Shown piece by piece: positions 1 through 64,000 of a stretch of DNA of 64,000 nt (position 1 is the first letter of the stretch; every line of letters begins with the position of its first letter). The DNA is from an uncultured Pseudomonadota bacterium (GTDB taxonomy: Bacteria > Pseudomonadota > Gammaproteobacteria > Steroidobacterales > Steroidobacteraceae). The notes under the pieces are model-generated. The model was not told where the DNA came from. It ran no database searches and saw only the letters and a list, made by a program, of their open reading frames with translations. A program made the position numbers and the translations under genes. The DNA is taken from the NCBI GenBank assembly GCA_903884235.1, contig CAISEB010000024.1, positions 94,308 through 158,307 on the forward strand. Reading direction: 5' to 3'.

Positions 1-644
1 CTGTTGGCGCTCGACAGCTCGCGATGCGGCGCGAACGCCGGGTCCGCGAAGGCCGCCTTGACGAGGCGCTGGCAGTCGTCGAACGTGCCGGCGACCGACA
101 GCGAGCGCACGTTGCCGCCCCAGCAGGTGAGCTGCAGCTCCTGGCGCGGCGAGACGAGCCCGCGCGGATAGAGCACGACCACCTCGACGCCGGGCCGACC
201 GTGGAATGCCGCCGCCACGGCGCCACCCGTGTCACCGGAGGTCGCGACCAGGATCGTCAGGGTCCGCGAGGAGCCCTTGATCACACGGCTCATGCAGGCC
301 GCGAGGAATCGCGCGCCGAAATCCTTGAACGCGGACGTCGGGCCGTGGAAGAGCTCGAGCACCGCGACGTCGCCCGCGGCCTTCAGCGGCACCAGCGGCA
401 CCGGGAAATCGAACGCCTCGCGCACGATCGACTCGAGCTCGGGCTCGAGCGCGTCACCGGCGAAGAACGGCGCGAGGAAGCGTCGCGCGACGGACGGCAG
501 GTCCTCGCAGCCGTCGAAATCGGCGGGCGACAGCGACGGGAACGCCTCGGGCACGTACAGCCCGCCATCCGGCGCGATGCCGCGGCGCAGCGCCTCCGAC
601 AGCGTCGCCGAATGGGTCGAATCGCGCGTGCTGATGAACTTCAT
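1..644 (-). CDS. thrC: threonine synthase, N-terminal part (cut by window edge)
   Basis: PLP enzyme that converts O-phosphohomoserine to threonine, the last step of threonine synthesis, in the cytosol. The visible 214 residues begin MKFISTRDSTHSATLSEAL and contain PDGGLYVPE and the PLP-lysine region TSAFKDFGARF, followed by the TSGDTGGA phosphate-binding loop, all typical of ThrC. The ATG overlaps the thrB stop codon as ATGA, so the two are translationally coupled. The reading frame is open to base 1, so the C-terminal half lies outside the window. Third gene of a thrABC operon. Confidence 0.95.
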   Translation of the reverse strand, partial: MKFISTRDSTHSATLSEALRRGIAPDGGLYVPEAFPSLSPADFDGCEDLPSVARRFLAPFFAGDALEPELESIVREAFDFPVPLVPLKAAGDVAVLELFHGPTSAFKDFGARFLAACMSRVIKGSSRTLTILVATSGDTGGAVAAAFHGRPGVEVVVLYPRGLVSPRQELQLTCWGGNVRSLSVAGTFDDCQRLVKAAFADPAFAPHRELSSAN

Positions 645-1573
645 TGGTCGATGACCCGTGCGCCGGTCGCCTCGATCGAGGTGATCCAGCTGTCGCAGGC
701 GAGGTTGTGGGCGGCGAACGCGGCGACCATCGCCGCCTGGATCCGCTCGGCGGCCGCCGTCTCGCACCAGCAGAACACCGTCGGACCCGCGCCCGAAATC
801 GAGCAGCCGAGCGCTCCGTTCTGCATCGCGGCCTGCTTGACGTCGCGGAACCCCGGGATCAGCGCCTGGCGCTGCGGCTCGATGATCACGTCCTCGAACG
901 CGTCGCGGATCATGTCGAGGTCGTTGGTGTAGCAGGCCGAGATGAAGCCGGCGAGGTTCGCGCACTGCCACACGAGGTCGGACAGCTGCACCGTGCGCGA
1001 GAGGATACCGCGCGCCTCCTTCGTCGACAGGAACATGTGCGGGTGCACGAGCACGCAGCGGATGCCCGGCGGCACCGGGATCTGCTTGGTGCGCGGATGG
1101 TCGACGCCCACGGTTAGCACGAGGCCACCGAACAGCGAGGGCGCGATGTTGTCGACGTGCACCGAGCCCGAGGCCACCGCCTCGCCCTTCATCGCGTACT
1201 TGAGCAGCTGCAGCTTGCTGAGCGGCGTCTCGAGCAGTGCGTTGCCCGCGACCACCGCCGCCACCGCCGAGGCCGCCGAACCGCCAAGGCCCGAGCCGAG
1301 CGGGATTCCCTTCTGGATCGTCATCTCGAAACCGAAATCGAGATTCTCGTCCTCGGCGAGGCTCTTCAGCGCCTGACCGGCGGTGTTGCGCGCCGCCTCG
1401 AGCGGCAGCTCGGTCGCGACCCCGGTGATCGCCTTGATGCGAACGCCCCGCTCGGCCGTGCGGACGACATGCACGGTGTCGCCGATCGCCTCCACGGTGT
1501 GGCCGAGGATGTCGAAGCCGATGCCGACGTTGCCGACGCTGGCCGGCGCGAAGGCGGTGGCGCTATGACGCAA
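641..1573 (-). CDS. thrB: homoserine kinase (GHMP family)
   Basis: Phosphorylates homoserine with ATP to give the ThrC substrate. The protein has 310 residues, normal for ThrB. The N-terminal APASVGNVGIGFDILG and the GHMP ATP-binding loop GSGLGGSAASAV are clear, and the C-terminal GAGPTVF glycine motif is present. The start I favour is TTG, preceded by GAGG about 8 bases upstream; no ATG fits the conserved N-terminus. It follows thrA by 21 bases and overlaps thrC by 4 bases. Confidence 0.95.
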   Translation of the reverse strand: MRHSATAFAPASVGNVGIGFDILGHTVEAIGDTVHVVRTAERGVRIKAITGVATELPLEAARNTAGQALKSLAEDENLDFGFEMTIQKGIPLGSGLGGSAASAVAAVVAGNALLETPLSKLQLLKYAMKGEAVASGSVHVDNIAPSLFGGLVLTVGVDHPRTKQIPVPPGIRCVLVHPHMFLSTKEARGILSRTVQLSDLVWQCANLAGFISACYTNDLDMIRDAFEDVIIEPQRQALIPGFRDVKQAAMQNGALGCSISGAGPTVFCWCETAAAERIQAAMVAAFAAHNLACDSWITSIEATGARVIDQ

Positions 1574-1594
1574 GATGCACCTCGGGGAACAGGT

Positions 1595-4105
1595 TCAGAT
1601 GTTGGCGCCGAGATAGGCGCACAGACGCAGCAGATCGCCGAACACGCCACCGGCCGTGACCTCGGGACCTGCGCCCGGCCCCTGCACGATCAGCGGATTG
1701 TCGCAATAGCGCATGGTCTCGAAGCGCACGACGTTGTCGGTCAGCGCGATGTTGGCGAACGGGTGCTTGCGATCGAGCCGCACGAGGCCGACCGTCGCCT
1801 TGCCGAGGCGTGCGTCGAGGCGACCCACGTAGCGCAGGACCTGCCCGGCCGCCGCGGCCTCGGCGTAGCGCGCCTGCATGCGCGCGTCGAACTCCGGCAG
1901 TCGCGTGAGGAATTCGTCCGCACCGCACCCGGCGAGCTCCGGAGGCACGAGGCTTTCGACGACCACGTCGTCCAGCTCGAGCTTCAGGCCGACCTCCCGG
2001 CCGAGGATGATCAGCTTGCGCGCGACGTCGGTGCCGGAGAGGTCGTCGCGCGGATCCGGCTCGGTGTAGCCCTTCTGCTTCGCCGTGCGCACGATCGACG
2101 AGAACGGCTCGCTCCCGTCGTAGACGTTGAACAGGTACGCGAGCGTGCCCGAGAAGATGCCCTCGACCGAACGCACGTCGTCGCCGGTCTCGCGCAGGTC
2201 GCGCAGCGTCTGGATGACGGGCAGCCCGGCACCGACCGTCGCCTCGTATAGATAGTGGGTGCCGGCATTGCGGCGCGCGTCCTTCAGCGACTCGTAGTAC
2301 GCGAGCGGCCCGCTGTTCGCCTTCTTGTTCGGCGTCACCACGTGGATGCCGGCGGCAAGCCAGGCGTGGTAGTGCTTGGCGACCTCGGCGCTCGCCGAAC
2401 AGTCGATGATGATCGCGTGCGGCAGGTGGTCCGCCTGGATGTGGCGCGCGAATGCCTCGAGGTCGGTCGGGACGCGCCGGACGTCCTTGGCCTCGCGCCA
2501 TGCGGCGGGGTCGATCTCGCCGTCCGCAAGCATCATCTCGCCCGAGCGCACGATGCCACGCACGCGCAGGTCGAGCTTCACGGTGTCGCGCAGCCGCGCG
2601 ATCTGCGTGGCCAGCTGGCCGAGCAGCGCGCCCCCGACGAGCCCGGGCCCGATCAGGCCGATCGAGACGGTGTGCGGCGACAGGTAGAACCCGGCGTGCA
2701 CGGCACGCAGCGCACGAGTCGAATGCCTGGCCGCGATGACCACCGAGATGTTGCGCTCGGAGGCGCCTTGCGCGATCGCGCGCACGTTGATCGCCGCATC
2801 CGCGAGCGTGCTGAACACCTTGGCCGCGACGCCATGGCTGCCGGCCATGCCGTCGCCGACGACCGCGAGGATGGCGCAGTCGCGGCTGACCTCGACGCGC
2901 TGGATCTGGCCCTCGCGCAGCTCGAGGTCGAACGCCCGGCGCACGACCTCGTGCGCAGCCACGGCCTCGGCATCCGGGACGGCACAGCAGATCGAATGCT
3001 CCGACGAGCCCTGCGAGATCAGGATGACCGAGATGCCGGCGTCCTGCAGCGCCCCGAACAGGCGCTGCGCGGTGCCGGGGACGCCGATCATGCCTGCGCC
3101 CTCGAGGTTGACCAGCGCCACCGCGTCGATGGTGGTGATGCCCTTGACCTTCAGAGCCGAGGTCGGGTGCGCGCAGATCAGCGTGCCGGGCTTCGTCGCC
3201 GCGAACGTGTTCTTGATGACGATCGGGATCTCGCGCGTTACGGCCGGGGCCATCGTCTGCGGATGGATGACCTTGGCGCCGAAGTATGCGAGCTCCATGG
3301 CCTCGCTGTAGGAGAGCGAGTCGATGACCTTCGCGTCCGGCACGCGCCGCGGGTCGGCCGAGAGCACGCCGTCGACGTCGGTCCAGATCACGATCTCGCG
3401 CGCGCCGAGCAGGGCGCCGAAGATGGAGCCCGAGAAATCGCTGCCATTGCGGCCGAGGGTCGTCTGGATGCCGCGCTTGTCCGCGGCGATGAAGCCGGTG
3501 ATCACGAGGGTGCCGGCGAAGTCGGCCGGTACGCGGCGGCGGATCGCGGCCTCGGACTCGGGCCACTGCACCGCGGGACCGAGCGGGCCCCATTCGACGA
3601 CGACGACGTCGCGGGCATCGACCCACAGCACCGGCCCGGCGCTCCGGCCGCGTTCGGCGAGGAGCCGCGCGAACAGGCGCGTCGACCAGATCTCGCCGTA
3701 ACCGGCGACGAGGTCGCGGATATTCTGGGCCGCCGAGCGCAGCAGGCTCACCGCCTGGAGGATCCCGCCGATGTCGCGGCAATCCGCCGCCAGCTGTTCG
3801 ACGTACGCCGCGGCACCGGGCTTCGACAGCAGCGTCGCGGCCAGCGCCGTGTGCCGCGCCTCGAGCGCCTGCAGCTTGTCGGTCGCCTCGGGGCTACGCG
3901 CCTCGGCGAGCGAAACGAGGCCGAGCAGCGAGTCGGTGACCCCCTTGCAGGCACTGAGCACGACACCGACCCGGGGCACGGGGGTCGACTCGATGATCTC
4001 GGCGACCCGCGCGATGCACTCGGCGTCGGCGACGGACGAACCGCCAAACTTGTGGACCACCCAGCCATTGGCGGGCGGATTCGCGGGGTTCGTCTTGACG
4101 CTCAT
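1595..4105 (-). CDS. thrA: bifunctional aspartokinase / homoserine dehydrogenase I
   Basis: Catalyses the first and third steps of threonine synthesis from aspartate. About 836 residues from the chosen ATG. The N-terminal kinase begins VHKFGGSSVADAE, the middle contains two ACT-type regulatory repeats, and the C-terminal dehydrogenase starts at the Rossmann motif GLIGPGLVGGALL. The frame is open 10 residues further upstream, but the ATG at 4105 has a GAGGC Shine-Dalgarno-like site and places KFGGSS at the usual distance. The fused ThrA form is typical of gammaproteobacteria. I do not see a clear thr leader peptide upstream. Confidence 0.95.
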   Translation of the reverse strand: MSVKTNPANPPANGWVVHKFGGSSVADAECIARVAEIIESTPVPRVGVVLSACKGVTDSLLGLVSLAEARSPEATDKLQALEARHTALAATLLSKPGAAAYVEQLAADCRDIGGILQAVSLLRSAAQNIRDLVAGYGEIWSTRLFARLLAERGRSAGPVLWVDARDVVVVEWGPLGPAVQWPESEAAIRRRVPADFAGTLVITGFIAADKRGIQTTLGRNGSDFSGSIFGALLGAREIVIWTDVDGVLSADPRRVPDAKVIDSLSYSEAMELAYFGAKVIHPQTMAPAVTREIPIVIKNTFAATKPGTLICAHPTSALKVKGITTIDAVALVNLEGAGMIGVPGTAQRLFGALQDAGISVILISQGSSEHSICCAVPDAEAVAAHEVVRRAFDLELREGQIQRVEVSRDCAILAVVGDGMAGSHGVAAKVFSTLADAAINVRAIAQGASERNISVVIAARHSTRALRAVHAGFYLSPHTVSIGLIGPGLVGGALLGQLATQIARLRDTVKLDLRVRGIVRSGEMMLADGEIDPAAWREAKDVRRVPTDLEAFARHIQADHLPHAIIIDCSASAEVAKHYHAWLAAGIHVVTPNKKANSGPLAYYESLKDARRNAGTHYLYEATVGAGLPVIQTLRDLRETGDDVRSVEGIFSGTLAYLFNVYDGSEPFSSIVRTAKQKGYTEPDPRDDLSGTDVARKLIILGREVGLKLELDDVVVESLVPPELAGCGADEFLTRLPEFDARMQARYAEAAAAGQVLRYVGRLDARLGKATVGLVRLDRKHPFANIALTDNVVRFETMRYCDNPLIVQGPGAGPEVTAGGVFGDLLRLCAYLGANI

Positions 4106-4188
4106 GGAACAGGGGCCTCTTCGGTCGCGGCGCACAATCTAATGGCGCCTGCCCGCCCGGGCAAGCACGCCGTAAAAACAGGGGGGCA

Positions 4189-4365
4189 TCACTTTTTGGC
4201 GCGGCGATCGTGCCAGCGCACCAGCAGGCGGACGACGCCCGGCACCCGCGCCAGCGCCACGAGCGCCCGTCCCACCAGGCGTTCGCGCCGGTCGAGGGCG
4301 AAGCGTGCGAGCAGCGGACCGTAGAGCTCCGGGCGCGGCTCGTGGCGGACGTCGGGTGTCGTCAC
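4189..4365 (-). CDS. small basic protein overlapping ygiQ stop (58 aa, unknown)
   Basis: A 58-residue frame starts with GTG at 4365 that overlaps the TGA of ygiQ as GTGA, an arrangement typical of coupled translation. It begins [17 protein letters not shown], has a mildly hydrophobic stretch [20 protein letters not shown] and ends with the basic tail [10 protein letters not shown] do not recognise a family. The frame continues upstream as an antisense-free shadow inside ygiQ, so it may be only chance; the exact overlap and sensible C-terminus are the arguments for it. Confidence 0.35.
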
Positions 4366-6527
4366 GGCTTGCGACCGACGCGCGGACGCGGCGGCAATCC
4401 GGTGTGCTGGGTCAGCACCCGGCCGGCGCGTGGACGCGGCCCGGGACGGCCAGTGAGCGGCGCCTCCGGCGCGCCGCCCGTCCCGGCCGGCTGCCACGGC
4501 GGCACGAGGTGGTGCTTGCCGCCGCCGATCAGGTCGGCCCGGCCCATGCTCTTCAGGGCCTCGCGCAGCAGCGGCCAGTTGTTCGCGTCGTGGTAGCGCA
4601 GGAAGGCCTTGTGCAGGCGCCGCACGCGCAGGCCCTTCGGGATATGGACCTGCTCGCTGTCGCGGGTGACCTTGCGCAGCGGGTTCTTGCCCGAATGCCA
4701 CATCGCGGTCGCGGTCGCCATCGGCGAGGGCAGGAACGCCTGCACCTGGTCGGCGCGGAAACCGTTCCGCTTCAGCCACAGCGCGAGATCGAGCATGTCC
4801 TGGTCGGTCGTGCCCGGATGGGCGGCGATGAAGTACGGGATCAGGTACTGCTCCTTGCCAGCCTCCTTCGTGTAGCGGTCGAACAGTTCCTTGAAGCGGT
4901 CGTAGGACCCCACGCCCGGCTTCATCATCTTCGACAGCGGCCCCTCGGCGATCGCCTCCGGGGCGATCTTGAGGTACCCGCCGACGTGATGCTGGGCGAG
5001 CTCCTTGACGTACTCGGGGGACTCGACCGCGAGGTCGTAGCGCACGCCGGAGGCGATGAGCACCTTCTTGACGCCCGGCAGGGCCCGCGCCCGGCGGTAG
5101 AGCTGGATCAGGGGCGCGTGGTTGGTGTCGAGGTTCGGGCAGATGCCGGGATAGACGCACGACGGCCGGCGACAGGCCGACTCGATCTCCGGGGACTTGC
5201 AGCGCAGGCGGTACATGTTGGCGGTGGGTCCGCCAAGGTCGGAGATCACGCCGGTGAAGCCCGGCACCGTGTCGCGGACCTTCTCGATCTCGCGGACGAT
5301 CGAATCCTCCGATCGGCTCTGGATGATCCGGCCTTCGTGCTCGGTGATCGAGCAGAAGGTGCAACCGCCGAAGCAGCCGCGCTGGATCGTCACCGAGAAG
5401 CGGATCATCTTGTAGGCGGGGATCTTCGCATCGCCGTAGGCCGGATGCGGCACGCGCTGGTACGGCAGCTCGTAGACCTGGTCCATCTCGCGCGAGGTCA
5501 GCGGGATCGGCGGCGGGTTCAGCCACACGTCGGTGTCGCCATGGCGCTGCACGAGCGCGCGCGCGTTGCCCGGATTCGCCTCCAGGTGCAGGATCCGCGA
5601 CGCATGCGCGTACAGCACGGCGTCATCGCGCACCGCCTCGAACGACGGCATCCGGATCACGCTGCGGCCACGGTCACCGCCCTTGACCTGGCGCGTGAAG
5701 CGCACGACCGCGACTCCGGGCTCGGCGGGCGCCGCGGGATCCGGTGCCTTCCCCTGCGGCTCCATCGCGTAGGGGTCCGGCATCGGCTCGATGCGCCCGG
5801 GCACGTCGAGCGTGGTCGAGTCGATCTCGATCCAGCCCGTAGGCGTCGCCTTGCGCGTGTAGGCGGTGCCACGGATGTCCCTCAGCTCGCCGATCGACTC
5901 CCCGGCCCCGAGCCGGTGCGCGATCTCGACGATCGCCCGCTCGCCGTTGCCGTACACCAGCAGGTCGGCACGCGAGTCGAGCAGCACCGAGCGGCGGACC
6001 TTCTCGGACCAGTAGTCGAAGTGCGCGACGCGCCGCAGCGAGGCCTCGATGCCCCCGACCACGAGCGGCACGCCCGGGAACGCCTCGCGCACCCGCTGGG
6101 CGTAGACGATCACCGATCGATCCGGACGCTTGCCGCCCTCGCCCCCCGGCGTATACGCATCGTCGCTGCGCACCCGGCGGTCGGACGTATACCGATTGAC
6201 CATCGAGTCCATGTTGCCGGCCGTCACGCCGACGAACAGGTTCGGGGCACCGAGGGCCGCGAACGGCTCGGCGCTGTGCCAATCCGGCTGGGCTATGATG
6301 CCGACCCTGAAGCCTTGGGCCTCGAGCAGGCGACCGACGATGGCCATCCCGAAACTCGGATGGTCGACGTACGCATCGCCGGTGACGACGATGACGTCGC
6401 ACGAGTCCCATCCGAGCAGGTCCATCTCGGCCCTGGAGGTGGGCAGGAAGGGCGCGGTACCGAAGCGGTGCGCCCAGTGCTTGCGGCGTCCGAACAGGTT
6501 GGCGGCGGTGGTGTTGAGGCCTGACAT
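4362..6527 (-). CDS. ygiQ: YgiQ family radical SAM protein
   Basis: Radical SAM protein of unknown substrate, about 721 residues, in the size range of the YgiQ/UPF0313 family. The N-terminal half starts [19 protein letters not shown] and carries the family's cobalamin-binding-like region ([19 protein letters not shown]). The radical SAM cluster is [18 protein letters not shown] near residue 385, with the C-x3-C-x2-C signature for the 4Fe-4S cluster. The C-terminus has a proline/arginine-rich tail. The ATG at 6527 lacks a strong ribosome binding site. It is divergent from the cytochrome operon that starts at 6723. Confidence 0.9.
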
Positions 6528-6722
6528 CCGCGAATTGTCGCCGATCCGGCCCGGTCCTGCTCGCTTGCGGCGGGATCGAGCCCGGAGTCGCGAGCCGGGC
6601 GCAAGGGTGGTTTCTCTCGGTGAAATAGGTAAAGACCAGCCTACAGGTGGCGCATTGGCCAGATTAGTTTGCGAACGCGTCTTAGATCGATTACCCGGCA
6701 CAGGGCCGGTTCTGGAGTTTCC

Positions 6723-8126
6723 ATGAATTCCCGTCATTCTCGACTCGGCTTGGCAGCGCGCATCCTGCTTCCGGTGCTGGCCGTCTGCGCCGCATCCGCC
6801 GCCCAGGCCGTCCCGAGCTTCGCGCGCCAGACGGGCATGGCCTGCGAGGCCTGCCACACCGTCTGGCCCGAGCTGACGCACTTCGGTCGCGTCTTCAAGG
6901 CTAACGGCTATACCCTTGATAACCTTAAGCAAGTTCGCGGCGTAACCGCCCAGCGCGAGGAGATCCTCTCGCTCGCGAGCCTGCCGCCGCTGTCGCTGAT
7001 GGTGCAGGCCTCCTACACCCAGATCGCGACGCCGCTGCCGGATTCGTCGGGTACCGGCAGCTCGCAGAACGGCACGGTGTCGTTCCCGCAGCAGATCAGT
7101 CTTTTCTATGCGGGTAAGATCGCCCCCCACGCGGGCGCGTTCATCCAGCTGACCTACGGCAACGACAGCGGCACGATCGGCATCGACAACACCGACATCC
7201 GCTTCGCGGGCCTGAAGACGCTGCCGGGCGACCAGAGCCTGATCTACGGCGTGTCGCTGAACAACAATCCGACGGTCCAGGATCTGTGGAACACGACCCC
7301 GGCCTTCGGCTTCCCCTACGCGGCCTCGAACATCGCCCCGGGCGCACCGGCGGCCGCGCAGATCGACGGCAGCCGCGGACAGGACGTCGCGGGCCTCACC
7401 TTCTACGCGCTGTGGAACGAAGCGCTGTACGGCGAGCTTGGCGTGTACCGCTCGGCCAAGCAGGGCACGGCCGGGCCCCTCGACAGCGCGACCGCCGGCG
7501 GCGTGGTGGCCGGCGCGGCACCCTACTTCCGGGTCGCGTACGAGCACAACTGGGGCCGGCACTCGCTCGAGGCCGGGCTCTACGGGATGACGATGAAGGT
7601 CTACCCCGACCTCGGCGCCGGCTATGGCCAGCCGCTGCATGGCCCGACGGACAACTACAAGGATCTCGCCCAGGACGTCCAGTACCAGTACATGGGTGAC
7701 AAGCACCTGTTCAGCGTCGCGGCCACCCGGATCCACGAGGCGCAGACCCTGACCGCGAGCTCGCTGGCGGCCCAGGTCGATACGGTCTCGACCGACCTGA
7801 CCACCGTGCGCGCGACGGCGACCTACTACTACAAGCGGCGCTTCGGCGGATCCATCGGCTACTTCTCGACCACCGGCGGCGTGTCGGCGTACACCGCGCC
7901 CGACACGACCACCGATCCGGTGACTCCGGGCGCCGTCAGCCTCTCACCCGCGGATACCAAGGGCTGGATGGCGGAGCTCAACTACGTGCCCTGGCTGAAC
8001 ACGAAGTTCTCGGTGCAGTACACGGCCTTCAACAAGTTTGCGGGCTTCAACTCCAACTACGACGGGTCCGGCCGGAATGCGAGCGACAACAACACGCTCT
8101 ACATCCTCGCCTGGCTGTCGTACTGA
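6723..8126 (+). CDS. Cyc2-like fused monoheme cytochrome-porin A
   Basis: Probable outer-membrane electron conduit: a small heme domain fused to a beta-barrel. 467 residues. A signal peptide ends at AQA29, and the mature protein starts [16 protein letters not shown], with the single CxxCH at residues 41-45. This matches the N-terminal pattern I know from Cyc2 iron oxidases (a proline, FARQTG, then CxxCH followed by a WPELT-type stretch). The remainder is rich in alternating aromatic strands and ends in LYILAWLSY, a typical outer-membrane barrel terminus with a C-terminal aromatic residue. Start chosen at the ATG behind GGAG. The cytochrome c4 gene begins 24 bases downstream, in the same order as cyc2-cyc1 of Acidithiobacillus. 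Assignment to Cyc2 is by motif and architecture; the electron donor is not established. Confidence 0.8.
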
Positions 8127-8150
8127 GTCCGGTACCCAAGGAGCACTGCA

Positions 8151-8786
8151 ATGCGAATTTCCACGCTGATGGGTACCTCGATCCTGCTCGCCTTCGGCGC
8201 GGCCGCCGCGCACGCGGACGAGACCCCGGCGGCCGACCCGGCCGTGACCGCACATGCCGAGCGCCTCGCGATCGGCACCTGCGGGACTTGCCATGGTGTG
8301 CGCGGCGTCAGCCAGCAGCCGAAGTATCCGCGCCTCGCCGCGCAGAACCCGGGCTACCTCGCCGCCCAGCTGCGTGCGTTCCGCGGGCAGCAGCGCGGCG
8401 ACCCGGACGCGATCGGCTACATGTGGGGCATGTCGGCATCGCTCGAGGATCCAACCATCGATGCGCTCGCCGCCTACTACGCCGCGCAGCCGGCCGGTAC
8501 CCCGCTGCGCAGCGGTGACGCGGCGGCGGTCGCACGCGGGCGCGACATCTACGAGAAGGGCGTGGAAGCCTCGGGGGTGCCGGCCTGCAGCGCGTGCCAC
8601 GGCCCGGATGCGCATGGCATCGCCGACTTCCCGCGGCTCGCGGGCCAGCATGCCCAGTACGTGATGAAGCAGCTCGCTTCGTTCCAGAACAACATGCGCA
8701 ACGTCGCCGTCATGCACGGCGTCGCGACGGGCCTCAAGACCGAGGAAATGGGCGCGGTCGCCGCGTTCATCGAAACCCTGCCCTGA
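8151..8786 (+). CDS. diheme cytochrome c4 (Cyc1-like)
   Basis: Periplasmic electron carrier of 211 residues. A signal peptide ends near AHA22-D. Two similar cytochrome c halves follow, with heme motifs CGTCH (44-48) and CSACH (146-150), and candidate axial methionines in MWGMSASL and MHGVATGL. Both halves carry the c4-type PRLAxQxxxY repeat (YPRLAAQNPGY and FPRLAGQHAQY). Ribosome binding site AAGGAG lies 8 bases before the ATG. It lies 24 bases after the Cyc2-like gene, so it probably accepts electrons from that porin-cytochrome and passes them toward an oxidase or another carrier. The acceptor is not in this window. Confidence 0.92.
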   Translation: MRISTLMGTSILLAFGAAAAHADETPAADPAVTAHAERLAIGTCGTCHGVRGVSQQPKYPRLAAQNPGYLAAQLRAFRGQQRGDPDAIGYMWGMSASLEDPTIDALAAYYAAQPAGTPLRSGDAAAVARGRDIYEKGVEASGVPACSACHGPDAHGIADFPRLAGQHAQYVMKQLASFQNNMRNVAVMHGVATGLKTEEMGAVAAFIETLP

Positions 8787-8792
8787 TCGACC

Positions 8793-8829
8793 CGCGCCGC
8801 GGGCCCGCAGATGCGGGTCCCGCGGCGCG
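8793..8829. terminator. strong hairpin between convergent genes
   Basis: The arms CGCGCCGCGGGCCCGCA (8793-8809) and TGCGGGTCCCGCGGCGCG (8812-8829) are complementary apart from one bulged T. They lie just after the cytochrome c4 stop codon and 5 bases beyond the stop of the opposing adhesin gene. Only a short T run (8833-8835) follows on the plus strand. It probably ends transcription from both sides. Confidence 0.7.
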
Positions 8830-8834
8830 CAGTT

Positions 8835-11800
8835 TCAGAACTGCACCGAGACGCCGGCGCCGCCCGAGACCGTCGAGCTCGCGGCCGCCACGGTCACCCG
8901 GAAGGTCACACCCTTCGCGAACTCCGGCATGTGCGCGATGCCGAGTGCCACGGCCTCCTGCCCACCCGAGGTGCCGACACCGACGCCGATCGTCGTCTTG
9001 CCAGGCGCTGTCGGCATCGCGATCTGGCTCGCAGCGAGGGCGCTCGCACCCATCTTGTCGATGTCCTGCCGGACCTGGTGCTGCAACGCGGCCACGGACG
9101 AGGTGATCTGGTTCTGGATCCCGGACACCGACGCGTTCAGCTGGTTGAGGTTCACCGCATCGGTCCCCGACGTGCCGGCCGCGACGTTGGTGATCTGACG
9201 GGTCTGCTGCGCACTGCCGACCGAGACGCTGTTGGCGCGGTCCGCGATCGACCCCTGGCCGAGGGCGACCGAGTTCGTGGCGCTCGCCACCGCATTGGCA
9301 CCGATCGCCGTGGCGTTCGTCGCGCTCGCAATCGCGTTGTTGCCGATGGCCGTCGTCGGGTCCGCGGTCGCCTGCGCACCGGCACCGATCGCGACGGCGC
9401 CGGCGAAGGACGCGACCGCCCCCTGCCCCTGCGCGATCGCGCCCGCACCCGTCGCCTGCGCACCGTTGCCCACCGCGATCGCGCCGCTGCCGGTCGCGAC
9501 CGACGCGGCCTGTCCCGGAATGGAGCACTGCATGCCGCCGCTGGCGCTGACGGTGCAGACGCCCGCCTGGCCGTTGACGATCGCCGCGATCTGGACCTGC
9601 ACGGCCTGCACCTGGCCGACGTTCGCGGCATCGGTTGCATTCACGCCCGCGGTGACGTTCGTGATCGTGCGGGTGAGGCCGTTGCCACCGACCGAGACGA
9701 CGTTGGCGAGACCCGCGTCGGTGCTCTGCGCGCCGAGGGCCACGGAGTTGCTGCCGGTCGCGCTGGCGCCGGCCCCGAGGGCGACGGCGTTGCCGCCGGT
9801 CGCGGTCGCGCCAACGCCGGTCGGCGCACCCGCGACCGTCGCCTGGCCGCCGATCGCGACGTTGCCACCGGTCCCCGCACCACCGCCGGCCGGCGCCGTC
9901 GTCGCACCACTACCGAGCGCGATGTCCGAGGCACCCGCCGCGGTCGCACCGCCGATCGCGGTGCTCGACGCACCGGCGGCCGCGGAACCCGCACCCAGCG
10001 CGGTCGCGCCATCGGTCGCCGTCGCGTTCGCGCCGAACGCGCTCGCGTTCATGCCGCTGGCGCTCGCGGCGTAGCCGGTGGCCGTCGAATAATCGCCGCT
10101 CGCCTGCGCGCTGGAACCGAGCGCCGCGGAGAACGCGCCAGTCGCGACGCTCTGCGCGCCGAACGAGGCGGCGCTGTCGCCCGTGGCCGTGCTGCGCGCA
10201 CCGACCGACGTCGCGTTCGGGCCGCCGGCGACACTCAGGTACCCGGCCGCGAGCGACGCATCGCCCGCGGCGACGCTGCCCGCGCCGAACGCACTGGAGA
10301 AGTTGCCGACCGCCTGCGCCGAATCCCCGGCCGCGATCGAGGACGCGCCCAGGGCGAGCGTGTTGGTGCCGAAGGCGGCGGAGTTGAGGCCCGAGGCGCG
10401 GCTCTGCGCGCCATTCGCGGTGGATGAATCGCCGCTCGCCTGCGCGCCCGTGCCGGTCGCGGTCGCCGAGGCGCCGCTCGCGATGCTGTCCGCGCCGAAC
10501 GCACTCGAGGCGACGCCCGCAGCGACGCTACGCGCACCGTATGCGGCGGCCTGGTCGGCGGTCGCCTGCGCCGAATCGCCCACGGCGACCGCCGAGGCAC
10601 CGGCCGCGACGCTCGAGTAGCCCACGGCCGTCGAGGCCGTGCCGTTGGCGATGCTCGCCGCGCCGATGGCACTTGAATTGTCGGCCTGCGCCGAACTGCC
10701 GGCGCCGGCGGCAAGCGCGTTGTTGCCGAGCGCCTGGCTTGAGTCACCCACCGCGACCGCCGAGGCGCCCGCCGCGACGCTCGAGTAGCCGACGGCCGTC
10801 GAGGCCGTGCCGCTCGCGATGCTCGCCGCGCCCATGGCGCTTGAATTGTCGGCCTGTGCCGAACTGCCGGCGCCGGCGGCAAGCGCGTTGTTGCCGAGCG
10901 CCAGGCTCGAGTCGCCCACCGCGACGGAGGAGTTGCCGAGCGCGGCGCTGTTGGTGCCGTATGCGCTGGCATTGGTGCCGGCGGCGAGACTCGCCGCGCC
11001 GCTCGCGGTCGCGCCATCGCCGGTCGCGGCGCTCTGGAAGCCGACAGCCGTGGACGAGAGTCCCGAGGCGGTGCTCAGCGCACCGAGCGCACTTGCGCCG
11101 ATGGCGGTCGCGGAGCTCTCGGCGCCGGCGGCGGTCGCGTAGTCCTCGCTCGCGAAGCTGTTTGCGCCACTGGCGGTCGAGGCATTGCCGAGGGCCGCGG
11201 CGCCGGAGCCGGCGGCCAGAGAATTGGTCCCGGCGGCGTAGGCGTTGTTGCCGATCGCGGCGGAGCCGTCGCCCGCGGCGACGCTGCCGGCGCCCGCGGC
11301 GAGCGCCGCGGTACCGGTCGCCTGGCTCGAATTGCCGAGCGCGGTCGCCTGCACGCCCGTGGCGATGCTGCCCGCGCCGAAGGCGCTCGCGTAGTCCGCG
11401 CCGGCGATGGCGTTCGCACCGCTCGCGGTGGACTGCACGCCACTCGCGATCGCGCTCTGACCGAGCGCGGTCGAGGACTGCCCGCTCGCGAGACTGTAGG
11501 TGCCGAAGGCGGAGGCGCCATCGGCTGCGGCGTTGCTCCACGCGCCGGAGGCGGTCGCGCCGACGCCGGTCGCCGCGGAGGCGTGGCCCGCGGCGGTCGA
11601 GTCGACGCTTGCCGCCACGCTCTGCGCGCCGGTCGCGGTGGCGTAGTCGGCGAGCGCCTGGCTCGAATCGCCGGTGGCGGTCGAGGACTGGCCGAGCGCG
11701 AAGCTGTTGACCCCCGAGGCCGTCGAACGGTCGCCGAGCGCGACGCTCGAGTCGCCGAGCGCCGTCGCGGAAATCCCGCTCGCGTCACTCGCGATGCCGA

Positions 11801-12668
11801 GCGCCGTCGCGCGCGGGCCGGACGCACTGCTCAGGCTGCCGACTGCGGTCGAGTCGACGCCGGTTGCGCTCGAGGACGTGCCGATGGCGGTCGAGGCGTC
11901 GCCCGCCGCGTTGCTCTGGGCACCGAAGGCCGACGAGGCGACCCCGGATGCCGTGCTGAAATTGCCCGACGCGGTCGCACCGTCGGCGCTCGCGAGCGCA
12001 TTGGACCCCTCGGCCGTCGAATTCGCGCCGAGCGCGATGGCGCCCGTGCCCGTCGCCGTCGAGGACGCGCCGTTGGCAATGCTGTTGGCGCCGGTCGCGG
12101 TCGACTGGGCGCCATTGGCCTGGCTCGAGGCGCCCGTGGCCGTCGACTGCATGCCGGATGCGACGCTCAGCGTGCCGGTGGCGGTCGACTGGTCGCCGAG
12201 CGCGGTGCTGCCGCTGCCCGTGGCCGTCGAGGCGACGCCGACCGCGACACTGTTCGTGCCGACGGCGGACGAGCCACCCGCGACGGCAACCGATCCCGGT
12301 CCGATCGCGAGATTGCCGTCCGTGCCATCGACACCGGCCGTACCGCCGTTGATCGCCGTGTTGTTCGCGCTGGTCGCGCTGCCGGCGCTCGATGCCGGTC
12401 CAACCGCGAGGTTGCCGTTGCAGTCCGCCTGCGCGAGATCCGGCGCGAGTGGCAGCGCCGGGGCCGCGCCGACGTTGCTGTAGAGCGTGCCGCCGGGACA
12501 GGTGGGGGTGTTCACCACCTGGGCACCGGCCGCAGCGCCATAGAGTGCCGCGGGCACCGCGAGGATCGCGACCACGGCGGCGCGCAGGGCGATATGTCCG
12601 GACCGCGTGGCGCGCAGGGCGGAGTCGGTGCCACGCAATGCGATCGTGCGGCGACTGGAATGGGGCAT
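8835..12668 (-). CDS. trimeric autotransporter adhesin (YadA-like)
   Basis: Surface adhesin of 1277 residues, secreted by the type Vc route. An extended signal peptide (about residues 1-50, ending near AAAGA) is followed by a very long YadA-type head built from repeats of about 7 or 14 residues, with the pattern SxAxGxxSxA. Two neck motifs are visible (TRTITNVTAGVNATDAANVG and TRQITNVAAGTSGTDAVNLN). After the second there is only a short coiled-coil stalk (about 30 residues) and the C-terminal membrane anchor of about 70 residues ending SVQF. Ribosome binding site GAGGA precedes the ATG. It lies between two cytochrome-porin operons, on the same strand as operon B. Attachment to a solid electron donor is a guess from location only. 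Confidence 0.93.
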   Translation of the reverse strand: MPHSSRRTIALRGTDSALRATRSGHIALRAAVVAILAVPAALYGAAAGAQVVNTPTCPGGTLYSNVGAAPALPLAPDLAQADCNGNLAVGPASSAGSATSANNTAINGGTAGVDGTDGNLAIGPGSVAVAGGSSAVGTNSVAVGVASTATGSGSTALGDQSTATGTLSVASGMQSTATGASSQANGAQSTATGANSIANGASSTATGTGAIALGANSTAEGSNALASADGATASGNFSTASGVASSAFGAQSNAAGDASTAIGTSSSATGVDSTAVGSLSSASGPRATALGIASDASGISATALGDSSVALGDRSTASGVNSFALGQSSTATGDSSQALADYATATGAQSVAASVDSTAAGHASAATGVGATASGAWSNAAADGASAFGTYSLASGQSSTALGQSAIASGVQSTASGANAIAGADYASAFGAGSIATGVQATALGNSSQATGTAALAAGAGSVAAGDGSAAIGNNAYAAGTNSLAAGSGAAALGNASTASGANSFASEDYATAAGAESSATAIGASALGALSTASGLSSTAVGFQSAATGDGATASGAASLAAGTNASAYGTNSAALGNSSVAVGDSSLALGNNALAAGAGSSAQADNSSAMGAASIASGTASTAVGYSSVAAGASAVAVGDSSQALGNNALAAGAGSSAQADNSSAIGAASIANGTASTAVGYSSVAAGASAVAVGDSAQATADQAAAYGARSVAAGVASSAFGADSIASGASATATGTGAQASGDSSTANGAQSRASGLNSAAFGTNTLALGASSIAAGDSAQAVGNFSSAFGAGSVAAGDASLAAGYLSVAGGPNATSVGARSTATGDSAASFGAQSVATGAFSAALGSSAQASGDYSTATGYAASASGMNASAFGANATATDGATALGAGSAAAGASSTAIGGATAAGASDIALGSGATTAPAGGGAGTGGNVAIGGQATVAGAPTGVGATATGGNAVALGAGASATGSNSVALGAQSTDAGLANVVSVGGNGLTRTITNVTAGVNATDAANVGQVQAVQVQIAAIVNGQAGVCTVSASGGMQCSIPGQAASVATGSGAIAVGNGAQATGAGAIAQGQGAVASFAGAVAIGAGAQATADPTTAIGNNAIASATNATAIGANAVASATNSVALGQGSIADRANSVSVGSAQQTRQITNVAAGTSGTDAVNLNQLNASVSGIQNQITSSVAALQHQVRQDIDKMGASALAASQIAMPTAPGKTTIGVGVGTSGGQEAVALGIAHMPEFAKGVTFRVTVAAASSTVSGGAGVSVQF
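10570..10906. repeat. 168-bp near-perfect tandem duplication in adhesin head
   Basis: Two adjacent copies of a 168-base (56-residue) unit encode ALGNNALAAGAGSSAQADNS and its continuation, through to VAAGASAVAVGDSSQ. Copies differ at only a few positions, including Met/Ile and Ser/Asn changes. Corresponding landmarks (gcgttgttgccgagcgcc) start near 10709 and 10877, exactly 168 bases apart. It is in frame, so gain or loss of a copy would change head length without breaking the gene. Confidence 0.85.
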
Positions 12669-12939
12669 GGGGAATCGTCCTCTGACTCGGTGAGGGAATG
12701 GCGGTGGTGCCAGTCCATGGCACCTCGAATCCGAACAACACCGGCGCGCGGTCCGGAAGGAGAGTGATTCATATCACCATCCGGCAACCCCAAAGTGCTA
12801 CCCAGTTCACACTCGGCGCGTGATTGGCGCCCCGCTGGGGTATCGCACACCCCGGATGGGGTGTTACCCGCAGCGCCGATTGCGCGCGTCATGACGCCGC
12901 ATGAAGATAGAGCCCCCTCACCCCGGACCGTCCCCTCCC

Positions 12940-13140
12940 ATGGACATCGCTGCTGGCACCGTCATGATTCCCCTTGGCCTGCTGCTGCTCGCATTCGGCG
13001 GAGTCCCGAAAACGGGGGACGAGGACGCGGCCGGCCGCCTGCGTCGCCTCGCGAAGGACGCGGTGTTTCGCTGGGGCATGGGCCTCTCCACCCTTTCGTT
13101 CGGGCTCGGGCTCGTCTTCGAGCGCGTGCACTTCGGCTGA
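12940..13140 (+). CDS. small predicted membrane protein (66 aa)
   Basis: Starting at the ATG at 12940 the frame encodes MDIAAGTVMIPLGLLLLAFG, then a charged segment (KTGDEDAAGRLRRLAKDAVF) and a second hydrophobic stretch (WGMGLSTLSFGLGLVF). Two short membrane segments around a polar cytoplasmic loop are plausible. An upstream in-frame ATG at 12901 would add a proline-rich leader that looks less natural. I do not recognise a family, and the ribosome binding site is weak. It lies upstream of the adhesin gene in the opposite direction. Confidence 0.4.
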   Translation: MDIAAGTVMIPLGLLLLAFGGVPKTGDEDAAGRLRRLAKDAVFRWGMGLSTLSFGLGLVFERVHFG

Positions 13141-13465
13141 TCGACCCGATCGGGATTCGCCGAAAGAAGATTAGGCATCGCTTTCAATACGTTGATTGAT
13201 AAAGTTTTAATAAATCCTCGAAATCACTTGAAGTACCGGGTCGCACCCGGATCGAAGGGCCGCCCGGTGGCAGGGTCCGATCACGGCGAGTCGGTCGACG
13301 CCATGATTTAAGAACGCGCCGTGCGCCTCGCGGGCGCGCGCCCGGTCCGGCAGCGCCCCCGGCTGCGTGCCGCGCCCTGCCGGCGCACCCCTGCCCCGCG
13401 GCGATGCGCCGCGCAGCGCCGGGGGCGGCTTGCCTCGTCTTAAAGGAGAGCCGCGCGCCGCGCGA
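13141..13465. other. intergenic region, no gene seen
   Basis: A short AT-rich tract (about 13160-13225) is followed by a very GC-rich tract with several overlapping inverted repeats. This lies downstream of the tetraheme cytochrome gene. It may hold the end of the operon B transcript, but I see no clear hairpin plus T-run. No open frame looks coding. Confidence 0.4.
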
Positions 13466-14569
13466 TCACCCCGCCGGGACCGGGGTGGGCAGGCCCTGGG
13501 CCGTGGCGGGGCCACCGGCGGGTCGCACGAGCTCCGGGTAGAACTTCAGCATCGGCGCACCGCCGAGCGGCTTGTTCGAGCCGCGATGGCAGGTCGCGCA
13601 ATAGACCTTGGGGTTGTCGCCGCCCGGTCCGAGCCGGTTCGTGGGCAGCAGGCCGCCCACCGTCTGGATGTAGCCGTTGTTGAGGTCGCGCACCATGCGG
13701 ATCCCGTACCAGGCCGTCGCGCGCTGTGGCGGGCTGAGGTCCCACGAGAAGAATGACTTCGTGTTGTGGCAGAACGTGCAGTTCACGCCGAGCGACTCGG
13801 ACATCACCATCATCAGGCTGTAGGTTTCCTTGGCCTGGTTGATCGAATGGCGATTGCCCGCCTGCAACGCCTCGGTGCCGACGATGCGGATCGGCTTGTC
13901 GTGCTGCAGGTAGTCGCCAAGCGAGACGTTCGGCAGGGTCGTCGAGGCCGCGGCCGGGGTCGGCAGGTAGTCACCCTTCAGGTTCGTCGGCACGGTGCCG
14001 GAGGCCGCCGACGGCGTGACCGGCCGAGCGGGCCGCAGCGGCGGCATCAGCCCGTGCTGCTCGCGCGGCATCGCCGCGAACCACTCCTTGGCCGGGACCG
14101 GCTGGCCCCGATGGCAGGTGTAGCAGGTGACGCCGGTCGCGCCGACGTGCTGCGTCCAGTCGCTGTTGATGTGGCGCACCATGCGCAGCATCTCCCGCGC
14201 CACGCGCTTGGTGTACTTCGCGTCGCTCGCATAGTCCGGCGCGGCATGGCAGTAGTCGCAGCCGACATCGGGCGCGACCCAGGCCTTGATCGACAGCATC
14301 AGTCGCACCATCTGCCCCTGCGTCAGGTCGCCGAGCACCTGCACGTTCTGGTACACCTCGCTCGCCTTCGGGCCGTTCGGGTTCCCCGGCCGCAGGGGCT
14401 TCGGGAACGTATTGATGGCGTGCTGGGCATCGACCTGGAACGGCCGCTTCAGCTGGAACATCGCGAGTCCACGGTAGCCGCGCTGCTCCGCGTTGGTGCG
14501 CGTGTACTTGTAGGCGAAGAGCCCGACGATCACCAGCAGGAAGCCGAGTAGAACGCGACGCACGGTCAT
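13466..14569 (-). CDS. tetraheme cytochrome, PufC (reaction-centre cytochrome) type
   Basis: Periplasmic multiheme electron carrier of 367 residues. An uncleaved N-terminal membrane anchor (residues 5-20) is followed by four heme motifs: CDYCH (104-108), CYTCH (149-153), CTFCH (264-268) and CATCH (324-328). Each pair is laid out as in the photosynthetic reaction-centre cytochrome subunit, with methionine-rich helices before the first and third hemes (MVRLMLSIKAWV and YSLMMVMSESLGV) and MVRHIN/MVRDLN helices before the second and fourth. A proline/serine-rich linker (about 180-215) separates the two halves. Ribosome binding site GGAGG precedes the ATG. No reaction-centre, chlorophyll or carotenoid gene is nearby, so a non-photosynthetic role as acceptor or relay for the operon B porin and HiPIP is inferred. 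Confidence 0.88.
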   Translation of the reverse strand: MTVRRVLLGFLLVIVGLFAYKYTRTNAEQRGYRGLAMFQLKRPFQVDAQHAINTFPKPLRPGNPNGPKASEVYQNVQVLGDLTQGQMVRLMLSIKAWVAPDVGCDYCHAAPDYASDAKYTKRVAREMLRMVRHINSDWTQHVGATGVTCYTCHRGQPVPAKEWFAAMPREQHGLMPPLRPARPVTPSAASGTVPTNLKGDYLPTPAAASTTLPNVSLGDYLQHDKPIRIVGTEALQAGNRHSINQAKETYSLMMVMSESLGVNCTFCHNTKSFFSWDLSPPQRATAWYGIRMVRDLNNGYIQTVGGLLPTNRLGPGGDNPKVYCATCHRGSNKPLGGAPMLKFYPELVRPAGGPATAQGLPTPVPAG

Positions 14570-14677
14570 GGACGTTTGCCTCCGGGACGCCGACCTTGCG
14601 ACGGCACCCTCCGGGGTCGCCGCCGACGGCCGTCAGCGGGACCCCTGTTGTTGTTATGGCCCGCGAGGGGCCTCCTG

Positions 14678-15037
14678 TCAGGTACCCGCCCTCTTCGCCC
14701 CGGCATCACGCTTGTCCGTCCACCCCTGGCAGTAGCAGTGGACGCAGACATCGCCCTCGAGCAGCGCGCAATCGCCCGAATCGGCCCCGAACAGGCCCGA
14801 GCTCTTCGGCGTGAAGTTGATGCAGCCCTTGCAGCTCTTGCCGCTGTCATCGGGCGTGTCCTGGAAGTAGAAGTCGTCCTTCGCGGCCTTGCCCTTCTTC
14901 TTCTTCGCACCCGCCGCAGGCGTCGCCTCGGCGAAGGCCGGCTGGACGCCGACCACCGTCACGGCGATGGCCGCGAGCAGCGTCGCGCCGCGCGTCAGGG
15001 CGGCTCGTCTGGACATGGCTTGCGTTGAATCGGTCAT
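14678..15037 (-). CDS. HiPIP-like high-potential iron-sulfur protein
   Basis: Small periplasmic 4Fe-4S electron carrier, 119 residues. A Tat-type leader (SRRAALTRGATLL) ends near AFA36. A lysine-rich linker and the YFQDTPDDSGKSC stretch follow, then cysteines at 69, 72, 90, 98, 101 and 103. HiPIPs use four cysteines (C-x2-C-x14-17-C-x12-13-C); 69, 72, 90 and 103 fit. Cys98 and Cys101 are extra, and the terminal motif reads CQGW rather than GWC, which is unusual. Ribosome binding site AGGAGG supports the start. The gene begins 37 bases after the Cyc2-like gene and is followed by the tetraheme gene, so it probably shuttles electrons between them. The Acidithiobacillus Iro protein belongs to the same fold. 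Confidence 0.8.
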   Translation of the reverse strand: MTDSTQAMSRRAALTRGATLLAAIAVTVVGVQPAFAEATPAAGAKKKKGKAAKDDFYFQDTPDDSGKSCKGCINFTPKSSGLFGADSGDCALLEGDVCVHCYCQGWTDKRDAGAKRAGT

Positions 15038-15074
15038 CGGGAGCCTCCTGTGAAGTGAGTCGTGATCCGGCGGA

Positions 15075-16505
15075 TCAGTACATCAGCCATGCGAGCAGGT
15101 ACAACGTGTTGTTGTCCTTCGCGTCGCGGCCGCTGCCGTTGTAGTTCGAACCGGCGCCGTTGAACTTCGAGTACGCGGTGTACTGCAGCACCAGCCGCCG
15201 CTTGCGGAAGGACTGCGCATCGGTCGACGAGAACAGCCAGTTGAGCTCCGCGATGTACGCCTCGGTCTCGGGGCTGCCGTTTGCATTCGCGTTGACGGCA
15301 CTGACCGCCGGATTGTCCGGATGGGCGATGTCGTAGGGCGCATACAGCAGCGAATCCACCGAACCGCTGGTCTTCTGGTACCCGACGCTGATGCCGTACC
15401 ACTTGTTGTAGTAGTAGCTCAGCTTCGCGTTGACGAAGTTCAGCGTGTTGGTGTGGTTGGCGGCCCCGCCATTGGCGTAGGCATTGTCGAGCGTCTGCTG
15501 CTCGTGGACGTTGGTGTACATCGCGCTGAAGCGGTGCTTGTCGGTGATGTACTGGTACTGGGCATCGAACGCGGTGTCCTTGTAGCGATCGGACAGCCCG
15601 GTCGGTGCGATGCCCGGCTGGTAGACCTTCGCGTCGAGCCCGAAGGATCCGATCATCGCGGATTGATGGCCCCGACCCCACTCGTGCTGGAGCGCGACCC
15701 GGTAGTAGGGCGCGACGCCGTCGATGTGGTACAGCGACTCGTTCGGCACGTTGAGGTGCAGCAGGCTGAGCACGCCGTCGGTGGTCCGATAGCCACCGGC
15801 CTCCAAGTACAGCGTGCGGCCGAGCAGCGTGTACGCCGTGAGTCCGCCTGCCGACTGCGCGAGCGCCGCGTTGATGATCGGTGAGGCCACCGGTGCGGGC
15901 GCCACCGTCGATCCGGCATACGGCCATCCCCACACCGGCGTCGTGTTCCAGACGTCCGACATGGTCGGGTTGTTGTTCAGGCTGATGCCGTACAGCGCCT
16001 CGAACTTGCCATTCGTGTACGAGTTCGCGACCCGCACCTCGAAGTTGTCCATCGCCGTGTGCCCGGCCGCGCCGTCGTACGTCAGCTGGCAGAAGCAGCC
16101 GACATGCTCGGCCAGCTTGCCGTTCAGGAAGATGCTCGCCTGCTGCAGGATGACCTCGTTGTTCAGCGGGAAGTCGTTGGCCTTGATCGTGCCGGGCGTA
16201 TTCGGATTCGCGGTATGGGTCACCGAGAACTGCAGCATCCCGGCGATCGGGATCTGCGGAGGCGGATCCCTGAAGTCGAACGAGACCAGCGGCCGCTTGA
16301 CGTCGTCGTCCACGGCCTTGGTCAACTGGTAGCCGCCGAGCTTGAAGCGCCGGCCGACGTTGGTGAGCTCCAGCCAACTCATGTGGCACGTCGTGCAGTC
16401 CATGCCGCTCTGGCGCGCGAAGGACGGCACGGCGGACGCATCGAGCGAGAGCAGCCCCAGCGTTGCAAGCGTGGCCCAGACGAGAACCGTTCGCATCGAC
16501 ATCAT
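15075..16505 (-). CDS. Cyc2-like fused monoheme cytochrome-porin B
   Basis: Second outer-membrane cytochrome-porin, 476 residues. The signal peptide ends at DASA25 and the mature protein begins VPSFARQSGMDCTTCH, with CxxCH at 37-41, followed by ELTNVGRRFKLGGYQL. The rest is a beta-barrel-like sequence ending LYLLAWLMY. It shares with porin A the heme motif, GISLNNNPTxxDVWNTTP and the terminal NGSGRDAKDNNTLY, so the two are paralogs. The ATG at 16505 has AAGGGGG upstream; the frame is open 37 residues further but with no ribosome binding site. It heads an apparent operon with the HiPIP-like and tetraheme genes. Function in Fe(II) or other extracellular electron uptake is inferred from Cyc2. 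Confidence 0.8.
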   Translation of the reverse strand: MMSMRTVLVWATLATLGLLSLDASAVPSFARQSGMDCTTCHMSWLELTNVGRRFKLGGYQLTKAVDDDVKRPLVSFDFRDPPPQIPIAGMLQFSVTHTANPNTPGTIKANDFPLNNEVILQQASIFLNGKLAEHVGCFCQLTYDGAAGHTAMDNFEVRVANSYTNGKFEALYGISLNNNPTMSDVWNTTPVWGWPYAGSTVAPAPVASPIINAALAQSAGGLTAYTLLGRTLYLEAGGYRTTDGVLSLLHLNVPNESLYHIDGVAPYYRVALQHEWGRGHQSAMIGSFGLDAKVYQPGIAPTGLSDRYKDTAFDAQYQYITDKHRFSAMYTNVHEQQTLDNAYANGGAANHTNTLNFVNAKLSYYYNKWYGISVGYQKTSGSVDSLLYAPYDIAHPDNPAVSAVNANANGSPETEAYIAELNWLFSSTDAQSFRKRRLVLQYTAYSKFNGAGSNYNGSGRDAKDNNTLYLLAWLMY

Positions 16506-16679
16506 GTACGCCCCCTTGGCTGCGTGGTCCTGCGCCTGCAGCGCGGACCCCGTCGTGATTGGATTCCCCATTTCCCACGCGTTTCCGCCGTTGTTCCCCG
16601 CCGCTGTGCAACGCACTTACGCTTCGAAGGTCCGCCAGCACGGTGTCGATGTAAAACGAGGAATCCGCGCGACGTGGTT

Positions 16680-16695
16680 TTGAAAAGCTAATCAA
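16680..16695. promoter_or_regulatory. candidate LysR-type operator (TTGA-N8-TCAA)
   Basis: The dyad TTGA (16680-16683) and TCAA (16692-16695) with an AT-rich core lies in the divergent space between the operon B porin gene and the CbbR-like gene. LysR regulators bind such short interrupted dyads between divergent genes. This is a position and symmetry argument only. Confidence 0.35.
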
Positions 16696-16812
16696 TCCCG
16701 TTCGTGATCGGCTCCATGGGTGCTGCGTCGCAGCACCACGGGCGTGACGATTCAGGCGTTGTCCTTCGCCCGTGGCTACCGTTAAGGTGGGCTCGTCGCC
16801 GCGGAACATCCC

Positions 16813-16821
16813 GGGGGGGGG
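16813..16821 (+). repeat. G9 homopolymer upstream of the LysR gene
   Basis: Nine consecutive G bases lie 11 bases before the favoured ATG of the LysR gene and inside the longer alternative frame. Such tracts are prone to slippage and also to sequencing error. If the longer start were used, length change here would shift the frame. Confidence 0.7.
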
Positions 16822-16831
16822 AACACGCGAG

Positions 16832-17857
16832 ATGACGGTGATCGTCGACCTACAGGCCGATGCAGGCGCAGACCTGCAGGTGGCGAAAAGTGCGTGCAGT
16901 GATCGCCTGCGTGGCGTCAGCCTGCGTCAACTGCGTGCGTTCGCGCTCGTCGCCCGGCATCTCAGCTTCGGCCGGGCTGCTCGCGAGCTGCACCTGTCCC
17001 CATCGGCGATCTCGCTGCAGATCAAGGAACTCGAGAGCCTGCTCGGGCTCGCATTGTTCGCGCGCAGCGCACGTGGCGTGTCGTTGTCGCACGCCGGAAG
17101 CGTGCTGCTCGGCGACGTGAACCGCGCGCTGCTGGCGTTGCGCGACGCGGGCGAGGCCGTGGATCGACTGCGCGGCGAGGAATCGGGCGTCGTCGCGGTC
17201 GGCATGGTGTCGAATGCCAATTACTTCGTGCCGCGGTTGCTGGCCGACTTCCATGCCGAGCATCCGGCGGTCGACCTGCGCATGCGCGTCGGCAATCGCG
17301 AGCAGCTGCTGCGACAGCTCTACCTCGGCGAAGTCGACATCGCCGTGATGGGAACCCCGCCCAGGGAACTCGAGCTGTGCGCGGAGGCATTTGCGACGCA
17401 GCACCTTGGCATCGTCGCGGCGCCGAGCCATCCCCTCGCCCGCCAGTCCGCCATCCCCGTCGCGCGCCTCGCGCGCGAGGAGTTCATCGTCCGCGAACCA
17501 GGCTCCGGGACGCGCGCGGCCATGGAGGCCTTCCTCGCCGGCGCCGGGATCACGCCCGTGCGGCTGATCGAGATGAACGGCAACGAGACGATCAAGCAGG
17601 CCGTGATGGCCGGCATGGGCGTCGCGTTCCTGTCGCTGAACACGACCTGCCTCGAGATCCAGCAGTCACTGCTCGTCAGCCTCGATGTCGAGGGCCTGCC
17701 GCTGCGCAGGCCCTGGCACATCGTCAGCGCACGCAATGGCGCGCTGACGGACGTCGCGCGTGCGTTGCGCCAGTACGTCGTCGAGCGTGGCGCCGCGGCG
17801 ATCGGCGATCCAATCCCCGCCCGCGCCAGCGGGATCCCGGTGGCCGCGACGGGATAG
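16832..17857 (+). CDS. LysR-family regulator, CbbR-like
   Basis: Transcription factor of about 341 residues. The winged-helix domain reads VSLRQLRAFALVARHLSFGR through SPSAISLQIKELE. The effector domain has segments strongly reminiscent of CbbR, the Calvin-cycle regulator: VGNREQLLRQLYLGEVDIAV, REPGSGTRAAMEAFLAG, NETIKQAVMAGMGVAFLSL and DVEGLPLRRPWHIV. The start is uncertain: ATG at 16832 gives a short natural leader, while an ATG at 16772 would add 20 residues encoded across a G9 run. The gene is divergent from the Cyc2-like operon B, which it probably regulates. No cbb genes are in the window, so a role in carbon fixation is only suggested by the homology. Confidence 0.88.
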   Translation: MTVIVDLQADAGADLQVAKSACSDRLRGVSLRQLRAFALVARHLSFGRAARELHLSPSAISLQIKELESLLGLALFARSARGVSLSHAGSVLLGDVNRALLALRDAGEAVDRLRGEESGVVAVGMVSNANYFVPRLLADFHAEHPAVDLRMRVGNREQLLRQLYLGEVDIAVMGTPPRELELCAEAFATQHLGIVAAPSHPLARQSAIPVARLAREEFIVREPGSGTRAAMEAFLAGAGITPVRLIEMNGNETIKQAVMAGMGVAFLSLNTTCLEIQQSLLVSLDVEGLPLRRPWHIVSARNGALTDVARALRQYVVERGAAAIGDPIPARASGIPVAATG

Positions 17858-18019
17858 GCCCGTCCGCACTCGTTCGGGCGCCCGGGCCCGACCCCGCTTC
17901 CCGTGCCGGACACGATCGCCGACACCCCGGATTGTTTGACATATTCAGGCGGCCCAGGGCGCCCGCTGGCGTCGCCATGAGCTATCCTCGCGCCCCGCCC
18001 CTTCGTCCCGGATCCTCTC

Positions 18020-19933
18020 GTGCTGCGCCTGTTCGAATCGCTGCTCCGGCCATACCCGGATGCCCCCCCGGCAGGCCTACCGCGCGGTCTGCTCCCGTTC
18101 CTGTGGGCCTGCACCCGGGGCATGCGCGGCTACCTGCTGACGATGACCGCGGCGACCGCGCTGATCGGCGCGTTCGAGGCGCTCCTGTTCAGCATGCTCG
18201 GCCACGTCGTGGACTGGCTGGCGAAGGTGCCGGCGAGCCAGCTCTGGACCAGCCAGCGCCGGACCCTGCTGCTGCTCGGCGCGATCCTCGCGGCGAGCAC
18301 GCTGCTCGTCGCCCTGCAGAGCCTGATCCGGCGCCAGACGCTGGCCGGCAACTTCGCGATGCGCCTGCGCTGGGACTTCCATCGCAACATGCTGGCGCAG
18401 AGCCTGAGCTTCTACCAGGACGAGTTCGCCGGGCGCGTCGCGACCAAGGTGATGCAGACGGCGCTCGCGGTGCGCGACACCTGGATGATCCTCGGCGACA
18501 TCCTCGTGTACGTGCTCATCTATTTCGCGACGATCCTGCTGGTGGTCGGCGACTTCAGCCTGTGGCTGCTCGGCCCCTTCGTCGGCTGGCTCGTGCTGTA
18601 CGCCGCCTCGGTCTGGTTCTTCGTGCCGAGGCTCGCCGCGGTCGGCAAGGCCCAGGCGGACGCCCGCTCGCTGATGACCGGGCGCATCACCGATGCCTAC
18701 ACGAACATCGCGACGGTAAAGCTCTTCTCGCACACGCAGCGCGAAAGCGGCTACGCGAAGAGCGCGATGTCCGACTTCCTCGGAACGGTGTACCGGCAGA
18801 TGCGCATGGTGACCGCGTTCGAGATCGTCAACCACGCGCTCAGCATGCTGCTGATCATCGGCACGGCGCTGGTGACGTTGTCGCTGTGGGCGCGGGGCCT
18901 GCTCGGGATCGGCGGCGTGGCCGCGGCCACGGCGATGGCGTTGCGCCTCAACGGCATCTCGCACTGGGTGATGTGGGAATTCGCCTCGCTGTTCGAGCAG
19001 GTCGGCACCGTGCAGGACGGGCTGGACACGCTCGCGACGACACCGTCGATCGTCGACCGCCCCGCCGCCCCGGCACTCCGGGTCACGCGTGGCGAGGTGC
19101 GCTTCGAGGCGGTCACGTTCACCTATGCCGCTGCGACGACGCGCCCACCCGTGATCGAGGACCTCGACCTGCACGTCGCCCCGGGCGAGAAGATCGGCCT
19201 CGTCGGACGCTCGGGCGCGGGCAAGAGCACGATCGTGAACCTGCTGCTGCGCTTCTACGACATCGACCAGGGTGCCATCCTGCTCGATGGCCAGGACATC
19301 GCCGCCGTCACCCAGGACAGCCTGCGCGCCCAGATCGGAATGGTCACGCAGGACACGGCGCTCCTGCACCGCTCGGTGCGCGACAACATCCTCTACGGTC
19401 GACCTGACGCGACCGACGCGCAGATGATCGCCGCCGCAATGCAGGCCGAGGCCCATGAATTCATCCTCGGGCTGCGCGATGCCAAGGGGCGCACGGGCTA
19501 CGAGGCGCATGTTGGCGAGCGCGGCGTGAAGCTGAGCGGCGGCCAGCGCCAGCGCATCGCGATCGCGCGGGTCATGCTCAAGGATGCCCCGATCCTGCTG
19601 CTGGACGAGGCGACGAGCGCGCTCGACAGCGAGGTCGAGGCGGCGATCCAGCAGAGCCTCTACCGGCTCATGGAAGGCAAGACCGTGATCGCGATCGCGC
19701 ACCGGCTGTCGACGATCGCGGCCATGGACCGGCTCGTGGTCCTCGATCAGGGTCGCATCGTCGAGGCAGGCACCCATGCGGAGCTCCTGGCGAAGCGCGG
19801 GCTGTACGCGCGACTCTGGGAGCACCAGACCGGCGGTTTCCTGGGCGGGGACATCGACGCGCCGGACGCGGCCGGTGGGCATCCGCCGCAACCGAGGGTG
19901 CTCTCCGCAGTGCCCCTCGCCATCGAGGACTAG
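18020..19933 (+). CDS. ABC exporter, fused permease and ATPase
   Basis: Half-transporter of 637 residues with an N-terminal six-helix membrane domain (about 35-320) and a C-terminal ATPase. Walker A is GRSGAGKST at 396-404, the signature LSGGQ is near 505 and Walker B ILLLDEATSA is near 528, followed by the H-loop AHRLST. This is the MsbA/multidrug-lipid exporter type, which works as a dimer. The start is GTG. Conserved EFAGRVATKVMQTALAVRDT in the membrane domain is typical of this class. The substrate cannot be told. It appears to be transcribed alone. Confidence 0.9.
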   Translation: MLRLFESLLRPYPDAPPAGLPRGLLPFLWACTRGMRGYLLTMTAATALIGAFEALLFSMLGHVVDWLAKVPASQLWTSQRRTLLLLGAILAASTLLVALQSLIRRQTLAGNFAMRLRWDFHRNMLAQSLSFYQDEFAGRVATKVMQTALAVRDTWMILGDILVYVLIYFATILLVVGDFSLWLLGPFVGWLVLYAASVWFFVPRLAAVGKAQADARSLMTGRITDAYTNIATVKLFSHTQRESGYAKSAMSDFLGTVYRQMRMVTAFEIVNHALSMLLIIGTALVTLSLWARGLLGIGGVAAATAMALRLNGISHWVMWEFASLFEQVGTVQDGLDTLATTPSIVDRPAAPALRVTRGEVRFEAVTFTYAAATTRPPVIEDLDLHVAPGEKIGLVGRSGAGKSTIVNLLLRFYDIDQGAILLDGQDIAAVTQDSLRAQIGMVTQDTALLHRSVRDNILYGRPDATDAQMIAAAMQAEAHEFILGLRDAKGRTGYEAHVGERGVKLSGGQRQRIAIARVMLKDAPILLLDEATSALDSEVEAAIQQSLYRLMEGKTVIAIAHRLSTIAAMDRLVVLDQGRIVEAGTHAELLAKRGLYARLWEHQTGGFLGGDIDAPDAAGGHPPQPRVLSAVPLAIED

Positions 19934-20014
19934 GCGCGCGCAGGGCGCTGCGCTGGCGCCGTGCCAGGATCCTCACGACTCGATCATGAAAAAAGCATAA
20001 CTAACTGATTATAT

Positions 20015-20089
20015 TGGTGGGCCGTGATGGGTTCGAACCATCGACCAACTGGTTAAAAGCCAGCTGCTCTACCACTGAGCTAACGGCCC
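20015..20089 (-). tRNA. tRNA-Lys (UUU anticodon)
   Basis: The minus strand folds as a cloverleaf: acceptor GGGCCGT/ACGGCCC, D arm GCTC/GAGC, anticodon stem CTGG/CCAG around the loop CTTTTAA (anticodon TTT), T arm GATGG/CCATC around TTCGAAC, discriminator A and an encoded CCA. It lies downstream of queC, as in many gammaproteobacteria. A run of six Ts follows about 20 bases beyond its 3' end on the minus strand. Confidence 0.97.
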
Positions 20090-20232
20090 CGGGGAGGGAA
20101 TCGGGCGCGGATTCTAGCAGGGCGACCGCCTACTGGCGCGCCGCCGCGTGCGACGGCTCCCGGATCGGTCGCGGCGCTCGCGGACCGGCGGTCAGCGCCG
20201 CGGCACCGCTCCGGCGTGCACGGCACGCCCGG

Positions 20233-20919
20233 TCATCGGGATCCGCGCTGGTAACGCGTCGGATCCGGCAGCCCCGCGGCACCGAACCCCTCGCGCCGCA
20301 GGCGGCACGAGTCGCACCGGCCGCAGGCGCGACCTGCGGCGTCGGGCTGGTAGCAGGACACCGTGAGGCCGTAGTCGACGCCAAGCGCCGCCCCACGCCG
20401 GACGATGTCGGCCTTGGTCATCGAGATCAGCGGGGCGTGGATCGCCATGCGCTCGCCCTCGACACCCGCGCGGGTCGCGAGGTTCGCGAGCACCTCGAAG
20501 GCGGCGATGAATTCGGGGCGGCAGTCCGGATACCCGGAGTAGTCGACGGCGTTGACCCCGAGCCAGATCTCCCGCGCATCGAGCACTTCCGCCCAGCCAA
20601 GCGCGAGCGCGAGGAACACGGTATTGCGCGCCGGGACGTAGGTGACCGGGATCCCGCTCGTCGCCGCCTCGGGCACCGCGATCGACGGGTCCGTCAGCGC
20701 GGAGCCGCCGATCGCGCCAAGCCCGATCGGCATGAGGCGATGTTCGGCGGCGCCGAGTGCCAGGGCGACGCGCGCGGCCGCCTCCAGCTCGACGCGGTGA
20801 CGCTGGCCGTAGTCGAAGCTGAGCGCGTAGCAGGACCGCCCCGCCGCGCGCGCGAGCGCGAGCACCGTCGCGGAGTCGAGGCCACCGGAGACGAGCACGA
20901 CGGCACGCGGTTCAGTCAT
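20233..20919 (-). CDS. queC: 7-cyano-7-deazaguanine synthase
   Basis: Makes preQ0 from 7-carboxy-7-deazaguanine, using ATP and ammonia, in queuosine biosynthesis. 228 residues, normal length. The PP-loop ATP motif [14 protein letters not shown] is at the N-terminus, FDYGQRH follows, and the zinc site is the C-terminal cysteine group [19 protein letters not shown]. Its ATG overlaps the queE stop (ATGA), so the two are co-translated. Confidence 0.97.
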
Positions 20920-21590
20920 CGTCCAGGCTCCTCGCCCCACAGGATCTTGTGCAGCTGCAGCTGAAACCGAACACCGAGCCGGTCGGCCAGGATCCACTCG
21001 GCGAGTTCGCGCGGCGTCACCTGCCCATGCCCCGGCGAGAACAGCACCTGGGCCCGCGCCGCGAGGTCGCGCTCGGCGACGAAGGCGCGCGCCCAGTCGT
21101 AGTCGGCGCGGTCGCAGATGACGAACTTGACGAGGTCCGTCGCGCGCAGCCCCTCGAGGTTCGACGGCAGGTTGCGGGAGGACTCGCCGGAGGCCGGCGT
21201 CTTGACGTCGAGCACGCGCACGACGCGGGCATCGACCGCGCCGGCATCGAGCGCGCCGCTGGTCTCGAGCGACACGGCAAGTCCGGCGTCGCACAGCGCG
21301 GCGAGCAGACGGTGGACGTTCGGCTGGGCGAGCGGCTCGCCGCCGGTCACGCAGACGTGCCGCACGCCGTGACCGCGCACCTCCCCGACGAGCTCGTCGA
21401 CCGAGCGCCACTGGCCGCCGTAGAACGCGTACTCGGTGTCGCAGTAGGTGCAGCGCAGCGGGCATCCCGTCAGGCGCACGAACACCGTCGGCCAGCCCAC
21501 CGTGTCCGCCTCGCCCTGCAGCGACAGGAAGACCTCGGTGATCTTCAGCCGGTCGGCGGCCGGGATCGCGTCGCGCGGCGCGGCGCCCAT
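20916..21590 (-). CDS. queE: 7-carboxy-7-deazaguanine synthase (radical SAM)
   Basis: Radical SAM enzyme that contracts the pterin ring to form 7-carboxy-7-deazaguanine, the step before QueC. 224 residues. Radical SAM cysteines 43, 47 and 50 lie in [34 protein letters not shown] and CVTGGEPL are further family motifs. The start lies 2 bases after the cpoB stop, and the end overlaps queC by 4 bases. It belongs to the tol-pal-que transcription unit. Confidence 0.97.
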
Positions 21591-21592
21591 CG

Positions 21593-22324
21593 TCAGTGGT
21601 GCTCGGCGTCCATGTGCTTCAAGCGCTCGCGGGCTTCCGCGGCGGCCGGCGCGTCCGCGTAGTTGCGCACCAGCTTGGCGAGCGTCTCGCGGGCCTCGCG
21701 ATAGCGCTTCAGCTCGTAGTACGAGTAGCCGACCTTCAGCAGGGAATCCGGCACCTTGCGCGAGTCCGGGTGCTCGCGCACCACGCGCTGGAACGCATCG
21801 AGCGCCTCGCCGTAGCGGTGCTCGACGTAGTACGCCTCGCCGATCCAGTACTTCGCGTTGTCGACGAGCGGGCTCTGCGGGAAGCTGGCGATGAACTCCT
21901 GCAGCGCCTGCTCGGAGCCGGCGTAGTCGCGGTTCTTGAGGCGCTCGAGCGCGGCCTGGTACGCCTCCCGGTCGGAGGCCGGCGGTGGCGCCGTCGCGGC
22001 CTGGGCCTGCGACTGCAGGCGCGCATCGAGCGCGGCGATGCGCTTGTCGACGTCCGCGTACAGGTCACGCTCGCGCTGCTGCGCCGCCTTGATCTGGTGC
22101 TGCAGCTCCTCCATCTCGCCACGCAGGCGGCGCTGCTCGACCTGGGAGGCCTCGAGCTGGCGCTGCAGGTCGAGCACGGCCTCGTTCTGCCGCTCGATGC
22201 GATCGACGCGACCTTCGACGGCGGTCGCCTTGATGAACGCAGGGTCTTCCTCGGGCCGCGTCAGCGAGCAGCCGGCGAGCGCGACCAGCGTGAGTCCGAT
22301 GGCGAGGGAGGGCCGCGCGCGCAT
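21593..22324 (-). CDS. cpoB: Tol-Pal accessory protein CpoB/YbgF, with a lipobox
   Basis: Periplasmic coordinator of peptidoglycan synthesis and outer-membrane constriction. 243 residues: an N-terminal coiled coil (about residues 35-110, rich in Q, E and R) that would trimerise, a short proline-rich linker, and a C-terminal TPR-like domain ([58 protein letters not shown]). The N-terminus contains LVALAGCSL, a clear lipobox (Cys19), so this copy would be a lipoprotein, whereas the E. coli protein is soluble. Six bases separate it from pal. Confidence 0.93.
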
Positions 22325-22329
22325 CGTGT

Positions 22330-22875
22330 TCAGTGGCTGCCGAGCTGGATGATTTCGACGCGCCGGTTCTGGGCCCAGGCCGCCTCGTCGTGGCCATCGG
22401 CCACGGGGCGTTCCTCGCCATAGCTGACAGTGGACAGCTGCGCCTCGACCGCGCCCTGCAGCACGAGCGCCTTCTTGACGGCCTGCGCCCGGCGCTCGCC
22501 GAGACCGACGTTGTACTCGGCGGAACCGCGTTCGTCGGTGTGCCCCTCGAGGCGCACCGCGGCGTGGCGGTCGGCGGACAGGCGCTTGGCCTGCGCCGCG
22601 ATCACCGAGGTGTACTCGGGCTTGATCTCGGAGCTGTCGTACTCGAAGCGGATCGTCGCGCCGAGGGTCCCCTCGCCGGCCGCGCTGGCCGTGCCGTCGT
22701 TGGACAGCGGGCGGACCCCGCTCGCCTCGCTCTGGGTCCCGCCGGTCGTCGCGCCCGACACCGGTGCGACCGCCTGTCCGGTGGTCGTCGGCGGCACGGT
22801 CGTCGGCTTCTTCGGGCAGCCGGCCAGCAGCATGCCGGCGGCGGCGATCAGGACGATGCTTGCGATGCGCTTCAT
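22330..22875 (-). CDS. pal: peptidoglycan-associated lipoprotein Pal
   Basis: Outer-membrane lipoprotein that binds peptidoglycan and TolB. 181 residues. Lipobox MLLAGC (Cys19) is followed by a flexible Thr/Pro/Gly linker, then the OmpA-like peptidoglycan-binding domain with [10 protein letters not shown] and [20 protein letters not shown]. It ends [12 protein letters not shown]. It lies 95 bases after tolB in the conserved tol-pal order. Confidence 0.97.
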
Positions 22876-22970
22876 TCGCTCACTCCAGGAAGGACGTTCA
22901 GGGCCCCGTCAGGGGCTCGGGTGGGCCCGAAGGCCTGCATTCTGCCACAGCGACGACGCAGGGCGGGCCG

Positions 22971-24257
22971 TCACAGCCGCGGCGACCAGGACGGTTCGCG
23001 CACGTCGCCGCTCGGCGCGCTGATGCGCCCGGTGACGCCGCTGTCGACGGCGACCGTCTGCAGCACGCCGCGTCCGCGCTCGCGCGCCGCGAACACGATC
23101 GTCTGGCCGTTCGGCGCGAACGAGGGGCCCTCGTCGAGGCGGCCGCTGGTCAGGACCCGCGACCGCCCGCTCGCGGCATCCACGACGGCGATCCGGTAGG
23201 CGCCCTGGTCCTGCGTGACGACGGCGATCTGCGTGCCGTCCGGTGAGACCCGCGGCCGGGCGTTGTAGTTCCCCTCGAAGGTCAGCCGCTGCGGACGCCC
23301 GCCCGCGAGCGCGATCTTGTAGACCTGGGGGCGCCCTGAGCGATCGGACGTGAAGTAGATCGACTGGCCATCGGGCGCGAAGCACGGCTCGGTGTCGATC
23401 GCCGGGTCGTCGGTGATCCGCGTCAGTCCGTGCGTCGCCAGCTCGAGCACGAACACATCGACGTTGCCATCGGACTGCGACAGCGCGACCGCGAGGCGCT
23501 GGCCGTCCGGCGACCACGCGGGTGCGCCGTTGATGCCGGCCCGGGCCGAGACCCGCTCGCGGGTGCCGGTCACGATGTTCTGCACCCAGACGCCGGACGC
23601 GTGCCCCTCGAAGGACACGTAGGCGATCCGCGTCCCGTCGGGCGACCAGGTCGGCGACATGAGCGGCTGCGGGGAGTTGACGACCGGCAGCGCATTCTCC
23701 CCATCCGCGTCGGCGACCACGAGCTTCCAGCGGCGCGTCGCCGGCGGACCCTCCACCTGCACGTACGCGAGTCGGCTCGCGAACGCGCCGGGGACGCCGA
23801 GGATCTTCTCGTAGACGAGGTCCGCCACACGGTGCGCTGCCAGACGCAGCCCCGTCGGCGTCGCCGAGACGCTGTACGCCAGCAGCCGGATGCCGGTGGC
23901 GACGTTGTGCAGCTCGAACTCGACCGCCAGGCGGTCCCCCGCACGCAGCACGCGGCCGATAACCACGAAATCCGTCTTCACGAGGCGCCACTGCGACAGG
24001 TCGACCTGCGCGCCGAGCGTCGGTCGCTGCGGCATCGAGGTGCGCGCGAGCGGCGCGAAGCGCCCGGACCGGGCGAGGTCCGCCTCGACGACGCTGGCGA
24101 CGTCCACCGGCAGGCCGTCGCCGGCGAACGGCACGACCGCGAGCGGGATCGGCGAGGTCACGCCCTGCGTGATCTCGACGGTGAGCTGCGCCTCGGCGGG
24201 CAACGCGAGCATGAGGCCTGCGAGCAGGAGGTAGGCAAGGCGGCGGAGGTCAGCCAT
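22971..24257 (-). CDS. tolB: Tol-Pal periplasmic protein TolB
   Basis: Periplasmic beta-propeller that links Pal with the inner-membrane Tol complex. 428 residues from the ATG at 24257; a signal peptide ends at AEA. The N-terminal domain holds IPLAVVPFAGDGLPVDVASV, and the propeller blades repeat the pattern PxxSPDGxxIxF (SPTWSPDGTRIAYV, APAWSPDGQRLAVA, EPCFAPDGQSIYF, RPRVSPDGTQIAVV). The start overlaps the tolA stop by 8 bases. The frame is open upstream but without a signal peptide. Confidence 0.97.
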   Translation of the reverse strand: MADLRRLAYLLLAGLMLALPAEAQLTVEITQGVTSPIPLAVVPFAGDGLPVDVASVVEADLARSGRFAPLARTSMPQRPTLGAQVDLSQWRLVKTDFVVIGRVLRAGDRLAVEFELHNVATGIRLLAYSVSATPTGLRLAAHRVADLVYEKILGVPGAFASRLAYVQVEGPPATRRWKLVVADADGENALPVVNSPQPLMSPTWSPDGTRIAYVSFEGHASGVWVQNIVTGTRERVSARAGINGAPAWSPDGQRLAVALSQSDGNVDVFVLELATHGLTRITDDPAIDTEPCFAPDGQSIYFTSDRSGRPQVYKIALAGGRPQRLTFEGNYNARPRVSPDGTQIAVVTQDQGAYRIAVVDAASGRSRVLTSGRLDEGPSFAPNGQTIVFAARERGRGVLQTVAVDSGVTGRISAPSGDVREPSWSPRL

Positions 24258-25146
24258 CGGGATTGAACACCAGGTGCAGTTTGCGTTCGAACAGGGCGGG
24301 ATCGGGCGGCATCGGCAGCGGCGAGGCGTGGAACACCGCCGACTTGATCGAGTCGACCACGGCGGCATCGCCATTGCACTCGCCGACCTTTACATCCGTC
24401 ACGGTACCACCGGGGACCTGGCTTACGTCGACGATGCAGCGAATCCCCGCCTTCGCCGTCGGCGGCCGGTTCCAGGCCCGCTCGATCTTGGCGCGGATGT
24501 CGGCGACGTAGCGCGCCTGCAGGCCGGCGTTCTCGGGACCCAGCCGGCGCTGCTCGTCGGCGAGCTGGCGGGCGAGGTCCGCTTCGCCGACCTCGCGCTT
24601 GCGCGCCTCGGTTGCCATGCGCTCCTTTTCCTTGGCGAGGGCATCACGCACGTGCGCCTCCTCCACCGCCTTGCGCTTCGCGGCGGCCTTCGCCTCGAGT
24701 TCCGTGCGGTGCTTGGCCTCGGCGTCGGCCTTGCGCCTGGCATCCTGCTCCGCGGCCTTGCGCTTGAGCGCGTCGGCGGCCCTCACCTCGGCCGCCTTCT
24801 CGAGCCGGCGGGCGTCCGCGATCTTTGCCGCCTTCGCGTCGGCGACCTCCGCCGCCCTGCGCTCGCGCGCGAGCACCGCCGGATCCGGCACCGCGGGTGC
24901 CGGTGGCTCGGCCGGCACCGGCTGGGGCGCCGGATCCGGCGCGGGTGCCGGGGCGGGTGCGGCCTCCTGGACGGCACCGGCGCGCGCCCGCGGCGACGGC
25001 GCCAGATAGGCCTCGATCGCGGCCGGCTGGACCACCTTCGGCGCGACGCTGTACCAGGCCGCCGCGATCGCGCCGACCGCGACGGCGACGTGCAGCAGCG
25101 CCGAGCCGATCAGCGGACGGACGTGCTCGCGCAGGAACGGGTTCAT
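24250..25146 (-). CDS. tolA: cell envelope integrity protein TolA
   Basis: Inner-membrane protein that spans the periplasm and contacts Pal and TolB. 298 residues: N-terminal transmembrane helix (about 12-32), a proline/alanine-rich segment (about 55-90), a long Ala/Lys/Glu/Arg helical region (about 95-200) and a C-terminal domain (about 210-298) with YVADIRAKIERAWNRPP and CIVDVSQVPGGTVTDVKV. Shorter than the E. coli protein, mainly in the helical region. Confidence 0.95.
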   Translation of the reverse strand: MNPFLREHVRPLIGSALLHVAVAVGAIAAAWYSVAPKVVQPAAIEAYLAPSPRARAGAVQEAAPAPAPAPDPAPQPVPAEPPAPAVPDPAVLARERRAAEVADAKAAKIADARRLEKAAEVRAADALKRKAAEQDARRKADAEAKHRTELEAKAAAKRKAVEEAHVRDALAKEKERMATEARKREVGEADLARQLADEQRRLGPENAGLQARYVADIRAKIERAWNRPPTAKAGIRCIVDVSQVPGGTVTDVKVGECNGDAAVVDSIKSAVFHASPLPMPPDPALFERKLHLVFNPDG

Positions 25147-25156
25147 GCCCGGGTGC

Positions 25157-25597
25157 TCAGTGGGGGGACGGCCCGGGCAGCGGGTCGGTCACGAACCCGA
25201 CCTTCGCGGCGCCGGCCTGCTGCAGCAGCACCATGGTGCGCATGACGCGACCGTACGGGATCGCGGCATCCGCCTTCAGCAGCACCGGGGTCTCGGCGTC
25301 GCGCGACAGCACGAGCCGGACCCGCTCGCCGAGCGCGGCTTCGTCCACCGGCTTCGACTTCTGGTCGCCGATGTTGACGTACAGCAGCCCTGCCCGGTCG
25401 ACGCTGACCACGAGCGGCTCGCGCTTGGGATCCGGCAGCGCCGCAGCCCCCGCCTTCGGCAGTTCCACGTGGACGCCCTGCGTGAGCAGCGGCGCCGTCA
25501 CCATGAAGATGATCAGCAGCACGAGCATCACGTCGATGTACGGCACGACGTTGATCTCGCCCATCAGCCGCCGTCCACGCTTGCCGACCGCAGGCAT
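25157..25597 (-). CDS. tolR: Tol-Pal proton channel subunit TolR
   Basis: ExbD/TolR-type membrane protein of 146 residues that works with TolQ to use the proton motive force. One N-terminal membrane helix (INVVPYIDVMLVLLIIFMV) carries the essential aspartate in YIDVM; the periplasmic domain continues with the ExbD-like DKSxPVDEAALGERVR-type region. It starts 3 bases after tolQ and ends 10 bases before tolA. Confidence 0.97.
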   Translation of the reverse strand: MPAVGKRGRRLMGEINVVPYIDVMLVLLIIFMVTAPLLTQGVHVELPKAGAAALPDPKREPLVVSVDRAGLLYVNIGDQKSKPVDEAALGERVRLVLSRDAETPVLLKADAAIPYGRVMRTMVLLQQAGAAKVGFVTDPLPGPSPH

Positions 25598-25600
25598 TGG

Positions 25601-26290
25601 TTAGCCCGCCTTCGGCGACGTGGCGTTGCGCTGCAGGATCGTCGTGAACTCCTCGACGAAGGTGTCGAAGCGCAGCTCGAGCCGGCTGACCTGGTCGGAG
25701 AAGCGGTTGTAGGCGACGACCGCCGGGATCGCCGCGAACAGGCCGATAGCCGTCGCGATCAGGGCCTCGGCGATGCCCGGGGCGACCATCTGCAGCGTCG
25801 CCTGCTGGACGTTCGCGAGCCCGCGGAAGGCGTGCATGATGCCCCAGACGGTGCCGAACAGGCCGACGTAGGGGCTGATCGAGCCGATCGTCGCCAGCAT
25901 CTCGAGGTTGTTCTCGAGGCGGTCGATCTCGCGCAGCTGGGCGACCCGCATCGCGCGCCGTGCGCCCTCCATCAGCTGTGGACCGTCGATCGCCGGCTGC
26001 TTGCGCAGCCGCGAGAACTCGCGGAATCCGAACTCGAAGATGCTCTCCATGCCGTACACCGGCGCCTTGCGGCCCTCGATCGAGCGATACAGGGCGCCGA
26101 GGTCGCCGCCCGACCAGAATGCGGTCTCGAAGGTCTCCGCGGCACTGCGGGTCGCGCTCAGCGAGGCGCGCTTGCGGATGATGATGGCCCAGGACACGAC
26201 CGAGGCCGACATGAGCACGGCCAGCACGAGCTGCACGAGCAGGCTCGCGTCGAGGATCATCTTCAGGAAGGACTGGTCGGTTGCGTTCAT
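25601..26290 (-). CDS. tolQ: Tol-Pal proton channel subunit TolQ
   Basis: MotA/ExbB-family inner-membrane protein, 229 residues, with three membrane segments (about 12-35, 130-155 and 165-190). Family motifs are GLFGTVWGIMHAFRGL and the third segment ALIATAIGLFAAIPAVVAYN. It forms the TolQR motor. The ATG overlaps the ybgC stop (ATGA). Confidence 0.97.
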   Translation of the reverse strand: MNATDQSFLKMILDASLLVQLVLAVLMSASVVSWAIIIRKRASLSATRSAAETFETAFWSGGDLGALYRSIEGRKAPVYGMESIFEFGFREFSRLRKQPAIDGPQLMEGARRAMRVAQLREIDRLENNLEMLATIGSISPYVGLFGTVWGIMHAFRGLANVQQATLQMVAPGIAEALIATAIGLFAAIPAVVAYNRFSDQVSRLELRFDTFVEEFTTILQRNATSPKAG

Positions 26291-26684
26291 GCGAGGAGCT
26301 TCGTCAGTTCAGGCGGCAGCCGCCGGGGTTTCAGGGTATCCGAATCGATCGCCGCGACCCGGACGGTGGCCTCGACCAGCAGTTCGCCATCGCGGCGCAC
26401 CTGCTGCAGGAACGTGAACGACGCGCCGCGGGACGCACTCGGCACCGCCGAGACCCGCAGCAGGTCGTCATGGCGGGCCGCCCGCTTCCACTCGACCTGC
26501 ATGTCGACCACGGCGAACTGCAAACGTTCCCGCTCGCGCAGCGCGACCTGGTCGACGCCAAGGGCGCGCAGCCATTCGCTGCGTGCGCGTTCCATGAAGC
26601 GCAGGTACGAGGCGTGGTAGACGATGCCGCCGGCATCGGTGTCCTCCCAGTAGACGCGCACCGGCACCTCGATGCGGTCCGCCA

Positions 26685-26685
<1 letters not shown>
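26287..26685 (-). CDS. ybgC: acyl-CoA thioesterase YbgC (4HBT family)
   Basis: Hot-dog-fold thioesterase of 132 residues, usually co-transcribed with tol-pal genes. Active-site region VYWEDTDAGGIVYHASYLRF contains the catalytic Asp and the family DxxGIVYxxxYxxF motif. The start overlaps the ruvB stop by one base (TGATG). It probably hydrolyses acyl-CoA or acyl-ACP near the cell envelope. Confidence 0.95.
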
Positions 26686-27728
<1,043 letters not shown>

Positions 27729-27744
27729 GTGCGCCTCCGGGCGG

Positions 27745-28341
27745 TCATCCCGCCGCCGCCTGCAGCGCGCGCCGGATCAGTTCCGAGGTGCTGCCGCCAC
27801 CATCGCCCGCGGCCTTCAGCATCCGCGTGATCTCCGCCGGCTTGTAGCCGAGCGCCACCAGCGCGCTGAACGCCTCGTGCTGAGCCGCGCCCGGCGCACC
27901 GCCCGGCACGAACGGCACGGACACGGCATCGGTGGCGAATTCCTTGACGCGATCGCGCATGTCGATCAGCACCCGCTCCGCGGTCTTGCGACCGACGCCG
28001 GGGATGCGCACCAGCAGCGCCGCGTCCTCGGCCTCGATGCAGCGCATGAAGTCGAGGACACTCATGCCCGAGAGGATGCCGAGCGCGATCTTAGGCCCGA
28101 CCCCGGACACCTTCAGCAGGTTGCGGAACAGGCGCCGTTCCTCGTCGGTCGCGAACGCATAGAGGATGTGCGCATCCTCGCGCACCACCAGGTGCGTGCG
28201 CAGCGTGATCTCGGCGCCGGTGTCCGGCAGCACGTAGAACGTGGACATCGGCGCCTCGCACTCGTAGCCGACGCCGTTGACATCGACGACGACGATCGGC
28301 GGCAGCTTTGCGGCGAGCCGGCCGCGCAGCCAGCCGATCAC
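27745..28341 (-). CDS. ruvA: Holliday junction DNA-binding protein RuvA
   Basis: Tetrameric junction-binding subunit, 198 residues. The N-terminal OB fold starts [20 protein letters not shown]; the helix-hairpin-helix motifs are [19 protein letters not shown] and [19 protein letters not shown]; the C-terminal domain III contacts RuvB. The start is GTG at 28341, overlapping the ruvC stop, which excludes the arginine-rich extension further upstream. Confidence 0.97.
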
Positions 28342-28847
28342 GTCCGGCCTCCCGCGGCGGCGACCGCGACGCGGGTCCCGCGACCGTGGGCGTGGCACAG
28401 CGCGATCGCGAGCGCATCCGCCGCATCGGCGCCGAGCCGGCCGGACACGCCGAGCAGGATCCGCACCATCTTCTGCACCTGCAGCTTGTCGGCGGCGCCC
28501 GTGCCAGTGACGCCGAGCTTGACCTCGCGCGGCGAATACTCGTGGATCGAGGCCGGGCTCGCGAACGTCGCGGCGAGTGCCGCGCCGCGCGCCTGGCCGA
28601 GCTTCAATGCGGAGTCTGGATTGCGGTTCACGAACACCCTTTCGATGGCGATCTCGTCCGGCCGGTACTCGGCCACGAGCGCCGCGACGCCCGCGAAGAT
28701 TTCCTTGAGGCGCGCCGGGAAGTCGCTTCCCGCCGCGCGGATCGTGCCGGAGGCGACGTACCGGGGATCCCCCCGCCCGACGTCGAGGACCCCATATCCC
28801 GTCGCGCGCGACCCGGGGTCGAGCCCGAGGATCCGGGCCGGGCGCAC
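28338..28847 (-). CDS. ruvC: Holliday junction resolvase RuvC
   Basis: Endonuclease that cuts Holliday junctions; 169 residues from the GTG at 28847. Catalytic acids are visible in ILGLDPGSRATGYGV, EIAIERVFVN and DAADALAIALCHAH. An ATG at 28925 would add 26 non-conserved residues. It heads the ruvC-ruvA-ruvB series and overlaps ruvA by 4 bases. Confidence 0.96.
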   Translation of the reverse strand: MRPARILGLDPGSRATGYGVLDVGRGDPRYVASGTIRAAGSDFPARLKEIFAGVAALVAEYRPDEIAIERVFVNRNPDSALKLGQARGAALAATFASPASIHEYSPREVKLGVTGTGAADKLQVQKMVRILLGVSGRLGADAADALAIALCHAHGRGTRVAVAAAGGRT

Positions 28848-29009
28848 GATCGCCGACGCCGTCGTCGGCGCCTCGGCACGCACGGTGCCGGGCTTATACG
28901 AGCGCCACGCGCCGGAGCGTCGCATTGCAGGCTGGGTGGTCACGGTCCATCCGCGGGTATGATACCGGGATAGTCGTCCCCCGACACGCTCAGCAGATGC
29001 GTTTCCGCC

Positions 29010-31139
29010 GTGGAAACAACCACTTTCGACAATGACCAGGCCGCCCTCGCGGCCGCGCGGGCCGCCGCCGAGAGCCTCGGACCGCTGGTCGTCGCAGCGG
29101 CGCCGGAGGCGTTCGAACGCGGCCTCGGCGTCGCGCGGATCGTCGCGCACTTCGACCCGGATCCGGTGGCCGTCGCCGGCACGCTGCTGCAGGGCCTCGG
29201 CGCCGCGACGCCGCTGCCGGCGGACCTCGTGGAGCGCCATGCCCCGGGCGAGGTCGCCGCCTTCGCCGCGGCCCTCGCGCGCTTCGGACGGCTCGACCTT
29301 GCGACGGCCGCCCGCGTTGCCGGCGACGCCTCGGCGCTCTCCGGGGCGCAGGCCGAGGCGCTGCGCCGGATGCTGCTCGCCGTGGTCTCCGACCCGAGGC
29401 TCGTCCTCGCCCGCGTCGCCGAGCAGCTGTGGCTGCTGCGCGACGCGCGCCGCGCGGATGCCGCCGAGAAGCGCCGCCTCGCCCAGCAGACGCAGGACGT
29501 CTACGGGCCGCTCGCGAACCGCCTCGGCCTCGCGGTGCTCAAGTGGGAACTCGAGGATTTCGCGTTCCGCTACCTCGAGCCGGACGAGTACCGGCGCATC
29601 GCCGTGTCGCTGGCCGAGCGCCGCAGCGACCGGGAACGCTACATCGAGGACCTCAAGGCGACGCTCGAGGCGGAGCTCTCGGCCGCGGGCATCGCCGCCG
29701 AGGTCCAGGGCCGGCCGAAGCACATCTACAGCATCTGGAAGAAGATGCAGCGCAAGGGCCTGCGCTTCGAGCAGGTGTTCGACGTGCGCGCCGTGCGCGT
29801 CCTCGTCGACGGCGTCGCGGCGTGCTATGCCGCGCTCGGCGTCGTGCATGGACTGTGGTCGTACCTGCCGGGCGAGTTCGACGACTACATCGCGACCCCG
29901 AAGTCCAACGGCTATCGTTCGATCCACACCGCCGTCGTCGGCCCCGCCGGCCAGGCCGTGGAGGTGCAGATTCGCACGCGCGACATGCATGACCGGGCGG
30001 AACTCGGCGTCGCCGCCCACTGGCGCTACAAGGAAGGGGGGCGTCGCGATGCCGGCCTCGAGCGCAAGGTCGAGCAACTGCGCGCCCTGCTCGCCCCCGG
30101 CCGCGACGGCGACGGCGACCTGCTCGATCGCGTCGGCCCATCGCTGTTCCGCGAACGCGTCTACGCGCTGAGCCCGAGGGGCGACGTCGTCGAGCTGCCG
30201 GAGGGGGCGACACCGCTGGATTTCGCGTACCACGTCCACACGAGCCTCGGCCATCGCTGCCGCGGCGCCCGCGTCGACGGCCGCATGGTGTCGCTCGACC
30301 ACCGCCTCGCGAACGGCGTGACCGTGGAGATCATCACCGGCAAGGAGCCCCAGCCGAGCCGCGACTGGCTCGTCGAGAGCCTGGGCTTCCTCGCCACGCG
30401 GTCCGCCCGCGGCAAGGTGCGGGCCTGGTTCCGCGCCGTCGACCACGACGAGCACCTGCGCGCCGGCCGCGCGATCGTCGAGCGCGAACTCGGCCGCCGC
30501 GGCGGCGCGCCGCCGCCGATCGACGACCTCGCCGCGCTGCTCGGCTGCGACGGTGCGGAGGACCTGTACGTGGCGCTCGGCGCCGGCGACTACTCCGGCG
30601 CGCAGCTCGCGGCCGCGCTGCAGCGTCGCGACCGCAGCGAGGCCCTGACCCTGCCACCCGTGACGGTCGAGGCGCCGAGCGGACCCGAGTCGGCATCGGG
30701 CATCAGCGTCATGGGGGTCGGCGACCTGCTGTCGCACTACGCGCGCTGCTGCGGTCCGGTGCCGCCGGAATCGATCGAGGGCTACGTGACGCTCGGGCGC
30801 GGGGTCACGATCCACCGCGCGACCTGCCGCAACCTCGCGCGACTGCGCGCCAGGCAGCCCGACCGGGTCCTGCCGGTCGCCTGGGGCAGCGACCGCGACC
30901 AGTCCTACCCCGTCGAGTTCGGCGTACTGGCATTCGACCGCCGTGGCCTCGTGCGCGACGTCAGCGGCGTGCTGGCGGACGCCAAGCTCAGCATCGAGCG
31001 GATGAACACGGCGACCAACCACGTCGAGCGCACCGCCGACATGACCGTGGGCGTGCGCGTGCACGATCTCGGGGAACTGGACGCGGTGCTGGCGCGGATC
31101 GCCGGCCTGCCCGACGTGATCCGCGTCCAGCGACGCTGA
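29010..31139 (+). CDS. relA: RelA-type (p)ppGpp synthetase
   Basis: Ribosome-associated synthetase of the stringent-response alarmone. 709 residues. The N-terminal region corresponds to the HD hydrolase fold but has no HD or ED residues, so hydrolysis is lost, as in RelA. The synthetase domain has HIYSIWKKMQRKGLRFEQVF, YCAALG-like CYAALGVVHGLW and KSNGYRSIHTAVVGP, then EVQIRTRDMHDRAELGVAAH. TGS (about 375-435), the zinc-finger region with HYARCCGPVPPE and a C-terminal ACT domain follow. The start is GTG with a weak ribosome binding site. It meets lpd end to end with 7 bases between. Confidence 0.95.
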   Translation: METTTFDNDQAALAAARAAAESLGPLVVAAAPEAFERGLGVARIVAHFDPDPVAVAGTLLQGLGAATPLPADLVERHAPGEVAAFAAALARFGRLDLATAARVAGDASALSGAQAEALRRMLLAVVSDPRLVLARVAEQLWLLRDARRADAAEKRRLAQQTQDVYGPLANRLGLAVLKWELEDFAFRYLEPDEYRRIAVSLAERRSDRERYIEDLKATLEAELSAAGIAAEVQGRPKHIYSIWKKMQRKGLRFEQVFDVRAVRVLVDGVAACYAALGVVHGLWSYLPGEFDDYIATPKSNGYRSIHTAVVGPAGQAVEVQIRTRDMHDRAELGVAAHWRYKEGGRRDAGLERKVEQLRALLAPGRDGDGDLLDRVGPSLFRERVYALSPRGDVVELPEGATPLDFAYHVHTSLGHRCRGARVDGRMVSLDHRLANGVTVEIITGKEPQPSRDWLVESLGFLATRSARGKVRAWFRAVDHDEHLRAGRAIVERELGRRGGAPPPIDDLAALLGCDGAEDLYVALGAGDYSGAQLAAALQRRDRSEALTLPPVTVEAPSGPESASGISVMGVGDLLSHYARCCGPVPPESIEGYVTLGRGVTIHRATCRNLARLRARQPDRVLPVAWGSDRDQSYPVEFGVLAFDRRGLVRDVSGVLADAKLSIERMNTATNHVERTADMTVGVRVHDLGELDAVLARIAGLPDVIRVQRR

Positions 31140-31146
31140 ACCCGGC

Positions 31147-32574
31147 TCAGCGGTTCGGGAAGTCGATCGCGCGCCGATCGGCGGCGAGCGCGGCCTCGTG
31201 GATCGCCTCCGACAGCGTCGGGTGCGCGTGGATCGTGCGCTGCAGGTCCTCGGCGCTGGCCGAGTACTCGAGTGCGAGCACCGCCTCGGCGATGAGCTCG
31301 CCGGCCATCGGGCCGATGACGTGCACGCCGAGCAGTTCGTCGTCGTCGGCGGCGGCGATGACCTTGGCGAAGCCGGCGGTCGACTCCATCGCACGGGCGC
31401 GGCCGCTCGCGAGGAATGGGAACACGCCGATTTTGCAGGCGCGCCCGGAGGCCTTCACCTGCTCCTCGGTCTGCCCGACCCAGGCGATTTCAGGGGCCGT
31501 GTAGATGACCGATGGCACCGTCTTGTAGTTGACCTCGCCGTAGCGGCCGGCGATGAGGTCGGCGACCATCACGCCCTCCTCCTTGCCCTTGTGCGCGAGC
31601 ATCGCGCCGCGCACGCAGTCACCGACCGCATAGACGCCGTCGACGCCGGTCCAGCACTGTTCGTCGACCTTGACGAAGCCGCGCTCGTCGAGCGTGACGC
31701 CGCTACCCTCGCCGAGGAGACCTTCCGTGAACGGCCGGCGGCCGATCGCGACGACGACCTTGTCGACCTCGACCGAGTGCTCGCCGCTGCCATCCGCGTA
31801 GGCGAGCGCGACGCCGGTCGGGCCCGTCGTGGCACCGGACACCTTCGCGCCGAGGCGGATGTCGAGGCCCTGCTTCTTGAACTGCTTGAGGGCTTCCTTC
31901 GCTACCTGCTGGTCGGCCATCGGCAGGAACGTCTCGAGCGCCTCGAGGACGACCACCTCGGCGCCGAGCCGACGCCAGACGCTGCCGAGCTCGAGCCCGA
32001 TCACGCCTGCACCGATGACGCCGAGCCGCCGCGGCACGGTGTCGAGGTCGAGTGCGCCCCAGCTGTCGAGGATCCGCTCGCCGTCGAACGGCAGCGAGCG
32101 CAGCGGCATCGGGCTGGAGCCGCTGGCCAGCACCACGTGCTGCGCCTCGAGCGTGCGCACGGTGCCGTCGAGCGCGGTGTACTCCACGCGCTTGCCGGCG
32201 AGCAGCCGGCCGTGGCCGGCGAGGGCCTCGACCTTGGCGGCCTTGAACAGCGCCTGGATGCCCTGCGTCGACGCCTTGACGATGCCGGACTTGCGCTTCT
32301 GCATCTGCACGACGTCCATCGAGACGTCGGTCACCCTGATCCCGTGGGTCGCGAACTCTTCGCGCGCCCGGTGCAGCAGCTCCGAGGACTCGAGCAGCGC
32401 CTTCGACGGGATGCAGCCGGCGTTCAGGCAGGTGCCACCGAAGGCATGGCTGCCGTCGCGGTTCTTCCAGCCGTCGATGCAGGCGACCCTGAGGCCATTC
32501 TGGCCGGCGCGGATCGCCGCGGGATATCCGGCCGGCCCACCACCGATGACGATGACGTCGTACGTGTCGCTCAT
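31147..32574 (-). CDS. lpd: dihydrolipoyl dehydrogenase (E3)
   Basis: FAD enzyme that reoxidises the lipoyl group of 2-oxo acid dehydrogenase complexes, giving NADH. 475 residues. FAD motif VIVIGGGPAGYPAAIRAGQ, redox disulfide in GGTCLNAGCIPSKAL (Cys49 and Cys54), NAD motif GVIGAGVIGLELGSVW, YAVGDCVRG and the C-terminal His-Glu pair in IHAHPTLSEAIHEA. It lies 19 bases after sucB, so it is probably the E3 of the 2-oxoglutarate dehydrogenase complex. Confidence 0.97.
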   Translation of the reverse strand: MSDTYDVIVIGGGPAGYPAAIRAGQNGLRVACIDGWKNRDGSHAFGGTCLNAGCIPSKALLESSELLHRAREEFATHGIRVTDVSMDVVQMQKRKSGIVKASTQGIQALFKAAKVEALAGHGRLLAGKRVEYTALDGTVRTLEAQHVVLASGSSPMPLRSLPFDGERILDSWGALDLDTVPRRLGVIGAGVIGLELGSVWRRLGAEVVVLEALETFLPMADQQVAKEALKQFKKQGLDIRLGAKVSGATTGPTGVALAYADGSGEHSVEVDKVVVAIGRRPFTEGLLGEGSGVTLDERGFVKVDEQCWTGVDGVYAVGDCVRGAMLAHKGKEEGVMVADLIAGRYGEVNYKTVPSVIYTAPEIAWVGQTEEQVKASGRACKIGVFPFLASGRARAMESTAGFAKVIAAADDDELLGVHVIGPMAGELIAEAVLALEYSASAEDLQRTIHAHPTLSEAIHEAALAADRRAIDFPNR

Positions 32575-32593
32575 GGTTCGTGTCCTTCGGTTC

Positions 32594-33817
32594 TCAGACC
32601 TGCAGCAGCAGCCGTGCCGGATCCTCGAGGCAGTCCTTGATCGTGACCAGGAATTGCACCGCCTCGCGGCCGTCGATGATGCGGTGGTCGTAGGTCAGCG
32701 CCAGGTACATCATCGGCCGCACCACGATCTGGCCGTCGACGACGACCGGCCGGTCCTGGATCTTGTGCATGCCGAGGATGGCGCTCTGCGGGGAGTTCAC
32801 TATCGGCGTCGACATCAGCGAACCGAACACGCCGCCGTTGGTGATGGAGAACGTGCCGCCGGTGAGATCCTCGAGCGTGATCGAGCCGTCACGCGCCTTC
32901 TGGGCATACGCGCCGATCGCGCGTTCGACGTCCGCGCAGCTCATCAGGTCGGCGTCGCGCAGCACCGGCACGATCAGGCCGCGGTCGGTCGAGACCGCCA
33001 CGCCGACGTCGTAGAAGTCGTGGTAGACAATGTCGGCGCCATCGACGTAGGCATTGACGATGGGGAAGCGGCGCAGCGCCTCGACCGTCGCCTTGACGAA
33101 GAACGACATGAACCCGAGCCGCACGCCGTGCGTCTTCTCGAAGCGGTCCTTGTAGCGGGCACGCGCCTCGTTGAGCGCCTTCATGTCCACCTCGTTGAAG
33201 GTGGTCAGCAACGCCTGCGTCGCCTGCGCCTCGACCAGGCGGGTGGCGATGCGCGAGCGAAGGCGGGTCATCGGCACGCGCTGCTCGGTGCGGCCGCTGC
33301 GGGTCGAGGCGGCCGGGGCCGAGGCGCGTGGCGCGGCGGGCGTCGGGGCATCGAGCGCCCGCACCACGTCCTGCTTGGTGATGCGGCCCTCGCGTCCGGA
33401 CCCCGCGATCGCCGCCGGATCCAGGTGCTTCTCCTCGACCAGGCGGCGCGCCGCGGGACCGAGCTTCGCGCCGTCGCCGCCACGGGCCGCGGGTGCGGCT
33501 GCGGTCGTCGCCGCCACTTCACCCGACTTCGCCGCAGCAGCCGGCGCCGCTGCCGCGGTCGCGGTCGCGGTCGCGGTCGCGGTCGGATCGATGATCGCGA
33601 GCAGTGCGCCGCTCGTCACGGTGGAGCCCGCCACGACGCGGATCTCCTTGAGGATCCCGGCGACCGGCGCCGGCACCTCGAGCACGACCTTGTCGGTCTC
33701 GAGGTCTGCAAGGTTCTGGTCGCGACCGACGGCATCGCCCGGCTGCTTGTGCCAGGTCACGAGCGTCGCGTCGGCGACGGACTCGGGGAGCGGCGGAACT
33801 CGCACTTCGATCGTCAT
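32594..33817 (-). CDS. sucB: 2-oxoglutarate dehydrogenase E2 (dihydrolipoyl succinyltransferase)
   Basis: Core acyltransferase of the complex. 407 residues. The lipoyl domain (1-80) carries Lys43 in [16 protein letters not shown] linker of alternating Thr/Ala is encoded by a repeated hexamer. The peripheral subunit-binding domain is around [20 protein letters not shown]. The catalytic domain ends with [20 protein letters not shown], containing the active histidine. The start overlaps the sucA stop (ATGA). Confidence 0.97.
33557..33586 (-). repeat. hexanucleotide repeat in sucB linker
   Basis: About five copies of GCGACC (minus strand; ggtcgc on the plus strand) encode a run of Thr-Ala in the E2 linker. 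Each copy adds two residues and keeps the frame, so copy-number change would only lengthen or shorten the flexible linker. Confidence 0.8.
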
Positions 33818-36726
33818 GGCGTCTTCCTGAGAACTTTGTGTTTGGCGGTCGCTTCGTTCTGGGGCGGGATGCGCGGCGGCTCGCGATGCGGATCGTCCAC
33901 CGTGACCGCGTGCAGCGCCGCGCGCACGAGGCGCTGCTGCTGCTCGACATGGAGCTGGTGGATGCCGGTGGCCGGTGCCGCGGCACCCGGACGCCCGGCG
34001 TAGAAGACGAAGTCACGCGACGAGAGGGGCTCCTGCAGGCGGTGCCGGATCTGGTACCAGGCGCCCTGGTTCTGCGGCTCCTCCTGGCACCAGACGATCT
34101 CGCGCGCATTAGGGTACCGGTCGAGCACGTCCCGGTACTCGTCCGTCGGGAACGGGTACAACTGCTCGAGGCGCACCACCGCGACATTCGCTACGCCATC
34201 CGCGCGGCGCTGCTCGAGCAGGTCGAAATACACCTTGCCGCTGCAGAACACGACGCGGCGCCCGGCTGCGGGATCGAGCGCGTCGACCTCGTCGATGAGC
34301 TTCTGGAAGCGGCCGGTCGCCAGATCCTCGAGCGGCGTCACGGCGAGCTTGTGGCGCAGCAGGCTCTTCGGGGTCATGACGATGAGCGGCTTGCGTAGCG
34401 GGCGCACCATCTGGCGGCGCAGCATGTGGTACATCTGGCCGGGCGTCGAGGGCACGCAGACCTGCATGTTGAGTTCCGCGCACAGCTGCAGGAACCGCTC
34501 GAGTCGCGCGGAGGAGTGCTCGGGCCCCTGCCCCTCGTAACCATGCGGCAGCAGCAGCGTGATGCCGGACAGCCGACCCCACTTGCCCTCGCCCGAGCTG
34601 ATGAACTGGTCGATGATGACCTGGGCGCCGTTCGCGAAGTCGCCGAACTGCCCCTCCCAGATCACCAGCGTCTCCGGAGTCGTCGTCGAGTAGCCGTACT
34701 CGAAGCCGAGCACGGCCTCCTCGGACAGCACCGAGTCCGTGACGCGGAAGCGGTTTTCCCGCGCGATGTGCTCGAGCGGGACGTGGATGCGGTCCGTGGC
34801 CTGGTCGTGCAGCACGGCGTGGCGGTGGAAGAACGTCCCGCGCCCGCTGTCCTGGCCGGTGAGCCGCACGCCATAGCCCTGGTCCACGAGCGTCGCGTAG
34901 GCGAGCGTCTCCGCCGCGCCCCAGTCGAGCGGCTGCTCGCCGGCGAGCATGCGCGCCCGGTCCTCGTAGATCTTCGCCACGCGCGGATGCAGGCGGAAGT
35001 CCGCCGGCACCTGCACGAGGCGCGCGCCGATGTCCTTCAGGTGGGCGACCGAGGGCGTGTTGTAGGTGTCGTCGTCCGGATCGGCAGTCAGGTGCCGCGA
35101 CCAGTCGACCGTGTACTTGTTGCCGAGCAGCCCGAGCGCCGCGCGTGCCTGCGGCTTGCCGGCGTCGAGGCCATCGCGGTAGCGCCCGACCATCTGCCCG
35201 GCCTCGTCGGCTCCGAGCACGCCGTCCGCCGCGAGGCGCTCGGCGTAGATCTGGCGCGTGGTCGGGTGGCTGCGGATGACCTGGTACATCCCGGGCTGCG
35301 TCGCTGCGGGTTCGTCGGCCTCGTTGTGGCCATGGCGGCGGTAGCAGACAAGGTCGATCACCACGTCCTTGCGGAAGCGCTTGCGGTAGTCGAGCGCGAG
35401 GCGCGTGACGAACACGCAGGCCTCCGGGTCGTCGCCATTGACGTGGAAGATCGGCGCCTCGACCATCTTGGCGACGTCGGAGCAGTACAGCGTCGAGCGC
35501 GTATCGCGCGGATCCGACGTCGTGAACCCGACCTGGTTGTTGATGATCAGGTGGACGGTACCGCCGGTGTAGAAGCCGCGCGCCTGCGACAGCTGCAGGG
35601 TCTCCATCACGACGCCCTGGCCGCCGAACGCCGAATCGCCGTGGATCACGACCGGCAGCACGCGCTCGCCGATGGCGTCGCCACGACGCTCCTGGCGGGC
35701 ACGCACCGATCCCTCTACCACGGGATTGACGACCTCGAGGTGCGACGGGTTGAAGGCAAGCGCGACGTGGACGTTGCCCGCCGGCGTGCGCAGGTCCGCG
35801 GAGAAGCCCTTGTGGTACTTCACGTCGCCGGAGCCGCGCAGGTGCGACAGGTCGTAGTTGCCCTCGAATTCGGAGAACAGGTCGCGCGGCGACTTGCCGA
35901 GCAGGTTGACGAGCACGTTCAGTCGGCCGCGGTGCGCCATGCCGATGATGCACTCCTCGACGCCGAGCGTGCCGCCGTGCTGGATCAGGTCGTCCAGCAT
36001 CGGCATCAGCGCATCGCCGCCCTCGAGCGAGAAGCGCTTCTGGCCGACGTACTTGGTGTGCAGGTAGCGCTCGAGGCCCTCGGCCGCCGTGAGCTGCCAG
36101 AGGATGTTGCGGCGCTCGTCGACCGAGAACCGGTATCTCAGCCGGCTGTCCTGGAACTGCTGCTGCAGCCAGAGGCGCTCGTCGCTGTCGGAGACGTGCG
36201 CGAACTCGGCACCGATCGTGTCGCAGTACAGGAACCTCAGCTGCGCGACCATGTCGCGCAGCTTCATCCGCGTCGGGATCGAATCGGTCTTGGAGCCCGT
36301 GTAGAACTCGCGATCGAGGTCCGCGTCCGACAGCCCGAAGTAGCCGAGCTCGAGGACCCGCGGCATGTCGCGCGTCATGAGACCGAGCGGGTCGATGCGC
36401 GCGACCAGGTGGCCGCGGTTGGCGTACACCTGGACCATGCGCGAGACGAACCCCTGCTTGGCGGCCTCTTCGCTGCCGGGCGCGACCGGCGCCGCGCCGA
36501 GGCGCGGCCCGCGCGCGCGCGCGGCGAACTCCGCGAGCACCGGACCGTGGGGCACGTCGCGTGCCCCGTCGTCCTGCGGCGTCGTGAACGCCCGGAAGTA
36601 GCTGCGCCACTCCGGCGGCACGGACTCGGGGTCGGTGAGGAACCGTTCGTACAGGTCCTCGACGAACGCGGCGTTGCCGCCCGACAGCGGGGTCGAGGCG
36701 AACCAATCGCTCAGGTTGAAGCTCAT
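33814..36726 (-). CDS. sucA: 2-oxoglutarate dehydrogenase E1
   Basis: Thiamine diphosphate decarboxylase of the TCA cycle. 970 residues, normal for the family. N-terminal [19 protein letters not shown], the thiamine-binding [18 protein letters not shown] and the GDDPEACV motif are clear, as are [32 protein letters not shown] and the C-terminal EEPQNQGAW. It starts the sucA-sucB-lpd cluster and overlaps sucB by 4 bases. Confidence 0.98.
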
Positions 36727-36823
36727 TCCAGGCTCTGTGATCGAGGGGGGCCCGAAGCCGGCCGTGCGCGGAGTTTAGCGGATGCGGCGGCGCACCACAA
36801 AAGCCCTGCCCGGCCCCGGGGAA

Positions 36824-37321
36824 TCAGTTGAGCGAGGCCGCCAGCGACAGCTCGTAGGTGATCAGCATCAGGTAGGCGACGACCAGCGAGTGGACGATCG
36901 CGCCGGCGCGCAGCCAGCGGAACACCCGGAAGCGCGCGAGCGCGACGAGGGCCACCACGCCACCGCCGGTCAGCGCGAGCTTGGTGAGGACGAACCGGCG
37001 CGCGTCGCCATAGACGAACAGCGCCATGACCGGATTCGCCTCGCGCGCGCCGACGGCGAGCAGGTGCAGGGTGAGCACGGCATCCGCCACGCACAGCACG
37101 AGGATGAGGATCGCGCTCGCGAACAGCGCCGGGTCGTGCCAGTCGATGATCGGCCGGACGCGATCGTCCTCCCGCCGCCCGGCGCGCCGGCGCGGTCGGA
37201 AGCCGCCATAGAGCAGGCCGAACCACAGGCGTGCGCGACGGTCGGGATTGCCGTGGCGCCGCTCGGGAACGCCCGGTGGCAGGCCGGAGGGGTCGCGGTC
37301 GGTGGGCGGCTGCTCGGACAT
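36824..37321 (-). CDS. small membrane protein, DUF5658-like
   Basis: 165 residues from the ATG at 37321. A polar N-terminal part (PPGVPERRHGNPDRRARL) is followed by about four membrane segments: LFASAILILVLCVADAVLTL, LALTGGGVVALVALARF, AGAIVHSLVVAYLMLITYEL and a first WFGLLYGGF stretch. AREANPVMA between segments is a motif I associate with DUF5658 proteins. Function unknown. It lies downstream of the DUF4236 gene on the same strand. Confidence 0.65.
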   Translation of the reverse strand: MSEQPPTDRDPSGLPPGVPERRHGNPDRRARLWFGLLYGGFRPRRRAGRREDDRVRPIIDWHDPALFASAILILVLCVADAVLTLHLLAVGAREANPVMALFVYGDARRFVLTKLALTGGGVVALVALARFRVFRWLRAGAIVHSLVVAYLMLITYELSLAASLN

Positions 37322-37397
37322 CCCGGCATTGGTAGCACGCCCGGGCGGATCCGAACCGTGCTCCAGTTCCGGGTCTCGCGGCCGGACGCTCGCCCGA

Positions 37398-37697
37398 TCA
37401 GTGGGTCGCCACGAACCAGGCGATGCACGCCAGCGCGAGCAGCAGCACGGCGACCACGCGCCAGCCACGCGAGGCCCCCGCCGGCGCGGCGGGCGTCGCC
37501 TCCGGCGGGCGCCCGGGCGAGTCAACGCGAGTGTAGCTGAGCCCGGTCCCCGGCACGCCGACCGTCGTGCGCGTGCCGGTCGGGCCGACCGTCACGTGCG
37601 CGCCGCGCACGCCCACCGAGACGGACGCGCCGCGCTTGCCGAGGTTGATCCGCAGGTCCGGCAGCAGCCGCAGCGAACGGCGAAAGCGAAAGCCCAT
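37398..37697 (-). CDS. DUF4236 domain protein
   Basis: 99 residues. The N-terminal 55 residues (MGFRFRRSLRLLPDLRINLG, then GKRGASVSVGVRGAHVTVGP and GTRTTVGVPGTGLSYT) match the DUF4236 pattern closely. A proline/alanine linker and a C-terminal membrane helix (WRVVAVLLLALACIAWFVA) follow. The overlapping longer frame upstream is a shadow of the glycosyltransferase. Function unknown. Start chosen from the conserved MGFRFR. Confidence 0.85.
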   Translation of the reverse strand: MGFRFRRSLRLLPDLRINLGKRGASVSVGVRGAHVTVGPTGTRTTVGVPGTGLSYTRVDSPGRPPEATPAAPAGASRGWRVVAVLLLALACIAWFVATH

Positions 37698-37738
37698 GGT
37701 GACCTCGATCGGGACTGCGGCGCCCGGCGCCCTGCCGC

Positions 37739-38539
37739 TCAGGAACGGGTGACGAGGCGCGCCTCGGCGAGGTTGCGATCGTAGCCGAGCGCCGCGTAGC
37801 GCAGGAAGCATTCGAGCGCGATGAAGAAGCAGAACAGGAAGCCCTGCGCACCGCCGGTGAAGCCGAGGCGGAACACGTACATCCTGAGGAAGATCGCGCT
37901 CGCCGAGACCATGCCGCGCAGGATCCCGCCACGCTTGCCGGCGCGGGCGCGCTTGATCGCGCCGAGCTGGACGTAGCCGGCGAGCTTCTGCAGGCAGCCG
38001 TACACGGTCTCGCGCGAGTGGTGCAGCAGCCGCGCGCGGAAGCAATGGTCGCGCGCGACCGGGCCGGCCAGCACCGGCTGCTCGTGCACGATGCCCTCGA
38101 AGCGCAGCAGCAGGTCCGTCCGGAACAGCCGCGGCACGCCGCTGACCGGCCGCATGTGGCGGAGCGTGCGCCCGAACGCCACCTCGCACCAGGCGATGCG
38201 CCCGACGCCGAGGTCGCGGTCGGCGATGGCGGCGAGGATCTCCTCGCGCAGCGCCGGCGTGATGGTCTCGTCCGCGTCGAGGAAGAAGACGTAGTCCTCG
38301 CGCACCTCGGCGAGCAGGCGGTTGCGCTGCTCCGCGAAGCCGGCCCAGTCCGGATAGCGATGCACCTCGGCGCCGAGCCCGGCGGCGATCTCGCAGGTGC
38401 GGTCGGAACTGCCGCTGTCGGCGATGATGATCCGGTCGGCGAAGGCGGCGCTCGCGAGGCACCCGGCGATGCGGCGCTCCTCATTGAGCGTCAGCACGCC
38501 GATGCACAGCGTCGGCCGGCGCACCGGTTCAGCCGGCAT
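37739..38539 (-). CDS. glycosyltransferase family 2, WaaE/KdtX-like
   Basis: GT-A fold glycosyltransferase of 266 residues, of the kind that adds heptose or glucose to lipopolysaccharide core. LCIGVLTLNEERRIAGCL, RIIIADSGSSDRTCEIA and FFLDADETITPALREEI hold the nucleotide-sugar and DxD metal sites. The C-terminal half has hydrophobic stretches such as GFLFCFFIALECFLRYAALG. It starts inside the end of the neighbouring glycosyltransferase gene (11-base overlap), so both belong to one unit. Confidence 0.88.
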   Translation of the reverse strand: MPAEPVRRPTLCIGVLTLNEERRIAGCLASAAFADRIIIADSGSSDRTCEIAAGLGAEVHRYPDWAGFAEQRNRLLAEVREDYVFFLDADETITPALREEILAAIADRDLGVGRIAWCEVAFGRTLRHMRPVSGVPRLFRTDLLLRFEGIVHEQPVLAGPVARDHCFRARLLHHSRETVYGCLQKLAGYVQLGAIKRARAGKRGGILRGMVSASAIFLRMYVFRLGFTGGAQGFLFCFFIALECFLRYAALGYDRNLAEARLVTRS

Positions 38540-39455
38540 GCCCGCTCCAGTGCAGTAACCCGAACCAGCGACCGAGCATCCGTGCCAGCAGGCGCCGATT
38601 GAAGATCAGTGCCCGGAACGGCAGCGCGAGCGCGGTGGTCGCGAGCGTCGCCCAGTACAGGCGCCGCGCCGCCAGGCGCGAGCGGTGCTTGAGCGCGTAG
38701 GTCAGCTTCGACTGCGCGTGGTGATAGCCCCGCCAGTACTCGCCGCGCCAGGGCTTGGCGCCGCGGACCGAGCCACGGTTGCGGTGCATCGCGACGACCG
38801 CGGGGACGAGCACCATCGGCAGGCGCGCCTGGAACAGGCGCAGGCACAAGTCGTCGTCCTCGTAATAAAGGAAGAAGTCCTCGTCGAAGAACCCGGCCGC
38901 GCCGCAGCGCTCCCGGCGCAGCAGCATCGCGGCACCGGTGAGGAAGCCGACGCACAGCGGGCCGTCCGCGGCCGGGCCCCGCGAACGCCACAGGGTCCGC
39001 GGCCAGCGGTAGTTGATGTCCGGGCGCCCGCTCGCGGAGACGAGCTGCGGCGCGAGCATCGCCGCCTCCGGCATCGCCTGGGCGTGCCGCACGAGTTCGG
39101 CGAGCCCCGCCGCCGGCAGCTCGCAGTCCGGGTTGATCAGGAGTGCGAACGGCGTCGTGGTGGCTTCAAGCGCGCGGTTGTTCGCCGCGCCGAAGCCGAG
39201 GTTGCGGCCATGCTCGAGCACCCCGGCGTGCGGCCAGCGCCGGCGCGCGGCGTCCGCCGTGCCGTCGCCGCTGCCGTTGTCGGAGATGAACACGTGGGGG
39301 CAGGCGCCGAGCAGCGGATCCAGCGCCGCCAGGCAGTGGGCGCTGTTGTAGGTGACGACGATGACCGTCACTTCGGCGAGCAGCTCGAGCGGGGCCTGGA
39401 CCCCGGCACCGGTCGGTGCGGGCGCCACGGGGCCCGGGGTGGACTCCCGCGTCAC
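38529..39455 (-). CDS. glycosyltransferase family 2, rhamnosyltransferase-like
   Basis: 308 residues. TVIVVTYNSAHCLAALDPLL, FISDNGSGDGTADAARR and LINPDCELPAAGL form the GT-A nucleotide-sugar site (metal motif NPD). FFLYYEDDDLCLRLFQARL and GFLTGAAMLLRRE are typical of rhamnosyl- and galactofuranosyl-transferases. The annotated start is GTG. It probably acts in cell-surface glycan assembly together with the downstream glycosyltransferase. Confidence 0.85.
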   Translation of the reverse strand: MTRESTPGPVAPAPTGAGVQAPLELLAEVTVIVVTYNSAHCLAALDPLLGACPHVFISDNGSGDGTADAARRRWPHAGVLEHGRNLGFGAANNRALEATTTPFALLINPDCELPAAGLAELVRHAQAMPEAAMLAPQLVSASGRPDINYRWPRTLWRSRGPAADGPLCVGFLTGAAMLLRRERCGAAGFFDEDFFLYYEDDDLCLRLFQARLPMVLVPAVVAMHRNRGSVRGAKPWRGEYWRGYHHAQSKLTYALKHRSRLAARRLYWATLATTALALPFRALIFNRRLLARMLGRWFGLLHWSGHAG

Positions 39456-39694
39456 GCGCGGTTCCGGCAGGCGCGGCGGATCTCGACCGGGATCGGACAG
39501 GGGAACCGCATGGCGGGAGGGACCGTCGGTGTAGGGCGGGAGGTGGACTCGGGACTCATTTTAGCAGGCCGGGCGGGCTGCGGCGGCGCGTGCCGATGCG
39601 ACGAAGCGTGCGCGACGCCCGACCGGCCGTGCGCACGCCTGGAACCCGACTCCCTCGGCGCGGTCGGAATGACGACTGCCAAGGAGGACTGCCG

Positions 39695-40381
39695 ATGCCC
39701 GCGACCCGCCCCCGCCGCTTTGCCGAGTCCCGCGGCCTCGCGCTCTTCCTCGCGCTGATGTTCGTGTTCCGCTCGGCCTGGGCGGACTGGATGGTGGTCC
39801 CGTCCGGGTCCATGAACCCGACGATCATCGAAGGGGATCGCGTGCTCGTCGACAAGCATGCATTCGGACTGCGCGTGCCGTTCACGACCACGCGCCTCAC
39901 CCGCGGCGAGGATCCGGCACGCGGCGACATCGTGGTGTTCGACTCGCCGAGGGACGGCACGACGCTGATCAAGCGCGTGGCCGCGATCCCCGGCGACACG
40001 ATCGCACTCGACGGCGAGCGCCTCATCGTCAACGGCGTCATGGCCCGCTACGCGGCGACCGACGGGCACGCGACCGACGCGTTGCCGGCCCGGACGCGCG
40101 AGGCCGCCCCGCTCGCGCTCCTCGAGTCCGGCCTCTCGGCACCCCACCGCATCCTGCTGCTGCCCGGCCGTCCAGCGCCCTCGACGATGGCGCCGCTGAC
40201 GGTGCCGGACGGGATGTATTTCATGCTCGGCGACAACCGCGACAACAGCGCCGACTCGCGCTACATCGGCTTCGTGCCGCGCGACCGGATCGTCGGCCGG
40301 GCACGGCACGTCGCGCTGTCGCTCGATCCGGACGACTACTACCTGCCGCGGCTCTCGCGCACCCTGCGCTCGCTCGACTGA
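39695..40381 (+). CDS. lepB: signal peptidase I
   Basis: Membrane protease that removes signal peptides. 228 residues. One N-terminal membrane segment (GLALFLALMFVFRSAWADW) precedes the catalytic serine in VVPSGSMNPTI (Ser39); the lysine is Lys93 in TTLIKRVAAIPGD. Box E GDNRDNSADSRYIGFVP is present. Ribosome binding site AAGGAGG fixes the ATG at 39695. It is shorter than the E. coli enzyme and has a single anchor. Confidence 0.95.
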   Translation: MPATRPRRFAESRGLALFLALMFVFRSAWADWMVVPSGSMNPTIIEGDRVLVDKHAFGLRVPFTTTRLTRGEDPARGDIVVFDSPRDGTTLIKRVAAIPGDTIALDGERLIVNGVMARYAATDGHATDALPARTREAAPLALLESGLSAPHRILLLPGRPAPSTMAPLTVPDGMYFMLGDNRDNSADSRYIGFVPRDRIVGRARHVALSLDPDDYYLPRLSRTLRSLD

Positions 40382-40729
40382 GGCGATGACCACGGCCGGC
40401 GCCAGCCCGGACGGTGCCGGCGCCGCTCGGGCCGCAGGCGGGGGGACCGCCAGTCGGCCTTCGTAAGGCGTTCAGGCCGCGAGGCGGGCGCGAAGCCCGG
40501 GCCGAGGCACGAGTCGCCGACCCTCAGCCGCCCCGCCGCGACCCGACCGCCGTCCTGGGCGGTCCGTCGATCCAACCGCGGCGACGCCGGGGCATCCCCT
40601 GCCCGAGCCGGGATTTCGATGGCCGGCGGCGGCGACCAGGCCCGGAACCGACGGGTCGTGCTCCAATTCAGGTACTCATCAGGCCGTTTCAGGAATCCCT
40701 CAGGACTCGGACGGGCGTCGGGCGGCACC
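40382..40729. other. intergenic region, no gene seen
   Basis: GC-rich sequence between lepB and the broken secreted-protein gene. A GGCGCC-containing inverted repeat occurs shortly after lepB (about 40398-40425), which may help end transcription. No convincing coding frame. Confidence 0.4.
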
Positions 40730-41455
40730 GTGGCAGCACCTGCCCGCCACCCCGAGGACCTCGCCCTGAAACGCCGCCACCCGCACTGGTGCCGTCGCGC
40801 CCTCGCCGTGCTTGCCCTCGCCGGCGCCCCGCTGGCCACGGCCGGCCCGGCGTGCCAGCAATCGCCCTCGGCGCCGCACTACACCTAGCTCGCCTACTGG
40901 GCCTGGTCGCTGGGCGCGAGCGCCCGCCAGCAGGTCGGCCACAACGACTTCGTCGCCCTCCCCGACGGCACCCCGAGCAACGGCGACGGGTCGCCCGGCA
41001 ACCCGGTGATCTACACGGGCAGCGGCCGCTTCAGCGTCGGCGCCGGGACCACGCTCGTGCTGCCGCTGTCGATGTGGCTGGGCGAGGCCTACACCCGGGC
41101 CTCGGTGACCGCCGACGACGACCCCTCGCAGCCGCCGAAGGCGCTCTTCACCGGCCAGGTGGTGGCCCTCGAGGTCGACGGACACACGCGGGTCGACAGC
41201 GCCCGGCAGGGGCTCGGCTGCCAGGACATGGAGGCGGCGTACTTCGACGAGGCGATTCGCTACCACCCGGCCGAGTATCGGTACACGAACGATCGCGGCA
41301 TCGACGTCGATGCCTCCGCCGCGATCTGGGTGCAGGGGCGCGCCACGATCATCGCGCCGCTCGCACCCGGCCGACACACGATCCACCGCAGCGTCGACAC
41401 GCTGGCTGGCTGGGGCTACGACAACCGCTGGACGGTGACCGTCACCGGACACTGA
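40730..41455 (+). pseudogene. secreted protein split by an in-frame TAG
   Basis: Two consecutive frames in the same register are divided only by TAG at 40886-40888. The first holds a signal peptide (CRRALAVLALAGAPLATAGP), the second a 180-residue domain (SLGASARQQVGHNDFVALP, VIYTGSGRFSVGAGTTLVLP and WGYDNRWTVTVTGH at the end). The body looks like a beta-rich secreted domain of unknown family. The start is uncertain (GTG at 40730 or nearby). Either a recent nonsense mutation or a base-calling error explains it; the domain downstream looks intact. Confidence 0.6.
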
Positions 41456-41623
41456 GGGACCCGGATCCGGATCCTGCGTCGCCTCATGGACGGGGCGATG
41501 GGTGGACGCCCGGTGAACGAGCGCGCCGGCGATGGCATAGGGAAGTCCGCCGCCGGCGCAATTTGAAGGCGCGCAATGCCGCCACCGGCCGCGCCGGGGT
41601 TGGCGGCGGTCTCAGGCCGCGCC

Positions 41624-42013
41624 CTAGAAGTGGATGCGGTCATCGGCGCCGAAGAACCGCCGGCCGAGCGCAACCAGTTCGGCGTCGTGCGGATGATCGA
41701 GCGTCTCCACCGCCTTGATCCGGACCGCGAGCGCCGGATGGTGCTCGTCGATGAAGTGCTTGAGCTCCATGCGCGCGGTGCCGGGTCCCGTCAGCAGGAT
41801 CGCGCCGAAATCCGCCAGCGCCGCCACCACCCGCCCGAAGTAGTCGCGGTCGACGCCGTGATGGCCGCTGCCGGGCACGTTCGCCGTGTGCTGCAGGTGC
41901 CGACCCGCGCCCGCCGCGTGCAGCACGACCGGCGCATCGGCCGCTGCTGCGAACGGGAAGATCTTCGCGTCGCGATGGTCCAGCCAGACGATCGCGTGAA
42001 AGCGTTCGCCCAT
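41624..42013 (-). CDS. eRF1-like translational machinery family protein
   Basis: 129 residues. It begins MGERFHAIVWLDHRDAKIFP and contains DRDYFGRVVAALADFGAILL, GPGTARMELKHFIDEHHPAL and VETLDHPHDAELVALGRRFF. This matches a short family often named translational machinery protein, related to archaeal eRF1 domain 2. The molecular role is not known. It appears to be monocistronic. Confidence 0.75.
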   Translation of the reverse strand: MGERFHAIVWLDHRDAKIFPFAAAADAPVVLHAAGAGRHLQHTANVPGSGHHGVDRDYFGRVVAALADFGAILLTGPGTARMELKHFIDEHHPALAVRIKAVETLDHPHDAELVALGRRFFGADDRIHF

Positions 42014-42151
42014 GTGCGTCCCCGGTCGTTGACTGCAACCAGCATGGGCGCCGTGCCGCCGCGCGTCTGTAGGTAGCCGCCGGCGCCATGCGTCGCGAAT
42101 GCCCGTGCGGCGCGGCGTCCTGTGTGCGCCAGCGCACCGAGGGGACGGCGG

Positions 42152-43468
42152 CTAGGCGACCGGGGCGGCCCCGGCCGCGGCGATCTCCGCGCGCACCTCG
42201 GCATCGAGCTCGGGGCTCGGCTGGCCGTCGAGGGTCCCCGACACCCGCTCCGGCACGAACAGCAGCACCGGCAGGATCATCGCGTACACCGCCGTCGTGC
42301 ACAGCACGCAGTAGAGGAAGCCGCGGCCGGGGAACGCGTTGTAGATCCACGCGCCGAGCAGGTCGCCCGCCCGGTACGACAGCTGGTACGCACCCGCCAC
42401 GAGCATCATCAGCGTGCCCTGCAGTCCCGGCGGGCAGGAGCGCATCGCGAGGTCGCAGATCGCCGCGTAGATCACGCCCCCCATCATGCCGATCGGCACC
42501 GCGAGCAGCAGCGCGGACTGCACCGTGTGGACGAGCGCGAGCGGCAGCATCTGCGGGATCGCGATGATCGCGCCCCACCACAGCAGCTTCTTCAGCGTGA
42601 CGCGCTTGCACAAGTACCCGTAGGCCAGGTACATCGGCAGGAATGAGATCAGGAAGATCGCGTACCAGGCCGCGTACGCGGTGTCCGATGCCTGCAGCTC
42701 GTTGGTCAGGTAGTACTGCAGCGGCGTATTGGACCCCGGCGAGAACTGGAACATCAGCATGATCAGCACGGGCGGGTAGATGGCCCGGTGCCTGAGCAGG
42801 CGGCGCACGTCGGCGACGAAGCCCGCGCCCTGCGCGGGCGGCAGGTCGTAGGCATGGCTGAACACGGCCGGCGGCTTCCACAGGCCGAGCGCCGCGAGCG
42901 CGAGCGTGAACAGCGCCACGACGACGAAGATCTGGCTCGGCGTCAGCAGCTCGGTGAGGTACCCGGCCGCGAGCGCGCCACCGGCCTGCGGGAGCGTCTG
43001 CACGACGTTCCACAGCGCACTGAGGCGCCCGGACATCAGCTTTTCCTGGGCGACGAGGGCGAGCAGCCCCTGGTAGGCCGCGGCGACGAAGCGGAACAGC
43101 ACCATCACGAGCAGCATGCCGAAGACCAGCCGCCAGTAGCTGAGGCGCGAGAACGCCAGCTACAGGAACACCGCCGCGCTCAGCGGCAGGAACAGCAGGA
43201 AGTGGCCCCGGTCCCTGAGCCCGAACGGGCTCCACAGGTCGCGCGCGAAGCCGAACACGACGGCGAGGTAGGCCGGCACCGCGATGATCAGGCGGAACGT
43301 CGAGACCTCCGTCGCGCTCGCGTGCAGCTGGTTCTTCAGCATGTACGACGTCGCGATGTCGAGCATGTACTGGTCCGGCAGGACCAGGTACAGCAGCAGG
43401 GTCACCGGCGCGAAGTACGCGTAGACGCGGGCCGTCGAGTCCGTTCGAGCGTCAGCGGCATTCACCAT
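42152..43468 (-). pseudogene. MFS transporter interrupted by an in-frame TAG
   Basis: The N-terminal frame (MVNAADARTDSTARVYAYFA, with the DQYMLDIATSYMLKNQLHAS and VFGFARDLWSPFG stretches) stops at TAG 43160-43162 after LSAAVFL. The same frame continues at once (LAFSRLSYWRLVFGMLLVMV) for about 335 residues of membrane protein, ending at 42152. The whole would be about 438 residues with about 12 membrane segments, a normal major facilitator of the BT1/PAT-like kind. Apart from the single TAG it looks intact, so a recent nonsense mutation, readthrough or a sequence error are all possible. Substrate unknown. Confidence 0.7.
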
Positions 43469-43563
43469 GCGATCGTCCGTGTAGGCAGCCGGATCATCCT
43501 GGCAGCGGGCGAGGCGCATGCGCGCGCCCATTCAGGCGGGGCGGCGCGCGCCGCCACCGCCGG

Positions 43564-44166
43564 TCAGGGGATCGGACGGCGGAAGTTGCCCGTCGGCACC
43601 TTGCCGAGCAGGCACATGTTGAAGGGACTGGCCCGCCCGCCGTGGTACGGCTCGTGGAAGCCGCGGGTCCGCAGGATCTCGCTGGTCGAGTCCGCGTACG
43701 TCAGCGTGATCGTGATCCACTTCTCCTCGGAGAAGCCGTCGAACAGCACCTTCGCCCGATCGAGCTCGATGATGCCCTTGATGCCGTGATCGGCGTTCGG
43801 CGGGCCGACGAGGCGTGTCAGGACCGGCTCGGCCTGACCTTCTACGCCGAAGGTGAGCGCCGTGATCGGCGCACGCGGGATACGCTTGCCATCGACGACA
43901 TCGAAGGTGCCGGCCGTGTAGCCGGCGACGCGCGTGTCGCCCTGCCACACCTCGTCGATGTTGATGTCCCAGACGACGTGGGGATTCGCGCGATTGAGGT
44001 GGTTGCCGATGATCATGAAGCCGCAGACCCCGGACTTGCCGTTGCGGTCATTCGCATCGCTCCACTGCAGGTAGACGTCATCGTTGAGGGTGATGACGTC
44101 CGCCGCGCGGGCGAGCGATGGAACCGCCGCCAGCAGCAGGATCAACCAGGGCCGAATCGCAGGCAT
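43564..44166 (-). CDS. secreted protein of unknown function (200 aa)
   Basis: A signal peptide (MPAIRPWLILLLAAVPSLARA) is followed by a beta-rich sequence: ADVITLNDDVYLQWSDAND, GVCGFMIIGNHLNRANPHVV and VVWDINIDEVWQGDTRVAGY. Two cysteines, at about 48 and 185, could form a disulfide. I do not recognise the family. It lies upstream of the broken MFS gene on the same strand, 96 bases away. Confidence 0.75.
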   Translation of the reverse strand: MPAIRPWLILLLAAVPSLARAADVITLNDDVYLQWSDANDRNGKSGVCGFMIIGNHLNRANPHVVWDINIDEVWQGDTRVAGYTAGTFDVVDGKRIPRAPITALTFGVEGQAEPVLTRLVGPPNADHGIKGIIELDRAKVLFDGFSEEKWITITLTYADSTSEILRTRGFHEPYHGGRASPFNMCLLGKVPTGNFRRPIP

Positions 44167-44422
44167 CGCATCCCCCCCGCCTTGCCGCGCACGAGCCTAG
44201 CATCGCACGGCCAGCTGCGCACCCGGGCGCCCGCGCGCAGTGACGGCCGGCGCGAATGCCGGGCCGTCCTGTGCGGTCGCGACCACACCACCCGGGCTGC
44301 GGGCGGACTAGAATCACGGCATCGTCCCGCCGGCACGGCCATCGGGCGAGCATCGAGATGGCATCGCGACGGCGGATGCCGGCACGCGACGCCTCCCCAG
44401 CCGACGCAGGAAACACGTCCTC

Positions 44423-44986
44423 ATGGCCCACCACGAGCAGAGCGGATTCAGCGCCTACGACGACTCGCCCGACAACCCCGCGGTGGCGGACGTGGTCGAG
44501 CGCAACATCCGCACGATCCTGCGCCTGCGGGCGCGCGCGGCGCTCGAGCGCTCGGTCCAGGAGCGGATCGCGGATGCGATCACGGACTTCTCCGGGCGGA
44601 TGGCCTTCGTCTACTTCCACGTCGGCTGGTTCGGCGCCTGGCTGCTCGTGAACACCGGCCGGTTCGGAATCGCACCATTCGATCCGTATCCGTACGGGCT
44701 GCTGACGATGATCGTCTCGCTCGAGGCGATCTTCCTGTCGACGTTCGTGCTGATCAGCCAGAGCCGGCTCGGCGAGGAGTCCGATCGGCGTGCCGACCTC
44801 GACCTGCACATCGGCCTGCTGTCGGAAGCCGAGCTCACCCGTGCGCTGCGGATGCTGCGGGCGATCCAGGACAAGCTGGGTATCGAGGATGACGAGCCGG
44901 AGGAACTCGCGGACTTCGCGATCAAGACCAATCCCGAGGACGTGCTGTCGGAGCTCGAGCGGCTGCGCAAACGGCGTACGCGCTAG
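44423..44986 (+). CDS. DUF1003 membrane protein
   Basis: 187 residues. DUF1003 signature: RMAFVYFHVGWFGAWLLVNT, FDPYPYGLLTMIVSLEAIFL and STFVLISQSR, giving two membrane helices. The C-terminal half is charged (ADLDLHIGLLSEAELTRALR). Family role unknown. A weak AGGA ribosome binding site precedes the ATG. The 3' end overlaps the opposing gene by 4 bases. Confidence 0.9.
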   Translation: MAHHEQSGFSAYDDSPDNPAVADVVERNIRTILRLRARAALERSVQERIADAITDFSGRMAFVYFHVGWFGAWLLVNTGRFGIAPFDPYPYGLLTMIVSLEAIFLSTFVLISQSRLGEESDRRADLDLHIGLLSEAELTRALRMLRAIQDKLGIEDDEPEELADFAIKTNPEDVLSELERLRKRRTR

Positions 44987-45330
44987 CCGCCGGGCGGCTG
45001 CCGCGCAAGGCAGCGCTCCTTGATCATCGGGGCGACCCGCTCGATGGGACCGGTGTCCCCGGCGGCCAGGCGCAGGAGCTCGGCGATGGTCACGTTGTCG
45101 GCGATGACCACCCAGGAACAATCACAGAACGATCGTGCGGACGCGGCGGGCTCGCCGCGCGCGGAGCCGCGGTTCACGCAGCCATCGACGTAGCCGGTCT
45201 GCAGGCCGCGCACCACGTCCGTCAGGGTCGGTGCCGCCGCCGGCGACTCGGCCCGCGCGCCTCCGGGCGCGATCGCGCCGAGGACGAGGACCACCATCGA
45301 GGCGAGCACAACGGTCCCCGCGGGGTTCAT
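44983..45330 (-). CDS. small secreted cysteine-containing protein
   Basis: 115 residues from the ATG at 45330. A signal peptide (MNPAGTVVLASMVVLVLGAI, cleaved near ARA) is followed by a short helical domain with four cysteines: GYVDGCVNRGS, RSFCDCSWVVIADN and ERCLARQ. The cysteine count suggests two disulfides in the periplasm. Family not recognised. The longer upstream frame has no signal peptide. Confidence 0.6.
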   Translation of the reverse strand: MNPAGTVVLASMVVLVLGAIAPGGARAESPAAAPTLTDVVRGLQTGYVDGCVNRGSARGEPAASARSFCDCSWVVIADNVTIAELLRLAAGDTGPIERVAPMIKERCLARQPPGG

Positions 45331-45813
45331 GCTCGAATGCTCCGGTCGTTGCGAGGCTGGAGGGCGGCGCCGGGCGCGCGACCGAAGGCAAGTCCCTGTC
45401 TCGGCCACGATTCCGCCCTGCGTGCGCCGAGCTTACCGCAGGCGGCTGCGCCGGCGATCGGCCGGGGCGACGCCCTGCCTGCACGATCCATGCGAGCGAC
45501 TCCGCCGCGACCCAACGGCCGAAGGGCAGCCCGCCGTTGCGCCGGCGCGCCGACCCGGCCGCCTTTCTCTGCCGAGCCGCGCCGCGCGTTCGGCGATCGC
45601 GAACCCACCGAGCAGACCCACGGCGAGAGAGCGCATCTATCTGGGCATGGACGCCCCGCGTCGGGTGTCGCGGGATCCCCGACGCCGTGCGGCCGCCCGC
45701 GACCGTCGCGTCGCGAACCTCGCTGCGCTCGAGGGACCCCTTACGGGCGCGGGCGAAGCCCTGCCCTTCGCCGCCGCGCGTCGCGGCACCCGTTCGAGGT
45801 GCGGCCACGCGCC
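45331..45813. other. intergenic region, no gene seen
   Basis: All frames here are arginine- and proline-rich and look like GC-driven chance frames. No repeat, RNA gene or hairpin terminator was recognised. Confidence 0.5.
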
Positions 45814-46620
45814 TCAGCAGTGCGCGCTCAGGCCCTCATCCACGACGCGTGCGCGGTGCACCAACGCAGGCCAAGGCGCCCGGACGCGAATCGTCGCGGG
45901 GGTGGCGGACAACAGCCGTTCCGACTCCCGCGCGATAACCCCGTAGCACTCGCAGGCCTGCGCCTCCAGCCCGTTCCGGTCGAGCACCATGATGTGCCCA
46001 CGCGAGTACTGGATCAGGCCGCAGGACTGCAGCCTGCCGGCGGCCTCGGTGACGCCCTCGCGCCGCACGCCGAGCATGTTCGCGATCGACTCCTGCGTCA
46101 TCGCGAGCTGGCTGGAATCGATGCGGTCGAGGCTCAGCAACAGCAGCCGGCAGAGTTGCTGCGCGATCGAATGGTGACGGTTGCACGCCGCCGTCTGCGC
46201 GATCTGCGTCATCGCCGCCTGCGTGAAGCGCAGGATGAGCATCTGCAGTGACCCGCCGAGGGCGAACTGGCGCTGGATGACCGCTCGCGGCACTCGGTAT
46301 GCCCAGCCCGCGCTCTTGACCACGGCACGACGCGGCATGGTGTTGCCGCCGAGGAACAGGGCCACCCCGACCACGCCGTCGTTGCCGACGATCGCGATCT
46401 CCGCCGAGGCCCCGTCCATCAGCACGTGGACCATCGAGACGATGGCGGTCGTCGGGAAGTAGGCGAATTCGAGTGGCGCACCGGATTCGTACAGCACGTC
46501 GCCGATCCGCAGGTAGATCGGCTTGAGTACCGGCTCGATCCGCGCGAATTCGGTCGGAGGAAACTGCGCGATGAGGCGGTTTTCGCGCGGCGCACCGAGC
46601 GGCGAATCGTTCGAGGGCAT
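45814..46620 (-). CDS. Crp/Fnr-family transcriptional regulator
   Basis: About 268 residues. The cyclic-nucleotide-binding-like fold runs from residue 30 (YLRIGDVLYESGAPLEFAYF, EIAIVGNDGVVGVALFLGG). The DNA-binding helix-turn-helix is SQLAMTQESIANMLGVRREG, followed by VTEAAGRLQ. There is no N-terminal cysteine cluster, so it is unlikely to sense oxygen by an FNR-type Fe-S centre. Start taken at the ATG (46620); a GTG four codons upstream (46632) is possible. The target genes are unknown. Confidence 0.85.
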   Translation of the reverse strand: MPSNDSPLGAPRENRLIAQFPPTEFARIEPVLKPIYLRIGDVLYESGAPLEFAYFPTTAIVSMVHVLMDGASAEIAIVGNDGVVGVALFLGGNTMPRRAVVKSAGWAYRVPRAVIQRQFALGGSLQMLILRFTQAAMTQIAQTAACNRHHSIAQQLCRLLLLSLDRIDSSQLAMTQESIANMLGVRREGVTEAAGRLQSCGLIQYSRGHIMVLDRNGLEAQACECYGVIARESERLLSATPATIRVRAPWPALVHRARVVDEGLSAHC

Positions 46621-47024
46621 CGGGTGATTCACGTCGTGCGCTCCTGCATTGCGTGTGTACGAGACCGTACACGCATATCCAGCGTAACGCATCGCACCAA
46701 AAGCGAGGTGCGCCACCGCACCGACGGTCGAATTAGGGCCCTGCATCCCGCCCGATCGACGACACGCGCAGGCGATCCTCGCCGCCGCGTTGCCTCGCCA
46801 CACGCGCCACGGCCACGGCGCCTGACCGGCGGGTATGCCGGGTCCCGCGATCGCGATGAGGTATTGCGAACACCGACCCTCCGCGCGACGCCGAGACCAG
46901 AACCCGTCCGGATGAAGGCCAGCGCAGCTTGAGCAATTGCCTTGCACCGTTCGCTACCGTACGGAAGGATCATCCCTGCAATCGCTAGCCTCGCGGCCGT
47001 TGAAATCATTGGACGAGGGGCGCG

Positions 47025-47201
47025 ATGCAAAAGACCAATGACGCCACCTGGCTGGCATTCGAGGCGCTGGCCAAGGCCTATCCGCACGACGAAGGGGTGC
47101 GCCTGACCGCCGACCTCGCGCGTTGGCTTCTGGAGGAACGGCGGCGGGCCGGGCTGGCGATACCTGAGGCCATGGAGAAGGTCGTCAGGAAAGTGGGCTA
47201 G
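47025..47201 (+). CDS. small helical protein (58 aa), paralog of a decayed copy
   Basis: Frame encodes MQKTNDATWLAFEALAKAYP, HDEGVRLTADLARWLLEERR and ends RRAGLAIPEAMEKVVRKVG. It is preceded by GAGG about 10 bases upstream. A degenerate copy of the same reading frame lies at 53610-53769, with TWLAFEA-like, YPHDDGVR and QRAKLP matches, showing that this short frame was conserved long enough to be a gene. Family not recognised; predicted to be two helices. Confidence 0.6.
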   Translation: MQKTNDATWLAFEALAKAYPHDEGVRLTADLARWLLEERRRAGLAIPEAMEKVVRKVG

Positions 47202-47457
47202 CGCCTGCCGATCCGGCCGCGCGACTCGAACCGAGCTGCACGCCACACAACCTCGCCCGTGCTCGAGACGACGGATCGCGACGGCAGTTGGCGCGCACGC
47301 ACGCCCCTGTTGGCCTGCCGTGTGCCGAGGCGCCCGGACGACCATCCGATCGGCATGCCGACTGCGGATCGCGGCGCAAGGCGAACAGGCCCGATTCGAT
47401 CGGCGCCGATGTGCCCGGCCATTGCGGTCCCGGACTGCTCGCAATCCGCTGCGGGCG

Positions 47458-48789
47458 CTAGCGGTGGACCGACTTCACGCACCCGTCGGTGAACAGCACG
47501 AAGCGACCGCCGTGGTACCACCAGAGCTCCGAGGTCGTCGCGTCGTGCAGGGCGAGGTTGACGCTGAGCGGTGCGCCCCAGGCGGATCGGCGGACATCCT
47601 CCCGCGTCATGCCGGCTTCCGCCTCGGGCGCGCCGTCGTGGCCGCCGGCCGCGTCGCGGGAATGCGCTTCGGAGTCGCCACGATTCCCGCGATGCGCGCC
47701 CGGTCCGCCATGATCACGGCGACAGTGGCCCGGGGCCGGCGTCAGCAGGTAGGCACCGGACATCCTCCCGGTCCGCGAGTCCTCCGCATCGACGACGATC
47801 CAACCGTGATCGTTGATGGCGCTCGCCACTGCCAGGGTCAGGTAGGTCGCGTCGGCGGCACTGAGCGCCGTGTTCAGGTCGAGCACCTTGCCGTCGCTCC
47901 ACAACGCCGCGTGCCGGACGCGTCCCGGTGTCTCGGCATAGCCCACCACCTGCGCAGCGCCATTGACGCCGAGGGCGACGCTGTGCAGGCCACCGAGGGT
48001 GCCGAGGTCCGTCGCCACCCGCGGCGCACCGTTGCCGCTCCAGAGGATCGCGTGGATGCCGTTGTCGGGGCTGCTCAGCGCACGCGCCCAACCTGCGATC
48101 TGGCCGGACCGGTTGATCGCCACGGCGTCGCTGATGCTGTCGCTGCCGGTGTTCGGCAGCAGCGTCGCGACGGTGCCGTTCCAGAGATAGGCGTAGGACT
48201 CGGCCGCGGTCTGCTGGCCGACGACCTGCCCGGACTCGTTGATGCCGAGTGCATGGCTGAACGAGGTGTGCGGCATGGCGAGGTTGGTCACCGTGCTGCC
48301 GTCCCATCTTCCCGCAACCGGATAGGTGTCGCCGGAGGACAGGGTGCCGACGATCACCCCGTCGTCATTGATGGCGTGCGCCGTGCTCCAGCGCCCCGCC
48401 AGCTGGCCGATGTCGATCGCCGACGCCCCGTACCAGCGCGTGGCGTGCAGCGTGGAATCGGGCCCGAACTCCGACTCCCCGACGACCTGACCCCGGAGGT
48501 TGATGTCCTCTGCCCCGCTGTTGGCGCCACCGGGCAACGTACCCAGATCGGTCATGCTGCCATTGACGTAGAGAAACGCATGGTAGAGGCCGCCGGCCGT
48601 GGTTGCGCTGCCCACGACCTGCCCGACGTTGTTGACCGCCGCGGCGTGGCTGGCGGTCCCGCCCAGCGAGCCGAGCGGGGTTGCCGTGTAGTCCTCCGCG
48701 CGTGCGCAGTGGCTGCTGGCGAGGGCGCCGAGGCCCAGCGCCGTCGGCACCACGAACATCGACACCGAATGACGAGTGGCCGGCTTCAT
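47458..48789 (-). CDS. secreted HAF-repeat protein
   Basis: 443 residues. The signal peptide ends near CARA31. About seven repeats of the HAF type follow, each with a GxxxxAxxINxxGxVVG core: SHAAAVNNVGQVVGSATTAG, GAEDINLRGQVVGESEFG, STAHAINDDGVIVGTLSSG, SHALGINESGQVVGQQTAA, DAVAINRSGQIAGWAR and LHSVALGVNGAAQVVGYAET. This predicts a propeller-like extracellular fold. The C-terminal 90 residues (after PAPGHCRRDHGGPGAHRGN) are histidine- and glycine-rich and then turn into an ordinary domain ending CVKSVHR. Role unknown. Confidence 0.85.
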   Translation of the reverse strand: MKPATRHSVSMFVVPTALGLGALASSHCARAEDYTATPLGSLGGTASHAAAVNNVGQVVGSATTAGGLYHAFLYVNGSMTDLGTLPGGANSGAEDINLRGQVVGESEFGPDSTLHATRWYGASAIDIGQLAGRWSTAHAINDDGVIVGTLSSGDTYPVAGRWDGSTVTNLAMPHTSFSHALGINESGQVVGQQTAAESYAYLWNGTVATLLPNTGSDSISDAVAINRSGQIAGWARALSSPDNGIHAILWSGNGAPRVATDLGTLGGLHSVALGVNGAAQVVGYAETPGRVRHAALWSDGKVLDLNTALSAADATYLTLAVASAINDHGWIVVDAEDSRTGRMSGAYLLTPAPGHCRRDHGGPGAHRGNRGDSEAHSRDAAGGHDGAPEAEAGMTREDVRRSAWGAPLSVNLALHDATTSELWWYHGGRFVLFTDGCVKSVHR

Positions 48790-48864
48790 TGCAGCATCCG
48801 CGCAGGGAGGGGCTGCAGGATGCGCGCGGCCGCCGGGCCGCTCCGTGCGCCAGCAAACGGGTGC

Positions 48865-49041
48865 CTAGTGCGGCGTACCGGCGCCGGTCGGGGTGCCGGC
48901 CTGAAGCGATCTCAGTTCCGCGACTTCCTCGTCCGTCGCCTTGCGGCCCTTGATCTGCTCGAACAGCTCCAGGATGTTCTCCGGCTTCTCGGCGTCCGCG
49001 CCGCTCATGAGCTGGAAGCTGACCTTGGATTTGGTACTCAT
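48865..49041 (-). CDS. small acidic protein (58 aa, unknown)
   Basis: Sequence begins MSTKSKVSFQLMSGADAEKP, continues ENILELFEQIKGRKATDEEV and ends RSLQAGTPTGAGTPH. A good GGAGG ribosome binding site lies 7 bases before the ATG. The helical acidic N-terminal part with a Gly/Thr-rich tail resembles a peptide precursor in outline, but no modifying enzyme is nearby. It lies between a HAF protein and the remnant of a prolyl oligopeptidase. Confidence 0.55.
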   Translation of the reverse strand: MSTKSKVSFQLMSGADAEKPENILELFEQIKGRKATDEEVAELRSLQAGTPTGAGTPH

Positions 49042-49191
49042 GTGTCCTCCGCGCCGTTGCGACCGCGCGGATGGTCGGCGCAATGTCGGGCGAACACCAG
49101 CCGGGGATCCCCGCGCCGGGCACCGGACACCCACGCGCATCCTGCAGCGCCGGCGACTGCGCCCACGGTTCCGCGCCGCTCGGGGCACGAC

Positions 49192-49500
49192 TCCGGTCTG
49201 CCAGCGGATGAACGCAGAGGTGTACGCAGCCTCGGCATCCTGCCAGGCGCGCATCGAGCGCATGCCGTGGCCGGTATCGAAGTCCCCCCGCAGCAGGAAC
49301 GGATTGCCACTGGCGCACGCCGCCTGCAGGCGTGCCGTCCTCTTCGCCGGATGGAAAGGCGCGACCCTGGGATCAGTCGCGCCGGTGGTGACCAGCACGG
49401 CCGGGTACCGGCTGCGATCGATGACCGCCTGGTCGCTGTCGATGCCACGCAGCGTGCGGACTCCGGCCGGATCGCCGGGGACTGCGACCCTCCATTCGTG
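49192..49500 (-). pseudogene. prolyl oligopeptidase C-terminal remnant
   Basis: Only the last 100 residues of an S9 peptidase remain: GVRTLRGIDSDQAVIDRSRY, PAVLVTTGATDPRVAPFHPA, KRTARLQAACASGNPFLLRG and DFDTGHGM, which contains the catalytic Asp and His regions. The start, the catalytic serine and all upstream sequence are missing, and no stop follows at the normal place. It is a gene fragment, not a functional enzyme. Confidence 0.7.
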
Positions 49501-49540
49501 ATCGACAGCCCCGGCCGGGCAGCCGTGTGCGCGCCTGCGA

Positions 49541-50383
49541 TCAGGCGACCGTGTTGACTACGTTTCCGACGGCGCTCGGCGCAGTCCCGGCGGACGCGAG
49601 ATTCTGCTCCAGCGCCGTCAGGAAGGTCGTCAGGTCCGGAGCGCTGTTCGAGGCGCCTGCGCTCGTCGACCCGAGCACGCTCACGAGATTGTCGTAGGCG
49701 GCCGAGAGCTTCGTCGGGGCGGTGCTTCCGGTGACACCCTGCGCCGCAGCAGAGGAAAGGCTCTGGATGAGGCTGTCGAGGCGCGTGACGAAGCCGGCGT
49801 ACGGCGTGCTCGGCGAGGGCGTCGACGGGGACGCCGTCGCGGACGTCGAGGTGGCCGTGGCCGTAGGCGTGGTCGAGGGGTCGGTGGCCGGCGTTGCGGC
49901 CGCGGGCGTTGCCGTGGTGCCAGTCGAAGCGGCAGTCACGGGACTTCCATCTCCGTCGTCATCGCCATCCGTACTGCCGCCGACGCCGGCACTACCACCG
50001 TGACCGTGATGCCCACCGTGGCCGAGCGCCTGATGGAGCGCATGCATGAACTTTGCGAGCGCCTGCTGAATCGATTGACTGCTTCCGCCGGTCGGGGACG
50101 CCGTGGTGGCGGCACTGCCGGACGCGCTCACCGCCGCCGCCGGGGCCGATCCTGCGGAGGGTGCGACGGTCGAGGTTGGCGTCAGCCCTAATTGCGACAA
50201 CGTCGCCACCAGGGCCGCGAGGAATGCGCCCGGCTGGCGACCGCCACTTGCCCGGGTCGCGCTCTTGCTTCCATCCTGGTCGCCGTCGGCATCGCCAACC
50301 GCTGTGGTGGTCCCCGGGGATTGCGCCGCAGCGGGAGGGCCGGGGCTGAAGATGTTCGTGAGACCGGAGGCATTGATGTTCAT
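49541..50383 (-). CDS. low-complexity Ser/Thr/Ala/Pro protein (280 aa, unknown)
   Basis: Starts MNINASGLTNIFSPGPPAAA. Apart from two ordinary helical segments (FLAALVATLSQLGLTPTS and QQALAKFMHALHQALG) it is rich in Ala, Ser, Thr and Pro with an acidic stretch DGDDDGDGS and a histidine/glycine cluster GHGGHHGHGG. The C-terminal part has FVTRLDSLIQSLSSAAAQGV and LTTFLTALEQNLASAG, which could be helices. No clear signal peptide. The family is not recognised. Confidence 0.65.
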   Translation of the reverse strand: MNINASGLTNIFSPGPPAAAQSPGTTTAVGDADGDQDGSKSATRASGGRQPGAFLAALVATLSQLGLTPTSTVAPSAGSAPAAAVSASGSAATTASPTGGSSQSIQQALAKFMHALHQALGHGGHHGHGGSAGVGGSTDGDDDGDGSPVTAASTGTTATPAAATPATDPSTTPTATATSTSATASPSTPSPSTPYAGFVTRLDSLIQSLSSAAAQGVTGSTAPTKLSAAYDNLVSVLGSTSAGASNSAPDLTTFLTALEQNLASAGTAPSAVGNVVNTVA

Positions 50384-51130
50384 GACTGTTCCTGTTGGGC
50401 CGTGGCACATGAGATCGCGAGTCGAGCGGCTGTCGTCGCAGACCGACTGCAACGGAGCCGTTCGAGACCGGCGATTCGATGCCGACCCGCCACACCGGGC
50501 GCAGTCGTCATGCCACCGCCTCTGATCCTGTGTCGGCATTTCGTTAAACGGCTGAAGTCGATCCGCGCACAGTTCGGAAGGAACGCGCTTCAGTGATCGC
50601 GAAGGACGTCGAGGTGGGCGGCAACGCATTGCCGCAGCGGCAAGATCTTGCCGCCCGCAGGCCGTGTGCCGGCCGTGGCTTCGCCACGCACGCCGTTGCC
50701 GGGCGCACGCAGGGTCGCTCCGGCGCCGCGCGTCCCTGGCGGCCCGACCAGGAGGCCGCAGGTTCCGGCGCCGGGATTCACCTCGTGCCGAGGCTAAAAC
50801 ATGCCGCCCCGTCGAGGTGCTGCCACTGTTGCTTGGACCGCGTCCCGACGCGGACTATCGCCTGGCAGGGCTCTGGCATCGCGCGACGCGCACGCACATC
50901 CCGCGCTCGGCGCCGAATCGTTGGCTGGCGGATTGGCAACCACGCCCGTCGGGTGCGATTGCCGACGGGCGGGACTTCACAACGGTGGCACCGGACCGAC
51001 GAGGGCGCCAGCGCGGTCACCAACGCGTCTTGCCCAGGCGAGGCAACGCCTGCATCGACGAGCCCCAGGTCGCGGCTTCGTCCGCCAGAGGGCGGAGCAG
51101 GCACCCGTCACCTACTCCGCCGCGCCAGCA
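50384..51130. other. intergenic region, no gene seen
   Basis: About 750 bases without a convincing gene. Plus-strand open frames at 50593-51279 have arginine-rich composition and no family features. No tRNA, repeat or hairpin was recognised. Confidence 0.45.
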
Positions 51131-51613
51131 CTACTGCTTGTCGTAGACGCCGGTCTCGTGGGTGGTGCCACCCTTGCCGGTCTTCAATGCCGAGGACAGG
51201 GTCAACACCTTGCCCTTGCCGGACACCGTGCGCACCGAATGGCCGACGACCTTGCCATCCTTCTTTAGCTCCGCCTTGACGGTGGTGCCATTCACTTTCT
51301 TCAGCGTGACCGCGTCGAACGCCGAGGAGCCCGTCCAGGCAACGTCCTTGCCGTCGTAGGTCAGCGTCGCTGACTGGTTGACAGCCGATCCATCGGCGGC
51401 GACGCCGGTGACCGTCATCGCCGTACCGCCAGTCGTCGCCGTGTAAATGCGGGTCATGGATTTCGGCGCACTGCCGGCCGCGAACTTCGACTTGTCCAGG
51501 TTCAGCTTCCAGGTGCCGATGATTGCGTCCGGCGCATCGGCCGCAGAGGCGACCGCCGTCACGCCGAACGCCAGCATCGCGCCGATCGCCAGCGATTGAA
51601 TGAACTTGTTCAT
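51131..51613 (-). CDS. secreted beta-rich protein of unknown function (160 aa)
   Basis: Signal peptide MNKFIQSLAIGAMLAFGVTA (cleavage near ASA). The mature part has IIGTWKLNLDKSKFAAGSAP, a frequent motif in small secreted lipocalin-like proteins, and alternating strands such as TLTYDGKDVAWTGSSAFDAV and VGHSVRTVSGKGKVLTLSS. A strong GAGGGGG ribosome binding site precedes the ATG. Function unknown. Confidence 0.8.
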   Translation of the reverse strand: MNKFIQSLAIGAMLAFGVTAVASAADAPDAIIGTWKLNLDKSKFAAGSAPKSMTRIYTATTGGTAMTVTGVAADGSAVNQSATLTYDGKDVAWTGSSAFDAVTLKKVNGTTVKAELKKDGKVVGHSVRTVSGKGKVLTLSSALKTGKGGTTHETGVYDKQ

Positions 51614-52144
51614 CGATTCCCCCTCGAGTGGTTTGTTCTCGGTGCAGATCCGATCGCTCCTCGCGCCGAAGGTGCTCCTGCGCGGGATCCCGTGCCGAGT
51701 ATGCTCCGGTGACCCGATCAGCGGTCGAGCCCGCATCGCGTGCCGCCTCCCTCCGCACACGCCGCAACGGCCGACGAGCGGATTGCACGAAGGCGCACCA
51801 TTCCGCAGAGAATCCGTGCGCCAGAGAACAGACGGCGACGCTTTCCTCGAGGGGCCTGCGCCCGACCTGCCTCCGTGGACGTCACAATGCGGTGGCTGGG
51901 CCACCTCGTTCCGAGGTCGACGCGGAGTCTTGAGCCTGCGCCAGTGCTTGCTCGCCTCCGACCGCTGCTTCCTGGGCGGCATGCGGAGGGTCGCGTCCGA
52001 CGGCGCCGGATCCTGGGCCACCGTTCATCCAACCGCCGATCCGTCGCGGCACCGACCCACCCGCAAGCCGTTACGCAACCGGGCGCCCGCGACCGCCGGC
52101 CGCCGTCGAGCCCCGCGGCGCTCGAAACGGGTCCGTGCAGGTCG
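51614..52144. other. intergenic region, no gene seen
   Basis: Frames on both strands are arginine- and proline-rich and not convincing. No RNA gene or repeat was recognised. Confidence 0.45.
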
Positions 52145-52516
52145 TCACTGCCCAGCGGGGAGTTGCGCGCGCGGGTCGACGGTGCCGTACTTTTGCAGCA
52201 TGCGGGCAACGAGTTCGTCCTCGTCGCGGACGCCATCGAGCACCGTCCGGACTTCGAAATCGAACAGGTCGATGCGGGCCGCGAGCGAGTCGCCCCACTT
52301 GATGGCCGTGGCGACGAGGCCGAGGTAGGTGCTCAAGTCGACCGGCGACAGTGCGGCGAGGTCCGGCGCGACCGTGGACCCGCCGAGGGCGAGTGATCCG
52401 TGTGAATCCGCGAAATTCTCGTGGAAGCTCTCGAGCGCCGCAAGGCTTTCAAACCAGTGATCCCGCAACATCGCCTGCAGGTCGCGAGCGAAGGAAATCC
52501 GGTTGCGGCGTTGCAA
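52145..52516 (-). CDS. hypothetical protein (123 aa)
   Basis: Helical protein: NRISFARDLQAMLRDHWFES, LAALESFHENFADSHGSLAL, ALSPVDLSTYLGLVATAIKW, RIDLFDFEVRTVLDGVRDED. The composition is normal for a real protein. The start is uncertain; TTG at 52516 is the longest and no ATG fits. Family not recognised. Confidence 0.5.
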   Translation of the reverse strand: MQRRNRISFARDLQAMLRDHWFESLAALESFHENFADSHGSLALGGSTVAPDLAALSPVDLSTYLGLVATAIKWGDSLAARIDLFDFEVRTVLDGVRDEDELVARMLQKYGTVDPRAQLPAGQ

Positions 52517-52578
52517 TCAGCCCGTTCCAAGGGCTCAGGTGTGAGCGTGCGACGGGAGGCGGCACCGCGGGCGGGCGT

Positions 52579-53205
52579 CTAGTTCTTCGAAGGCTCCGCA
52601 GCGCTCTGATCCCGATTGCCGGTCTGTCGCCTGCGGTCGTCCGCGACGATTTGTCGAACCTGCTCCAAGATGGCAGGCATAGCCGACTTCATGGCCCCCA
52701 TGACCTGACGAATCTCATAGTCGGCAACGCGCTGATTCGCTCTCAATCCGGACGAGTAGGCACGCCTGCCACGATCCGTCGAGTAGAAGGAAATCGCCGC
52801 CTCCAGATCCGCGTCGCTCATCGACTCCGCAAGGGCACTCGCAAAGATATTGGCCTCGGTCGCCGGGTCGACGGACGACAGCATTCGGCCGACCAATTCG
52901 TTCAAGAGCGCTTGCATTTGCCGCTGCGCCTCGCCAGACATTCCAAATTTCGAGTATTCCGCAAGGACGGGCGCAAACTGCTCGGAAAGCTGCCCTTGAA
53001 TCCGCGAGGTATTTGAACGGATGAGGGGCTCGTAGCCCAATGCCTTTGCGTAACGTGCAACAAGGGCAGCGCGTCGCGCCTCGGCGTCGGTACTCACTGG
53101 ACCGTCAGAGGGTTCTTCCGCGTAGGACGGCATGATTGGCGCGCACGCGATCGACAGCGCGAGCGCAAATCCAAGGTTAGCTAACCGCACTTCGCCTCCC
53201 TGCAT
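52579..53205 (-). CDS. secreted DUF2059-like protein
   Basis: 208 residues from the ATG at 53205 (GTG at 53190 possible). A signal peptide (LANLGFALALSIACAPIMPS) is followed by helices with EFIxxF-like features: ANIFASALAESMSDADLEAA, ISFYSTDRGRRAYSSGLRAN and VMGAMKSAMPAILEQVRQI, the pattern of DUF2059 proteins. Lower GC and more Ser/Asn than the left half of the window. Function unknown. Confidence 0.7.
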   Translation of the reverse strand: MQGGEVRLANLGFALALSIACAPIMPSYAEEPSDGPVSTDAEARRAALVARYAKALGYEPLIRSNTSRIQGQLSEQFAPVLAEYSKFGMSGEAQRQMQALLNELVGRMLSSVDPATEANIFASALAESMSDADLEAAISFYSTDRGRRAYSSGLRANQRVADYEIRQVMGAMKSAMPAILEQVRQIVADDRRRQTGNRDQSAAEPSKN

Positions 53206-53609
53206 GACACGCTCAGCCGCGAGCCGCGGCCAATTAGGTCCGTCACTCGATGGTCCCACTGAAGGTGAACGGTATCAAATCACCGCGGTAACGATCTCCA
53301 TTGCTCAGAGACGATCCCCGCGCGTGGGCAAGCGGAAGGACGCACCAGGGCGAGGCATGCGACGGCACGAGTCACGTTCCGAATTCCTTCTCGACCCAAC
53401 GCCTGCGCGGCTTCCGTAGCGCTTCCGTACGATCAGAAATCGCACTTTCAATGAAGATTAAATCATTGATTCTATTCGCGCCCCAACTTGGCGCCGAAAT
53501 TACCCGGGGGGGGGGCGTACGAGTTCCCCTGACCTGACTCCCACCCCCCTCAGAGCCTCATCGCCCAAGACAGTCCGGTAGCCGACGCATTGGCCATCAC
53601 GAGGTTGCC
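53206..53609. other. intergenic region with an AT-rich tract and G9 run
   Basis: No gene is apparent. An AT-rich tract occurs around 53430-53480, followed by nine Gs at 53507-53515. A G9 run is also found upstream of the LysR gene at 16813. Confidence 0.4.
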
Positions 53610-53769
53610 ATGCGCACACCCACGGCGCGACCTGGCTGGCCTTCGAGGCAAGGGCCAAAACGTACCCGCATGACGACGGCGTCAGAATTACCTCGGGCCT
53701 GGCGCAGTGGCGCGTCGGGGAGCGGCAGCGGGCCAAGCTGCCGACCCCGCGATCATCGGAAAGGTCGTG
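53610..53769 (+). pseudogene. decayed copy of the 58-aa gene at 47025
   Basis: The bases after 53633 read W-L-A-F-E-A-R-A-K-T-Y-P-H-D-D-G-V-R-I-T in one frame, close to the intact copy WLAFEALAKAYPHDEGVRLT. A frameshift separates this from the ATG-like start at 53610, and another near 53744 shifts the end to IIGKVVN. The copy is therefore non-functional. Confidence 0.7.
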
Positions 53770-54316
53770 AACGCGCCGCCGGAACGAGCGGAATCCCCGC
53801 CCGCGCGTCCTGCAAAGCGCTGACGGCCGGCTCGCTCGCGCGAGCGGCTCGCGAGCACGTGCCGATCGCAAGGATCGCCGCGGCCACGCAGCGCATGATC
53901 GGTGATGCGGTGCGCGCCCGCGCGCGGCTCCTTCGCGCCATGAATCCATCCCAGGCCCGGTCGATTGCTCCTTCGGCGCACACCCTCACCGCTTCGCATC
54001 GCAACCGCCCGGACCTGGATGACGGACCGCCAAGCCTCGCGTGAGCTTTGGCCGTGGGGCGCGGCTGGCGAGGTGCCGGGTGAACCAGGCACACCGTCGA
54101 GTCCGTCGACCGATGCCCGGCTGCTATGCTGGGAAACGGACGTGGGCCTGCCCACGCGCCGGGGCACGAGCGGGTCAGTTCATCGCAGCCCTGACGACAG
54201 CGCCGCGAAGCTACCTGCGACTGAGCGCCGCGGCCGATGTTGTGCGACAACGAACCGACCCGCACCTGATCGATCGCGCAATATCGCACTCAACGGGCAG
54301 CATCTGGGGAACGGCC
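53770..54316. other. intergenic region, no intact gene seen
   Basis: No convincing coding frame or RNA gene. Open frames here are arginine-rich shadows. Confidence 0.4.
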
Positions 54317-54455
54317 ATCACTCTGCAAACCGTTCTGCTGATCGCCGCACTGCTGATGCTGGCAGGCGCGATCCCGGCCTGGCCGCGCAACTGGAATCCC
54401 GGGACTCCGCTGTGGGGGAAGGACCGGACTGGTCCTGATCATCACAATGGCATTG
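54317..54455 (+). pseudogene. DUF3309 small membrane protein, frameshifted remnant
   Basis: Frame from 54317 reads ITLQTVLLIAALLMLAGAIP, then AWPRNWN, close to the DUF3309 pattern of a hydrophobic helix plus LGALPTWP. Downstream, the second hydrophobic segment (GLVLIITMAL) is in a different frame, and the expected initial Met is Ile (ATC). The gene is therefore broken. Confidence 0.55.
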
Positions 54456-54653
54456 CGGCGATCCTCGCGACGAGGGCGACGCACGGCGCTGCACCGGCCG
54501 CGCGCACTGCGCCACCGACGCGGGCGAAGTGGAGCGCGCGTGGAGACTGGTTGTGCGACAGACACGCGCGCAGTGGTCGCGTCACGCGATTCGCAATCGA
54601 CATCTCGCTGCCCGCGAGGACTGACGACCGACGCGGCTCCGAGGTGACCCCGC

Positions 54654-56243
54654 ATGCGTAACCGTGTGAAGCTTGCCGGCGCATTGCCGGTCGCGCTACT
54701 GCTGGCCGGGTGCAGCGGCGGCCATAATACCGTCGCCCCACCCAGCCCGACGCCGACGCGCGGCGTTCTACTGCAATCCCCGCCTGAACTGCTGGCAAGC
54801 GTCTCCGCCGCAGGCCTGCTGGCAAAGCTGGCCTCCAACATTGCCCCGTCGAGGGTCCCGCTCGATGTGAGCGTCGCCGGCACCGAATACCTGCTCGCGC
54901 AGAGCGGCACGCTGGTGTGCGATGTCGCCAGCTACCACATCCGCTACACGACGGTCGGCGGCGCCGGCGAGAGCACGACCGCGTCCGGCGCGCTCATGGT
55001 GCCATCGGGCATCGATTCAAGATGCCGCGGCGGCCGTCCGATCGTGCTGTATGCGCATGGCACGACGACCGCGCGCTCGTTCAACATCGCCGACCTGAGC
55101 GGCCAGCAAAACGCGGAAACATTGTTCCTGGCGGCGATCTTCGTCTCCCAGGGCTACATCGTGGTCGCCCCGAACTATGCCGGCTACGACACCTCGACGC
55201 TGCCGTACCATCCCTACCTGGTCGCGGACCAGCAGTCCAAGGACATGATCGACGCGCTGACTGCAGCGCGAAGCGCGCTTCCGGTCGCGGGTGCTCCGCT
55301 CACGACCGATGGCGGCCGGCTGTTCATCACCGGCTATTCACAAGGTGGCTACGTCGCGATGGCGACGCAGCGCGCGATGGAGGCGGCGGGCATGCCGGTC
55401 ACGGCGGCGGCGCCGATGTCCGGTCCGTACGCCATGGCGGCATTCGTCGACAGCGTGTTCTACGGGGAAATCGATGGAGGAGCGCCGGTCGTGGCGACGT
55501 TCCTCCTCACCGCGTACCAGCATTCCTACGGCAATATCTATTCCAGCACGACCGACGCATTCGAAACGCAGTACGCGACCGGCATCGACTCCCTGCTGCC
55601 CTCGTCCTTGTCGAGGCACGACCTGTATGCGCAGGGCAAGCTGCCGCAATATGCGTTGTTCAGCGTGACGCCCGCCGAAGCTGGCTTTGTCGACAGCGTC
55701 ACGACGCCCTCGACGCTGGCCGCGCTGGCTCCGGTCTTTGCACTCGGAATCGGAGCGAACAATCTCGTCAGGGACGCGTACCGCTCAGGGTACCTGAGCG
55801 ATGCGCTGGCCAATCCCGACGGTGGCTGGCCTCTCGCGACGACGGGCGTCGCAGCGGCGAGTCCCGCCCAGGCTCTGCGCCGGGCACTCAAGCAGAATGA
55901 CCTGCGCGACTGGACGCCGATCGCGCCCGTGCTGCTCTGCGGAGGCGATCGCGACCCGGTCGTGTTCTGGCTGAATACCCAGCTCATGCAGGGCTACTGG
56001 GGCGTCCACGCACCGGCATCCGCGTCGATCGGCGTGCTCGATCTTGAGTCCGCAGCCACCGCCAACGACCCGTATTCGGGTCCAAAGCACGATTTCAGCG
56101 TCGCGAAGCAGGTGATTGCCGCGGATGCCATCCTGCACGGCGCCACCGACGGTGGAGCGCTCGCAGTGGTCACCGGCTACCATGCGACGCTGGTGGCGCC
56201 GTTCTGCTTCCTCGCGGTCAAGTCGTTCTTCGACGGTCGATAG
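54654..56243 (+). CDS. secreted alpha/beta-hydrolase lipoprotein (lipase/esterase-like)
   Basis: 529 residues. The lipobox [10 protein letters not shown] (Cys20) makes it a lipoprotein. The catalytic triad is visible: Ser229 in [13 protein letters not shown], Asp432 or Asp434 in [13 protein letters not shown] and His510 in [12 protein letters not shown]. The oxyanion region is near [13 protein letters not shown]. The layout (long N-terminal segment, cap region after the nucleophile) resembles secretory lipases. Substrate unknown. Confidence 0.85.
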
Positions 56244-56327
56244 GGCCCCAGGCCACGGATCCGGCCAACGCGCCGCCCATGGGTACCCCCGCTCGCTTCG
56301 CCTTCGTGCTGCGGGCCGGTCGGCGAC

Positions 56328-56759
56328 GCGTGGACTTTCCGACTGCCGAGTGGCTTTCCGCACGGCGGCAGTGCGGCGGGCCTGACCGGCGTCGCGCTGG
56401 TGACCGCCGTCCTCGCCAGTGCCCTGATCGGCGCCCTGACCAGCCTCGGCATCGGCAACTACGCTCCGACCATGGCAGTGCTGTACCTGCTCGGCATGAG
56501 TCCGCTGATAGTCTTTCCGATCATGGCCGCCTGTGCCGCCCTCATCCTGCCGACGGCAGCACTGCGCTTCCACCGAAGCGACCGCCATTCCAGACCCGTT
56601 GCGCGCGCGCTCGCGCTCGGCGGACTGCCAGGCGTGCTGGTGGCGTTCTACCTCGTGCGTTCGCTCGAGGTCGGCCTGCTGCGCTGGCTCGTCGTCGGCG
56701 TCCTCTGCTATACCAGCATCCAGATGTACCGTTCTTCGCTGCAAGGAAGATCCCCGTGA
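56328..56759 (+). pseudogene. TauE/SafE-family permease, C-terminal half only
   Basis: The frame lacks any N-terminal half. Recognisable from [20 protein letters not shown] through [60 protein letters not shown] and [19 protein letters not shown], the last four membrane segments of TauE/SafE. The matching N-terminal half lies 2.8 kb away at 59566. A GTG at 56400 could start the visible part, but half a permease is unlikely to work. The stop overlaps the start of the downstream epimerase (GTGA). Confidence 0.75.
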
Positions 56760-57856
56760 AGATCACCCGAATTCGCGCCTATCAGGTCGATCTGCCGCTG
56801 CACGAGGGAAGCTACAAGTGGTCGGGAGGCAATGAGGTGTCGGTGTTCGACTCGACCGTCGTCGCGATCGACACTGACGCTGGGCTCACTGGCTTCGGCG
56901 AGATCTGTCCGCTCGGGCCCGCCTATCTGCCGGCCTATGCTGCCGGTGCGCGCGCGGGCATCGCCGAACTCGCCCCGCAGCTGATCGGCGCCGATCCGCG
57001 GGCGCTCGGCGAGATCAACCAACAGATGGATCACGCGATGCGCGGCCATCCCTACGTGAAGTCGGCACTCGACGTCGCCTGCTGGGATCTGCTCGGGAAG
57101 GCCACCGGCCTGCCCGTCGCGACGCTGCTCGGCGGGCACGTCGGCAAGGACTTCGCGCTCTATCGAGCGATCTCGCAGGACTCGCCGGCGCGCATGGCCA
57201 AGAGCGTCGCCCGCTATCGCGCCGAGGGTTACACGAAGTTCCAGCTCAAGGTAGGCGGCGATCCGGACACCGATATCGCCCGCATTCGTGCGGCCGCGGC
57301 TGTGCTCATGCGTGGCGACGTGCTCGTCGCCGATGCCAACACCGGGTGGACCCAGCACGAGGCGTTGCGGGTGGCCGACGCCGTACGAGACGTCAATGTC
57401 TACATCGAGCAGCCCTGCGCGTCCTACGAGCAGTGCCGGACGGTTCGTGCGCACACCGACCGGCCGTTCGTGCTGGACGAGGTGGTGGACGGCGTCGACA
57501 TGGTGGTGCGCGCCATCGCCGACCGGGCGATGGACGTGATCAACCTCAAGATCTCGAAGGTCGGTGGTCTCACGCGGGCTCGCCAGATCCGCGATCTATG
57601 CGTGTCTATGGGAATCGGGATGACTATCGAGGACACGTGGGGCGGGGACATCGTCACGGCGGCCATCGCGCACCTCGCCCACAGCACGCCGACCCAATAC
57701 CTGTTTTCGTCGACGGACTTCAACTCGTACGTGACGGTATCGCTCGCCGACGGCGCTCCGCGGCGGCGCAACGGCCGACTCGCGGCATCTCACGAACCGG
57801 GACTTGGCGTGCATCCGCGCATGAAGGTGCTCGGCAAGCCCGTTTACTCGACCTGA
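56756..57856 (+). CDS. enolase-superfamily enzyme (hydroxyproline dehydratase/epimerase-like)
   Basis: Mandelate racemase-type enzyme of 366 residues. Starts with GTG ([20 protein letters not shown]). Catalytic and metal residues are visible: Lys165 in [10 protein letters not shown], Asp193 in VADANTGW, Glu218 in YIEQP, Asp241 in VLDEVVDG and Lys265 in [27 protein letters not shown] near the C-terminus resembles cis-3-hydroxyproline dehydratases and 4-hydroxyproline-betaine 2-epimerases. The exact substrate is uncertain. The gene begins 4 bases inside the TauE fragment. Confidence 0.85.
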
Positions 57857-57931
57857 AATGGCCGCGTCATGGGCATGAAATGCCTGGCGATCGTGCGTAG
57901 CCCGGCCCCGAATGTCCGCTAAGTGGAAGCT

Positions 57932-58483
57932 CTACAGGCAGCAGACGGCCCGAAGCGGCGGTCGCCACGCTGCAGTGTCGAACGAAATCGTGAGCGTGTC
58001 GCCGGAAAGCGAAAATCGCCTAGTGATAAGTTTGCCGATATCGCCCGGAAGGAGTGCGCTTTCGAGGTGATGGGTGACGATGTCTTCCTTCGCATCGACT
58101 TTGTACGTGCCAAAATACGCGTCATAACCGAGAACGGTTTGCGCAGTATCGGCGGTCCCTTTGATCCTCTCGGCGTCGCGACACTCTTCGGCGAGCATGC
58201 CGAGGGTCCGGCCGCGGCGGGACAATTGCGCAGCAACGTGCCCCGCTGCGTCGTAGATTAGAACGCCGTTGGGGGTCGCGGACAGGCCCGGATCGACGAC
58301 GATCTTCCCGTCTGGTGATCTCGTTACCCGGGACACAAGACGCCACCCGCCGACGAGCTGATCGACGACGCTAGGGGTTGTCCCGCGCGCCGCATTGTCC
58401 GCAGCGCTTGCTTGCCCGGCGACCATCAGGAAAGCCAACGCCGCAATCCGGACCCAATTAGCAGCTATCACACTTGTTCGCAT
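57932..58483 (-). CDS. secreted lipocalin-like protein
   Basis: 183 residues. Signal peptide ending at QASA. The mature sequence starts VVDQLVGGWRLVSRVTRSPD and continues with VDPGLSATPNGVLIYDAAGH, YDAYFGTYKVDAKEDIVTHH and RFSLSGDTLTISFDT, the lipocalin_5 pattern. Function not known. ATG at 58483 chosen because a signal peptide follows. Confidence 0.8.
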   Translation of the reverse strand: MRTSVIAANWVRIAALAFLMVAGQASAADNAARGTTPSVVDQLVGGWRLVSRVTRSPDGKIVVDPGLSATPNGVLIYDAAGHVAAQLSRRGRTLGMLAEECRDAERIKGTADTAQTVLGYDAYFGTYKVDAKEDIVTHHLESALLPGDIGKLITRRFSLSGDTLTISFDTAAWRPPLRAVCCL

Positions 58484-58904
58484 GGGCGTACCTCGTTGAC
58501 CAAGTTCTACGACAGAGAACATATCGGTAAAGGCACTCCGTCACCGCCACCCGGCATCGCGAGCTTCGCGGTCAATGCGCGCTACATTTGCAAGCATGGT
58601 CGATAGTCTGCACGAGCCGACTGCTGTACCGGTCGAGCCGATACCTTCGCCGGTCGCAAAGCTGTCGTTCGCGACCGCCCGGAACGGGTCATCATTGTCA
58701 ATTCGTGGATGGCGTCTGAATGGACGGTGTCAAATGGTGTTAGCGGGTACTGATAGGCTTTCCCACCCACACCAAGTGCTTGCTACTTTCCGGAATCTCC
58801 CGATCCCTGACCCCCAATAACCTTCTACCCCCGCGCGGCGATCCAGCGATTCGGCGCGGTGTCTGTTGAATACCACCACCCTCCAAACTCACCAAGGAAC
58901 AGCC
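58484..58904. other. intergenic region, no gene seen
   Basis: About 420 bases with lower GC than the rest of the window. No coding frame, RNA gene or repeat was recognised. It may contain promoters for the divergent lipocalin-like and DUF1993 genes. Confidence 0.4.
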
Positions 58905-59414
58905 ATGACCAGCCCCATGTATACCCACTCGGTCCCCGTCTTTAGGCAACTGCTGACGGCTTTGAAAGCCATGCTGGCACAGGCCGACGCGCATGCTGCC
59001 GCCAAATCGATAGAGCCAGACGCCTTGTTGCAGGCACGCTTGTATCCCGACATGTTTCAGTTGGTCAAACAGGTGCAGATCGCTGCCGATTTTTCCCGCG
59101 GGATTTCGGCACGCCTCGCAGGCATCGAAGTGCCCGCCTATGAAGGCAAAGAAAAGAGCTTTGCTGATCTCGATGCACTATTGGCCCGGACACTGGAATT
59201 TCTTGATAGCGTAAAGTCTGCGCAATTCGAAGGTAGCGAAACGAAGGAGATCGTGCTGCGTCCCGGCACGCCCAAAGAAAAGAAGCTGAGCGGTCAGGCG
59301 TATCTCGCCAACTACGGCTTGCCGCAGTTCTTCTTTCATGTCACCACCGCCTACAACCTTTTGCGCCACAACGGGTTGAGCATAGGCAAGCGTGATTACA
59401 TGGGCGCGTACTAG
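58905..59414 (+). CDS. DUF1993 domain protein
   Basis: 169 residues. MTSPMYTHSVPVFRQLLTAL, LYPDMFQLVKQVQIAADFSR, FADLDALLARTLEFLDSVKS and QFFFHVTTAYNLLRHNGLSI form the DUF1993 pattern, a DinB-like four-helix bundle. RBS AAGGA precedes the ATG. Function unknown. Lower GC than neighbours suggests acquisition. Confidence 0.9.
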   Translation: MTSPMYTHSVPVFRQLLTALKAMLAQADAHAAAKSIEPDALLQARLYPDMFQLVKQVQIAADFSRGISARLAGIEVPAYEGKEKSFADLDALLARTLEFLDSVKSAQFEGSETKEIVLRPGTPKEKKLSGQAYLANYGLPQFFFHVTTAYNLLRHNGLSIGKRDYMGAY

Positions 59415-59565
59415 CCGTGCCGTTCGCGCATCCGGAAACCTGACGCCGAAGAGGCGGATGGCACCTTCGGCCCGGTCGCGCAGACGCCGACGGAGAACAG
59501 CTGCACGACCAACCGCGACGAACCACTATCGCGCTAATCTGCAGCAAGCGATCGATCGCAACGAG

Positions 59566-59970
59566 ATGAACACCATGGTTCCAACCGACTCCCAAGCGCG
59601 GCGTTGGCCCTACGCTGCGCTCTACGGTCTCGGCTTTGCGGTCAATTTTCTGGATACGCTCGGAGTAGGTTCGTTTGCGACGAACGCCGCGACGCTGAAG
59701 CTCGAGCGGCTCGTCGACGACGACCGGATCCCCGGCACGCTCAACGTCGCCAACGCACTGCCGACGATGCTCGAGGCCCTACTCTTGATTGCGCTTGTCC
59801 CGGTCGACCGGACCACGCTCGGATCCATGGTCGTCGCCTCCTGCCTCGGCGCCTGGTTCGGCACTGGCATCGTCGTACGCCTGCCGCGGCTCCAGATGCA
59901 GCGCGCCATGGCGCTGGCGCTGCTCACCACCGCCGGATTGATCGCCTGGCGTCAACTCGCTGGTGCTCAT
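59566..59970 (+). pseudogene. TauE/SafE-family permease, N-terminal half only
   Basis: Contains the first half of a TauE/SafE protein: ALYGLGFAVNFLDTLGVGSF, ATNAATLKLERLVDDDRIPG, TLNVANALPTMLEALLLIAL, LGSMVVASCLGAWFGTGIVV and MALALLTTAGLIAWRQL. After about residue 135 the similarity ends and the sequence becomes the antisense of a TnpB remnant. The C-terminal half of a similar gene lies upstream at 56328-56759. The intact permease is therefore absent from the window. Confidence 0.75.
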
Positions 59971-60186
59971 GCCGCCGCCGCGGCACGCGCTTTCCCTGCC
60001 CTTGCGCGGACGGGGTGTCCGGCTCGGCGGCGCGTGACGTGGCGAAGGCTCGTTCCCGCACATGGACGGGGAACACCTCCCCGCGGCCAGGATGTTCTTC
60101 GCGGCGTTGACGTCGCGGTCGTGAGCGCATCCGCACTCACGAGTATGGCGCCCCGAACGGGCGGTGGCATATTCCGGCGTCAGCAT
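59965..60186 (-). mobile_element. tnpB: IS200/IS605-type TnpB, C-terminal remnant
   Basis: The minus-strand frame begins near the TnpB C-terminus: RHTRECGCAHDRDVNAAKNI, then L-A-A-G and GNEPSPRHAPPSRTPRP, the zinc-binding and RuvC-III-like end of IS605 OrfB/TnpB. The N-terminal 80 percent is absent. It abuts the broken TauE N-half. No TnpA and no clear terminal hairpins were found. Confidence 0.7.
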
Positions 60187-60463
60187 TCCGCTGATCTAGG
60201 CTGATACGGTCGGGTCGACGCCGATCAGACCGCCGCCCTGCCGACGGCAGCTGATTCCGACTCCGCCATGCGCCTGCGGCGCGGCGCAGCAATTGCCACC
60301 CACTTGGCGGCCGGGAACAGCCCAAACGGTTGATCGGTGCGATTAACTCGTCATCTACTGCTCGGTGACTGAACTGCTTGCGTGACGGGGCTACTTGACC
60401 CGATCGGGCCTGGCGCGGGTGTCAGCGACGAGGTGGCTTGTTACTTGCAATACGACCTTGTGT
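60187..60463. other. intergenic region, no gene seen
   Basis: Lies between the TnpB remnant and vapBC. No coding frame or clear IS end is seen. Confidence 0.35.
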
Positions 60464-60510
60464 ATTCCATATCTCATTGACATGGAATCTCATAATTTGT
60501 AATGTGGAAT
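60464..60510 (+). promoter_or_regulatory. vapBC promoter with inverted-repeat operator
   Basis: ATTCCAT (60464-60470) and ATGGAAT (60482-60488) form an inverted repeat, and a further GTGGAAT occurs at 60504-60510. TTGACA (60477-60482) and TGTAAT (60498-60503) are 15 bases apart and fit -35 and -10 boxes. The antitoxin ATG lies at 60512, so the transcript may be nearly leaderless. Autoregulation by VapB is the inferred purpose. Confidence 0.5.
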
Positions 60511-60511
60511 C

Positions 60512-60715
60512 ATGAAAACCACTGTCAATATTCCCGATGACGACCTCGCGGACGCGATACGGTTCACCAATGCGAAGACGAAGCGCGAAGCGATCGTCAC
60601 GGCGATACAGGAATTCAATCGCCGTAAGCGGATGGGCGAACTCACCAAGCACGCGGGAAGCTGCAAGGATCTGCTGAGCGTCGAGGATCTCTTGCGGCAG
60701 CGTCGCAAGGGCTAA
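60512..60715 (+). CDS. vapB: VapB-type antitoxin
   Basis: 67 residues: MKTTVNIPDDDLADAIRFTN, AKTKREAIVTAIQEFNRRKR, typical of ribbon-helix-helix antitoxins, which bind DNA with the N-terminal strand and mask the toxin with the acidic C-terminal tail (here DLLSVEDLLRQRRKG). The stop TAA is followed at once by the VapC start. The pair is a likely autoregulated operon. Confidence 0.8.
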   Translation: MKTTVNIPDDDLADAIRFTNAKTKREAIVTAIQEFNRRKRMGELTKHAGSCKDLLSVEDLLRQRRKG

Positions 60716-61090
60716 GTGGCCGTGATCCTAGTCGACTCTTCCTCCTGGATTAACATGCTTCGGCCGAATGGGGATGCGGCAGTCAGGGACCGCGTAACCC
60801 GCGCGCTTGATGCCGGCGAGGCCTGCTGGTGCGCGATCGTCCGGCTGGAACTGTGGAATGGCGCGGGCGGCGATCGAGAAAAAAAAGTACTGAGGGATTT
60901 CGAGCGACTGCTGCCCGAACTCGCCATCGACAATGACGTTTGGACCACCGCGTTCGAACTTGCACGACGCGCACGTTCTTCCGGCATCTCGGTCCCGGCT
61001 ACCGACATCTTGATCGCCGCCTGCGCACGACGCCACCAAGTGGAGCTTGAGCATGCAGACGCGGATTTTTCGCATCTAGAAAAGCTTTAG
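60716..61090 (+). CDS. vapC: VapC-type PIN-domain toxin
   Basis: Endoribonuclease toxin of 124 residues. PIN acidic residues: Asp7 in ILVDSSSWI, Glu45 in VRLELWNG, Asp97 in PATDILIAACA and Asp115 or Asp117 in HADADF. Start GTG at 60716, directly after the antitoxin stop. Targets unknown. Confidence 0.85.
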   Translation: MAVILVDSSSWINMLRPNGDAAVRDRVTRALDAGEACWCAIVRLELWNGAGGDREKKVLRDFERLLPELAIDNDVWTTAFELARRARSSGISVPATDILIAACARRHQVELEHADADFSHLEKL

Positions 61091-61567
61091 TCCCGGCCGC
61101 TCTTTCGGTTCGCCGTCACTGTCCAATTCTCCAGTTCCCGAACCCGGGACGGGGCTTGCGAGAAATGGTGCGTCTCAGCCGGGAGTTGCCTTTAATTGCG
61201 CCGATGGCCACTGTTCTGCGGGTCAAAATCTTCCTGCCGCTCAGCTGGAGGGCCGCCCAGCCGTGGCTAAAGTGGCGGGCCACCAAAGGCACCGACCACT
61301 CACCGGCCGCCCCAGCGTCGACCGCCGGGAAGTCGCACTGCACTTGATCGCGATTGACGAATTTCGTATCTAGGTAGCATGGTGCTCCAGCTGCCCGCTG
61401 TGTTCATGGAACGAGCAACTCGTGATCCGTGGCCAATCTGGCTTCCCGGGGACGTGCTCGGTTCGACCATCTCCCATATGCGAGGCAGACTGGAACCCGC
61501 CGACAGCATGAAGGCGGCGAGTCCCGCAAAAGCAGGAAACAGTTCTATCCCGGAGATCACGCGGCCT
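61091..61567. other. intergenic region, no gene seen
   Basis: Frames here (for example 61116-61343) have no recognisable features. The first 63 codons of the longer frame beginning at 61379 are probably not translated, because the next gene's natural start is 61568. Confidence 0.4.
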
Positions 61568-62287
61568 ATGCATGATGTTCACGCACCCCATGAATCGATC
61601 CACACGTGGAAGGCTTTCTTCATCCATATCGCGACGATTGTCGTCGGCCTGCTAATCGCTATTGGTCTTGAACAGACGGTGGAGGCGATTCACCACAGCA
61701 ATGAGCGGCGCCAACTAATCCGCGAGATGCGCGAAGAGGCCGAGCGCAATGTCGAAACATTACGCTTCGACGTACAGTCCGCCCGCGCTGCGAAACGGTG
61801 GACTGGCGCCGCTATTCTCGTCCTGCAGCAAGCGCCTGTTGTCTCTGGTTCCATCACTGTCTCGCTGCCTGCAGGCATCTCGTTAATTGAAGGACATCAG
61901 CCTTCGCGCGCCGTGTGGGACATCGCAAAGAGCAACGGCAAGGCCGGCCTCATTCCCGACAATCTCGCCGAGATTTATGATCGGCAGGCAATTGAAGCCA
62001 CACGGATGGAATTAGCAGTTCAGAATATACTGACCAACAGATCCACAATCGAAGCGCTTGAGTCCAGGCTGCACGGACGCGTTCAGGGGGGCGCTACTTT
62101 GAAGCTTTCTCCGCAGGAACGCGACGAGCTGGTACTCGCGCTATCAAACAACATCGCCGCCTCGTCCGGGGTGATCTATGCCGCCACCGTCTGGCAAGCT
62201 GCTGCGGAAGCTGTTGCGCACAATGCGCATTCGCGCGCCGAAATGGACGCGAACATTGACCGGCTCCTCGCTGTTCAGCCCGAGTAG
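61568..62287 (+). CDS. single-pass membrane protein of unknown function (239 aa)
   Basis: The N-terminal stretch HTWKAFFIHIATIVVGLLIA, followed by IGLEQTVEAIHH, forms one membrane helix with the (F/H)IATIxxGLLIAIGLE motif found in a widespread group of small hypothetical proteins. A long helical periplasmic or cytoplasmic part follows (MREEAERNVETLRFDVQSAR, with several coiled-coil-like stretches). The ATG at 61568 sits naturally before the membrane segment. Function unknown. Confidence 0.7.
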   Translation: MHDVHAPHESIHTWKAFFIHIATIVVGLLIAIGLEQTVEAIHHSNERRQLIREMREEAERNVETLRFDVQSARAAKRWTGAAILVLQQAPVVSGSITVSLPAGISLIEGHQPSRAVWDIAKSNGKAGLIPDNLAEIYDRQAIEATRMELAVQNILTNRSTIEALESRLHGRVQGGATLKLSPQERDELVLALSNNIAASSGVIYAATVWQAAAEAVAHNAHSRAEMDANIDRLLAVQPE

Positions 62288-62565
62288 CCTGAGTTGCATA
62301 GACAGTCTGACAAAAGCACCTCAGCGGGCGAGCCGTGAATCGGCTGCGCGCCTAGGAATCGAACGTGCCTGCCGCAAAGCAGACGCTCACGGCCGACAGC
62401 TGTAGGTCTGAAGCGGGTAAAAAGTCACAGGTGCTCATTCAGCACAGCGGACCAGCTAACGGAAGGAGGCTACGGCATGGCTTCGCGGCTTTCGACAATC
62501 GGTAATGGGCCGAATCTACCGCTCGCCTTTGATTTCAAAGCACAAGCCACCGCGAGGAAAATCCG

Positions 62566-63057
62566 ATGAATGTGCGATTCTCCACGTTGCTGTTGATCGT
62601 TATTTGCATCGGAACCTGCTACGCAGCGACGCCGAGAACGCCGACGTCCATCGTCCGCGCACAACGCGCGGAGTACAACGCCGCGATTGCGGCCCACGAT
62701 ACCGCACGCCTGCGTACGTTCTTGGTTGATGACTATCACCTCATTTCGGGATCGTCGGGTAACGTCGATAACGGGGGAGATGCTGCGACTCGCGGCTACG
62801 CCGACGAGGAGTTCAAGGACCCGACATTCGTCACGTACCGGCGGACTCCAACATCCATTGTCGCCGCCGTGTCCGGGAAGCGGATTGCGGAGACCGGGCG
62901 ATTTGAGGGCCGATGGAAAAAGCCCGATGGGACGATGCGAAAGACTGGCATCTATCTCGCGATGTGGGTCCCTGCGGCTGGAACTTGGTACCTGAAGTCG
63001 GAGGCATTTGTGACATTGGCGTGCACCGGTAGCACTGCTTGCGACCAGGTGGACTAG
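62566..63057 (+). CDS. secreted SnoaL/DUF4440-like protein
   Basis: 163 residues. Signal peptide MNVRFSTLLLIVICIGTCYA. The mature part has RAEYNAAIAAHDTARLRTFL, VDDYHLISGSSGNVDNG and MWVPAAGTWYLKSEAFV, typical of NTF2-fold DUF4440/SnoaL proteins. The ribosome binding site is GAGG. Function unknown. Confidence 0.8.
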   Translation: MNVRFSTLLLIVICIGTCYAATPRTPTSIVRAQRAEYNAAIAAHDTARLRTFLVDDYHLISGSSGNVDNGGDAATRGYADEEFKDPTFVTYRRTPTSIVAAVSGKRIAETGRFEGRWKKPDGTMRKTGIYLAMWVPAAGTWYLKSEAFVTLACTGSTACDQVD

Positions 63058-63375
63058 CGGGCCGATCGCCTTGACCGAATGCGTCAGATCACTTTCAGTC
63101 TATGCGCAGTGGAATTCCATGCGATGCACGAAGACGAGATATGGTCGAGTGCAGCGCCCCGGACGCGAGGCGCATCTCGAACCCCGCTCCTGAGGGGCTC
63201 GGCGCCATGGTTCTGCCTCATAGGGTTTCGCCGCGGCACCAACGTCCATCGAACGCCAACCCGCTGGACTGTTCGAAAACAACACCGCGGCAAGCCGTGA
63301 CTCGTCACCACGGACTCGTCCTCCCGTCGTTCAGAATCCTCAAGAAGACAACTGCCGCTGCGAGGGAGACCGCTG
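63058..63375. other. intergenic region, no gene seen
   Basis: About 320 bases. Small frames on both strands are not convincing. No RNA gene or hairpin was recognised. Confidence 0.4.
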
Positions 63376-63927
63376 ATGTTCGATTATTTTGGCGTCCTGG
63401 TGTCCGTCATACTCGGTCTTGCGCTCACTCACATATTGCGCGGACTCGCCAAGCTTCTGCAGTTGCGCGGCCAGTGCCAGCCCTATGTTCCCCACGTACT
63501 CTGGTCTTTCAATGCAATCTTGTACGTTCTCGGGGCATGGTGGGGCATGTTCTGGTGGCGCAATCTCGCTGACTGGACATTCGACTGGTTCCTGTTCATT
63601 AGCTTCTACGCAATCGTGCAGTTTGTCTGGTCCTACATGCTGTATCCCGCGGAGAGTGCGGAAGGAACAGATTTTCAGGCCTTCTTTTTCGACAACCGTC
63701 CGTGGTTCTTCGGGCTTCTGATCATCGCCACCCTGATGGATGTACCGGAAGTGCTCGTTAAGGCAAAACTCGGCTTACGGCCGATGCCGCCGCAATATCC
63801 GCTGGTGATTTCAACACTAGTCGTGATCGCTCTCGGAGGGATCCTCACGAAGAATCGCCGTGTCCACGCGGCACTTCCGGTTGCCTGGTTTATGGTTTTC
63901 TATGGATCAGTAGTGTCCGGACGTTAG
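63376..63927 (+). CDS. membrane protein of unknown function (183 aa)
   Basis: Four or five membrane segments: YFGVLVSVILGLALTHILRG, FNAILYVLGAWWGMFWW, FDWFLFISFYAIVQFVWSYM, WFFGLLIIATLMDVP and LVISTLVVIALGGIL. The family is one I have seen as uncharacterised, but I cannot name it. Ribosome binding site GGGAG precedes the ATG. Confidence 0.7.
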   Translation: MFDYFGVLVSVILGLALTHILRGLAKLLQLRGQCQPYVPHVLWSFNAILYVLGAWWGMFWWRNLADWTFDWFLFISFYAIVQFVWSYMLYPAESAEGTDFQAFFFDNRPWFFGLLIIATLMDVPEVLVKAKLGLRPMPPQYPLVISTLVVIALGGILTKNRRVHAALPVAWFMVFYGSVVSGR

Positions 63928-64000
63928 TGGAACAAATTCATCTGGTTGGGCGCGTCGGCATCGTTTTGGACGGCCCGGATTTGAGCAAACAGCGTATCCA

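What the first reader, a model, noticed from the sequence alone, without database searches (positions are those of the whole stretch)
14678..16505. Cyc2-like porin B with HiPIP and PufC-type tetraheme cytochrome: a new electron-conduit combination
A fused monoheme cytochrome-porin, a HiPIP-like protein and a four-heme reaction-centre-type cytochrome are adjacent on one strand with operon-like spacing, with the tetraheme gene continuing to 13466. Each part is familiar, but I know of no described operon that joins all three. Known precedents: Cyc2 with HiPIP in Fe(II) oxidation, and HiPIP donating to PufC in purple phototrophs. Here no photosynthetic gene is near. Inference: electrons enter at the outer membrane through porin B, pass to the HiPIP and then to the tetraheme cytochrome. 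It may be an Fe(II) uptake chain with a repurposed photosynthetic electron carrier.
Basis: partly seen in the sequence, partly recalled or inferred. Interest (0 to 1): 0.93.

Follow-up and report, generated by a model that had tools for sequence, protein, structure and literature searches.

The report
Iron-fed second photosynthetic cytochrome operon
A bacterium whose genome encodes a photosynthetic reaction centre carries a second, distinct version of the reaction-centre cytochrome beside genes for a predicted outer-membrane cytochrome-porin and a predicted iron-sulfur shuttle; together they would likely carry electrons from outside the cell, probably from dissolved iron, into photosynthesis.

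Summary
The trio is real: on the minus strand lie a Cyc2-like cytochrome-porin (16505-15075), a six-cysteine HiPIP (15037-14678) and a PufC-family tetraheme cytochrome (14569-13466), beside a divergent LysR gene. The genome has pufL-pufM-pufC on another contig and a RuBisCO-family gene on the window's own contig, so the tetraheme protein is a second PufC in a phototroph, not a stranded relic. The ordered trio recurs in four other genomes; all five trio genomes have reaction-centre genes, against 1 of 11 others with related porins. In one Ferrovaceae genome the trio lies just downstream of pufLMC. In a 195-row tree the trio cytochromes and 120 metagenome proteins form one clade apart from all 68 puf-operon PufCs. 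They keep every heme ligand, while up to 3 of 5 known HiPIP-docking positions are switched (significant at six of eight cut-offs). The HiPIP's extra cysteines sit where Ferrovum HiPIP-41 has them. Best reading: a Pio-like electron-uptake operon, likely Fe(II)-fed, ending in its own reaction-centre cytochrome. Fe(II) as donor and docking to the reaction centre are untested.

The parts
15075..16505 (-). Cyc2-like fused monoheme cytochrome-porin ('porin B')
   Evidence: CxxCH; 16 predicted strands, mean pLDDT 74, heme domain poorly modelled; porin fold matches, best E 1.9e-8
14678..15037 (-). HiPIP-like protein with twin-arginine leader and six cysteines (extra CxxC before the last ligand)
   Evidence: 1isu, E 9e-4; pattern in 120 of 120 listed homologues of 224 found
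13466..14569 (-). second PufC-type tetraheme cytochrome, membrane-anchored, no lipobox cysteine
   Evidence: separate clade from puf-operon PufC; heme ligands invariant
16772..17857 (+). divergent LysR-type regulator, best model CbbR (below its cut-off); likely regulator
   Evidence: a 55% identical LysR gene is divergent from the trio in L009 and L010
16506..16771 (.). intergenic stretch between LysR and the trio; inferred divergent promoter region
   Evidence: Position only; the promoter scan found no site here

Best explanation
The three genes likely form an electron-uptake operon of a phototroph: a predicted outer-membrane cytochrome-porin would take electrons from outside, most likely from dissolved Fe(II), a HiPIP would carry them across the periplasm, and a second PufC-type tetraheme cytochrome would pass them to the pufLM reaction centre. 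Shown: gene order and families; a separate pufL-pufM-pufC set and a RuBisCO-family gene in the genome; recurrence of the ordered trio; separation of the trio cytochrome from puf-operon PufC as one clade with all heme ligands kept. Inferred: co-transcription, location of the proteins, Fe(II) as donor, HiPIP docking at heme 1, and docking of the second cytochrome on the same reaction centre in place of PufC. It works like the pio pathway of Rhodopseudomonas palustris, with a one-protein Cyc2-like porin in place of PioAB and with its own reaction-centre cytochrome.
For: Genome has PufL, PufM and PufC on C20 and a RuBisCO-family hit on C24. Ordered trio in L009, L010, L014, L038. Reaction-centre genes in 5 of 5 trio genomes against 1 of 11 other genomes with related porins (Fisher P 0.0014, or 0.0037 counting the two Ferrovaceae once). 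L038 has pufL-pufM-pufC, a P450 gene, then the trio on one strand. Clade of 5 trio + 120 metagenome cytochromes, SH-aLRT 100. Heme ligands invariant in 125 of 125 and 68 of 68; 76 of 85 PufC-conserved columns kept; the QxGYRG-like segment after the anchor kept in 123 of 125 and 67 of 68. Switched columns include 3 of 5 residues of the T. tepidum HiPIP docking site, P 0.0014. HiPIP extra cysteines at 1isu positions 50 and 53 as in HiPIP-41. Shared contig lengths of 3 kb or more link tet with HiPIP 14 times (0.22 expected), porin with tet 7 (0.37) and porin with HiPIP 7 (0.21).
Against: Each trio genome also has its own PufC (a fragment in G001), so the cell does not need a second one. The docking-site result depends on the cut-off: P 0.13 and 0.17 in two of eight settings. 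E247, H255 and N269 near heme 3, the reaction-centre side, are altered in many trio cytochromes. The tetraheme protein also passes the cut-off of NF033196, named c_type_nonphoto (108 bits against 70). The trio is not beside puf in the window. If this HiPIP had the potential of HiPIP-41, 571 mV at pH 3.1, it would lie above the reaction centre's (about 430-500 mV). RuBisCO was not found in G003 or G004, and the RuBisCO family also rings in the B. subtilis control. Fe(II) use is not shown; most related porins lie in genomes without reaction-centre genes.
Confidence: 0.6

Rival explanations
1. The trio is a dark, respiratory Fe(II) oxidation chain: the tetraheme cytochrome has left the reaction centre and relays electrons from the HiPIP towards a terminal oxidase or the bc1 complex.
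For: HiPIP-41 of Ferrovum is proposed to serve Fe(II) oxidation with oxygen and has a very high potential; residues near heme 3 are altered; a separate PufC already serves the reaction centre.
Against: Trio-type cytochromes were found only in genomes that also have reaction-centre genes, 5 of 5; all heme ligands and 76 of 85 PufC-conserved columns are kept; the trio lies beside pufLMC in L038.
Confidence: 0.2
2. The trio takes up electrons for the reaction centre from a donor other than Fe(II), such as an electrode-like mineral, Mn(II) or a reduced organic shuttle.
For: Related porins are widespread in bacteria not known here as iron oxidisers, for example Massilia and Telluria, some beside a canonical HiPIP; the porin lacks the Cyc2 PXL motif.
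Against: Tested Cyc2 proteins oxidise dissolved Fe(II) (PMC8406198 passages); the HiPIP type is that of the iron oxidiser Ferrovum; the Ferrovaceae trio genomes belong to a family of iron oxidisers.
Confidence: 0.15
3. The trio detoxifies or senses metal in the periplasm and is not an energy pathway.
For: A second HiPIP of R. palustris, Rpal_4085, is overexpressed with divalent metals and cannot reduce the reaction centre (PMC10304953 passages).
Against: A cytochrome-porin plus a four-heme PufC paralogue is an elaborate and specific route; the link to reaction-centre genes would be unexplained.
Confidence: 0.05

Closest known systems
pioABC of Rhodopseudomonas palustris TIE-1 (photoferrotrophy)
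   Same: Outer-membrane porin-cytochrome entry, then a HiPIP, then the reaction centre (PMC10304953 passages)
   Different: PioA is a decaheme protein with a separate porin PioB, and TIE-1 has no tetraheme subunit; here one monoheme cytochrome-porin and a dedicated PufC-type cytochrome
Cyc2 (Acidithiobacillus, Mariprofundus, Chlorobium)
   Same: N-terminal AXPXFARQ signature with CxxCH fused to a predicted 16-strand porin (for the family, here)
   Different: LEL in place of PXL; S in place of T/Y in the window's own copy; CFC pair in the barrel
PufC, tetraheme subunit of the reaction centre
   Same: PF02276/NF040706 far over cut-off; all heme ligands
   Different: Not in a puf operon; separate clade; HiPIP docking positions switched
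HiPIP-41 of Ferrovum sp. PN-J47-F6
   Same: Extra cysteines at 1isu positions 50 and 53
   Different: Found beside a PufC-type cytochrome in phototrophs, and in 120 of 120 listed homologues, not only in Ferrovum; potential unknown; the HiPIP-41 sequence itself was not compared
Phototrophic Ferrovaceae ('Ca. Solisferrum', PMC13390463)
   Same: Genus placeholder CAIVHB01 matches the accession stem of L038's record; PufLMC and Cyc2 reported
   Different: Section 17 infers thiosulfate rather than Fe(II) because PioAB is absent; the word HiPIP does not occur in the main text and PufC once

Membership tests
Cyc2 (fused cytochrome-porin) | AXPXFAR[Q/K][T/Y] motif upstream of CXXCH | tested here: inconclusive
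   AVPSFARQS in the window: last position S; T in most of the listed relatives; motif from PMC8406198 passages
Cyc2 (fused cytochrome-porin) | PXL motif downstream of CXXCH | tested here: not met
   LEL in the window and the other four trio porins
Cyc2 (fused cytochrome-porin) | 16-stranded barrel after the cytochrome domain | tested here: met
   16 strands, mean pLDDT 74; porin folds in PDB, E 1.9e-8, TM to query 0.36-0.43
Cyc2 (fused cytochrome-porin) | Oxidises Fe(II); falls in a Cyc2 cluster | not tested
   No assay and no reference Cyc2 sequence in the tree
HiPIP | Four cluster cysteines with HiPIP spacing, twin-arginine leader | tested here: met
   Alignment to 1isu; 117 of 120 listed homologues have RR in the first 25 residues
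HiPIP | Recognised by a HiPIP family model or a confident fold | tested here: inconclusive
   No Pfam hit even at E 10; weak PDB match; AF2 model pLDDT 54
PufC (PF02276 / NF040706) | Curated model cut-off | tested here: met
   392 and 401 bits against 22.4 and 150; NF033196 c_type_nonphoto is also passed, 108 against 70
PufC (PF02276 / NF040706) | Four CxxCH, three axial Met and one axial His | tested here: met
   125 of 125 in the trio clade, 68 of 68 in puf-operon PufC (axial labels recalled)
PufC (PF02276 / NF040706) | Gene follows pufM in a puf operon | tested here: not met
   Follows a HiPIP gene; the puf-operon PufC is on C20
PufC (PF02276 / NF040706) | Bound to the reaction centre | not testable with these tools
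   No complex prediction or assay
Pio-type photoferrotrophy operon | Decaheme PioA plus porin PioB | tested here: not met
   No decaheme gene in the trio; pioAB elsewhere in the genome was not searched. Works like Pio, is not a member
Pio-type photoferrotrophy operon | HiPIP delivering to a reaction centre | not testable with these tools
   HiPIP and reaction-centre genes both present; transfer not testable

The most novel reading that the evidence does not exclude
A third proteobacterial route to photoferrotrophy: a Cyc2-like porin and a Ferrovum-type HiPIP feed a dedicated second reaction-centre cytochrome that replaces PufC on the same pufLM reaction centre, so that the cell rewires its photosystem to extracellular iron by swapping one subunit. 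More than a hundred metagenome protein clusters would then mark unrecognised iron-fed phototrophs, including phototrophic Ferrovaceae now thought to live on thiosulfate.
Probability: 0.45. Interest if true: 0.88.

Novelty: new variant of a known kind. Interest (0 to 1): 0.75.

Why it matters
[quoted passage not shown] in Proteobacteria the routes named in the passages I saw are pio and fox (PMC10654088). A Cyc2-like route that brings its own reaction-centre cytochrome would add another, give a three-gene marker for metagenomes, and offer an iron-based alternative for phototrophic Ferrovaceae, for which a 2026 paper inferred thiosulfate because PioAB is missing (PMC13390463, section 17). The switched HiPIP docking face makes concrete mutational predictions.

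Tried and rejected
Pfam at E 10 found no domain in the porin and only an unrelated 12-bit hit (below its cut-off) in the HiPIP; the PDB sequence search found no porin relative. AF2 of the HiPIP gave pLDDT 54 and was not used. Plasmids: no HiPIP match; for tet 7 records, all under 60% identity, five of the six with a named gene or more being pufC. Promoter scan: 1 site, on the other strand and away from the trio start (0.6 expected); terminator scan: 3 sites (2.4 expected), one of them just after the tet stop; neither is above shuffles.

Rejected: 'recent pufC duplication' (own PufC is 46% identical; separate clade); 'chance neighbours' (recurrence); 'genome without phototrophy'.

Searches were given 16 of those 80 loci (L009-L022, L025, L038; 15 genomes). 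In the large surveys at most 5 candidates a genome were scored, and E limits of 1e-60 or 1e-20 could hide a split gene such as G002's. For the tree, duplicate loci of the same genes (L001, L002, L089-L101, L107, L109, L110) and fragments (L003, L104, L108) were left out, and matches beyond the loci caps never entered; 68 puf-operon rows remained. In G001 only PufL was found (its contig ends 197 bases later) and PufC is the fragment L108 at a contig end. L012 ends about 240 bases after its HiPIP, so tet next door cannot be judged there, but its genome G005 has only a puf-operon PufC. L014 begins just upstream of its porin, so LysR cannot be judged there. Contig-length sharing uses only the 120 listed of 755, 7672 and 224 hits, and the same length is not proof of the same contig.

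Full report
WHAT IS THERE. The window holds three genes in a row on the minus strand: a cytochrome-porin at 16505-15075, a HiPIP-like protein at 15037-14678 and a tetraheme cytochrome ('tet' below) at 14569-13466, with gaps of 37 and 108 bases and GGAGG-like sequence before the second and third. A LysR gene (16772-17857) points away; its best model is CbbR, 282 bits against a cut-off of 450.

THE PARTS. The porin has one CxxCH at its N-terminus and 16 strands in an AlphaFold model (mean pLDDT 74; the heme domain is poorly modelled); Foldseek finds ordinary porins (best E 1.9e-8, TM to query 0.36-0.43 in the rows shown). It bears most of the Cyc2 signature but has LEL where Cyc2 has PXL (motifs from PMC8406198 passages), and a CFC cysteine pair in predicted strand 3. 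In the porin alignment the CFC pair goes with LxL in 52 rows, with PxL in 5 and with a gap in 2; LxL without CFC also occurs (29 rows). Of the 80 porin loci, CFC is in the four trio loci plus L011 and L020. The HiPIP matches solved HiPIPs weakly (1isu, E 9e-4). It has six cysteines; its C98, C101 and C103 align with 1isu positions 50, 53 and 55 (positions counted from the printed alignment). Passages of PMC10879576 report extra Cys-50 and Cys-53 in HiPIP-41 of the iron oxidiser Ferrovum sp. PN-J47-F6 and call Cys-53 restricted to Ferrovum; here all 120 listed of 224 homologues have the CxxCxC pattern. The tetraheme protein is a full PufC-family member that also passes the cut-off of a model named c_type_nonphoto. 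It begins with a hydrophobic stretch without a lipobox cysteine; in Rhodopila globiformis an uncleaved helix anchors PufC in the reaction centre (PMC9640540 passages). Its relatives in L009, L010, L014 and L038 have a lipobox-like cysteine.

THE GENOME IS A PHOTOTROPH'S. Contig C20 has PufL, PufM and another PufC in a row, 46% identical to the window's protein over 322 residues. A RuBisCO-large-family gene lies on the window's own contig, C24:21387-22304, while the window begins at 94308 (the family also rings in non-autotroph controls, and its form was not tested). So the trio cytochrome is a second PufC.

RECURRENCE. Four hold the ordered trio: L009 (Burkholderiales bog_994), L010 (uncultured proteobacterium), L014 and L038 (uncultured Ferrovum). 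L009 and L010 keep the divergent LysR, 55% identical. Four others have the porin with a HiPIP of canonical cysteine pattern and no tet in the fetched stretch: L012, L013, L022, L025 (L012 ends soon after its HiPIP). In L038 the order is pufL (cut by the contig end), pufM, pufC, a P450 gene, porin, HiPIP, tet, all on one strand. I searched 15 genomes behind 16 of the 80 loci for Photo_RC and for tet: the four trio genomes all hit Photo_RC (G001 by PufL alone, at a contig end) and also hold a second PufC-family gene (in G001 only a fragment); of the other 11, one hits Photo_RC (G005, which has a puf-operon PufC but no trio-type tet). With the window's genome that is 5 of 5 against 1 of 11, Fisher P 0.0014; counting the two Ferrovaceae once, P 0.0037. 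Surveys of 396 genomes of the order, 369 of the class, 398 of the phylum, 32 Ferrovaceae, 148 relatives of G001 and 150 of G002 (overlapping sets) gave no further trio-type tet under their limits: the best other hit was 349 bits, in a puf operon, against 378-416 for the tets of G001, G003 and G004; G002's came in two pieces. The trio is thus rare among the species genomes sampled, but 120 listed protein clusters, mostly from metagenomes, share its cytochrome clade. Shared contig lengths of 3 kb or more link tet with HiPIP 14 times (0.22 expected), porin with tet 7 (0.37) and porin with HiPIP 7 (0.21).

A SEPARATE CYTOCHROME CLADE. In a tree of 195 rows (IQ-TREE quick search, SH-aLRT only) the five trio cytochromes and the 120 listed proteins are one clade with support 100 and a stem of 0.77; all 68 puf-operon PufC and two PufC-like genes without pufM in the fetched flank lie outside. 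The program warned that long branches meet, so finer placement is unsure. All heme cysteines and histidines, three axial Met, one axial His and the Arg after heme 3 are invariant in 125 of 125 and 68 of 68 (ligand labels recalled, placed by spacing). Of 85 columns at least 90% conserved in PufC, 76 are kept at 80% or more.

THE DOCKING FACE. The co-crystal of T. tepidum HiPIP with its reaction centre (PMC7889895 passages) lists Y76, T91, V95, T98 and W116 of the cytochrome between the cluster and heme 1. The alignment to that chain is ungapped here with an offset of 3, giving window positions 73, 88, 92, 95 and 113. Columns fixed in the trio clade (at least 80%) but rare in PufC (under 20%) number 17 of 305 and include three of these five: 88 (A in 105 of 125; V in the window's own protein), 95 (K in 125 of 125, 0 of 68 in PufC) and 113 (Y in 125 of 125, 9 of 68); P 0.0014. 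With seven other cut-offs P is 0.003-0.019 in five and 0.13 and 0.17 in two; counted within positions 70-115 alone, P is 0.006-0.21. I take this as moderate evidence that the cytochrome is retuned to a different HiPIP. Against an unchanged fit to the reaction centre, positions 247, 255 and 269, near heme 3, are altered in most or about half of the clade.

MECHANISM. Known steps elsewhere: PioAB hands electrons to the HiPIP PioC, which reduces the reaction centre (PMC10304953 passages); HiPIP reduces PufC at heme 1 (PMC7889895 and PMC10991045 passages). The trio supplies one piece for each step. I infer: cytochrome-porin, then six-cysteine HiPIP, then second PufC, then special pair. Fe(II) is the likeliest donor because of the porin type and the HiPIP type, but it is not shown. 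A potential like HiPIP-41's, 571 mV at pH 3.1 (section 12 of PMC10879576), would make transfer to the reaction centre uphill and would favour a respiratory role; this is the main risk.

LITERATURE. Nine searches of the PMC library listed no paper that I could see to describe a Cyc2-like / HiPIP / PufC operon; most listed papers were seen as listings only, and subscription papers and preprints were not covered. PMC13390463 (passages; section 17 in full) describes phototrophic Ferrovaceae and infers thiosulfate as donor because PioAB is absent; the word HiPIP does not occur in its main text, though one passage says that an iron-sulfur protein was not identified beside its Mto-like genes. PMC10715153 (passages) discusses Cyc2, HiPIP and PufC in Acetobacteraceae; the passages name no such operon. 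PMC10654088 and PMC8302410 were seen in passages only.

VERDICT. Observation confirmed; interpretation partly supported. New variant of a known kind: phototrophic electron uptake with a Cyc2-like entry and its own reaction-centre cytochrome.

Noticed in passing
window 6669-8126 + and 8151-8786 +: A second Cyc2-like cytochrome-porin (42% identical to porin B, with the usual PXL motif) followed by a diheme c4-like cytochrome; a third Cyc2-like gene lies on C2:16499-17791.
   Followed up: partly
window 8835-12668 -: A 1277-aa YadA-head repeat protein, a likely trimeric autotransporter adhesin, between the two cytochrome-porin clusters.
   Followed up: no
L169 (G1271) and L174 (G1318): PufC-like genes with neither pufM nor the trio HiPIP in the roughly 1.5 kb fetched on each side; G1318 also has a puf-operon PufC, so a different kind of second PufC exists.
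   Followed up: partly
L011:8286-9647: In the genome of L009, a second porin with the CFC pair and LEL motif but no trio HiPIP or tet in the fetched stretch.
   Followed up: no
trio porins; residues 174 and 176 of the 513-aa window ORF: A conserved CFC cysteine pair near the start of predicted strand 3, invariant in the 22 aligned trio-like porins; role unknown.
   Followed up: partly
window 58001-64000: G+C falls from about 70% to 58-60% at the right end, with few clear genes; possibly acquired DNA.
   Followed up: no
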